From Coriobacteriia bacterium (GTDB taxonomy: Bacteria; Actinomycetota; Coriobacteriia; Anaerosomatales; PHET01), in contig WRDS01000012.1 of NCBI GenBank assembly GCA_009779675.1, positions 1 to 33,799 on the forward strand: a stretch of DNA of 33,799 bases. The letters are read 5' to 3'. Position 1 is the stretch's first letter. Each line of letters begins with the position of its first letter. Shown here one piece after another: positions 1-33,799 of this stretch. The notes beneath the pieces were generated by a model. That model did not search any database and was not told the origin of the DNA. It saw only the letters and a program-made list of their open reading frames with translations. The translations under genes were made by a program, and so were the position numbers.

Positions 1-498
1 GGCGGCGGCGGCGGCCTCCTCGTGGCTCTCGGCGAGGATAACCCGGTCTTCTGAGGCCGCATCAAGGTGGGATGCACGCTCAAAGCGCACATACCCGGCT
101 CCGGCAAGCTCGGCGGCTTTGCGTGCGTTCTTGGAGACGACTGTTGCGAACGGGTGCGAGGCATCCACGATCATGTGCGCCCCCGCCGAGGCCGCAGCGG
201 CGGCAAGCCCTGCCGCGTCACGCTCGCCATCAAGCACCTCTGTGGCATCGGCTGCCGCTAGCTCGGCACCGTAGCCCGTGAGCACCGTAAGGGTGACGCG
301 CACGCCGATGTCTTCGAGCCTGCGCGCTATCTCGCGTGCGTCGCTCGTCCCGCCGATCAGTAGGACGCGGCGGGAGGAGGCGGGAGGAGGCGGTGTGGCG
401 GGTGGCAGTGTGCTTGGCGCGGCGGCGGGCGGTGTGGTGTGGCCGACGGGCGACGGCACATCGGGCAAAGGCGCGTGGTCGGCGGTGTGGCCTGTCAC
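1..498 (-). CDS. cbiJ: CbiJ, cobalt-precorrin-6A reductase (3' end cut by window edge)
   Basis: Reduces the corrin macrocycle of cobalt-precorrin-6A with NAD(P)H in the anaerobic B12 pathway. 166 codons are visible and the frame is open to base 1. After a Pro/Ala-rich stretch of about 42 residues comes a Rossmann-type strand-loop RRVLLIGGTSDAREIARRL (43-61), then the family hallmark VDASHPFATVVSKNA (111-125). The start is GTG at 498, whose GTGA overlaps the cbiH stop, so the two are translationally coupled. The N-terminal low-complexity extension is not normal for the family, but no better in-frame start is visible. Last visible gene of the riboswitch-controlled operon. The identification rests on motifs and operon position; the C-terminal half is not visible. 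Confidence 0.88.
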   Translation of the reverse strand, partial: MTGHTADHAPLPDVPSPVGHTTPPAAAPSTLPPATPPPPASSRRVLLIGGTSDAREIARRLEDIGVRVTLTVLTGYGAELAAADATEVLDGERDAAGLAAAAASAGAHMIVDASHPFATVVSKNARKAAELAGAGYVRFERASHLDAASEDRVILAESHEEAAAAA

Positions 499-1409
499 AG
501 CTGGTACCCCCTCGGCGTGACCATCCGCCCGTCAATGAGCCGCGTGGTCGAATCGCCGACGATCACGATGGAAAGCATGTCGGCATCTGTGGGGTCGAAC
601 CCGGCAAGCGTGGTGATGCGCGCCTCCTGCCCGTCTCGGCAGGCGTTGCGCACAAGGCCCACCAGCGTGCCGGGCCCGCGGGCATCGCGCAGGATCTCGA
701 GCGCACGGTCAAGCGGGGCGGTCCGGGTCTGCGAACGCGGGTTGTAGAGCGCGAGCGCGAGGTCGGCAGCTGCAACAGCGCAAAGACGGCGCTCGATGAC
801 CTGAAACGGCGTGAGCAGGTCCGAGAGGGAGATGCAGGCGAAGTCGCATGCGAGCGGCGCGCCGAGCGCGGCGGCGGCGGCGAGTGCGGCGGTGACACCG
901 GGCACGACCTCGACCTCGACCTCGACCTCGACCTCGGCATCAGCGGCGGCGGTGTCAGCGGTGTCAGCGGCGGCGGTGTCAGCGGCGACGGCTGCCTTGG
1001 TGTGGGCGATGCCCGGGACAGCCTCTGAGCCCGCCAAGACCTCGAACACGAGCGATGCCATCCCGTAGACACCCGCATCCCCGCTGCTCACAACCGCCAC
1101 AGCAGCGCCCGTGCGAGCCGCCTCGACCGCAGATGCCGCACGCTCGGCCTCCGCGCCCATGCCGGACGCGATCACGCGCACGTCGCCGAGCAACCCGGCG
1201 ACGTGCGCCAGGTACGGCTCGTAGCCCACGACCACATCCGCACCCGCAAGCGCGGTTGTGGCTGCAGGCGTCAGATGATCGGGGCTTCCGGGCCCGATGC
1301 CGACGACAGACAGTCGTCCTCGGCGATCGCCACCTTCACCCCATCGCGTGCCACCGGCGGTGCCAGCAACCTTGTGCTGGAGCCGGCCAACAGTGCCGCT
1401 GGAACACAT
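495..1409 (-). CDS. cbiH: CbiH, precorrin-3B/cobalt-factor III C17-methyltransferase
   Basis: SAM-dependent enzyme that methylates C17 and contracts the ring in the anaerobic pathway. Tetrapyrrole-methylase signatures are clear: LSVVGIGPGSPDHLTP (33-48), VVSSGDAGVYGMA (107-119), VVPGVTAALAAAAALGAP (168-185), and ALYNPRSQTR further on. Between residues about 127 and 163 there is an extra low-complexity insert (Ala/Asp/Thr repeats, then EV repeats) encoded by tandem DNA repeats; family members go almost directly from the ELL/EVL helix to EVVPGVTA. The only standard in-frame start is ATG at 1409, with a GGGAG about 10 bases upstream. This overlaps the end of cbiF-cbiG by 139 bases. The conserved fold only begins at residue 33, so an internal CTG start near 1313 or a frameshift is possible. 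304 aa as given. Confidence 0.9.
   Translation of the reverse strand: MCSSGTVGRLQHKVAGTAGGTRWGEGGDRRGRLSVVGIGPGSPDHLTPAATTALAGADVVVGYEPYLAHVAGLLGDVRVIASGMGAEAERAASAVEAARTGAAVAVVSSGDAGVYGMASLVFEVLAGSEAVPGIAHTKAAVAADTAAADTADTAAADAEVEVEVEVEVVPGVTAALAAAAALGAPLACDFACISLSDLLTPFQVIERRLCAVAAADLALALYNPRSQTRTAPLDRALEILRDARGPGTLVGLVRNACRDGQEARITTLAGFDPTDADMLSIVIVGDSTTRLIDGRMVTPRGYQL
905..985. repeat. In-frame tandem repeats inside cbiH
   Basis: Five perfect copies of the hexamer CGACCT lie at 905-934. They are followed at about 940-985 by alternating 15- and 9-base units built on CAGCGGCGG and TGT. All units are multiples of three, so copy-number change keeps the frame. They encode the EV run and the AADTADTAAAD run of CbiH. 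Confidence 0.9.
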
Positions 1410-3037
1410 ACCGCTGCAACTCCCGTCACTTCCTCGGCAAAAGAGGGCTGCCTGAGCGCCTCCTGAAGATCGTGTATGCGTCGGCGGTCGACGACCCGTA
1501 GCACGACGCCGAGCCGACGCGCCGCCTCGCGCACGCCCGGCTCATCCCTTTTGAGGTCGATCGTGGCGAGGGCCCGCACGTCCGTGCGGCTGCGTGCGCT
1601 TGCCGCAAGCGCCTCATCGATCGCGGCGAGCACCGCCTCGGCGCTCACGCCGCGCCTGCTGCCGATGCCGACCACCACGCCACGGGCGGCCTCGGTGCCG
1701 GTGGTCACCACGGGCAGCGCCCCGCAGATCCCGGCGATGTCGTCCGCAAGCGCGTTCGCCCCGCCCTCGTGGCCGGACAGGAGCGCGATCGCGAAGCGGC
1801 CCGCGTCATCGACCGCAACGACCGCGGGGTCTGTGTGCTTGCTCGCGACATAGGGGGCTATCGAACGCACGACGATGCCCGATGCCGCCACCATTACGAT
1901 CGCCGAGCACCGCGGCCAAAGCGAGCCGACATGGTCGCGCAAGGAGCCGCTCCATGTGTTGCATGCGCTCGGTGTGTTCTGTGCGCTTGATATGCGTACA
2001 TTGGGTGTACGTGATTCGTCTGCGCAACACGCGCCCGTGTGTTTGCTGTCCGTATTGCGTGCGATACCGTCTGCGGCCTTGCGTGAGACCCAAAGCTCTG
2101 CGTCGGGAAGGGTCTTCGCCAAACGCAACGCCAGCTCGGCACCGGACTCGGAAACAGCCAGAACCGCGATCCGCCCGGGGCGGTTGAAGTGTGTATGGAG
2201 ACAGTGCTCTTGATGATTTGGCTCTGTAGTTCCATAAGAGGCGGATTTGGGCATCAGAGGCACCTGCTCACCAGGAGATGCCCCACGGTACCCGTGCGAA
2301 AAGGACTCGTGGTACAGATGGCTGCGGCGTTCCCCGGCACCCGCAAGTGCACGCCCGACCAGGATCAGCGCCGTGCGGCTGATCCCGGAGTCTGCCAACG
2401 CGCCCGCAAGACCCGCAACGGTTGTATGCACGACGCGCTCATCCGGCCATGAGACCCGCTCGGCTATCGCGACCGGCGTGTCCGGCGGATAGTGCTCGGC
2501 AAGCTCCGCCGCAACGTGGTCTCCATGGCTTGCCGAGAGGAATATCGCAAGCGTTGTGCCGTGCGCGGCGAAAGATGCGATGTCCTGACCATCCGGCACG
2601 GGGGTGCGTCCAGGGGCGCGGCACACGGCCACGCTTTGCGAGATGCCGGGAACGGTGAGCTCGGCCGGGATCGCGGCGGCGGCGGCAAAGAGCGAGCTTA
2701 CGCCCGGGACGACCTCGAAGGGCACGCCCTCGGCGGACAGGCGCTCCCACTGCTCGGCGACGGCACCGTAAAGCGACGGGTCGCCGGTGTGCAGGCGCAC
2801 GACACGCTTGCCCGCGCGGTGTCCTTCCGCCATGTGCGCGACCTGCTCGGTAAGCGTCATGCCTGCGCTGTCGATGGTCTCGGTGTCGGCGCGTGCGTGC
2901 GTGAGCACCTCACGCGGCACAAGCGAGCCCGCCCACACGATCAGGTCGGCGCTTTGGAGCGTGCGCATGCCGCGCAGGGTGATGAGGTCGGGGGCACCGG
3001 GGCCGGCTCCCACGAAGATCACAGGATGGCGGGTCAT
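1271..3037 (-). CDS. cbiFG: CbiF-CbiG fusion: cobalt-precorrin-4 C11-methyltransferase / cobalt-precorrin-5A hydrolase
   Basis: Residues 1-265 are CbiF, which methylates C11. Seen are VIFVGAGPGAPDLITLRG, the RLHTGDPSLYGAVAEQ substrate/SAM loop, VVPGVSSLFAAAA and the family C-terminal signature SHLYHESFSHGYR. After a linker of about 40 residues, CbiG starts near 285 (RIAVLAVSESGAELALRL). CbiG opens the delta-lactone and releases acetaldehyde; it shows VAASGIVVRSIAP, SGHEGGANALADDI and the C-terminal GIGSRRGVSAEAVL. The start is ATG at 3037, in an ATGA overlap with the cbiL stop; a longer frame upstream to 3103 would run back into cbiL and is rejected. CbiG carries a Cys/Ser/Asn-rich insert before VAASGIVVR. 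Residues after VKVAIAE are a 15-residue out-of-frame reading of the cbiH start. 588 aa. Confidence 0.93.
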   Translation of the reverse strand: MTRHPVIFVGAGPGAPDLITLRGMRTLQSADLIVWAGSLVPREVLTHARADTETIDSAGMTLTEQVAHMAEGHRAGKRVVRLHTGDPSLYGAVAEQWERLSAEGVPFEVVPGVSSLFAAAAAIPAELTVPGISQSVAVCRAPGRTPVPDGQDIASFAAHGTTLAIFLSASHGDHVAAELAEHYPPDTPVAIAERVSWPDERVVHTTVAGLAGALADSGISRTALILVGRALAGAGERRSHLYHESFSHGYRGASPGEQVPLMPKSASYGTTEPNHQEHCLHTHFNRPGRIAVLAVSESGAELALRLAKTLPDAELWVSRKAADGIARNTDSKHTGACCADESRTPNVRISSAQNTPSACNTWSGSLRDHVGSLWPRCSAIVMVAASGIVVRSIAPYVASKHTDPAVVAVDDAGRFAIALLSGHEGGANALADDIAGICGALPVVTTGTEAARGVVVGIGSRRGVSAEAVLAAIDEALAASARSRTDVRALATIDLKRDEPGVREAARRLGVVLRVVDRRRIHDLQEALRQPSFAEEVTGVAAVCVPAALLAGSSTRLLAPPVARDGVKVAIAEDDCLSSASGPEAPII

Positions 3038-3876
3038 CGCGACCTCCGAGCCTGGTGCGAGCGCGGGTGCGGATGCGGGTGCGAATCCAGGTGCAGGCTC
3101 CAACTCGGATCCCGATGCATGATCACGGTCGTGAAGTAGCCGGTATCGGGAGTGGCGGTGGCCTGCTCGGCGGCATCATCGCAAGCTATCACGCGCTCCC
3201 CCTCCATGCCGAGGCGCTCGGCAATGACGACATCGGCACCAGCCGCTCTGGCAGAGCTGACAATCGCGCCCAGGCACCGGCCGGCCTTAAGCGCGACAAT
3301 ATTGGGGGACACATCCAGCAGCTCCGGAATCACTGCCGGGTCGCCAGCCGGCCAAACGAGCAGCGGCTCGTCTTTTTCTACAAGCGCCCGCCCGAACCGG
3401 GCCGCCGCCGCCGACATCGCCGTCACCCCGGGAACGGTCTCGGCCTGGATATCGGGGTGGCGCGCACGGAGCGCACGGAGCACGTATCCCCACGTCGAGT
3501 ACAGCAGAGCGTCGCCGAGTGTCACAAATACCGCCGTCTCGTTGCGCCGGGCGGCGGCGGCCAGAAGCGCGGCGGCCTGCTCGGCTGCGGTGTCTGGTGC
3601 TGGTGTGGGCGGGGTGGGTGGGACGCTTGCGACCGCCATCGGGAATACCACCTCGATGATCTCGCAGGCAGGGTGCATGTGCTCGGCGATGATCGCCCTG
3701 GCGATGCTTGACGAGTCCGCGGAGCCCTTCGGGCATACGACGAGCGATGCCTCTCTGAGCACGCGTGCGCCGCGCAGCGTGAGAAGCGACGGGTCGCCCG
3801 GGCCGACCCCGACTCCGAAGACAGGCGGGCGCGTGGCCGCCTCATGCTTTGCGTCATGCTTTGCGCTGGCGCTCAC
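3034..3876 (-). CDS. cbiL: CbiL, cobalt-factor II C20-methyltransferase
   Basis: SAM-dependent C20 methylation of the cobalt-factor II macrocycle, the first committed ring methylation after cobalt insertion. Motifs: VFGVGVGPGDPSLLTLRGARVL (19-40 region), VFVTLGDALLYSTWGYVLRAL, and ETVPGVTAMSAAAARFG. The start is GTG at 3876, preceded by GAGG about 4 bases upstream and sharing GTGA with the cbiT stop. A longer ATG version to 3993 overlaps cbiT and is rejected. A Pro/Thr/Ala-rich insert lies near residues 85-100. The last 27 residues form an unusual His/Pro/Arg-rich tail (SHPHPHPRSHQ), absent from typical family members. 280 aa. Confidence 0.93.
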   Translation of the reverse strand: MSASAKHDAKHEAATRPPVFGVGVGPGDPSLLTLRGARVLREASLVVCPKGSADSSSIARAIIAEHMHPACEIIEVVFPMAVASVPPTPPTPAPDTAAEQAAALLAAAARRNETAVFVTLGDALLYSTWGYVLRALRARHPDIQAETVPGVTAMSAAAARFGRALVEKDEPLLVWPAGDPAVIPELLDVSPNIVALKAGRCLGAIVSSARAAGADVVIAERLGMEGERVIACDDAAEQATATPDTGYFTTVIMHRDPSWSLHLDSHPHPHPRSHQARRSR

Positions 3877-4679
3877 GCGTCCTCCTTCGATCCGGTCGGG
3901 CCGGGACTGGCCTGGTCGGGCCGGCTCATGCCTGGTGTGGGCAGGTCGGGCGTGGCCGGATCGGGCTCGCTCATGCCTGGTGCCGAGCAACACGCGCTGA
4001 CCACAAACACCGGGTTGAGCGGCGTAAGCCGCACATCACAGCCGAGCAGCCCCGCACGCGAGATACTGACCTGCACCATCTCACGCCCCGCCCAGGGAGC
4101 CGCGGCAAACGCCTCAAACGCACACATCGCGACCGAAAGGCCGACCGCGTTCACCACCACCCGGCCGCCTGGTGCGAGCAGCGTGGGAAGTGCTGCGAGT
4201 ATCTCGGCAAGCCTGCCCCCGTGGCCGCCCACGATCGCAACGTCAAAGCGCGGACATGCGAGCGTCTGCGTTGTCTGCGTTGTCGGCTGCTTGCGCGCTG
4301 CCGCCCTGGGCGGCGCATCGGCATCGGCCACTGGCACCATTTCGGGCATGAGCACCGTTTTGAGCGCCTCAAACGCGTCGGGGGCCTCGCCTTCGATGCA
4401 CTCGACGTTTGCGGGGGCAAGCCGAGCGGTGTTTCGGCTAAGGAGCGCGAACGCCTCGGGGCTCCGCTCGATCGCCACCACGCGCCCATGCGCGCACAGG
4501 CGTGCGATGTCTGCCGTGAGCGCACCGGTGCCGGCACCCACCTCAAGCACGAGCCCGTCATGGGACACCTGCGCGTACGAGAGCGTGACCGCACGCACCT
4601 CGCGCTTGCTCATGGGCACGCCGCCGGCACGCTCAAACGCGTCGTCGGGCACACCGAATGCAAACCGGTCGTCCATCAC
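3873..4679 (-). CDS. cbiT: CbiT, cobalt-precorrin-6B C15-methyltransferase (decarboxylating)
   Basis: Methylates C15 and decarboxylates the C12 acetate side chain. The N terminus has the family pattern PMSKREVRAV (22-31). A class I SAM-binding loop follows, VLEVGAGTGALTADIA (44-59), with an acidic strand end at VVAIERSPEA. FDVAIVGGHGGRLAEIL and LAPGGRVVVNAV complete the fold. Extra low-complexity segments sit at about 118-142 (Ala/Pro/Thr-rich) and in the last 40 residues (PDPATPDLPTPG type repeats), which are not part of the normal fold. The start is GTG at 4679 or ATG at 4676, with AAGGAG just upstream inside the end of cbiD-cbiE; either couples it to that gene. 268 aa with the GTG start. 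Confidence 0.93.
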   Translation of the reverse strand: MMDDRFAFGVPDDAFERAGGVPMSKREVRAVTLSYAQVSHDGLVLEVGAGTGALTADIARLCAHGRVVAIERSPEAFALLSRNTARLAPANVECIEGEAPDAFEALKTVLMPEMVPVADADAPPRAAARKQPTTQTTQTLACPRFDVAIVGGHGGRLAEILAALPTLLAPGGRVVVNAVGLSVAMCAFEAFAAAPWAGREMVQVSISRAGLLGCDVRLTPLNPVFVVSACCSAPGMSEPDPATPDLPTPGMSRPDQASPGPTGSKEDA

Positions 4680-6832
4680 TCTTGCACTCCTTCATTTCTC
4701 ACATGCACGACCGCGAGTGCGTCGAAACGCTCTTTCGCCACGCCCGCCGCATCCCCAGTGAATATGCGCTCGTCTGGATATCCAAGGCGCTCGCATACGG
4801 TAAGGGTGAACGCTCCCCGCTCGCCGAGCAACTCGGCAAGCTCCTGCGCTGGCATCCCATCGCCGGTGAGCACGAACGTCTCGGGATTTCCCACGCACGC
4901 CGCCACCGCTTCCGACGGGTCGCGGCCGTGCACGCTTGCCACCGCGATGTCCGCCCAACCGCCCGCCTGCCTGCCTGCCTGGCTCAGCCCGAGCCTGGCC
5001 GCGGCAAGCTGCACCGACGAGATACCGGGCACGACCAGCGTCCCCAGATCGGGGAGCTCTCGGCGCACCGCAGCAAGGATGCCGAAGCACCCCGGATCCC
5101 CGCTCGACAGGATCACCACCCGCTTGCCGAGCATGACTGCCTCGCGCACATCGCTAAGCGCTGCGGTCACGTCGCCTCCGATCACGATCCGCTCGGCCCT
5201 CTTGGGTGAGAACGCCTCAAGCAGCCGCGCCCCTCCCGCACAGACCTGGGCCGAGCGGATCTCCCGCCACGCCTCGGGTGTGAGCATGGCCTCCGCCCCC
5301 GGGCCGACCCCTACGACGACAAGCGGCGCTGTGGGGAATGGGGTGGGTGGGGCGGTGGTAGCGGATGGAGCAGTGGTGGTGGCGGGCACCGTCTCGCCAG
5401 ATGGGGCGACAACGGCGGGTGGAGCAAGGAGTGGGATCGGATGCTGTGCCAAGGGCAGGGTCGGGAGCGAGGCATCCGAGGTTTTTGGGGAGGTTGGGTT
5501 CGCTGTCTCTGGAGCCTTTGAACTCTCTGTTCCTGGAGCTTTCGGATCCCTTGCCTCGGGGGCTCTCGGATCTAATAGATCTAATAGATCTCTTAAATCT
5601 CTTAGATCTATTAGATCGTTTGAGGCCGATTTGCCCGCAGACACCCCCAGCAGCTCGCCAGAGTAGCCGAGCATCACCACGTCGACCGGAAGACCCGCTC
5701 GCTCAGTCGCACGCCAAGCCGCTCGGTCGCCCACCGCGCCCCACACGTGCGTGAGTCCGGCGCGCTTGAGCTCGGGAACAGCTGCCTGCACCGAGCGCAG
5801 CTCAAGCAAGCGCGCAACGAGCGGCCCGGGGGCACCTTCCGCTGCAGCCACGGCGGCAAGCACCTCAAGCCGCACGTCACCGTACCTGCTGTGCGTGTTA
5901 AAGACCCCCGCCGCCACCTTCACGAGCTTGCCCGCATGGCCGACAAGCACCACGCGCTCGACACCTGCCTCGCAACACCTGTCCAGCACCTCGCCCACAA
6001 AGTTCGCGCACTGCACGACCGCATCGGGCAAGGCCCCCAGCTCACGCACAGCAAACTTCTCGCCGAGGCCGCCGCTCGCAAGCCACAGGCGACGATGGCC
6101 CGCCGCTACCGCGACATCGACCTGCAGCAGGAGCGCACGCATCCAAGCCTCCTCGGACTTAGGGTAGACCCTGCCGGTGGTGCCGATGATCGAGATGCCG
6201 CCCTCAACACCAAGCCGAGGATTGAACGTCTTTTGGGCGACCTTTTCGCCGCCTTTTGCCGAAACCGTCACGCACGCGCTTACCGAATCGCCAAGAACCT
6301 CTTGCAAAACGTGCGTTATCATCTCACGTGGCACCGGGTTGATCGCCGCCTCGCCGGGGCCAAGCCCAAGCCCGTCGCGGGCCACCACGCCAACGCCTTC
6401 ACCCGCGAGAAACCGTATGCACCCGTTTGTGGAGGCTTCGGGATGCCCGCCACCGAGTCCAGGGCTGTGGCCTGACCCGGATCCGCTGGTTGGGCTGCCA
6501 ACGGTCGTGGTGGCTGCGCTGTCGCGCTCGCCGATGTCGCAATCCAGTTCTATCTCCGTGATGATCGTCATCCCATCCGTGACATCGGGGTCGTCCCCCG
6601 CATCCTTGACGCAGGCCGCACGCGTGCGGCGCCCTGAGAGCCGCTCGGCACCTTCGACCGAGAGCTCGACGCGCTCACCGGTGGGCAGCACAAGCGTGAC
6701 CACATCCGGAGCCGAGGGCGGGCTGCCCGCCGGTGAGCCGGGGGCGGCAGGCAGAACGCCTGGCACCAGCATGAGCGCCGCCGCCTTTGCGGCCGCCGCC
6801 GCACAGGTCCCGGTCGTGTACCCAGCCCGCAC
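4676..6832 (-). CDS. cbiDE: CbiD-CbiE fusion: cobalt-precorrin-5B C1-methyltransferase / cobalt-precorrin-7 C5-methyltransferase
   Basis: Residues 1-400 are CbiD, which methylates C1. Seen are the N-terminal RAGYTTGTCAAAAAKAA, AINPVPREMI, VTVSAKGGEKVAQKTFNP, GGISIIGTTGRVYPKSEEAW, VLVGHAGKLVKVAAGVFNTH. Residues 503-718 are CbiE, which methylates C5 (LVVVGVGPGAEAMLTPEA, ILSSGDPGCFGILAAV, VVPGISSVQLAAARLG). They are joined by a linker of about 100 residues that begins with Leu/Asp repeats (DLIDLRDLRDLLDLLD) and continues Pro/Ala/Thr-rich. The start is GTG at 6832, four bases after the cbiX-cbiC stop, because it gives the exact CbiD N terminus; the longer frame to 7033 reads cbiC out of frame. 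CbiE fused to CbiT is the usual arrangement; CbiE behind CbiD is unusual. 718 aa. Confidence 0.94.
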   Translation of the reverse strand: MRAGYTTGTCAAAAAKAAALMLVPGVLPAAPGSPAGSPPSAPDVVTLVLPTGERVELSVEGAERLSGRRTRAACVKDAGDDPDVTDGMTIITEIELDCDIGERDSAATTTVGSPTSGSGSGHSPGLGGGHPEASTNGCIRFLAGEGVGVVARDGLGLGPGEAAINPVPREMITHVLQEVLGDSVSACVTVSAKGGEKVAQKTFNPRLGVEGGISIIGTTGRVYPKSEEAWMRALLLQVDVAVAAGHRRLWLASGGLGEKFAVRELGALPDAVVQCANFVGEVLDRCCEAGVERVVLVGHAGKLVKVAAGVFNTHSRYGDVRLEVLAAVAAAEGAPGPLVARLLELRSVQAAVPELKRAGLTHVWGAVGDRAAWRATERAGLPVDVVMLGYSGELLGVSAGKSASNDLIDLRDLRDLLDLLDPRAPEARDPKAPGTESSKAPETANPTSPKTSDASLPTLPLAQHPIPLLAPPAVVAPSGETVPATTTAPSATTAPPTPFPTAPLVVVGVGPGAEAMLTPEAWREIRSAQVCAGGARLLEAFSPKRAERIVIGGDVTAALSDVREAVMLGKRVVILSSGDPGCFGILAAVRRELPDLGTLVVPGISSVQLAAARLGLSQAGRQAGGWADIAVASVHGRDPSEAVAACVGNPETFVLTGDGMPAQELAELLGERGAFTLTVCERLGYPDERIFTGDAAGVAKERFDALAVVHVRNEGVQE
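5568..5620. repeat. AT-rich tandem and inverted repeat in the CbiD-CbiE linker
   Basis: The 13-mer ATCTAATAGATCT occurs at 5570-5582 and again, overlapping, at 5579-5591. Its exact reverse complement lies at 5604-5616. The block is strikingly AT-rich inside a very GC-rich gene and encodes the Leu/Ile/Asp repeats of the linker. Confidence 0.9.
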
Positions 6833-6836
6833 TCCC

Positions 6837-7922
6837 TCACTCTCCCAATGCCAGCCGCAGCAGCGCGTTGACGGCGGCGGCTGCAAGCGGCGAGCCGCCG
6901 CGCGCGCCGCGGACGGCCAGGAACGCGAGGCCGCTGGCGATGAGCGCTTCCTTTGACTCGGCAGCGTCGACGAAGCCGACCGGCATGCCCACCACAAGCG
7001 CGGGCCGTGCGGTGCCCTCCCGCGCAAGCGCAAGCACCTCGCGAAGCGCCGACGGCGCGTTGCCTATGGCCACCACCGCCCCGTCGATCTCACTCGCCAG
7101 GCGGCGGATCGCCACCGCCGAGCGGGTCTGTCCGGTGCCCACCGCCTCCGCGGCCACATCATCGTTGTCGATCAAGCACCGGGTCGTCCCGCCGAGTGCG
7201 CCGAGCCGCCTCTTGTCGATGCCCGCCTGGACCATCCGCACATCACAGATGACCGGGGCCCTCGCGATAAGGCTTGCCGTCCCCACCTCGATGCCGCCCG
7301 GCGAGAAGCTGATGGCACCACCAAGCGACAGGTCCCCGCTCGCATGGATGATCCGCCGAGCCACCGCCCACTCAGCTGGACCCGTAAGGCCCGGAAGCGC
7401 GGCATCGATCGTCCGCATGCTCTTGGCCTCGATCTCGTCAGGCCCCAGAGCGCCCCACACCGGCTCGGAGCCGACACCGAGCCGCTCAAGCAAGATGTCG
7501 CAAAGGCGGGGGTCAGGCCCTATGGGCCCGCGCATCGCAAACTCGATGCCGGGGTGTTGCTCGGCGACTTTGGCGAGATCTCCCGGCACATCGGACTTGA
7601 TGTGGTTGCCGGCAAACAGGAAGCACGGCAGCACCTCGACACGCCTCGCCCCCGTGGCGACTGCGCGTGCGACGGCATCGGCGAAGGCCGGCTCGGCAAG
7701 CTCCATGAACGCCGGGTACACCCGTGCGCCGGGAAGGCGCGGCGCGAGCATCCGGGCCACTTCGAGGAACTGCTCCGTCGCCTCGGGCGACCGGCTTCCA
7801 TGGCCGAGCAGAACCACCGCGCGCTCCGGAGCTTCGCAACTCACGCGCTCCGCCCCATCCATGCACCCCGCGTGCGCCATGTCCTCCGCATCCTCCGGGC
7901 CCTTCATGCGTTCACGCGCCAT
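6837..7922 (-). CDS. cbiXC: CbiX-CbiC fusion: sirohydrochlorin cobaltochelatase / cobalt-precorrin-8 methylmutase
   Basis: The N-terminal half is a short CbiX that inserts cobalt into sirohydrochlorin: AVVLLGHGSRSPEATEQF with His41, and LPCFLFAGNHIKSDVP with His107, the two metal-handling histidines. The C-terminal half (from about 160) is CbiC, which moves the C11 methyl to C12: DEIEAKSMRTIDA, RRIIHASGD with the catalytic His193, CDVRMVQAGI and the end PLAAAAVNALL. The first and a late pathway step are thus on one chain. The start is ATG at 7922 after a purine-rich GGAAGGGGAG, overlapping the cbiA stop by 11 bases; ATG at 7907 or 7880 would also keep the domain. 361 aa as given. Confidence 0.92.
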   Translation of the reverse strand: MARERMKGPEDAEDMAHAGCMDGAERVSCEAPERAVVLLGHGSRSPEATEQFLEVARMLAPRLPGARVYPAFMELAEPAFADAVARAVATGARRVEVLPCFLFAGNHIKSDVPGDLAKVAEQHPGIEFAMRGPIGPDPRLCDILLERLGVGSEPVWGALGPDEIEAKSMRTIDAALPGLTGPAEWAVARRIIHASGDLSLGGAISFSPGGIEVGTASLIARAPVICDVRMVQAGIDKRRLGALGGTTRCLIDNDDVAAEAVGTGQTRSAVAIRRLASEIDGAVVAIGNAPSALREVLALAREGTARPALVVGMPVGFVDAAESKEALIASGLAFLAVRGARGGSPLAAAAVNALLRLALGE

Positions 7923-9435
7923 GCGCTCCCCTTCCATACTCCCGACATGCACCGAGAAACGCCTCGGCACGTGCGGGACACCCAACGAAGTTCAGATGCA
8001 GGTAAGATGCCAGTACATTTGCGGTAGCAAACCCGTGCCCTTTGCCGCCGACCAACCACGCCGGGGTCTCGCCTTGGGCCGGCTCGCACACCGAGTAGCG
8101 GTGCTCGTGGCCCCGGACCACAGCCCCCGCATCGCCCAAGATGCCGTCAGAAGCCAGACGTGCCTCGACGTAGCCGACCCGCTGCAGCCTCTCGGCCATC
8201 CGCGCACGCCCCGGAAGCACACCTGCCATATCGTGACAGCGCCCCTCTGAGTCCAGCAGCGCATCAAGCAGGTACAGCATCCCACCGCACTCGGCATAGA
8301 TCGGCGTGCCGTCTGACGCGGCATCGGCAACCGACTCCCGCATCGCGTGGTTCTCGGCAAGCTGGCGGGCAAAAAGCTCAGGATACCCGCCGCCGAGGTA
8401 GATGCCGCTCACGCCCTGTGGCAACCCGCCGTCCCTGATCGGGCTGAACCAGACAAGCTCCGCGCCAAAGCCCCTCAGTACGTCAAGGCTGTCGGGGTAG
8501 TAGAACGAGAACGCCTCATCGGCGGCAACGGCTATACGCACCCGTCTGTTTACGGCGGCATCGCATACCGCCCCGCCGCCGGAGCCGATATCGCCCACAC
8601 TGCCGTCATCGGTACCGCCATCCAAACCGTCGTCCTGCCGCCAGCCCTCCCACGCACAGGGTGCCTGCTCCCACGGACCGGCCGCCCGGGCGATCTGGAG
8701 CAGCGCCTGCACATCCGCATGGCATTTCACGAGGTGCGCAAGGGCGTCTATCGCCTCTTTAGACCGCCTCAAGCGGCTCCCGTCATCCCCGATGCCCTCG
8801 CCATCCGCTGCGCCGCCCTCGCCACCCCCAGCACCCCCGGCACCCACGAAAGGCTGCACCAGCCCCAGGTGCCGAGAGGGCAGCTCGGCATCCTTGGATG
8901 GCGGGAGCCAGCCGAGCACCGGTATCCCAACCCGCTTGAACGCCTGCTTGACCGCCGAGCGCTCGCGATGCTCGGCAAAGCGGTTCAGCACCACCCCCGC
9001 AACCCTCACACTCGGGTCGAACGTCGCGAACCCCCCTGCCAGCGCCGCAAGGCTTGCGTCCGAATGAGACGCATCGATCACGAGTACCACCGGCGCGCCG
9101 AGCAACGCGGCGACACCCGCCGTTGAGGTGGGAGCGGCACCGGTGCGATGGCCGTCAAAGAGCCCCATCACGCCCTCGATCAGCACGATATCGGCCTCGT
9201 GAGCGGAACGGGAGAAGGCCTGCGCGACCCCGCGCTCGCCCATGGTCCAGACATCCAGGTTGCGCGCCATCCGACCCGTGGCAAGCGCATGCCACCTCGT
9301 GTCGAGATAGTCCGGGCCGACCTTGCAGACAGCGACCGCCAACCCGTTTTCGCGCAACGCCGAGGCCAGGCCGAGCACAACCGACGTCTTGCCCTGGCGG
9401 GTGGCAGGAGCGGCGATCACCAGACGCGCAGTCAC
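7912..9435 (-). CDS. cbiA: CbiA, cobyrinate a,c-diamide synthase
   Basis: ATP- and glutamine-dependent amidation of the a and c carboxylates of cobyrinate. The N-terminal dethiobiotin-synthetase-like ATPase has APATRQGKTSVV (9-20) and KVGPDYLDTRWH. The C-terminal class I glutamine amidotransferase has YAECGGMLYL with Cys383 and SYLHLNF with His480. Between the domains are Gly-rich stretches (GAGGAGGGEGG, GGTDDGSVGDIGSGGG) that look like linker expansion. The start is GTG at 9435 after a strong GGGAGG. It is the first gene after the cobalamin riboswitch. In most genomes cbiA is not the lead gene of the ring-building operon. 507 aa, somewhat longer than the usual 450-470. Confidence 0.95.
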   Translation of the reverse strand: MTARLVIAAPATRQGKTSVVLGLASALRENGLAVAVCKVGPDYLDTRWHALATGRMARNLDVWTMGERGVAQAFSRSAHEADIVLIEGVMGLFDGHRTGAAPTSTAGVAALLGAPVVLVIDASHSDASLAALAGGFATFDPSVRVAGVVLNRFAEHRERSAVKQAFKRVGIPVLGWLPPSKDAELPSRHLGLVQPFVGAGGAGGGEGGAADGEGIGDDGSRLRRSKEAIDALAHLVKCHADVQALLQIARAAGPWEQAPCAWEGWRQDDGLDGGTDDGSVGDIGSGGGAVCDAAVNRRVRIAVAADEAFSFYYPDSLDVLRGFGAELVWFSPIRDGGLPQGVSGIYLGGGYPELFARQLAENHAMRESVADAASDGTPIYAECGGMLYLLDALLDSEGRCHDMAGVLPGRARMAERLQRVGYVEARLASDGILGDAGAVVRGHEHRYSVCEPAQGETPAWLVGGKGHGFATANVLASYLHLNFVGCPARAEAFLGACREYGRGAHGA

Positions 9436-9454
9436 GCTACCTCCCTCGAGATAT

Positions 9455-9626
9455 AGCGGGCGGCGCGGTATTCCGGCTCAGGGCTGCCTACTGGCCCGAC
9501 CTTCCCAGAACGCTGTAGCGTCCCAGTGGTTGTCCGCACGTAACACAGGCGTGCGGCGGGTGCTCGTTCCCTTCACGGCTGCGGGGCAGCGGGGGTTTCG
9601 CACCCCTCTTCCACTCAGCCGCCCGT
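9455..9626 (-). promoter_or_regulatory. Cobalamin (AdoCbl-class) riboswitch upstream of cbiA
   Basis: Read on the minus strand, the conserved cobalamin-aptamer blocks appear in order. GGAAGA with a GGGGTG...CCCC hairpin is followed by GCTGCCCCGCAGCCGTGA (9573-9590), CCACTGGGA (9521-9529), CTGGGAAGG (about 9500) and GAGCCGGAATACC (about 9467-9479). A closing P1 helix can be drawn between GGGCGGC (9618-9624) and GCCGCCC (9458-9464). The 3' end of P1 is only about a dozen bases from the cbiA ribosome binding site, so control of translation initiation is plausible; no U-run terminator is seen. Found by eye, not by covariance search. Confidence 0.9.
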
Positions 9627-9644
9627 GCGGGCATCGTGCCCGCA

Positions 9645-9700
9645 GTTTTCCATTTTGCGCATTTGCGCGGTTCTCCATTTGCGCGGTTTTCGCCCGCGCT
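9645..9700. repeat. Short direct repeats in the riboswitch leader
   Basis: GTTTTCCATTTTGCGC (9645-9660) recurs as GTTCTCCATTTGCGCG (9670-9685). Partial copies (ATTTGCGCGG, then GTTTTCGCCCGCGC) lie between and after. The block lies between the putative promoter and the aptamer. Confidence 0.75.
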
Positions 9701-9713
9701 GTTTTCTTCCTTG

Positions 9714-9742
9714 TGTTTAGCATCCCTGATTCTGCGGGTCAA
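9714..9742 (-). promoter_or_regulatory. Possible promoter of the cobalamin operon
   Basis: TTGACC (9737-9742) lies 17 bases from TAAACA (9714-9719). The -35 is good and the -10 weak. Position fits a leader of about 80 bases before the aptamer. Sequence pattern only. Confidence 0.35.
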
Positions 9743-9867
9743 GCAGTAGGGTAGCGTGCGAAACTGCCTGTGCAGAACTGCAAAACCAGCTGCGTAGGGA
9801 CGTGCAGCAGTTAACACCGGCATTAAATAGCAGCTGCTGGCTTAGTCACTCAACACCTCATCAATGC

Positions 9868-10362
9868 TCATTTGTCTGTTATATCGTTCCCGGACGGCCT
9901 CAAAATGCGGAGAGACCCTTCTCCGTTGCTAAGCGGGATTGTTTCGTCAAGCTTCAGCATATCCGCATCAAACGTATAGACTTTTGCGACTTTATAGCGC
10001 ATGGCTGTCGCAAGGACAATCGCATCGTATGTCCTCGTCATTAACGAGGAATAATTACGCCTAAGCCGCGCTGCTTCTGAAGTCACCTGCCTATCCATCG
10101 TGCGCCTGATTATGAAAGATCTTTCAAAAAAATCCTCAATGATCTCGAGTTGCCTCGTGATCCTGTCGCACGGCAACTCGTTTATTGATTTGCCGAGTGT
10201 AAGCGCCTCGAGCACTACTATTTCTGGCACCACTATGCGAAGCCTGCCGCTTTTTGCCAACTCAATCATTGGGTGAACGAGAAGAAAGTTCTCGTCATCC
10301 CTTTTAAGGTAGCTAATCACTACATTTGTGTCCCAGACTACAAGCTGAGGACTAGCTGCCAT
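9868..10362 (-). CDS. PIN-domain protein, probable RNase toxin
   Basis: 164 aa with the PIN-domain acidic set: Asp11 in VVWDTNVVISYL, Glu52 in VPEIVVLEAL, Asp113 in TYDAIVLATA, and Asp132/Asp134 in YTFDADML. PIN proteins of this size are usually metal-dependent RNases acting as VapC-like toxins. The start ATG at 10362 lies inside the last codons of the upstream gene (11-base overlap), with AGGGG about 9 bases before it, so the two form a coupled pair. The partner is not a recognisable small VapB-type antitoxin, so a role as toxin is inferred from the domain and pairing only. DNA is less GC-rich than the cobalamin operon. Confidence 0.75.
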   Translation of the reverse strand: MAASPQLVVWDTNVVISYLKRDDENFLLVHPMIELAKSGRLRIVVPEIVVLEALTLGKSINELPCDRITRQLEIIEDFFERSFIIRRTMDRQVTSEAARLRRNYSSLMTRTYDAIVLATAMRYKVAKVYTFDADMLKLDETIPLSNGEGSLRILRPSGNDITDK

Positions 10363-11161
10363 CGCGCAAGCCCCTCACATAATCTGCCGGGCTCATCCCT
10401 TGCGGCAAATCGCCTATGGCCTCCCTAATTGCATCAAGTGAGGCAAGCTCTGCGTCCTGACGCAGTGTTTCAAAGCCCTCAACATCTATGCTTATCGGCT
10501 GGTGCGTTTTTCTTTTATATTTTATTGTTCCGAAAACAGCAACGCGCTTCGTTAATGCACCAGCGACATCGTGAAGCTTCTCTTCAGGAAAATTACACAC
10601 TATCTTCCGGTCATCCAACTCATCATGTATCACAAACTCATGCTTTGACCGATGGGCGGTAACCTGCCCCAGTTCGCCGCAAAGTTCGCCTTGTGCAGAA
10701 TATTGTTCTGGCCTTGCTTCTTTGTTCTTCTTGTCCAATGCAACCGCATGGGCAATCGCAACATCTGATGCTCGCACAACACACCCACCTGGAGCCTCAT
10801 ATCCAATTGCGCTTATGTTTTTTCGCTTTCCAAAGAGATCTGCAACATTCTCAATTGCCTCATCATTGAATCCATCTGGCTTGGCTTCCTCGTTCTCAAG
10901 AACTTGCATGCCGTCAACAAAGACTTTGGCTAACTCTGCGGGCTCCTCGGTTCCTGGTAATGCCGCAAATGAGAGAGCGGCTACAGCCGGGCTGTTTTTT
11001 GAAAGACCCTCGATGCACCAGTTTCCTTGCATGGCTCCATCAGTAAGATTCCGACCAACCGAATTAAGGGCGCTGATACTTCTTTCAATGACCATCTTGA
11101 GATCGCTCCAAAGAAGCCGCTCTTCGTTTGTGTAGACAGTAATGGTGATGTCACTTGACAT
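10352..11161 (-). CDS. Uncharacterised 269-aa partner of the PIN protein
   Basis: I do not recognise a named family. N-terminal residues 1-135 include a helix rich in polar residues and a stretch around SPAVAALSFAALPG. Residues about 158-232 look like a compact beta-rich, OB-like module (GELGQVTAHRSKHEFVIHD, KIVCNFPEE, KRVAVFGTIKYKR, QPISIDVEGFE), which might bind nucleic acid or the toxin. The tail (235-269) is a charged helix ending PADYVRGLRDG. I chose ATG at 11161 over the longer frame to 11215 because the longer N terminus is Cys/Arg-rich and lacks a ribosome site; the site at 11161 (AAGG, 11 bases away) is weak too. It lies immediately upstream of and overlaps the PIN gene, the place an antitoxin would occupy, but it is three to four times longer than VapB proteins. 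Confidence 0.7.
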   Translation of the reverse strand: MSSDITITVYTNEERLLWSDLKMVIERSISALNSVGRNLTDGAMQGNWCIEGLSKNSPAVAALSFAALPGTEEPAELAKVFVDGMQVLENEEAKPDGFNDEAIENVADLFGKRKNISAIGYEAPGGCVVRASDVAIAHAVALDKKNKEARPEQYSAQGELCGELGQVTAHRSKHEFVIHDELDDRKIVCNFPEEKLHDVAGALTKRVAVFGTIKYKRKTHQPISIDVEGFETLRQDAELASLDAIREAIGDLPQGMSPADYVRGLRDGS

Positions 11162-11292
11162 ATATCTCACACCCTTAAAGCAATTGCGCTGTCTGGCACA
11201 AGCCCTGCGCGTCAAAAGTCATTACTGCTTTGATGATCGTATCGGAAATTGGATTGCGGCAGCAAGTCAACGGAATCCCCGCAGGTGATCTA

Positions 11293-11368
11293 TGGTGCCC
11301 CCAAGGGAATTCGAATCCCTGTTGCCGCCTTGAAAGGGCGGAGTCCTTGGCCTCTAGACGATGGGGGC
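11293..11368 (-). tRNA. tRNA-Glu (UUC)
   Basis: The minus strand reads acceptor GCCCCCA pairing with TGGGGGC, D-arm ATCGTCTAGAGGCCAAGGAC, anticodon stem CCGCC/GGCGG with loop CTTTCAA (anticodon TTC), and T-arm CAGGGATTCGAATTCCCTT. Discriminator A and an encoded CCA (11293-11295) follow. Confidence 0.97.
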
Positions 11369-11370
11369 AG

Positions 11371-11670
11371 GTCGCACGAAAGAGTACCAAAGACTCTGCA
11401 TAGTGTCACGCGCTCGGCACTGTTCGGCGCTAGCTCGGCGCTGATCTACAGCAAGCAAGCTGTACCAGCGTTATGCAGCTGCACTTGCCTCATGCGCAAG
11501 CGCATGTATGGAACCCGTCTCGCCTCTGCCGCAACAATCATCTTTGCGGCCTCTCGTCTCATGCGAGCGCATGTGTTGAATCCCAAGAAATAGCGTAAAC
11601 TTGCCTAACCTAACGCAAGAACGTACCGGGATAAGGTGCCCGAACAGACAGGCTGGCAACGGGGGGGACA
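11371..11670. other. Intergenic region with two near-identical palindromes before pyrE
   Basis: No gene is seen. CATGCGCAAGCGCATG (11491-11506) and CATGCGAGCGCATG (11560-11573) are perfect palindromic arms, both followed by TGT, with centres 68 bases apart. They lie between tRNA-Glu (opposite strand) and pyrE. No U-run follows, so operators are as likely as terminators. A GGGGGGG ribosome site ends the region just before pyrE. Confidence 0.6.
11381..11409 (-). promoter_or_regulatory. Probable promoter of tRNA-Glu
   Basis: GTGACA (11404-11409), 17-base spacer, TACTCT (11381-11386), ending 12 bases before the mature tRNA 5' end. Spacing and location are right; the -10 is weak. Confidence 0.45.
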
Positions 11671-12267
11671 ATGGCTGATTCGCAGACCGAGGCAGCAAAG
11701 TTCAAGGAGCAACTAAGGCCTCTGGTCAAAAAAGCCCTGATACTCGGCAAGCCGACTGTACTGGCATCCGGCGCAACAAGCAATTTCTATTTTGATGGAA
11801 AGCGCGTTACGCTCAGCGCCGACGGCGCATATCTTTTAGCGCGTTATCTGCTCAGCCACATCCCTGATGACGAGTATGACGCTATCGGCGGCCTGACCAT
11901 GGGTGCCGACCCGATTGCCTCGGCAGTCTGTGCGGTATCGTATACCACGGAGATGCCAAAAACGGCCTTCTATGTAAGGAAAGCGCAGAAGGAGCATGGC
12001 CTCACCAGGCGTATTGAAGGGCCACTTGAGAGTGGCTCGCGGGTTGTGGTGGTCGACGATGTCGCCACGAGAGGCGGCTCGATCATGGAGGCTATCGAGG
12101 CCGTCGAGTCGGAGACGCAGTGTACGGTCACCCGAGTCGTCGCCTTAGTTGACAGGCAACAGGGTGCGCGTGAGCTTTTTGAAGGAAGGGGCTACGTTTT
12201 CGACCCCGTGTTCACAGCCGAGGAACTCGGTGTTCCGTTGGACGACATCCAAGCCGAGCGGGCTTAA
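11671..12267 (+). CDS. pyrE: Orotate phosphoribosyltransferase
   Basis: Converts orotate and PRPP to orotidine 5'-phosphate in pyrimidine synthesis (cytosolic, usually a dimer). Type I PRTase features: SGATSNFYFDGKRVTLS (33-49), the flexible loop YVRKAQKEHG (101-110), and the PRPP-binding signature VVVVDDVATRGGS (125-137). 198 aa is the normal length. The start ATG has a poly-G ribosome site 5 bases upstream. It is monocistronic, flanked by tRNA-Glu and the convergent hicB; its TAA stop shares TTAA with the hicB stop. No other pyr genes are nearby. Confidence 0.96.
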   Translation: MADSQTEAAKFKEQLRPLVKKALILGKPTVLASGATSNFYFDGKRVTLSADGAYLLARYLLSHIPDDEYDAIGGLTMGADPIASAVCAVSYTTEMPKTAFYVRKAQKEHGLTRRIEGPLESGSRVVVVDDVATRGGSIMEAIEAVESETQCTVTRVVALVDRQQGARELFEGRGYVFDPVFTAEELGVPLDDIQAERA

Positions 12268-12971
12268 CGCATCAACCCTGTTCGCTCACTACGCCGACAC
12301 GCATTGTGCCTTCGAGCGAGCTTAAGATTACGCCGTTCTTCCTCACTTCCCTCTGCCCTTCCGACCGCCTGAAGCTTTTCAGGAGCCGCTTTTTGCTCAG
12401 CTGCCTCCTGGCCAAAGACCAGGATCGGAAACTCGATGCCCTCGCTTGCCGGAAGCTCCTTCCACCACCTCACGTAAAGGCGACCCGATAAGGGACAAGC
12501 GTGCCATGGGCGGTCGGCATAAAGGTAGACCTGCTCACCTGCTCGGCCAAGGGAGGGCTCGCCCGAGTCAGACTTCCCGACACCGGGATCATCCTTGTGA
12601 ACCGCATCGAAGCGGTCAAGGACCGACTCTATAGCACGCTGGTTTTCCACGTCCTCGATCTCGCACTCCTCAAACTTTACCCTCGGCGGATTCGCCTCTA
12701 CCTCACGACGGTACTCGTCAAGGTCGATCTCGACCCAGCGCACGATCTCATTTACCTCGTGCGGCGGCTCAGTCGCCAGTGGCTCGGGAGCTGCCTCGCC
12801 GCTGTCCTCCAAGCAAGTGCCGAGCAACCCGATGATGTCATACGCCATCTCAAGCGCATCGTCCACGCCGTTGCCCTGCGTATGCGCGCCGATAAATCCT
12901 GGTACGTTGACGCAGTACCATCCATCATTTTCTCCAGCCGGCGTTAGCACAACCGGGTACTTTTTCTTCAT
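12264..12971 (-). CDS. hicB: HicB-type antitoxin with atypical long C terminus
   Basis: Residues 1-93 are a canonical HicB N-terminal domain: YPVVLTPAGENDGWYCVNVP, GFIGAHTQGNGVDDALEMAYDII, and VRWVEIDLDEYRREVE. HicB normally continues with a ribbon-helix-helix or HTH DNA-binding segment (the VRKTLTIPxWLN type). Here residues 95-235 are instead an acidic stretch, then YADRPWHACPLSGRLYVRWW and a basic Arg-rich tail that I do not recognise. The start ATG has GGAGG 6 bases upstream. It follows hicA by 25 bases, the normal order for this family. Its stop overlaps that of convergent pyrE. Either a real domain replacement or a frameshifted/rearranged 3' half. Confidence 0.8.
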   Translation of the reverse strand: MKKKYPVVLTPAGENDGWYCVNVPGFIGAHTQGNGVDDALEMAYDIIGLLGTCLEDSGEAAPEPLATEPPHEVNEIVRWVEIDLDEYRREVEANPPRVKFEECEIEDVENQRAIESVLDRFDAVHKDDPGVGKSDSGEPSLGRAGEQVYLYADRPWHACPLSGRLYVRWWKELPASEGIEFPILVFGQEAAEQKAAPEKLQAVGRAEGSEEERRNLKLARRHNACRRSERTGLMR

Positions 12972-12996
12972 TTTTTCCTCCAGTGCCTTGCCTGGG

Positions 12997-13170
12997 CTAT
13001 TTTAGCCCCAAGTCTTTCAGTATCTGCTTTGCCGTCCCCTCTTTGATCTCATTATGTCTGGGGACTGCAACGATGATTTTCCCATTTGTCCAGGACTCAT
13101 GCTTCCCGTCATCGCGGATCTTTTGACATTCACCCTGCCTGAGCTTTTTTATTAGATCCCGCTTCTTCAC
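12997..13170 (-). CDS. hicA: HicA mRNA interferase toxin
   Basis: 57 aa, normal for HicA, a double-stranded-RNA-binding-fold RNase that cleaves mRNA and is neutralised by HicB. The pattern is complete: KKRDLIKKL, IRDDGKHESWTNGK with catalytic His24, AVPRHNEIKEGTAKQILKDLGLK. The start is GTG at 13170 with AAGG 6 bases upstream; the longer ATG frame to 13365 has an unrelated N terminus. The usual second residue after the catalytic His is Glu here instead of His or Asp, a minor difference. Confidence 0.88.
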   Translation of the reverse strand: MKKRDLIKKLRQGECQKIRDDGKHESWTNGKIIVAVPRHNEIKEGTAKQILKDLGLK

Positions 13171-13362
13171 CGCACGCCTTTTTTCCTTTCTACACGTATT
13201 GACGGCGATTGAACACAATGCCAGAACAATTTCTGGAAAATTACCCCGTGCTAAACACTGATGCAGGATTCGAATTTGAGGGCTTGAGCGCCTTGGGGGC
13301 TCTCGGAGAGGGGTGCTTACGCTACGCGAATGCTGCGACCAGCATAATTCCCACATTTCAGG

Positions 13363-13392
13363 CAAAACAAAAAACGCCCCTTGTGAGGCGTT
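13363..13392 (-). terminator. Rho-independent terminator of tRNA-Lys
   Basis: On the minus strand, AACGCC and GGCGTT form a stem (extendable by CT/AG-type pairs around the loop) followed by TTTTTTGTTTT. It begins 16 bases after the encoded CCA of tRNA-Lys. Confidence 0.85.
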
Positions 13393-13407
13393 CTCGCAGG
13401 TAGATCA

Positions 13408-13483
13408 TGGTGGGCCGTGTAGGAATCGAACCTACGACCTTGGGATTAAAAGTCCCCTGCTCTGCCAACTGAGCTAACGGCCC
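13408..13483 (-). tRNA. tRNA-Lys (UUU)
   Basis: Acceptor GGGCCGT pairs with ACGGCCC. D-arm TAGCTCAGTTGGCAGAGCA, anticodon loop CTTTTAA (anticodon TTT), T-arm GTAGGTTCGATTCCTAC, discriminator A and an encoded CCA (13408-13410) all fit the minus strand. Confidence 0.97.
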
Positions 13484-13673
13484 CGACTGTCTTGGCTATC
13501 AATCGCACGCGAGCGCACGTGCATCTGCCTACACGCGTGCATGCACCTTATGCTCCGCGCAAACAGCGGCCACCTCCCCCTTTGCAAAGGCGAAGGGCAT
13601 GCGCCAGTGTAGCGACCTGCGCAAAACCGGTCAAATGCGGGGCTTCAGCCAGTGTTTATCTGAACACGATACG

Positions 13674-13698
13674 ATGCGCGATGTGAGTGATCGCGCAT
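13674..13698. other. Strong hairpin between abiEii and tRNA-Lys
   Basis: ATGCGCGAT and ATCGCGCAT form a perfect 9-bp stem with a 7-base loop. It starts 24 bases past the abiEii stop. A second small hairpin (GTGTT/AACAC) is adjacent at about 13652-13667. No T-run follows on either strand, so it may be a weak terminator or processing/protective hairpin. Confidence 0.5.
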
Positions 13699-13721
13699 TG
13701 CAGAAGAAATTAATTTCCGCA

Positions 13722-14579
13722 TTAACACCCAGCATAGAGTTCCCGAATGCCTGTCGCGAGAAGTTCACGGAACTCCTTGCGGCCAATGGTCTTTTCACGC
13801 AGGCCAGCTGGAAGGAACCTTCTCATTTGAGCCTCGAACTCCCGCCCGTTGACGATTGAGCCCAGTTGTTCGGTAACGCGGACGAGACCCGTTTTGAATT
13901 TTTCCTGCTCCCCATAATCGATTTCTTTCTTCTCGCGAAGAATGAGAGCCTCTCGTAGGTTGATGTTCGGACGTCGCATGATCCAATACATGTCCCAAAT
14001 GTCCCGATGGCGGATATGGCCAGAGCAAACAAATGCCTCCAGCTTATCGGCAAGGATCTCCTCTAGGCTTTCAGCGAAAAGGATGGTGTCTCCGTAGGAA
14101 GAGGGAAGCCCCTCGTAGTTGAGCTGCACCATTTTTGGAAGCTTAGTGTATGCAGGGACAGATGCTACTTCCAGTGAGATTTTTTGCGCAGGCAAATCGA
14201 GCCTTTGCGGCGCAGTATTGATTCTAATACTCCACTTCTTAACAAGCGAAGAATCGTTTTTTGGCTCTGCCACATCAACGGCCACAGAATATCTATTAGC
14301 AAGCGCTTGAATAATGCAGCCTTTAAGCTCATCTAGATCACTTGCGGAAAAGTCGACTCCTCCCGCAAAATCAAGGTCTTCGCTGTGCCTCGGCGCTCCA
14401 TAACAGAGCCGAAGGCAGGTCCCGCCCTGGAAGACGAGGTTTGAGAGCAGACCAGACTCCCCCATTGCTCGGATGATCTCGTGATGAAGAAGCTCTTTTT
14501 CAATAACGGGCAGCATCGTCTGTGCGTTGTTCTCAGACGCGAGCTTCTGAGCATATGCTGCGAAATCAAGTACGGCCAT
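13722..14579 (-). CDS. abiEii: AbiEii/AbiGii-type nucleotidyltransferase toxin (type IV TA)
   Basis: 285 aa. Polymerase-beta-like nucleotidyltransferase core: QGGTCLRLCYGAPRHSEDLD, with GGT at 52-54 and the metal-binding Asp68/Asp70, then the lysine motif LADKLEAF and RDIWDMYWI. Homologues transfer nucleotides (e.g. to tRNA) and abort phage infection or arrest growth. The start is ATG at 14579, with GGAGG 6 bases upstream, inside the end of abiEi (14-base overlap); the frame to 14684 reads through abiEi and is rejected. The pairing with AbiEi upstream is the standard operon. Less GC-rich than the neighbouring core genes. Confidence 0.9.
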   Translation of the reverse strand: MAVLDFAAYAQKLASENNAQTMLPVIEKELLHHEIIRAMGESGLLSNLVFQGGTCLRLCYGAPRHSEDLDFAGGVDFSASDLDELKGCIIQALANRYSVAVDVAEPKNDSSLVKKWSIRINTAPQRLDLPAQKISLEVASVPAYTKLPKMVQLNYEGLPSSYGDTILFAESLEEILADKLEAFVCSGHIRHRDIWDMYWIMRRPNINLREALILREKKEIDYGEQEKFKTGLVRVTEQLGSIVNGREFEAQMRRFLPAGLREKTIGRKEFRELLATGIRELYAGC

Positions 14580-15105
14580 CAAGTTCCTCCGTATCGACCA
14601 TAGTGAGATTCCTGCCAACCGAACGCAGGTTTGTGTAAGCGTATTGTTTGCTCGCGATCGGCAGTGGGTGGCCTTCCCGTTCAATCACATTTGCGACGAT
14701 ATCCTCCGCCTTTGCTTTGGTGTGAGTAAACTCGATTACGCCGTAGGGCGTATGGTATTCCCCGCTCCGGCCGGTGGTCATTAGGGTGATCCGATCAACG
14801 GGAATCTGAGAGATGACCCCGTATTGCGAAAGCGCGCTCTCTAGGCTCTCGAAGGTGTAGTCTCCTCTTCGCAGGTTCCTCGCGATATGCTCAAGGGTCG
14901 CCGAACCTATGCGCTGACTGAAGGCAAAGAGGTAGACCCCATGGGCAACGCGTTGAAGGACATCGTTTTTGGTGAGACGCACGAGAGTCTGGTCGAGAGT
15001 CCTCCCCTGCTCATCGAAAACATAGGCCAGGTCGCCCTTGCGGAAAACATAGCGCCCCTGCTTGTCCCAGTGATTTAATCTCTTGATTGCTTCGAATAGC
15101 TTCAT
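14566..15105 (-). CDS. abiEi: AbiEi-type antitoxin / winged-helix regulator (type IV TA)
   Basis: 179 aa, upstream partner of the nucleotidyltransferase. The N-terminal winged-helix segment (1-60) contains FEAIKRLNHWDKQGRYVF, LVRLTKNDVLQRVAHGVYL. The rest fits the AbiEi antitoxin domain (GDYTFESLESALSQYGVISQ, RITLMTTGRSGEYHTPYGVIEF). In characterised systems AbiEi represses its own operon and counters the toxin without stable binding. The start is ATG at 15105, transcribed away from vapBC across a 157-base shared intergenic region. No clear ribosome site or inverted-repeat operator was found. Confidence 0.87.
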   Translation of the reverse strand: MKLFEAIKRLNHWDKQGRYVFRKGDLAYVFDEQGRTLDQTLVRLTKNDVLQRVAHGVYLFAFSQRIGSATLEHIARNLRRGDYTFESLESALSQYGVISQIPVDRITLMTTGRSGEYHTPYGVIEFTHTKAKAEDIVANVIEREGHPLPIASKQYAYTNLRSVGRNLTMVDTEELDGRT

Positions 15106-15198
15106 GCAACATATGGTACACGCAAATACATTGAAAAGCTAGTATTTTGTAGATTGTTCGATTCCCGCACTATCGGCGCTGCTTCCGAGTGCCCAAAT

Positions 15199-15243
15199 TT
15201 GCTTCCCGAAATTCTTATCGATATAATATTCGTTGTACACAAC
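15199..15243 (+). promoter_or_regulatory. Promoter and candidate operator of vapBC
   Basis: TTGCTT (15199-15204), 17-base spacer, perfect TATAAT (15222-15227). Around the expected transcription start lies the inverted repeat GTTGT-AC-ACAAC (15232-15243), well placed for autoregulation by VapB. A second palindrome ATCGATCGAT follows. Confidence 0.75.
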
Positions 15244-15262
15244 ATCGATCGATAGGAAATGC

Positions 15263-15472
15263 ATGGTAACTACTGTCACAATCTCACCTAAGTACCAGGT
15301 GGTCATACCAAAACACATCCGCAAGAAACTCAACCTGCACCCTGGGCAACGCATCCAGGCAGTCGAGTACGACGGTCGCATAGAACTCGTGCCTATGCGC
15401 TCTATCCAGAGCATGAAAGGTTTTCTCAGCGGCATCGACACCTCTGTTCCCCGTGATGGTGACAGGATATGA
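15263..15472 (+). CDS. vapB: AbrB/MazE-fold (VapB-type) antitoxin
   Basis: 69 aa with the swapped-hairpin AbrB pattern: TTVTISPKYQVVIPKHIRKKLNLHPGQRIQAVEYDGRIELVP. The C-terminal SIQSMKGFLSGIDTSVPRDGDR is the usual toxin-wrapping tail. The start is ATG at 15263 with AGGAA 5 bases upstream; a TTG at 15233 would add ten residues without a ribosome site and would fall in the operator. The TGA stop overlaps the toxin ATG (ATGA). Confidence 0.9.
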   Translation: MVTTVTISPKYQVVIPKHIRKKLNLHPGQRIQAVEYDGRIELVPMRSIQSMKGFLSGIDTSVPRDGDRI

Positions 15473-15882
15473 ACGTCGTCGACTCCTGCGGATGGCTGGA
15501 GTTTTTTGCTGCTGGCCCAAACGCTGGGTTCTTTGCCCCGCCACTGTCAGACGCAAGTTCTCTGATCGTGCCTTCAATCAGCATCTATGAGGTTTTCAAA
15601 TGCGTCTTGTTGCGGCGCGACGAGAGCGATGCACTGGAGGCCATCGCCTTGATGCAGCAGGGAACGATCATCGACTTCACGGCTGCCGAGGCGCTCGCAG
15701 CAGCAAAGCTCAGCATCGAACTCGGGCTCCCCATGGCTGATGCGATCATGCTCTCGACAGCGCAGGCACACGGCGCGACTTTCTGGACACAGGACGCACA
15801 CTTCAGCGAAGTGAGCGGCGTGCGGTACATCCCCGCTGATGCCAGGCATGCACCGGCCACACCTCGATGCGCCCGCCGATGA
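15469..15882 (+). CDS. vapC: VapC PIN-domain RNase toxin
   Basis: 137 aa. Catalytic acidic residues of PIN RNases: Asp5 in NVVDSCGWLEFF, Glu41 in SISIYEVFK, Asp91 in LPMADAIMLSTAQ, Asp109 in FWTQDAHF. Normal VapCs end soon after the FxxxxGVxY strand. This one carries an extra Ala/Arg/Pro-rich tail after VRYIPADA, arising from repeated DNA at the 3' end. Coupled to vapB by ATGA. Convergent with purH, whose stop lies 45 bases further on. Confidence 0.92.
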   Translation: MNVVDSCGWLEFFAAGPNAGFFAPPLSDASSLIVPSISIYEVFKCVLLRRDESDALEAIALMQQGTIIDFTAAEALAAAKLSIELGLPMADAIMLSTAQAHGATFWTQDAHFSEVSGVRYIPADARHAPATPRCARR

Positions 15883-15934
15883 TGCGCGACGCATCCCCGC
15901 TGATGGTGGCGCGCAGTACGTCCCCGCTAATGCC
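15825..15934. repeat. Triplicated 3' end of vapC
   Basis: GTACATCCCCGCTGATGCC (15825-15843), GCATCCCCGCTGATG (15891-15905) and GTACGTCCCCGCTAATGCC (15916-15934) are near-identical. The first is inside vapC (encoding YIPADA). The third is followed by TGA in the equivalent frame and overlaps the purH stop. Confidence 0.85.
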
Positions 15935-17552
15935 TGAAGTGCCGGTGGCCGGTAAAGACGAGCGCCACCCCGAGCTCATCGGCCTTGGCGATCACCTCGG
16001 CATCGCGAATTGAGCCTCCTGGCTGAACCACCGCGGTCACACCGGCGGCAGCGCAGACCTCAAGCGAGTCCGCAAACGGCATGAAGGCATCGCTTGCCGC
16101 GACGGCTCCTCTCGCAGCCTCGCCCGCTGCTTCGACCGCAACCCGTGCCGAGTTGACCCGGTTCATCTGCCCGGCCCCGACACCCACACTCACAAAGTCC
16201 TTCGCGAGCAGGATCGCGTTCGATTTCACGCTCTTGGCCACTTTCCAGGCAAACTCGAGCTGCGCCAGCTCCTCGGCGGTGGGCTGTCTTTGGGAGACCA
16301 CCTTGAAATCGGCAGGATCCTCGGCGACGTGATCGCTTTGCTGCGCGAGTAGCCCCCCCTCGACCGCCCGGTACTCGATGCCCCCGCCCGCCGGACGCAC
16401 GCCGCCGGTCTTGAGCACGCGGATGTTGGGCTTCTCGGCAAGCAGCGCGAGCGCCTCGGGCGCGTAGTCGGGCGCGACCATCACCTCCACGAACTGCTTG
16501 TTTGCGTAAACCGCCTCGATGAGCCCGGCGGGGACGACGCGGTTAAAGGCCATGACCCCGCCGTACGCCGAGATGGGGTCAGCGGCATACGCGCGCTGGT
16601 AGGCTGTCACGATGTCCGCATCAGCACACGTGCCGCAGGGGTTGGTGTGCTTGACGATCACGCATGCGGCCCCGCCGAACTCGCGAACCGCACTCCAGCA
16701 CGCATCGGTGTCTAGGATGTTGTTGTACGAGAGCTCTTTGCCCTGAAGCTGTTCAGCGCGGGCAAGGGTGTGTGCGAGCGCGCCCTGGCCGTCTGCCGCA
16801 CCCTCGCCGCCATCCGCGCCCTGCTCTGCCGCGCTCTGCCCGGCCATATCCTCAAAACGGTAGAAAGCAGCCTGTTGGTGCGGGTTCTCGCCGTAGCGCA
16901 GATCCTGAGCCTTCTCAAGGCGCAACCTGAGCTCGTGCGGGAACTCCTCGGCGGCATATCCGGAGAGGTACCGCCAGATGGCATCATCGTAACGACCGGT
17001 GGTGCGGAATGCCTCGGTCGCAAGCGCCCGACGCGTCTCAAGCGTAGTCGCTCCGGCGTTTGCCCGCATCTCGGCGAGCACCGAGTCATAAGCGGTCGGA
17101 TCGGTCACCACGGTGACGCTCGCAAAGTTCTTGGCCGCCGAGCGAAGCATCGATGGGCCTCCGATGTCGATGTTCTCGATCGCATCGGCCTGCGTGACAC
17201 CCGCACGCGCAACAGTCGCCTCGAACGCATAGAGGTTCACGCACACAAGATCGATCATGCCGATGCCGTGCTCGACAGCCGCCTGCATGTGCGCATCGAG
17301 GTCGCGTCGTGCAAGCAGGCCGCCGTGCACGCGTGGATGCAGCGTCTTGACCCGGCCATCCATCATCTCGGGAAAGCCGGTCACCTCATTGATCGGGCGG
17401 ACGGGAACGCCGCCTTCGGTGAGTGTCCTGGCGGTGCCCCCGGTGGAGACGATCTCGATGCCGAACTCGGCACTGAGCGCTCGGCAAAACTCGACGACCC
17501 CGGACTTGTCAGTAACTGAAACGAGCGCACGTTTGATGGCCTGCGATGGCAT
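15927..17552 (-). CDS. purH: PurH, AICAR transformylase / IMP cyclohydrolase
   Basis: Last two steps of IMP synthesis. The N-terminal MGS-like cyclohydrolase domain has KRALVSVTDKSGVVEFCRAL, IEIVSTGGTARTL, FPEMMDGRVKTLHPRVHGG. The C-terminal formyltransferase has DLRYGENPHQQAAFYR, GKELSYNNILDTDACW, VIVKHTNPCG, ADPISAYGGVMAFN and an end VVQPGGSIRDAEVI ... FTGHRHFRH. A Gly/Ala/Gln-rich insert (QSAAEQGADGGEG type) sits between QAAFYR and AEQLQGKELSYNN. The start is ATG at 17552 after AGGAGG; the 19-residue upstream extension is rejected. 541 aa, slightly longer than the usual 510-530 because of the insert. Confidence 0.97.
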   Translation of the reverse strand: MPSQAIKRALVSVTDKSGVVEFCRALSAEFGIEIVSTGGTARTLTEGGVPVRPINEVTGFPEMMDGRVKTLHPRVHGGLLARRDLDAHMQAAVEHGIGMIDLVCVNLYAFEATVARAGVTQADAIENIDIGGPSMLRSAAKNFASVTVVTDPTAYDSVLAEMRANAGATTLETRRALATEAFRTTGRYDDAIWRYLSGYAAEEFPHELRLRLEKAQDLRYGENPHQQAAFYRFEDMAGQSAAEQGADGGEGAADGQGALAHTLARAEQLQGKELSYNNILDTDACWSAVREFGGAACVIVKHTNPCGTCADADIVTAYQRAYAADPISAYGGVMAFNRVVPAGLIEAVYANKQFVEVMVAPDYAPEALALLAEKPNIRVLKTGGVRPAGGGIEYRAVEGGLLAQQSDHVAEDPADFKVVSQRQPTAEELAQLEFAWKVAKSVKSNAILLAKDFVSVGVGAGQMNRVNSARVAVEAAGEAARGAVAASDAFMPFADSLEVCAAAGVTAVVQPGGSIRDAEVIAKADELGVALVFTGHRHFRH

Positions 17553-17576
17553 CCACTTGCCTCCTGAATTAAGATT

Positions 17577-17645
17577 CGGACACGGTTTGACGGACACGGC
17601 TCGACCCAAACGCGGCTCGATTCGATCCGGGCACGGTTCGACCCG
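17577..17645. repeat. Four imperfect tandem repeats upstream of purH
   Basis: On the minus strand, four copies of a 14-mer related to TCGAGCCGTGTCCG follow one another with offsets of 21, 16 and 14 bases. They end about 25 bases upstream of the purH start. A TAAAAT (-10-like) lies just upstream at about 17651-17656, so the array could be in the leader or be an operator. Confidence 0.7.
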
Positions 17646-17748
17646 ATCACATTTTAGAACGCAACCCGATCCTTACCCACGGACAGGCCGACCATGAAGC
17701 CACAGCCGACCTGCCCGTTTTCATCGCATGGGACTATCGCGTAGAACC

Positions 17749-17809
17749 GCCTGCGCGAGGCCGCCGTGCGAAATTGCCGCACGATGCCTGCGCGAGGCCG
17801 CCGTGCGAA
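17749..17809. repeat. 24-bp perfect direct repeat between livK and purH
   Basis: A 24-base sequence starting GCCTGCGCGAGG occurs identically at 17749-17772 and 17786-17809 (period 37). The spacer includes TGCCGCACGAT, which can pair with the CGTGCG within the repeats. It follows the livK stop by about 25 bases. Confidence 0.9.
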
Positions 17810-17832
17810 GCCCCCCCAAACTACCGTCAAAG

Positions 17833-19002
17833 CTACTCTTGGATCTGCTTCCACTCGCCATCGGTCACCTTGTGGATCGAGATGACCTGCGTCTTGTTGT
17901 CGCCGTTCTCGTCAAAGGCGACCGTGCCGGTCACGCCATCCGAAAGCGTCCCAGTGCGGGCGGCCTCTAAGACCTTGGCGCGGTCAGGGCCAACGCTCAC
18001 AACAGCGTTGATCAGTATCCAAGCGGCATCGTACGCATAGCTGTCGTATGCCTCTGGTGCCTTATTGTACTTCGCCTCGTACCGCGTCTTGAACTCAGCA
18101 CCACGCGGCTGCTGCTCAAGAGGAAGGCCGAGTGCCGTGGCGATATCGCCATTCGCAGCAGACTCGCCAGCAATCTTAACGTACTCGGAAGTGAATATCA
18201 TCTCGCCGCCCATGACCGGAACGGTCACGCCGCCGGCCTTCAACTGCTTGGTGATGAGCGCCCCCTCGGTGTGCGCGCCCGCATAGTAGACGACATCCGG
18301 TGCCTTCGGCTTGATCTTGGTCACCAGCGCCGAGAAGTCCATCTCCTTTGGCTGGATCCGCTCCTCGGAGATGATCTCACCGCCGCCCGCAGTGAATGCC
18401 TTTTTGAACTCTTCCGCCAGGCCTTGCCCATATGGCGTCGCGTCATCTATGAGCGCGACCTTCTTGTATCCAAAGCGTATTGCCGCATCCCCCGCAAAGC
18501 TGCCTTGGGCGTTATCGTTGGCAACGATCCGGCACACATTCGAAAGCCCTTGGGAGGTCAGCTGTGGATTTGAAGAGACCGTGACCATAGCCAAATCCAC
18601 ATCTTTGTACACAGGGGCTGCCGGAATCGAACAACCGGAGTTGAAGTGCCCCACGATGCCGACCACATCGGAATCGCCCACAAGGACGTTTGCGGCGTTG
18701 ACCGCCTGCTTGGGGTCGCCAGCATCATCTTGGGCCTGTATCTCAAACTGATAGCCGGCATCCTTGACTGCCTCTGACTCGTTCGCCTCCTCGATGGCAA
18801 GCAGCACCGCCTGCTGCATGCCCTGTCCATAGATCGCGTTATCGCCGGTTAGAGGTGCTGCAAAGCCGATTTTCACGGTCTGAAGCTCTTTCCCCGAGTC
18901 GATCCCTGGCTCCTCCGGTGTGCTTGACTTGCATCCAGCCACACTTGCAGCAAGCATCGCAACTACGAGGAGAACTGCAATTTTGCGCGCCGACCCTCTC
19001 AT
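17833..19002 (-). CDS. livK: LivK-like solute-binding lipoprotein of an ABC transporter
   Basis: 389 aa, type I periplasmic-binding fold of the branched-chain amino acid/amide family. The N terminus is a lipoprotein signal: basic MRGSARK, hydrophobic IAVLLVVAMLA, lipobox ASVAGC with lipidated Cys24. The mature part has VKIGFAAPLTGDNAIYGQGM, IVGHFNSGCSIPAAPVY, VALIDDATPYGQGLAEEF and YDAAWILINAV. The start is ATG at 19002 with AAAGGGG 5 bases upstream. No permease or ATPase gene is adjacent, and it lies between purN and purH on the same strand with longer gaps (205 and 280 bases), so it probably has its own promoter. The substrate cannot be read from sequence. Confidence 0.92.
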   Translation of the reverse strand: MRGSARKIAVLLVVAMLAASVAGCKSSTPEEPGIDSGKELQTVKIGFAAPLTGDNAIYGQGMQQAVLLAIEEANESEAVKDAGYQFEIQAQDDAGDPKQAVNAANVLVGDSDVVGIVGHFNSGCSIPAAPVYKDVDLAMVTVSSNPQLTSQGLSNVCRIVANDNAQGSFAGDAAIRFGYKKVALIDDATPYGQGLAEEFKKAFTAGGGEIISEERIQPKEMDFSALVTKIKPKAPDVVYYAGAHTEGALITKQLKAGGVTVPVMGGEMIFTSEYVKIAGESAANGDIATALGLPLEQQPRGAEFKTRYEAKYNKAPEAYDSYAYDAAWILINAVVSVGPDRAKVLEAARTGTLSDGVTGTVAFDENGDNKTQVISIHKVTDGEWKQIQE

Positions 19003-19032
19003 TGACACCCCTTTCTTACAAACCAATAGAAC

Positions 19033-19055
19033 CGGTCTTGCCTTCCGCAAGACCG
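19033..19055. other. Hairpin just upstream of livK
   Basis: CGGTCTTGC and GCAAGACCG form a perfect 9-bp stem with a 5-base loop, about 30 bases before the livK start. On the minus strand it is followed by GTTCTATTGGTTT, only weakly U-rich. Could be an attenuator, an mRNA-stabilising hairpin, or the end of the purN transcript. Confidence 0.6.
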
Positions 19056-19207
19056 CACGTTCTTAAACAGCCTGCTAAGCAGCCTATCTGCCTTGGACCA
19101 CGTGCCTATTTAACAGCCCGTTTACTTACACGATGAATATACCAGGATATGGCATTCAGCGGCAGTGCATTCGCCGAGCGTGTCGCCCAGCACGTCGCCG
19201 AGCGCGG

Positions 19208-19858
19208 CTACTCCGAGATGCGCACGCGCCCTTCACAGACGCTCACTTTGCCCTCGGCGATCTGCTTGATGACACGTGGGTACAGCCGGTGCTCCACCTC
19301 GTGGATCTTGGCCTCCAGGGATTCGACGGTGTCCCCTTCAGTGATGCGCACCGGCTCCTGGGCGATGATCGGCCCCTCGTCAAAGACCTCGTTCGCGAAG
19401 TGCACCGTCACCCCGGTGACCTTCACCCCATACTCGAATGCGTCCTTGATCCCATGGGCTCCCGCAAAGCTCGGAAGCAGCGCGGGATGCAGGTTAACCA
19501 CGCGGTCAGGGAACCGGTCAAGCACCGACGCGCCAAGGAGACGCATGTACCCGGCAAGCACGACGAGTTCGACCTTGCGCGAGGCAAGCTCGCCGAGGAC
19601 CGCCTTGTTGAACCCTTGGGCCCCCGATCCCGAAAAACGCTCCGGGTCGATAAAGACCGCATCGATGCCGTGGCGCTTTGCGCGCTCAAGCCCATACGCC
19701 TGCCCGCGATCACTTATCACCACCGCGATACGGGCATTCAGCCGACCGGCCTCGATCTCGTCGATGATCGCCTGCAGGTTGGTTCCCGAGCCGGAGACCA
19801 GCACGCCCAGCACGAGCGGGTCTGCCGAGGCGGCTCTTGTTCCCGTCGCCGCGCTCAT
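19208..19858 (-). CDS. purN: PurN, phosphoribosylglycinamide formyltransferase
   Basis: Transfers a formyl group from 10-formyl-THF to GAR. Seen are LGVLVSGSGTNLQAIID (17-33), LAGYMRLLG, and the catalytic triad region VNLHPALLPSFAGAHG with Asn122 and His124, plus Asp160 in FDEGPII. 216 aa, normal length. The start ATG at 19858 forms an ATGA overlap with the purM stop, so purM and purN are translationally coupled. The first 13 residues are a short Ala/Thr-rich extension. Confidence 0.97.
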   Translation of the reverse strand: MSAATGTRAASADPLVLGVLVSGSGTNLQAIIDEIEAGRLNARIAVVISDRGQAYGLERAKRHGIDAVFIDPERFSGSGAQGFNKAVLGELASRKVELVVLAGYMRLLGASVLDRFPDRVVNLHPALLPSFAGAHGIKDAFEYGVKVTGVTVHFANEVFDEGPIIAQEPVRITEGDTVESLEAKIHEVEHRLYPRVIKQIAEGKVSVCEGRVRISE

Positions 19859-20952
19859 GCGTAAACCACCTTTCCAGACCCCTTGACGATCTCGCCTATC
19901 TCAAAGACCTTCTCGCCGGCAGCCCGAAGGCTGGCAGCCGCAACCGGTGCCGCAGCCGGATCAAGTATGAGCGCAAAGCCGATGCCCATGTTAAAGGTCT
20001 TGTACGCCTCATCAGGCGTGAGCGATGCCGCTTCAACGACCGTCTCGATCACTCTTGGCACTGGCCACGAGCCCCGGCGAACGCGCGCATCGCAGTCCTC
20101 GGGCAAAGCGCGGTTGAGGTTCTCGGTTATGCCGCCGCCGGTTATGTGCGCCATCGCCTTGATCGGCATCGCGCCCCCGGTGCCCTCGCCCCCAGTGGCC
20201 TCGCCTGGTGCCATGCCCCCGGTGCCCCCGCTGTGCATGAGGCCGAGCACCGACTTCACGTAGATGCGCGTAGGCTCAAGCAGCGCCTCGCCAAGCGATC
20301 TGCCGCCCAGAGCGAGCCGAGGCAACGCAAGTGCTGACTCAGCCCCGTCGACCTCGACCACAGCCTTGCGCACGAGCGAGAACCCGTTGCTATGCACGCC
20401 GCTCGACGCAAGCCCCAACACGATGTCTCCCGGCACGACCGATGAGCCGTCGACCATCTTTGAGCGCTCGGCGACACCCACACAAAACCCCGAAAGGTCG
20501 TAGTCGCGCTCGGCCATCACACCGGGGTGCTCGGCCATCTCCCCGCCGATGAGCGCACAGCCCGCCTGTCGGCAGCCCTCGGCGATCCCGGAGACGATGG
20601 TGCCCACCAGATCGCTGTCGAGCTTGCCGATGGCGATGTAGTCGAGGAAGAAGAGCGGCTCGGCACCTACGACGAGCACGTCGTTCGCGCACATCGCGAC
20701 AAGGTCGACACCGACCGTGTCGTGTTTGCCGAGCAGCTGCGCCACTCGGATCTTGGTCCCCACCCCGTCGGTGCCCGAAACGAGCACAGGGTCGTCCATC
20801 TCTTTGAACGCCGCCGCCGAGAACAGCCCGGCGAACCCACCGATGCCGCCGATGACCTCGGGGCGATAGGTCGAGCGGACGCTCTCTTTGATGGCGTTTA
20901 CCGCCCGCTCGCCCTCGGCGGTGTCCACGCCAGCAGCCTTATAGGTGATCAT
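19855..20952 (-). CDS. purM: PurM, phosphoribosylformylglycinamidine cyclo-ligase (AIR synthetase)
   Basis: ATP-dependent ring closure of FGAM to AIR. Typical features: N-terminal TYKAAGVDTAEGERAVNAIK, VSGTDGVGTKIRVAQLL, DLVAMCANDVLVVGAEPLFFLDY, CALIGGEMAEHPGVM, AHITGGGITENLNRALP, FNMGIGFALIL. A Gly-rich stretch of about 18 residues (GGTGGMAPGEATGGEGTGG) is inserted before the ITGGG motif, where homologues have a short helix/loop. The start is ATG at 20952 (MITYKAAGVD) because it matches family starts and has AGAGG 5 bases upstream. ATG at 20973 and TTG at 20985 are alternatives. 365 aa. Confidence 0.96.
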   Translation of the reverse strand: MITYKAAGVDTAEGERAVNAIKESVRSTYRPEVIGGIGGFAGLFSAAAFKEMDDPVLVSGTDGVGTKIRVAQLLGKHDTVGVDLVAMCANDVLVVGAEPLFFLDYIAIGKLDSDLVGTIVSGIAEGCRQAGCALIGGEMAEHPGVMAERDYDLSGFCVGVAERSKMVDGSSVVPGDIVLGLASSGVHSNGFSLVRKAVVEVDGAESALALPRLALGGRSLGEALLEPTRIYVKSVLGLMHSGGTGGMAPGEATGGEGTGGAMPIKAMAHITGGGITENLNRALPEDCDARVRRGSWPVPRVIETVVEAASLTPDEAYKTFNMGIGFALILDPAAAPVAAASLRAAGEKVFEIGEIVKGSGKVVYA

Positions 20953-21389
20953 TTCGGCCTCTTTGTCAGCCATTACCCGATCCAACAGCAGCTCCCGAAG
21001 CTCATCCCCAAGGAGAAATGGAGCCCATGCTTATGCTTCTTTGCCGCATCACTGTCTTGCAGCACCATTTTCAACCTTTCTGCGTGCACTTAAGCGCACT
21101 GGTTCGAGGTGCAAATTGATTCGAGGCAATTCCCCAGTATGTTAGCTCGTTCTGGTTGACCGGTTCCCAGGTTTTTCACCTGATGCGTGACATCCAGAAA
21201 AGTCTTGCCAGACGGATTGCAACTTTCAATTTCCAAACTGAATCCCACCATACGGCATAATCAGAACTATTTGCTCCGCAAAACCGCAGGTAGATGATAG
21301 TACTCAATGACCACTTATGCTGTATGGTGGGATTCAGTACCTCCAAGTACTCACTATCGGGCATCAGGTCGTCTGCGAACCTGTCCTGC
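20953..21389. other. 437-base gap between the helicase gene and purM
   Basis: No gene is supported. It contains a 16-base imperfect palindrome GTGCACTTAAGCGCAC (21084-21099). Two direct repeats, TGGTTCGAGG (21100-21109) and TGATTCGAGG (21117-21126), lie 17 bases apart. A separate inverted-repeat element lies at 21238-21337. The first two groups lie about 130-175 bases upstream of purM and may regulate it. No convincing -10/-35 pair was found. Confidence 0.5.
21238..21337. repeat. Inverted-repeat element, 23-base arms
   Basis: Arm CTGAATCCCACCATAC plus seven further bases (21238-21260) is matched by its reverse complement at 21315-21337 with a single mismatch. The arms are separated by 54 bases, giving a 100-base unit. 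No obvious target-site duplication flanks it. It lies 50 bases past the helicase stop. Confidence 0.9.
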
Positions 21390-24300
21390 CTACTGCATGA
21401 AAATATGCCCGTTCTTGTCGCGCACAAGTTTGCCGGATCGAAGCATCTTATCAACCACCCTCTTAATCTGTGATGAGACTTTTGGCCCAACTCGTTTGAA
21501 TCCGAGCACTTTCGCAGCCTCGCGAGTAACATCTTCTTCAGACATGCCGAGTCCAAGCCAAGCGACACGACTGATGGCCTCATCAATCTCTTCAGGCGGA
21601 ACCCACTCAATTTTTTTCTCTGCGCTGTCCAGATCCGAGCGGTCACGCACCATTACTTGAGACTGATCCGCCAGCCAGAGGAAATCTTCGCGAAGCACTA
21701 CCGCCCTCCTAGAGTTCACCGCTTCGTGCATGGCGGATCGCAATTTCGAAAAAACACGCGCTCGGTTTTGCAGGCCAGCAGAATTGGCCACACGACGGAA
21801 AGCAAGCTCGTAATGTATTGGACCCTCTTGCCGAACGACTTGATAAAGCAAATCTGAGAGTTCCGATAATGGTAGACAGAGGAAATACTCGACATCGCAT
21901 TGATAAAACGACACACGGGCTCTCATATACGGCGTGCCAAGCGGAGGTGACTCAGCATCCGCCGAGACCACTTCTCGCTCCGGCGCTCCAGCTGTTTGAA
22001 CGTCCGAGACGATCTCCACAACGTCGTCCTGGCAGCCGTTACCGCCATGAGCTTTCGCACGCTCAATCGCTTCTACCAGCTTCCGATACTGTTGATCAGT
22101 GTTGCGGAACCAATCGGTGCTCCAAATGCGATGGATACGCCAACCAAGCCCTTCGAGCACCGCTTGCCGCAACCTGTCTCTATCTCTAGCCGATCTCGAG
22201 GAATGATATGTAGCTCCATCGCATTCAATTCCCAAGAGATACCGACCGGACTCTCGTATGGCAAGGTCAATGAAGAAGCCTCCGCTGCCAACCTGATGAT
22301 CCACGGAATAGCCGTCGGCCCTTAAACGACGGGCAACCCAATCCTCAAAGGGGGAATCTCCTTCCGCCGCCGTTGCCTGCGGGATGTCCATAATGCCATC
22401 TTTTGCATAGCGAAGATAGGTTTTGAGAGCCTTCACTCCGAGCGACTGCGTTCGGCTCAAATCAATATCATCAGCCGTAATGTTGCTGAACACCTCACAT
22501 CTTTCTCGTGCCCGCGTGATGAGAACGTTCAGCCGCCTCCACCCTCCGTCTTTTGAAAGTGGGCCGAATTGCATTGCAAGGTAGCGTTCTTCGGTATGAC
22601 CGTACCCAACGCTAATGAAGATCACATCCCGTTCGTCACCCTGGACGTTTTCCAGGTTTTTCACGAAAAACGGCTCGTTGGGATGATCCGCGAAGAATCG
22701 TTCTGTCTCAGGATGGTTTCGCCTCAGAAGCTCCATTTGATCTTGGATGATATCGGCTTGCTTTAAGCTGAAGGCCACGATGCCAAGGGTTTTGCCCGGG
22801 AAGGTGCGAGCGTGCCGCATCGCCGCATTGGCAACTGCCTTGGCCTCATCGGGGTTGGTGGCCGTACCACCTCGGTCATAGGCGGTGTTAGGCAGGTAAC
22901 GGAATACCACTCCTGACACCTCATCGCGATCTTTCGGTGCAGGAAAAATTACGAGCTTGTTGTCATAAAACTCTTTGTTCGAAACCGCAATGAGCGAGTC
23001 GTGCCGACTTCGGTAGTGCCACTGCAGCATGCGTTTTGACGCACCCTGCCCCTCGAACAGGCCGAGCACGCTCTCAATATCCGTGGTAGGTATCTGGTCG
23101 CTATCGTCGTCGCTTAATACAGAGTCGAAAACAAGGCTTGGCGGAAGCTGCTTGCTGTCGCCCACCACTACAACCTGATTTCCGCGGATGATGGCTCCAA
23201 ACGCATCCACCGGCTTAACTTGACTAGCTTCATCGAAGACAACCACATCGAACTGCACTGAACTCGGCGGTAGGTACGTCGCAACCGAAAGCGGGCTCAT
23301 CATCATGACGGGCTTAATAGTCGCCACCGCATTCCCGGCTTTTTCCATAAGCTTTCGTACCGATACGTGCCGCCGCTGTTTCTGCGCCTCGCGACGTATG
23401 AAGCCCATCTGACCGCCGGGCTCCCGGTACTGTGGTATTCGACCCCAGTGGGCCTTAAGAACACGCGCACGATTATATTCCAGAACCGTCTTATCGAGTC
23501 GACGGAATTCGGCAAGAATCGAATCGTGTACCACCCCGTCAAACATGCCCAATTGCGGTCGGGAACGAAACGCTTCGTCGAGCAGAGCCAGCGCGTAGCT
23601 TCGTGCGAAGCATGGTACCAGGGCTTGGGGTTCATGCTCCCAGCTCTTCGCGGCAACTGCCGTCGGTTCAAGACCGGGTTGCATACGACACTCGTCAAGT
23701 GCAACATTCAAAGCTGTAACCTTTTCGAGCAACATTTTGTGCTCAGACAAAGAGCGAACGTAGCCAACCCTCTTGTCCAAAGCAGTTTCCAGCGTGGCAT
23801 TGCGAACTCTTGCGGGCAGCTCCAGAAACTCAACGAGATTATGGAACGCGCCCACCCAAGCATCTGCCGCAGATGCTGTTTTCTCAGACAGGCATATCGC
23901 GTCCGAACGATTCAAGGCTGGCAACACACGAGCCGCGAGCTCCAGCGACCCGGATGGCAGCATGCCACTTGCTATTTTATCGCTCATTGAGGCCACCCAC
24001 TTAACGCACGCCTCCAGTTGAGCCCAGTCGCTTTCAGTGCCCGCCCAATTGCAGCCGAGAACCGACTGCGCAACATCCTCATGCTGAGCGAGCGTCATTC
24101 TCGATGCCTGCTCGGATACGATAGCGGCGGTAGCCTCGAGCAGAGCTGCCGCATCCTCAGGAGGCTCTGAGATGAACAGCGATGCAACATGGCGCTTCGC
24201 CTCTCGATACTCAGGTAACAGTCTCCGCCAGAAATGATTGATGTGTGCCTGTATCGCTGCCTGCCATTGCACCACATCCGAGTCCCATGCCTTGGGGAGA

Positions 24301-26084
24301 AGCACCGAATCAAAAGATGCATGGGTCTTGCTGTACACCTTACCTGCGTCTAAAGCTTTTGCAATCACTCCCGTCTGCCAATGCGGGCTTAAAAGGTCAA
24401 CACCAGCAAGCTCTGGAGCGAGACCGATGTGATGTAGCAAGGTACTATCACGACGGAGGGCAACGATCGATTTTGGCAAGGGTCGGTCATCAAGTATTCG
24501 AGCCATCGCTGACATGCATTCATGCACTGCATCATCGCAGCGCTTGAAGCTCTGCACGATTTCATCCAGCCGGTCTTGATCCGATGGGAGCAGCTGACAT
24601 CGCTCTGATGCCCGGTATGGGTTGCCCGTATGCCCAACGGCCTGTAGGCGCTCTGCGAGTTCCCTCACCATGCCGTTATATTTGACAAAGTCGACCTGCG
24701 ACCATGTGAGCATGTGCTCGCTCTTTAGATCGAGGGCATCAACCCCGAGTCGACGGAGCTCTGATTCGCTGAGCATGAACTTGCCCTCAGCCTGTATCGG
24801 AGTGAATCCGCTCTGACCGATTGGAGTGTTGACTGCCGTACAGTAGTCATTCAACCTAGTCCGCTGAGTAGCCAACCGCTCGAAATCCGCTGCCACCTCA
24901 CCTAACTTAGGTTGCCCAAGATCCATCACTCTTTTCAGCTCATCGATGACGGCCTTCTTGTTCGTCTGGTGGCTATGCAGCTCCAAGCATGCGTCACCCA
25001 GACCAATCTCGTCCAAACGACGCTTGACAACCTTAAGTGCAGCCATTTTTTCTGACACGAAAAGCACGGACTTCTTCGCTGCAACCGACTCGGCAATGAG
25101 ATTTATAATTGTCTGAGACTTGCCCGTTCCTGGCGGACCTTGAATGACGAGATGGTGTCCCGCTTTGACCTCCATTAGTGCCAGTGTCTGCGTGCTATCG
25201 GCATCAACAACGTAAAACGAATCCATAGGTGCAAGGAGTTCATCAAGGCACTGATCATCAGAAGCCATCGGGTCGCCATTGGAGAACCCCTCGCCAAGCA
25301 GAGCCCGAATAACCTCGTGTTCGTGTGGCTTAGCATCATCCGGCCAGTTCGCTGGATTAAGATCCTTGAACATCAAGAACTTTGAGAAAGAGAAGAAGCC
25401 GAGCGTTATCCGCTCTTTCTGAACCAACCATCGTCTCATGCAAGATACTGCTTGCTGAACAGAATCGAAATAACAGGCTGCGTCAAAATCCTCCTCATCC
25501 GGTAGCAACGGGTACTCGATACCGAACTCGCTTTTAAGCTTCATTGCAAGCGAGAGATTCTCGCCGATTTCATCCCCGGTCCACGCTGTTTTGAACGAAT
25601 CTTGGGCGTTCTCTCGCGCAAGCTCGACTGGAACTAGAAGCAAAGGTGCATATCGAGGCTCTTCGCTGGAGTCAGATTCATACCACTCCAGCATGCCCAG
25701 CGCAAGGAACAGGGTGTTGACACCTGTCTCCTCGAGGCTACGCCGTGCATCGTAATAACTGGCAAGCAGTCGTTTTGAAAGCTCTGCCTCCGGCAAGCGA
25801 GTGACCAGAGATTTTTGACGCGAGGTGGACGGGTATGTTTCTGTCTCCGCAGTGCCAACATCTCCTTCCTCATCGTCGGCAACGAAACAAAACTTCCCGC
25901 CTCCGCCAACCAATTGAGAGTAGACTGCTTGCGGGTTCGGCGACACGATTTCGATACCGCGTCGGCGAGTGCGCCTATAGTTAAGCAGGGTATTATTCCT
26001 GAGACCTGGATCCAAAAGCTCGCGGCGAGCCGTGTCGAACTTCTCTACGATTGTGTCGTTGGAGCCATCCATAAATTCCGCCAA
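21390..26084 (-). CDS. DUF4011-type SF1 helicase with C-terminal Vsr/DUF559-like nuclease (Hhe-like defence protein)
   Basis: 1564 aa. The N terminus (about 15-290) matches DUF4011 (ARRELLDPGLRNNTLLNYRR, APLLLVPVEL). SF1 helicase motifs: Walker A GPPGTGKS (316-323), DEAS (951-954), GDSKQLPP (975-982), QWHYRSRHD (about 1021), NVQGDERDVIFISVGYG, and NVLITRARER (1186-1195). A very large insertion separates Walker A from DEAS. The nuclease domain follows: SPFEDW (about 1245), Asp1273 in FIDLAI, Glu1287 in GIECDGATYH, ending GWRIHRIWSTDWF. The C terminus resembles DUF3320. Proteins of this layout include the single-gene anti-phage system Hhe; that assignment is from memory. The start is TTG at 26084 with GAGGA 6 bases upstream; ATG at 26072 is possible. 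DNA is clearly less GC-rich than the pur genes, suggesting transfer. Confidence 0.85.
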   Translation of the reverse strand: MAEFMDGSNDTIVEKFDTARRELLDPGLRNNTLLNYRRTRRRGIEIVSPNPQAVYSQLVGGGGKFCFVADDEEGDVGTAETETYPSTSRQKSLVTRLPEAELSKRLLASYYDARRSLEETGVNTLFLALGMLEWYESDSSEEPRYAPLLLVPVELARENAQDSFKTAWTGDEIGENLSLAMKLKSEFGIEYPLLPDEEDFDAACYFDSVQQAVSCMRRWLVQKERITLGFFSFSKFLMFKDLNPANWPDDAKPHEHEVIRALLGEGFSNGDPMASDDQCLDELLAPMDSFYVVDADSTQTLALMEVKAGHHLVIQGPPGTGKSQTIINLIAESVAAKKSVLFVSEKMAALKVVKRRLDEIGLGDACLELHSHQTNKKAVIDELKRVMDLGQPKLGEVAADFERLATQRTRLNDYCTAVNTPIGQSGFTPIQAEGKFMLSESELRRLGVDALDLKSEHMLTWSQVDFVKYNGMVRELAERLQAVGHTGNPYRASERCQLLPSDQDRLDEIVQSFKRCDDAVHECMSAMARILDDRPLPKSIVALRRDSTLLHHIGLAPELAGVDLLSPHWQTGVIAKALDAGKVYSKTHASFDSVLLPKAWDSDVVQWQAAIQAHINHFWRRLLPEYREAKRHVASLFISEPPEDAAALLEATAAIVSEQASRMTLAQHEDVAQSVLGCNWAGTESDWAQLEACVKWVASMSDKIASGMLPSGSLELAARVLPALNRSDAICLSEKTASAADAWVGAFHNLVEFLELPARVRNATLETALDKRVGYVRSLSEHKMLLEKVTALNVALDECRMQPGLEPTAVAAKSWEHEPQALVPCFARSYALALLDEAFRSRPQLGMFDGVVHDSILAEFRRLDKTVLEYNRARVLKAHWGRIPQYREPGGQMGFIRREAQKQRRHVSVRKLMEKAGNAVATIKPVMMMSPLSVATYLPPSSVQFDVVVFDEASQVKPVDAFGAIIRGNQVVVVGDSKQLPPSLVFDSVLSDDDSDQIPTTDIESVLGLFEGQGASKRMLQWHYRSRHDSLIAVSNKEFYDNKLVIFPAPKDRDEVSGVVFRYLPNTAYDRGGTATNPDEAKAVANAAMRHARTFPGKTLGIVAFSLKQADIIQDQMELLRRNHPETERFFADHPNEPFFVKNLENVQGDERDVIFISVGYGHTEERYLAMQFGPLSKDGGWRRLNVLITRARERCEVFSNITADDIDLSRTQSLGVKALKTYLRYAKDGIMDIPQATAAEGDSPFEDWVARRLRADGYSVDHQVGSGGFFIDLAIRESGRYLLGIECDGATYHSSRSARDRDRLRQAVLEGLGWRIHRIWSTDWFRNTDQQYRKLVEAIERAKAHGGNGCQDDVVEIVSDVQTAGAPEREVVSADAESPPLGTPYMRARVSFYQCDVEYFLCLPLSELSDLLYQVVRQEGPIHYELAFRRVANSAGLQNRARVFSKLRSAMHEAVNSRRAVVLREDFLWLADQSQVMVRDRSDLDSAEKKIEWVPPEEIDEAISRVAWLGLGMSEEDVTREAAKVLGFKRVGPKVSSQIKRVVDKMLRSGKLVRDKNGHIFMQ

Positions 26085-26157
26085 TCGGCTTCCTCAACAA
26101 TGTTTTGATAACACAACGTGACCCTGGGCTTCTCCCGTGCGCAACAAGTCACGCGTG

Positions 26158-26186
26158 AATATTTTACTACCTGAGTGACAGGTCAA
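26158..26186 (-). promoter_or_regulatory. Probable promoter of the helicase gene with palindromic site
   Basis: TTGACC (26181-26186), 17-base spacer, AATATT (26158-26163), about 75 bases before the start codon. The inverted repeat ACCTG-AGTGA-CAGGT (26169-26183) overlaps the spacer and -35, as a repressor site would. Confidence 0.45.
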
Positions 26187-26365
26187 ATGCATTCATTCCA
26201 AAGGAGTAATCAGCAGCGTCTCCCAAACTGCACAGCCACCTTAACGTTGGGTTCGATTCAGGCACCTTTATTTCAAAAGTATTGAACCGATTTCAAGTAC
26301 ACTTCTCGTGAGGCAACTTAAGAGCCATCGTCATAAATTTCCATATTGAACAGAGGAGGCCGACT

Positions 26366-26803
26366 ATGTTCTGTAGAAACTGCGGGACGCAGATTCCCGA
26401 CGATAATAAATTCTGCAACGTGTGTGGAGCAACCATGGACACAGCGATCGACGCACAGCCGACAGCTCCGCCGGTAACGCAGGCTCCGACCTCACCGACA
26501 TCACCGCCGCCGTCGGCTCCAGCAGCTTCAGCAGCATCTCCTCAACCCGCCTATGCGCCGCCCCAGCAGCCGCAGCCGACCGCCTGCAGTGCTCCGCTCG
26601 CAAACAGTGAGCCGCTTTCCGTCGGAAGCTATATCGGCATATTCATCCTGTCCGCGATCCCACTTGTCGGCCTCATCGTGCTGCTGGTATGGGCGTTCAG
26701 CAGCAGCACGAACCTGAACAGGAAGAATTACGCCCGAGCCACCCTCATCCTGAGCGTGATCTGCATCGCCGTGTCGTTCCTGTTAGGCGCCCTGGTGGAA
26801 TAG
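26366..26803 (+). CDS. Zinc-ribbon membrane protein, function unknown
   Basis: 145 aa. The N-terminal zinc ribbon has Cys3/Cys6 and Cys17/Cys20 (FCRNCGTQIPDDNKFCNVCG). A Pro/Ala/Gln-rich linker (28-80) follows, then two hydrophobic segments (about 87-111 and 123-143) suitable as transmembrane helices. Such zinc_ribbon_2 proteins with a proline linker and membrane anchor are common in anaerobic Gram-positives and mostly uncharacterised. The start ATG has GAGGAGG 6 bases upstream. It is divergent from the helicase gene (281-base gap) and the only plus-strand gene in the pur region. Convergent with purF. Confidence 0.85.
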   Translation: MFCRNCGTQIPDDNKFCNVCGATMDTAIDAQPTAPPVTQAPTSPTSPPPSAPAASAASPQPAYAPPQQPQPTACSAPLANSEPLSVGSYIGIFILSAIPLVGLIVLLVWAFSSSTNLNRKNYARATLILSVICIAVSFLLGALVE

Positions 26804-27072
26804 CGCACTGGGCTCGCTTGCTTGCCTATTTCCGGTTACGGTAATGCCAGCCGTCAGCCGTGAAGTTGATTGATTGGGAACGCCCTAACAATGCACGTGC
26901 AGGTCAAAAAGACGACCAAGGGGGATGGGATGGATGACGTAAGTAACCCATATGTATCTGGGAGCCTTTGAAAACTTTGGGAACCTTCGCAAAGACATGG
27001 TGCATCTGGGACACTTTGGAGCTGGAGGAGCAAATCGCGCAGAATGGAGCGCCCCTCAGTAGCCTCCACTTA

Positions 27073-28506
27073 TCAGCAGCGCTCTAGGGACATCTTGCCC
27101 TCTCGCACGCTCTCAGAGATCTCGATCGGGTAGTCGCCGTTAAAGCACGCAAGACAGAACCTCTCGGCGGCCTTGCCGGTCGCCCCGACCATGGCATCGA
27201 GCGAAAGGTACGCAAGGGAGTCGGCTCCGATGTGCCTGCGGACCTCCTCGACCGTGTGGGTCGCGGCGATAAGCTGCTCGTGCGTGTCGGTGTCGATGCC
27301 ATAAAAGCACGGCCACGTGACCGGAGGCGAGGTGATGCGCATGTGCACCTCGGCAGCCCCCGCCTCGCGGAGCAGCTGGACAAGCTTGCGCGTGGTGTTC
27401 CCCCGCACGATAGAGTCGTCGGCCACCACAAGCCGTTTCCCGCTGATCGCAGACTTGAGCGGGTTAAGCTTGAGCCGAATTCCCTGCTGACGGATGGTCT
27501 GGCTCGGCGAGATGAATGTCCGACCGACGTAGCGGTTCTTTGCAAACCCTTCGCCGTAGGGCAGGCCGCTTCCCTGGGCAAAGCCGATAGCGGCTGGGAT
27601 GCCCGAGTCCGGCACGCCGATCACAAGGTCGGCGTCGGCGGGTGCCTCGGCGGCAAGGCCCTCCCCCATGCGTCGGCGGGCCTCATGCATCGAACATCCG
27701 TTCATCACGCTGTCGGGACGGGCGAAGTACACGTACTCGAATATGCAAAGCGCGTGATTTCGCGCCGGGACCCCTTGGGCAGCCTCCAGGCCGGCCTCGG
27801 AGATCTTGATGATCTCCCCCGGCTTGATGTCGCGGACGTGCTGTGCGCCCACGATGTCAAGCGCGCAGGTCTCGCTCGTGACCACCCAGCCGTGGTCAGC
27901 GATCCTGCCGAGGACAAGCGGACGCACCCCATTGGGATCGCGAAACGCGTAGAGCGCGTTCTCTGTGATGAGCGTCGTCGCATATGCGCCTTTGATGAGC
28001 TTCATCGACTCGCGCACGCCATCCCGGATGTGGCTGTGCTGCTGCGTGAAAGCGCCCACGAGGGAGGCGATGACCTCGGAGTCGGTGGTCGAACGGAAAC
28101 GGATGCCGCGCCCCTTGAGACCCTCACGCAAGTCATAGGTGTTCACAAGGTTGCCGTTATGCGCGAGCGCAACGATCTGCGTGCCGATGAAAGAGAGATG
28201 CGGCTGCGCGTTCTCCCAGCTTGTGGAGGAGCCGGTGGTCGAGTAGCGGGTGTGCCCGATTGCCACATCGCCCACAAGGGAGTCCAGGTCGCTTTCCTTG
28301 AACACCCGTGAGACCAGGCCGAGGTTTTTTGTGACGGTGACCGTCTCCCCGTCCCCTACGGCGATGCCGGCAGACTCCTGCCCGCGATGCTGCAGCGCAT
28401 GAAGCCCGAAGTACGTGAGCCGGGCAACGTCCTCGCCAGGCGCAAAGACGCCAAAAACGCCACATGCCTCCTCGGGATGGTCAGGGCGTTCGGTCCAGTC
28501 ATCCAT
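27073..28506 (-). CDS. purF: PurF, amidophosphoribosyltransferase
   Basis: First committed purine step: PRPP plus glutamine to phosphoribosylamine. The N-terminal Ntn-hydrolase begins CGVFGVFAPG at Cys15 after a 14-residue propeptide that would be cleaved to free the catalytic Cys. Next come LHALQHRGQESAGIA, IGHTRYSTTG and LAHNGNLVN. The PRTase domain has the PRPP loop LVVADDSIVRGNTTRK. Cys residues of the Fe-S-type enzyme are present (PCFYGID and CLACFNGDYP), so an oxygen-sensitive [4Fe-4S] form is likely. The ATG start overlaps the purL stop by one base (TGATG). 477 aa. Confidence 0.97.
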   Translation of the reverse strand: MDDWTERPDHPEEACGVFGVFAPGEDVARLTYFGLHALQHRGQESAGIAVGDGETVTVTKNLGLVSRVFKESDLDSLVGDVAIGHTRYSTTGSSTSWENAQPHLSFIGTQIVALAHNGNLVNTYDLREGLKGRGIRFRSTTDSEVIASLVGAFTQQHSHIRDGVRESMKLIKGAYATTLITENALYAFRDPNGVRPLVLGRIADHGWVVTSETCALDIVGAQHVRDIKPGEIIKISEAGLEAAQGVPARNHALCIFEYVYFARPDSVMNGCSMHEARRRMGEGLAAEAPADADLVIGVPDSGIPAAIGFAQGSGLPYGEGFAKNRYVGRTFISPSQTIRQQGIRLKLNPLKSAISGKRLVVADDSIVRGNTTRKLVQLLREAGAAEVHMRITSPPVTWPCFYGIDTDTHEQLIAATHTVEEVRRHIGADSLAYLSLDAMVGATGKAAERFCLACFNGDYPIEISESVREGKMSLERC

Positions 28507-30896
28507 CAGCTGCGAACCTCACCCCTCACCGCACGCTCGAGCGCGCCCTCGTATGCATCACGCAGGTCATCGACCATGATATCTACCAGCCCGACAAGTG
28601 TCAGCCGCCCGTCGTTGTCGTTGCCGCCGTCGCCGCTGTCGTCGCCGAGCGACCCGTCTACCAGCCCGTCGATCACGAGCCGCTCCCCGCCGACACTGCC
28701 GATCACGCTGAAGGGCACCTCGGCTGCGATCAGGCGGCTTACGAGTTCCTCGGCAGCCTTGTCTGTGACCGTCACGACGATCCGGCTCTGGGTCTCGCCA
28801 AAAAGCGAGGCGATCGGCGGTAGGCCATCCGTAAGGTGCACGTTTGCGCCGATGCCACCGGCGATGCAGCTCTCGGCAAGGGCGACGGCCAGCCCCCCGT
28901 CACTGCAGTCATGCGCGCTTTTAACAAGCCCGCTGGCAATCGCATCGCGCACCGCCGCCTGCACCGACTTCTCGAGCTCAAGGTCAAGCGCCGGAGGACA
29001 CCCGGCCACCAGGTCGTGCTCTACCTTGAGGTACTCGCTGCCGCCCAGCTCGGCCTCGCTCTCCCCGACGAGCACGATCACATCGCCCTCGTCCTTGAAA
29101 TCAAGCGTGCAGTGCCGCTCCACGTCATCAAGCAGCCCCACAAGCCCCACAGTGGGAGTCGGATAGATAGGGCGACCGAAACTCTCGTTGTAAAAGCTCA
29201 CATTGCCCGAGATGACCGGCACGTCAAACGCCTTACACGCATCCGCCATGCCGCGGACCGCCTCGTAAAGCGTCCAAAAGACCTCAGGCTTCTCAGGCGA
29301 GCCGAAGTTCAAGCAGTCGGTGACCGCCGCCGGATCGCCGCCTGCACATGTCACGTTGCGCGCCGCCTCGGCAACCGCTATTTGAGCGCCTACATAAGGG
29401 TCGAGGTAGCAGTAGCGGCCGTTGCAGTCGCTTGACACGGCGATCGCCCGCCTGGTCATCTCACCGCGCCCGGTGTCGCCGATGCGCAGGACCGCCGCAT
29501 CCCCCCCGGGTATCACCACGGTGTTGAGCATGACCTGGTGGTCATACTGCTCCCATATCCAACGCCGTGAGCAGATGTTCGGGCTCGCCAGCAAGCCTAA
29601 AAGCGTCTCGCCGAGATCCGCGCTTCCCGCGTTTTCCGCGCTCTCGCCAGAAGGCTCCTGCCTGCCCGCAAGCCCCCGTGCGCCAGGAAGCTCCAGCTCG
29701 GCGAAGGGGTCGAACGCCTGCACGGCATCGAGATAGGACGGGCGCTCCCTAGGGGGATCATATACGGGCGCATCGTGGGCAAGCGTGGCCGCAGGCATGT
29801 CCGCGTGCACCTCGTCGCCTGAGCGCACCACGAACCTTCCGGTATCGGTCACCTCGCCGATCACCGTGGCGCAAAGCCCCCACTTCCCGCAGATCGCAAG
29901 CGCTTCGGCAAGCTTCTCGGGCTCGACGACGGCGAGCATGCGCTCCTGTGACTCCGACACCATGAACTCGAACGGCTTCATGCCAAGCTCTCGGGCGGGT
30001 ATCTTAGCGACATCGACGTCCATCCCCACACCGCCGCGGCTCGCCATCTCACTCGCCGAGCTGGTAAGCCCCGCCGCGCCAAGGTCGCCGAGTCCCACGA
30101 GCAGCTTCTTTCCCAGCAGCTCAAGGCATGCCTCGATAAGCAGCTTCTCCTCGAAGGGGTCGCCCACTTGGACGGCGGGGCGCTTGTCCTCGGCGCGCTC
30201 GTCGAACTCTTGGCTGGCGAGCACGCTCGCCCCGCCGATGCCGTCCCTGCCGGTCGTCGAGCCGATGAGCAGCACCACATTGCCCGGGCCCGCGGCGACG
30301 GCACGCGTGAGGTCCTCCTCGCGCATGAGCCCTATGGCCATGGCATTGATCAGACAGTTGCCCTCGTACGCCTCCTCAAAATAGACCTCGCCACCCACCG
30401 TAGGCACGCCCAGGCAGTTGCCATACCCGCCGATACCGGCGACCGAGCCCTCGAAAAGGTACCGCTGCCGAGCCTCGCTAAGCATGCCGAACCGCAAGGA
30501 GTCAAGCGCCGCGATCGGCCGTGCGCCCATTGTGAAGATGTCGCGGATGATGCCGCCGATGCCTGTGGCCGCACCCTGGTAAGGCTCAATCGCCGAGGGA
30601 TGGTTGTGCGACTCCATCTTGAAGGCGACCGCCCACCCGTCGCCCACGCTGATCACGCCGGCGTTCTCCCCCGGCCCTTGCAAGACACGCGGCCCGTCGC
30701 TCTTAAACATCGACAGCGCCTTGCGGGAGTGCTTGTAGCTACAGTGCTCGCTCCACATGAGCGAGTACATGTAAAGCTCGGTCACCGTAGGCACCCTGCC
30801 AAGGATGTCCACGATCTTCTCGTACTCATCAGGCTTCAGGCCAAGCTCAACGGCGAGGTCAGGGGCAAGCTCCGGCGAAAGGTCTTTTATCGGCAC
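28506..30896 (-). CDS. purL: PurL, FGAM synthetase large (synthase) subunit
   Basis: Small-type PurL (796 aa) that works with PurQ and PurS. It phosphorylates FGAR with ATP and uses ammonia delivered from PurQ. Seen are LYMYSLMWSEHCSYKHSRKA (active-site His, 42-61), GVISVGDGWAVAFKMESHNHPSAIEPYQGAATGIGG as the diagnostic ATP-binding stretch (in parts), GLGDLGAAGLTSSASEMASRGG, and HDCSDGGLAVALAE. Low-complexity inserts occur in the middle (Gly/Glu/Ser, around QEPSGESAENAGSAD) and near the C terminus (GDDSGDGGNDNDG), making it longer than the typical 720-750 aa. The start is GTG at 30896, GAGGAG 9 bases upstream, 14 bases after the purQ stop. Confidence 0.97.
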   Translation of the reverse strand: MPIKDLSPELAPDLAVELGLKPDEYEKIVDILGRVPTVTELYMYSLMWSEHCSYKHSRKALSMFKSDGPRVLQGPGENAGVISVGDGWAVAFKMESHNHPSAIEPYQGAATGIGGIIRDIFTMGARPIAALDSLRFGMLSEARQRYLFEGSVAGIGGYGNCLGVPTVGGEVYFEEAYEGNCLINAMAIGLMREEDLTRAVAAGPGNVVLLIGSTTGRDGIGGASVLASQEFDERAEDKRPAVQVGDPFEEKLLIEACLELLGKKLLVGLGDLGAAGLTSSASEMASRGGVGMDVDVAKIPARELGMKPFEFMVSESQERMLAVVEPEKLAEALAICGKWGLCATVIGEVTDTGRFVVRSGDEVHADMPAATLAHDAPVYDPPRERPSYLDAVQAFDPFAELELPGARGLAGRQEPSGESAENAGSADLGETLLGLLASPNICSRRWIWEQYDHQVMLNTVVIPGGDAAVLRIGDTGRGEMTRRAIAVSSDCNGRYCYLDPYVGAQIAVAEAARNVTCAGGDPAAVTDCLNFGSPEKPEVFWTLYEAVRGMADACKAFDVPVISGNVSFYNESFGRPIYPTPTVGLVGLLDDVERHCTLDFKDEGDVIVLVGESEAELGGSEYLKVEHDLVAGCPPALDLELEKSVQAAVRDAIASGLVKSAHDCSDGGLAVALAESCIAGGIGANVHLTDGLPPIASLFGETQSRIVVTVTDKAAEELVSRLIAAEVPFSVIGSVGGERLVIDGLVDGSLGDDSGDGGNDNDGRLTLVGLVDIMVDDLRDAYEGALERAVRGEVRS

Positions 30897-30910
30897 GATC
30901 AGTGGCTCCT

Positions 30911-31606
30911 CTAGCTCTCGAACTCGGCAAGCCGACGGACGACAGTGGTAAAGAACGCCTGCCCGTCATTGCCGCCGGTTATCGGATCGACCACCCGCTC
31001 GGGATGCGGCATGAGCCCAAAGACATTGCCCCGCTCATTGCAGATGCCGGCGATGTCATCGAGTGCGCCGTTGGGTGCCGAGCCGGCTCCTGCCGAGGAG
31101 CCGTCCTTCTCGCAATACCTGAGCACAACCTGCCCGTTCTCACGCATCTGGCTCAAAACCGCCTCGTCGCACACGTAATTACCCTCGTTGTGGTTGATGG
31201 GTATCTTGAGTACCGTGCCCATGGGCAGGTCAAGCCAACTGCAGCTGCCGTCAACACGCAGGTGCACCGGTCGGCAGATGAACTTCAAGCCTCGGTTGCG
31301 CAGAAGTGCGCCCGGAAGCAGACGTGCCTCGGTAAGGATCTGGAACCCGTTGCAGATGCCGAGCACCGGCCGCCCCTTCTCGGCAAAGCGCACAACCTCG
31401 CTCATCACCGGCGAAAAGCGTGCGACCGCTCCAGTCCGGATGTAATCGCCGTAGCTGAAGCCGCCGGGCAGCACCACGGCATCAAAGCCGTCCAGGTCGC
31501 TATCCTGGTGCCAGACATAGTCGGCTTCAAAGCCGAGGAGCCTTACAGCGTGAACGACATCCTGCTCGCAGTTCGAGCCGGGAAAGACCACGACACCAAA
31601 GCGCAT
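30911..31606 (-). CDS. purQ: PurQ, FGAM synthetase glutaminase subunit
   Basis: Class I glutamine amidotransferase that feeds ammonia to PurL. FGVVVFPGSNCEQDVVHA at the N terminus, LPGGFSYGDYIRTGAVAR, nucleophile Cys85 in VLGICNGFQIL, and His201/Glu203 in GLMPHPERVVDP. 231 aa, normal length. The start ATG is 12 bases after the purS stop with AGGAGG in front, and the gene lies between purS and purL in the classical order. Confidence 0.97.
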   Translation of the reverse strand: MRFGVVVFPGSNCEQDVVHAVRLLGFEADYVWHQDSDLDGFDAVVLPGGFSYGDYIRTGAVARFSPVMSEVVRFAEKGRPVLGICNGFQILTEARLLPGALLRNRGLKFICRPVHLRVDGSCSWLDLPMGTVLKIPINHNEGNYVCDEAVLSQMRENGQVVLRYCEKDGSSAGAGSAPNGALDDIAGICNERGNVFGLMPHPERVVDPITGGNDGQAFFTTVVRRLAEFES

Positions 31607-31618
31607 GCGGCCAGCCTC

Positions 31619-31846
31619 CTAGGCAGATTCGATGCGAAAATCCTCGATCACCGGGTTTGCAAGCAGCTTCTCGCACATCTCGGTGACCTGCGACGTATCC
31701 ACATCCCCGGAAAGACGGATGTATTTGCCTATCTTGACCTCATCGACACCCTGATACCCAAGATTGGCAAGCGCCCGCTCTGCCGTGACCCCGGGAGGAT
31801 CGAAAATGCCCTCCTTGTAGGTCACGAATATCTCATAGTCTGCCAC
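31619..31846 (-). CDS. purS: PurS, FGAM synthetase accessory subunit
   Basis: 75-aa ferredoxin-like subunit that bridges PurL and PurQ. The pattern is diagnostic: EIFVTYKEGIFDPPGVTAER, ALANLGYQGVDEVKIGKYIRL, and the C-terminal MCEKLLANPVIEDFRIE. Its presence confirms the three-subunit FGAM synthetase. The start ATG at 31846 lies 4 bases after the upstream membrane-protein stop. Confidence 0.96.
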   Translation of the reverse strand: MADYEIFVTYKEGIFDPPGVTAERALANLGYQGVDEVKIGKYIRLSGDVDTSQVTEMCEKLLANPVIEDFRIESA

Positions 31847-31850
31847 CTGC

Positions 31851-32255
31851 TCACGACCCCTTCCCGCTTCGGACCAACTCCGTCCACTCCGTGCGCATCT
31901 TCCGCAGCTTCAGCCAGTCGAGCAGCAGCGCCCCGAACATTGCGATATAGCCCGCGACCACAAGGACGGTCGCAACCAGCTGCGGCAGCTCCGTCCACAT
32001 CCCGACCGCGACCGAGGCGAGCACAAGCGCCACCGAAACGGCAAGGAGGATCCACCAGATGCGGTACAGACGGCGGAACTCCTCTGTGGGCGGGTTCATG
32101 ATAAAGGGGGTGCGCTTTGCCTCGCTTCTCGCAACCTCCGCCTTGCTTACGCCCGCCTCCCGTTTTGGCTTTGCCGAGGCCGCCGAGCGGCGCGTCTTGC
32201 CCGCAGGGCCCGTGTACTTCTGATACCGCTCGTTAAGCGGGCTTCGTCTGGCCAC
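31851..32255 (-). CDS. Small two-helix membrane protein embedded in the pur operon
   Basis: 134 aa. I recognise no named family. Residues 1-60 are highly basic and polar (NERYQKYTGPAGKTRRSAAS, KPKRE), likely cytoplasmic. Transmembrane helices lie at about 67-87 (WWILLAVSVALVLASVAVGM) and 92-113, with a basic C-terminal tail (KLRKMRTEW), giving both ends in the cytoplasm by the positive-inside rule. The start is GTG at 32255, two bases after the purC stop; its own stop is four bases before purS, so it is co-transcribed with and tightly coupled to purine genes. Function unknown; could be a structural gene of the locus or a chance passenger. Confidence 0.85.
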   Translation of the reverse strand: MARRSPLNERYQKYTGPAGKTRRSAASAKPKREAGVSKAEVARSEAKRTPFIMNPPTEEFRRLYRIWWILLAVSVALVLASVAVGMWTELPQLVATVLVVAGYIAMFGALLLDWLKLRKMRTEWTELVRSGKGS

Positions 32256-32257
32256 GC

Positions 32258-33148
32258 CTACATTCTCCCCTCCGGCTCAAAAACATGTCCGGTAATAAGC
32301 TCGTAGGCCTGGATGTACTTCGCCGAGGTCGCCTCAATGACCTCTTGCGGAAGCGACGGTGCCGGAGGGCGCTTGTCCCAGCCGGTGGTCTCAAGCCAGT
32401 CACGGACGAACTGTTTGTCAAAGCTCGGCTGAGAGGCTCCCGGGCGGTAGGCATCTGCTGGCCAAAAACGGCTGGAATCGGGAGTGAGCACCTCGTCTAT
32501 AAGCGTGGGCACACCGTCGATCTCGCCGAACTCGAACTTGGTGTCCGCAATGATTATCCCGCGTGAGGCCGCATGCTCGCGGGCCTGCGAATAGATGGCG
32601 ACCGTCTTATCGCGCAGGTCGGCTGCGATCTCTGCTCCGACGATCTCTGCCATGGCCTCGTAGCTGATATTCTCGTCGTGCTCTCCCACCTCGGCTTTTG
32701 TGCTCGGGGTGAAGACAGGCGCTTCCAACCGGCCCGACTCTTTAAGCCCCTCGGGCAAAGGGATGTCGCACACGCTCCCTTTGCTTGAATACTCCTTCCA
32801 GCCACTGCCGGCAAGGTACCCGCGGATAATGCACTCGACCGGATAGACGCGTGCCTTCTTCACAAGCATGAACCGCCCGCGCAGCCAATCGGCGTGCTTC
32901 GAGTACTCTTCGGGCAGGTCGGCAACGTCTGCGGAGACAAGATGGTTTGGCACCAGGCCCCCCAAGAGCCCGAACCAGAACAGGGAGAGCTTGGTTAAGA
33001 CCTCGCCCTTATAAGGGATCGCCTCCGGCAACACGACATCAAAAGCGCTGATTCGATCCGAGGCAACGAGTAGCAGATGGTCGCCGAGGTCATACAGATC
33101 GCGGACCTTGCCTTGGGCAACAGGCCGCAGCTCTGACGGTTGAGCCAC
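32258..33148 (-). CDS. purC: PurC, SAICAR synthetase
   Basis: Joins aspartate to CAIR with ATP. Family signatures: PVAQGKVRDLYDLGDHLLLVASDRISAFDVVL (in parts, from residue 10), YPVECIIRGYLAGSGWKEY, IIIADTKFEFG (metal/substrate loop), LIDEVLTPDSSRFW. The longer (about 300 aa) form with the C-terminal FVRDWLETTGWDK. The start is GTG at 33148 with AAGGAGGAG just upstream; the Cys-rich 29-residue extension in the frame to 33235 reads the GT-repeat leader and is rejected. First gene of the purC-mem-purS-Q-L-F transcription unit. 296 aa. Confidence 0.96.
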   Translation of the reverse strand: MAQPSELRPVAQGKVRDLYDLGDHLLLVASDRISAFDVVLPEAIPYKGEVLTKLSLFWFGLLGGLVPNHLVSADVADLPEEYSKHADWLRGRFMLVKKARVYPVECIIRGYLAGSGWKEYSSKGSVCDIPLPEGLKESGRLEAPVFTPSTKAEVGEHDENISYEAMAEIVGAEIAADLRDKTVAIYSQAREHAASRGIIIADTKFEFGEIDGVPTLIDEVLTPDSSRFWPADAYRPGASQPSFDKQFVRDWLETTGWDKRPPAPSLPQEVIEATSAKYIQAYELITGHVFEPEGRM

Positions 33149-33214
33149 ATCTCCTCCTTGAGGGTCTATGAAAGCCGCACCAGCACGTCGCCGACACCGT
33201 ACGCTGGCCGAGCA

Positions 33215-33230
33215 ACACACACACACACAC
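33215..33230. repeat. Eight-copy AC/GT dinucleotide run in the purC leader
   Basis: (AC)8 on the plus strand, i.e. (GT)8 in the predicted purC mRNA leader, about 67 bases upstream of the start codon. Confidence 0.95.
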
Positions 33231-33257
33231 AGCACCCCGAGTCAGCGCATGCGGGCA

Positions 33258-33288
33258 CTTTTTGGATGGTGCGCCTTTTGTATGGTGC
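33258..33288. repeat. Direct repeat at the predicted 5' end of the purC leader
   Basis: On the minus strand GCACCATACAAAAG (33275-33288) is followed by GCACCATCCAAAAAG (33258-33272), period 16-17. The pair lies at or just after the predicted transcription start. Confidence 0.8.
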
Positions 33289-33294
33289 CTGTCT

Positions 33295-33323
33295 ATTGTA
33301 CCGGTATGACCCGCCTCTGCCGA
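33295..33323 (-). promoter_or_regulatory. Possible promoter of the purC operon
   Basis: TCGGCA (33318-33323), 17-base spacer, TACAAT (33295-33300). Good -10, fair -35, about 150 bases upstream of purC. Confidence 0.45.
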
Positions 33324-33445
33324 CCTTAATTAGCAACCTTAGCAACCGGCAGGCATAAAAATATCGACATGGCGACCGAGCGTCGATGCGACCCGCCGCT
33401 GCTGGCCCGCGAAGCCACGGCCTTAATTTGCAACCGGCAGGCGTA
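33324..33445. repeat. Duplicated 3' end of the histidine kinase gene
   Basis: CCTTAATTTGCAACCGGCAG and the following GCGTA (33421-33445, the kinase C-terminal codons and stop) recur at 33324-33357 with an extra internal TAGCAACCT. Both copies encode ...LPVA(K V)AN followed by TAA on the minus strand, in different surroundings. Confidence 0.85.
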
Positions 33446-33799
33446 TGGTGAACTTTGCCCCCTCGCCAAGCACTGATTCCGCCTTGATGGTACCGCGATG
33501 TCGCTCCACAATCTCCTTGGTCACCGCAAGTCCGATGCCCATGCCGCCGGTCGTCGAGGTCCGTGCCGCATCCGCCCGCCAAAAACGGCTGAACACATGC
33601 GGGAGGTCGGCCTCGGCAATCCCAGAACCTGTGTCTGACACCGTGATGCAGACCCAACCGCCCTTGCGGGCCACCACCGCCTCAATACAACCGCCCGCCG
33701 ACGTGTACCGTGCGGCGTTAGAGATCAGGTTACCCACCGCCTGTTGGAGCCTGTCCGCGTCCCCAAACACAAACAGCCTCTCGGCGATGTTTGCCTCAA
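33423..33799 (-). CDS. Sensor histidine kinase, ATPase domain (5' part cut by window edge)
   Basis: The frame is open to the right edge. Visible are about 124 residues of the HATPase_c domain: N box NLISNAARYT, G1 box VSDTGSGIAEADLP, F box FSRFWRADAART, G2 box GGMGIGLAVTKEIVERHRGTI, and the C-terminal end GEGAKFTIRLPVAN. The sensor, any membrane segments and the phospho-accepting His are outside the window, as is the partner response regulator. The G-box set matches EnvZ/PhoR-type class I kinases. It is transcribed toward purC, with 274 bases between. Confidence 0.92.
   Translation of the reverse strand, partial: EANIAERLFVFGDADRLQQAVGNLISNAARYTSAGGCIEAVVARKGGWVCITVSDTGSGIAEADLPHVFSRFWRADAARTSTTGGMGIGLAVTKEIVERHRGTIKAESVLGEGAKFTIRLPVAN

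Follow-up and report, generated by a model that had tools for sequence, protein, structure and literature searches.

In a Coriobacteriia bacterium, the purine genes purF and purM are parted by a helicase-nuclease gene of PDC-S37, a candidate antiviral family. Our preferred reading, to which we give a probability of roughly 0.75, is that this gene is a horizontally gained and probably functional single-gene antiviral candidate, lodged at a permissive joint of the pur cluster that gains and loses accessory genes. The stretch of DNA analyzed, referred to here as the window, is 33,799 nucleotides long.

Anatomy of the purF-purM interval

Profile searches of the window located purC, purQ, purL, purF, purM, purN, and purH, all seven on the minus strand and with purF ahead of purM, as the first-pass annotation had described. 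The right boundary of the interval is purF (27073-28506, minus strand), which carries GATase_6/7 and Pribosyltran domains and is 81% identical to its counterpart in the nearest relative, G001. The left boundary is purM (19855-20985, minus strand), with AIRS and AIRS_C domains and 77% identity to the same genome. Between them lies an interval of 6.1 kb (20986-27072) with a GC content of 0.534. From the purF stop (27073) to the purM start (20985), the only convincing genes are those already annotated there, namely the helicase-nuclease gene (21390-26084, minus strand) and a divergent zinc-ribbon gene (26366-26803, plus strand). One promoter-like and four terminator-like sites were detected, fewer than in shuffled sequences, and we base no claim on them.

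The zinc-ribbon gene encodes a membrane-protein-like product of 145 amino acids, with a Zn_Ribbon_1 match (E = 4.2e-9) and a hydrophobic stretch at the C-terminus as read from the sequence. Elsewhere in the order it has weak matches only, mostly limited to the N-terminal ribbon. This gene may be native. A gene for an ABC substrate-binding protein of the branched-chain amino-acid type (17833-19050) separates purN from purH, so the pur cluster would fall short of a compact operon even if the insert were absent.

A second block of low GC content (about 0.49-0.59) adjoins purH at positions 9868-15882 of the window. It holds a PIN gene, a HicAB-like pair, an AbiEi/AbiEii pair, a second PIN gene, and a phosphoribosyltransferase-like gene, together with tRNA-Glu (11293-11368) and tRNA-Lys (13408-13483), and it reads as a toxin-antitoxin cluster next to the purine genes.

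Identity of the helicase-nuclease

The predicted protein of 1564 amino acids was characterized with Pfam, PADLOC, and NCBIfam models and a four-way alignment. Its Pfam domains are DUF4011, AAA_11/AAA_12 (parts of an SF1 helicase), a restriction-endonuclease-like MTES_1575 domain, and DUF3320; the nuclease is of the Vsr/DUF559-like kind. The match to the PADLOC model PDC-S37 (PDLC05009) scored 1765.5 bits and covered model positions 4-1541 of 1550, that is, the full length. The NCBIfam model of the anti-phage protein ProA (NF058533) gave 1432.5 bits over positions 353-1903 of 1903, short of its curated cut-off of 1500, and nothing in the window protein corresponds to model positions 1-352. The score against Hhe (HheA; NF042953, PADLOC PDLC02194) was 956.4 bits, compared with a curated cut-off of 2000; here the best-matching stretch (833-1347) comprised the second helicase half and the nuclease region. 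Hhe is DUF4011-containing by its NCBI name, and the window protein likewise has DUF4011. Since both NCBI cut-offs were missed, we assigned the protein to PDC-S37 rather than to ProA or Hhe. There is no tested difference in domain order from PDC-S37; what is peculiar, among the 48 genomes of the order compared below, is the purF-purM setting.

In the alignment with three homologues, to which the window protein is 44, 44, and 33% identical, all four proteins share GPPGTGKS, DEASQV, QGDERD(V), TRA, and the residues around ECD..ARDRDRLRQ. We take GPPGTGKS to be the Walker A motif, DEAS, QGDERD, and TRA to be helicase motifs, and ECD..ARDRDRLRQ to mark the nuclease residues. Judged from the sequence, the helicase and nuclease motifs of the window protein are intact. 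Homologues at loci L119 and L123 match the same PDC-S37 model.

The annotation had called the insert defence cargo, and the PDC-S37 match upholds this at the level of a candidate. PADLOC lists the family as a phage-defence candidate only, and a literature search by the name PDC-S37 returned no paper. Among the matches listed, neither DUF3320 nor MTES_1575 was found by name in the phage-defence literature. In a passage of the Hachiman paper, Hhe (HheA) is one of the defence systems said to contain SF1/SF2 helicases (PMC12278908). The antiviral role proposed for the window protein is thus a putative one, inferred from the candidate family to which it belongs. This gene family was known before, and the window gene is an intact but otherwise ordinary candidate for defence.

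Foreign-looking composition and sporadic distribution

The helicase gene has a GC content of 0.536 and a GC3 of 0.564, compared with 0.60-0.65 and 0.70-0.80, respectively, for the seven pur genes. Its codon-use distance from the pur set is 0.141, against 0.065-0.108 for any pur gene. The zinc-ribbon gene, at a GC content of 0.603, is not clearly low, and the helicase gene is therefore the only one that is clearly aberrant in this respect.

A search of 69 genomes of the order gave some match in 12, and a full-length match only in the window's own genome (G000), which is the sole representative of its genus in the comparison. In G040, two helicase fragments (42 and 34% identity) were found; the remaining matches in the order were weaker and partial. 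Across the phylum, 13 of 396 genomes, the window's own included, matched at E ≤ 1e-100. Besides the window, one genome alone (G230) matched nearly end to end, and most of the other matches span the C-terminal half only. Named genomes contributed five loci, all from distant phyla (Longimicrobiales, Thermomicrobiaceae, cyanobacteria, and Melainabacteria). Such a distribution is that of a gene that moves horizontally, and because the family is so sporadic in the phylum while its motifs are intact in the window, horizontal gain is likely. GC content, codon use, and patchy occurrence agree with one another on the foreign look attributed to the gene in the first-pass annotation, GC content and codon bias being indirect signs; neither an arrangement conserved across the class nor core-like GC and codon usage was found.

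Contents of the junction in related genomes

The purF-purM junction was compared across the order. A shared contig for purF and purM was found in 48 of the 69 genomes, the window and 47 relatives; the remaining 21, in which one gene is absent or the two are on different contigs, fall outside the count, and 13 loci (L099-L111) from seven of these (G010, G040, G045, G047, G049, G053, and G063) were left unclassified. In all 48, purF is followed by purM on the same strand, at intervals of 0 to 8276 bp. A conserved ORF, small (about 145 amino acids) and hydrophobic (e.g., L058:7207-7644, minus strand), lies between them in 42 of the 48. One copy was scanned against Pfam and gave no match. This ORF is absent from the window, from the sister genomes G001 and G002, and from three genomes of family f4.

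Classified by content, the 48 intervals hold the small ORF alone (21), a subtilase (10), an LtaS-like sulfatase (7), RHH/PIN genes (6), nothing (2), a metallophosphoesterase (1), or the helicase (1). A further sulfatase copy stands beside a subtilase and is outside the seven counted; in G064, the small ORF, a subtilase, and a sulfatase occur all together. The RHH/PIN genes, assigned by Pfam for L056 and by similarity for the remaining loci, are found in both orientations. The helicase thus occupies the junction in the window's genome only, and in the relatives the site is empty or differently filled.

The subtilases, of about 1430-1720 amino acids, come from genomes of several families (L058, L060-L062, L078, L083, L086, L088, L089, and L096), with or without CWB2 cell-wall-binding repeats; both subtilases that were scanned carry such repeats. 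In G035, two LtaS-like sulfatase genes lie in tandem between purF and purM (L082:2130-6489).

On a tree of purF and purM, the contents of the interval require 19 changes (the minimum is 6, the mean after shuffling is 24.6, and none of 200 shuffles gave a value as low); on this tree the subtilase needs 8 changes and the sulfatase 6. The window's family forms an open group of four genomes, of which the three besides the window all have the sulfatase, and the sulfatase is present at purF-purM in all three sampled sister genera. It has no match anywhere in the window's genome. Representatives of the relatives' interval genes, searched as remnants in the window interval, gave nothing below E = 0.01 (best 0.058), and a search with all gap ORFs produced only three short matches of 24-44 amino acids (E = 0.002-0.008). 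By sequence similarity, then, the genes of the relatives have left no clear trace in the window interval. Between fixed purF and purM flanks, content has changed repeatedly, as expected of a variable site for accessory genes. The expectation for a defence hot spot did not hold: apart from the one helicase and the six RHH/PIN intervals, the other 41 of the 48 contain non-defence genes or nothing extra.

Two loose joints flank purF

The first-pass annotation had also supposed that the insertion had entered a conserved operon, and this is not supported by the spacing of the genes in the order: the purF-purM gap is longer than 1 kb in 25 of the 48 genomes, compared with none of 48 for purM-purN, where the largest gap is 822 bp. 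The purL-purF gap exceeds 1 kb in 25 of the 45 genomes in which the two genes share a contig and strand; these gaps are upper estimates where the purL match is truncated at its end (G014 and possibly others). As purM-purN is tight and purL-purF is loose, the variability does not extend to every gap of the pur cluster, yet it is not special to purF-purM either: purF has a loose joint on each side.

A second order of the class served for comparison: purF was present in 52 of its genomes, and the 30 loci with the best scores were examined. Here purM follows purF on the same strand at 22 of the 30 loci, at 21 of them within 550 bp, and close purF-purM spacing is therefore common in that order. At the remaining eight loci, purM was absent from the 0.1-1.5 kb examined.

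An inverted-repeat element and the search for traces of mobility

The ends of the interval had been proposed as a place to look for repeats, and a search of positions 20900-27200 yielded no direct repeats framing it. Neither gene of the window interval is an integrase by Pfam, and no tRNA lies within this interval. The combination of an integrase with flanking direct repeats, which would mark an integrative mobile element, is thus not present. A 22-nt inverted pair (20961-20982 and 27124-27145, 77% identity) was taken as chance.

About 50 bp beyond the helicase stop, and on one side of the gene only, lies a 102-bp element (21237-21338, no strand assigned) with 24-bp inverted arms and a DNA fold z-score of -8.6. 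Three further full or near-full copies were found in the same genome, at C30:676-777 (L124, 97%), at C73:7680-7783 (L125, 84%) and, in diverged form, at about 6594-6698 of C30, along with single arms on C20 and C79 (L139 and L140). The remaining 68 genomes of the order gave no copy at E ≤ 0.001. The C73 copy lies between genes whose translations, read by eye, correspond to ftsZ and ftsQ. The elements make up a genome-specific, intergenic family of about 100 bp with arms of 23-24 bp, and no autonomous copy was seen. An attC/integron reading was rejected, as no integron core site was recognized by eye. The element looks like the relic of a short non-autonomous transposon that inserts between genes; its target duplication could not be fixed, and a role as carrier of the helicase gene is not implied.

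Weighing the explanations

The differing contents of the 48 intervals, with their 19 changes on the tree, and the occurrence of RHH/PIN genes in either orientation would suit a genuine hot spot of integration, with defence cargo being inserted by a recombinase or a mobile element. The annotation had suggested such a hot integration position. The part of this claim that stands is that the content changes often; the joint is no hot spot for defence, the window interval has no framing direct repeats, integrase gene, or tRNA, the cargo is mostly not defence, and purL-purF is equally variable in length, so that we regard active integration of this kind as unlikely. The looseness of both joints would also fit ordinary decay of gene order, in which the gaps of a loose pur cluster hold old genes that have been differentially lost and the helicase is one more of these. 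The subtilase and sulfatase changes on the tree are possibly losses, and the G064 interval, with its three genes together, would also fit this reading. For the helicase, however, one gain is more economical than many losses, given that the gene is at the site in 1 of 48 genomes, is full length in 1 of 69, and has a low GC content; decay as the source of the present arrangement is accordingly quite improbable.

The genome is a draft in 105 contigs, and the aberrant GC content of the helicase stretch could raise the suspicion that it was joined during assembly to the pur genes of another organism. Such an artefact is very improbable, as both flanks are closest to the same relative, and the copies of the 102-bp element on other contigs, absent from the rest of the order, tie the stretch to this genome and argue against misassembly.

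We therefore favor the horizontal gain of a single antiviral candidate gene at a permissive joint. As the nearest relatives carry the sulfatase there, the gain would have been a replacement of accessory genes, in which the sulfatase and the small hydrophobic ORF gave way to the helicase gene in the window's lineage. With no integrase, tRNA, or duplicated target site found, the most likely route would be homologous recombination between purF and purM, or else stepwise loss and gain. If Hhe-type and other helicase-nuclease defences are taken as a model, by analogy alone, the protein might act as a DNA-translocating sensor whose nuclease domain would cut invading DNA. More tentatively, the joints around purF could form, in this order, a long-lived exchange point within a biosynthetic cluster that is essential, with the purF-purM joint repeatedly taking up cargo by homologous recombination through purF and purM and not by an integrase. 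The essential flanks would then serve as anchors, and the cargo would comprise large surface proteases, sulfatases, and toxin-antitoxin pairs as well as the helicase-nuclease of the window.

Comparison with a known hotspot and significance

According to the relevant passage of PMC10250203, the core defence hotspot cDHS1 of Pseudomonas aeruginosa has a DUF4011 gene as a conserved flank and immune systems as cargo. As far as that passage goes, the two sites are alike in that accessory genes vary between fixed core genes and that a DUF4011 gene is involved. They differ in that the DUF4011 gene of the window is itself the cargo and that in the other genomes the site is mostly devoid of defence genes.

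For the Coriobacteriia lineage studied here, in which this candidate antiviral family is otherwise nearly absent, the window supplies one intact member. It also corrects the hot-spot reading, in that the variability is real, yet neither defence-specific nor confined to purF-purM. More broadly, the order of genes in a pur cluster can persist even as the content of a single joint changes about 19 times across 48 genomes.
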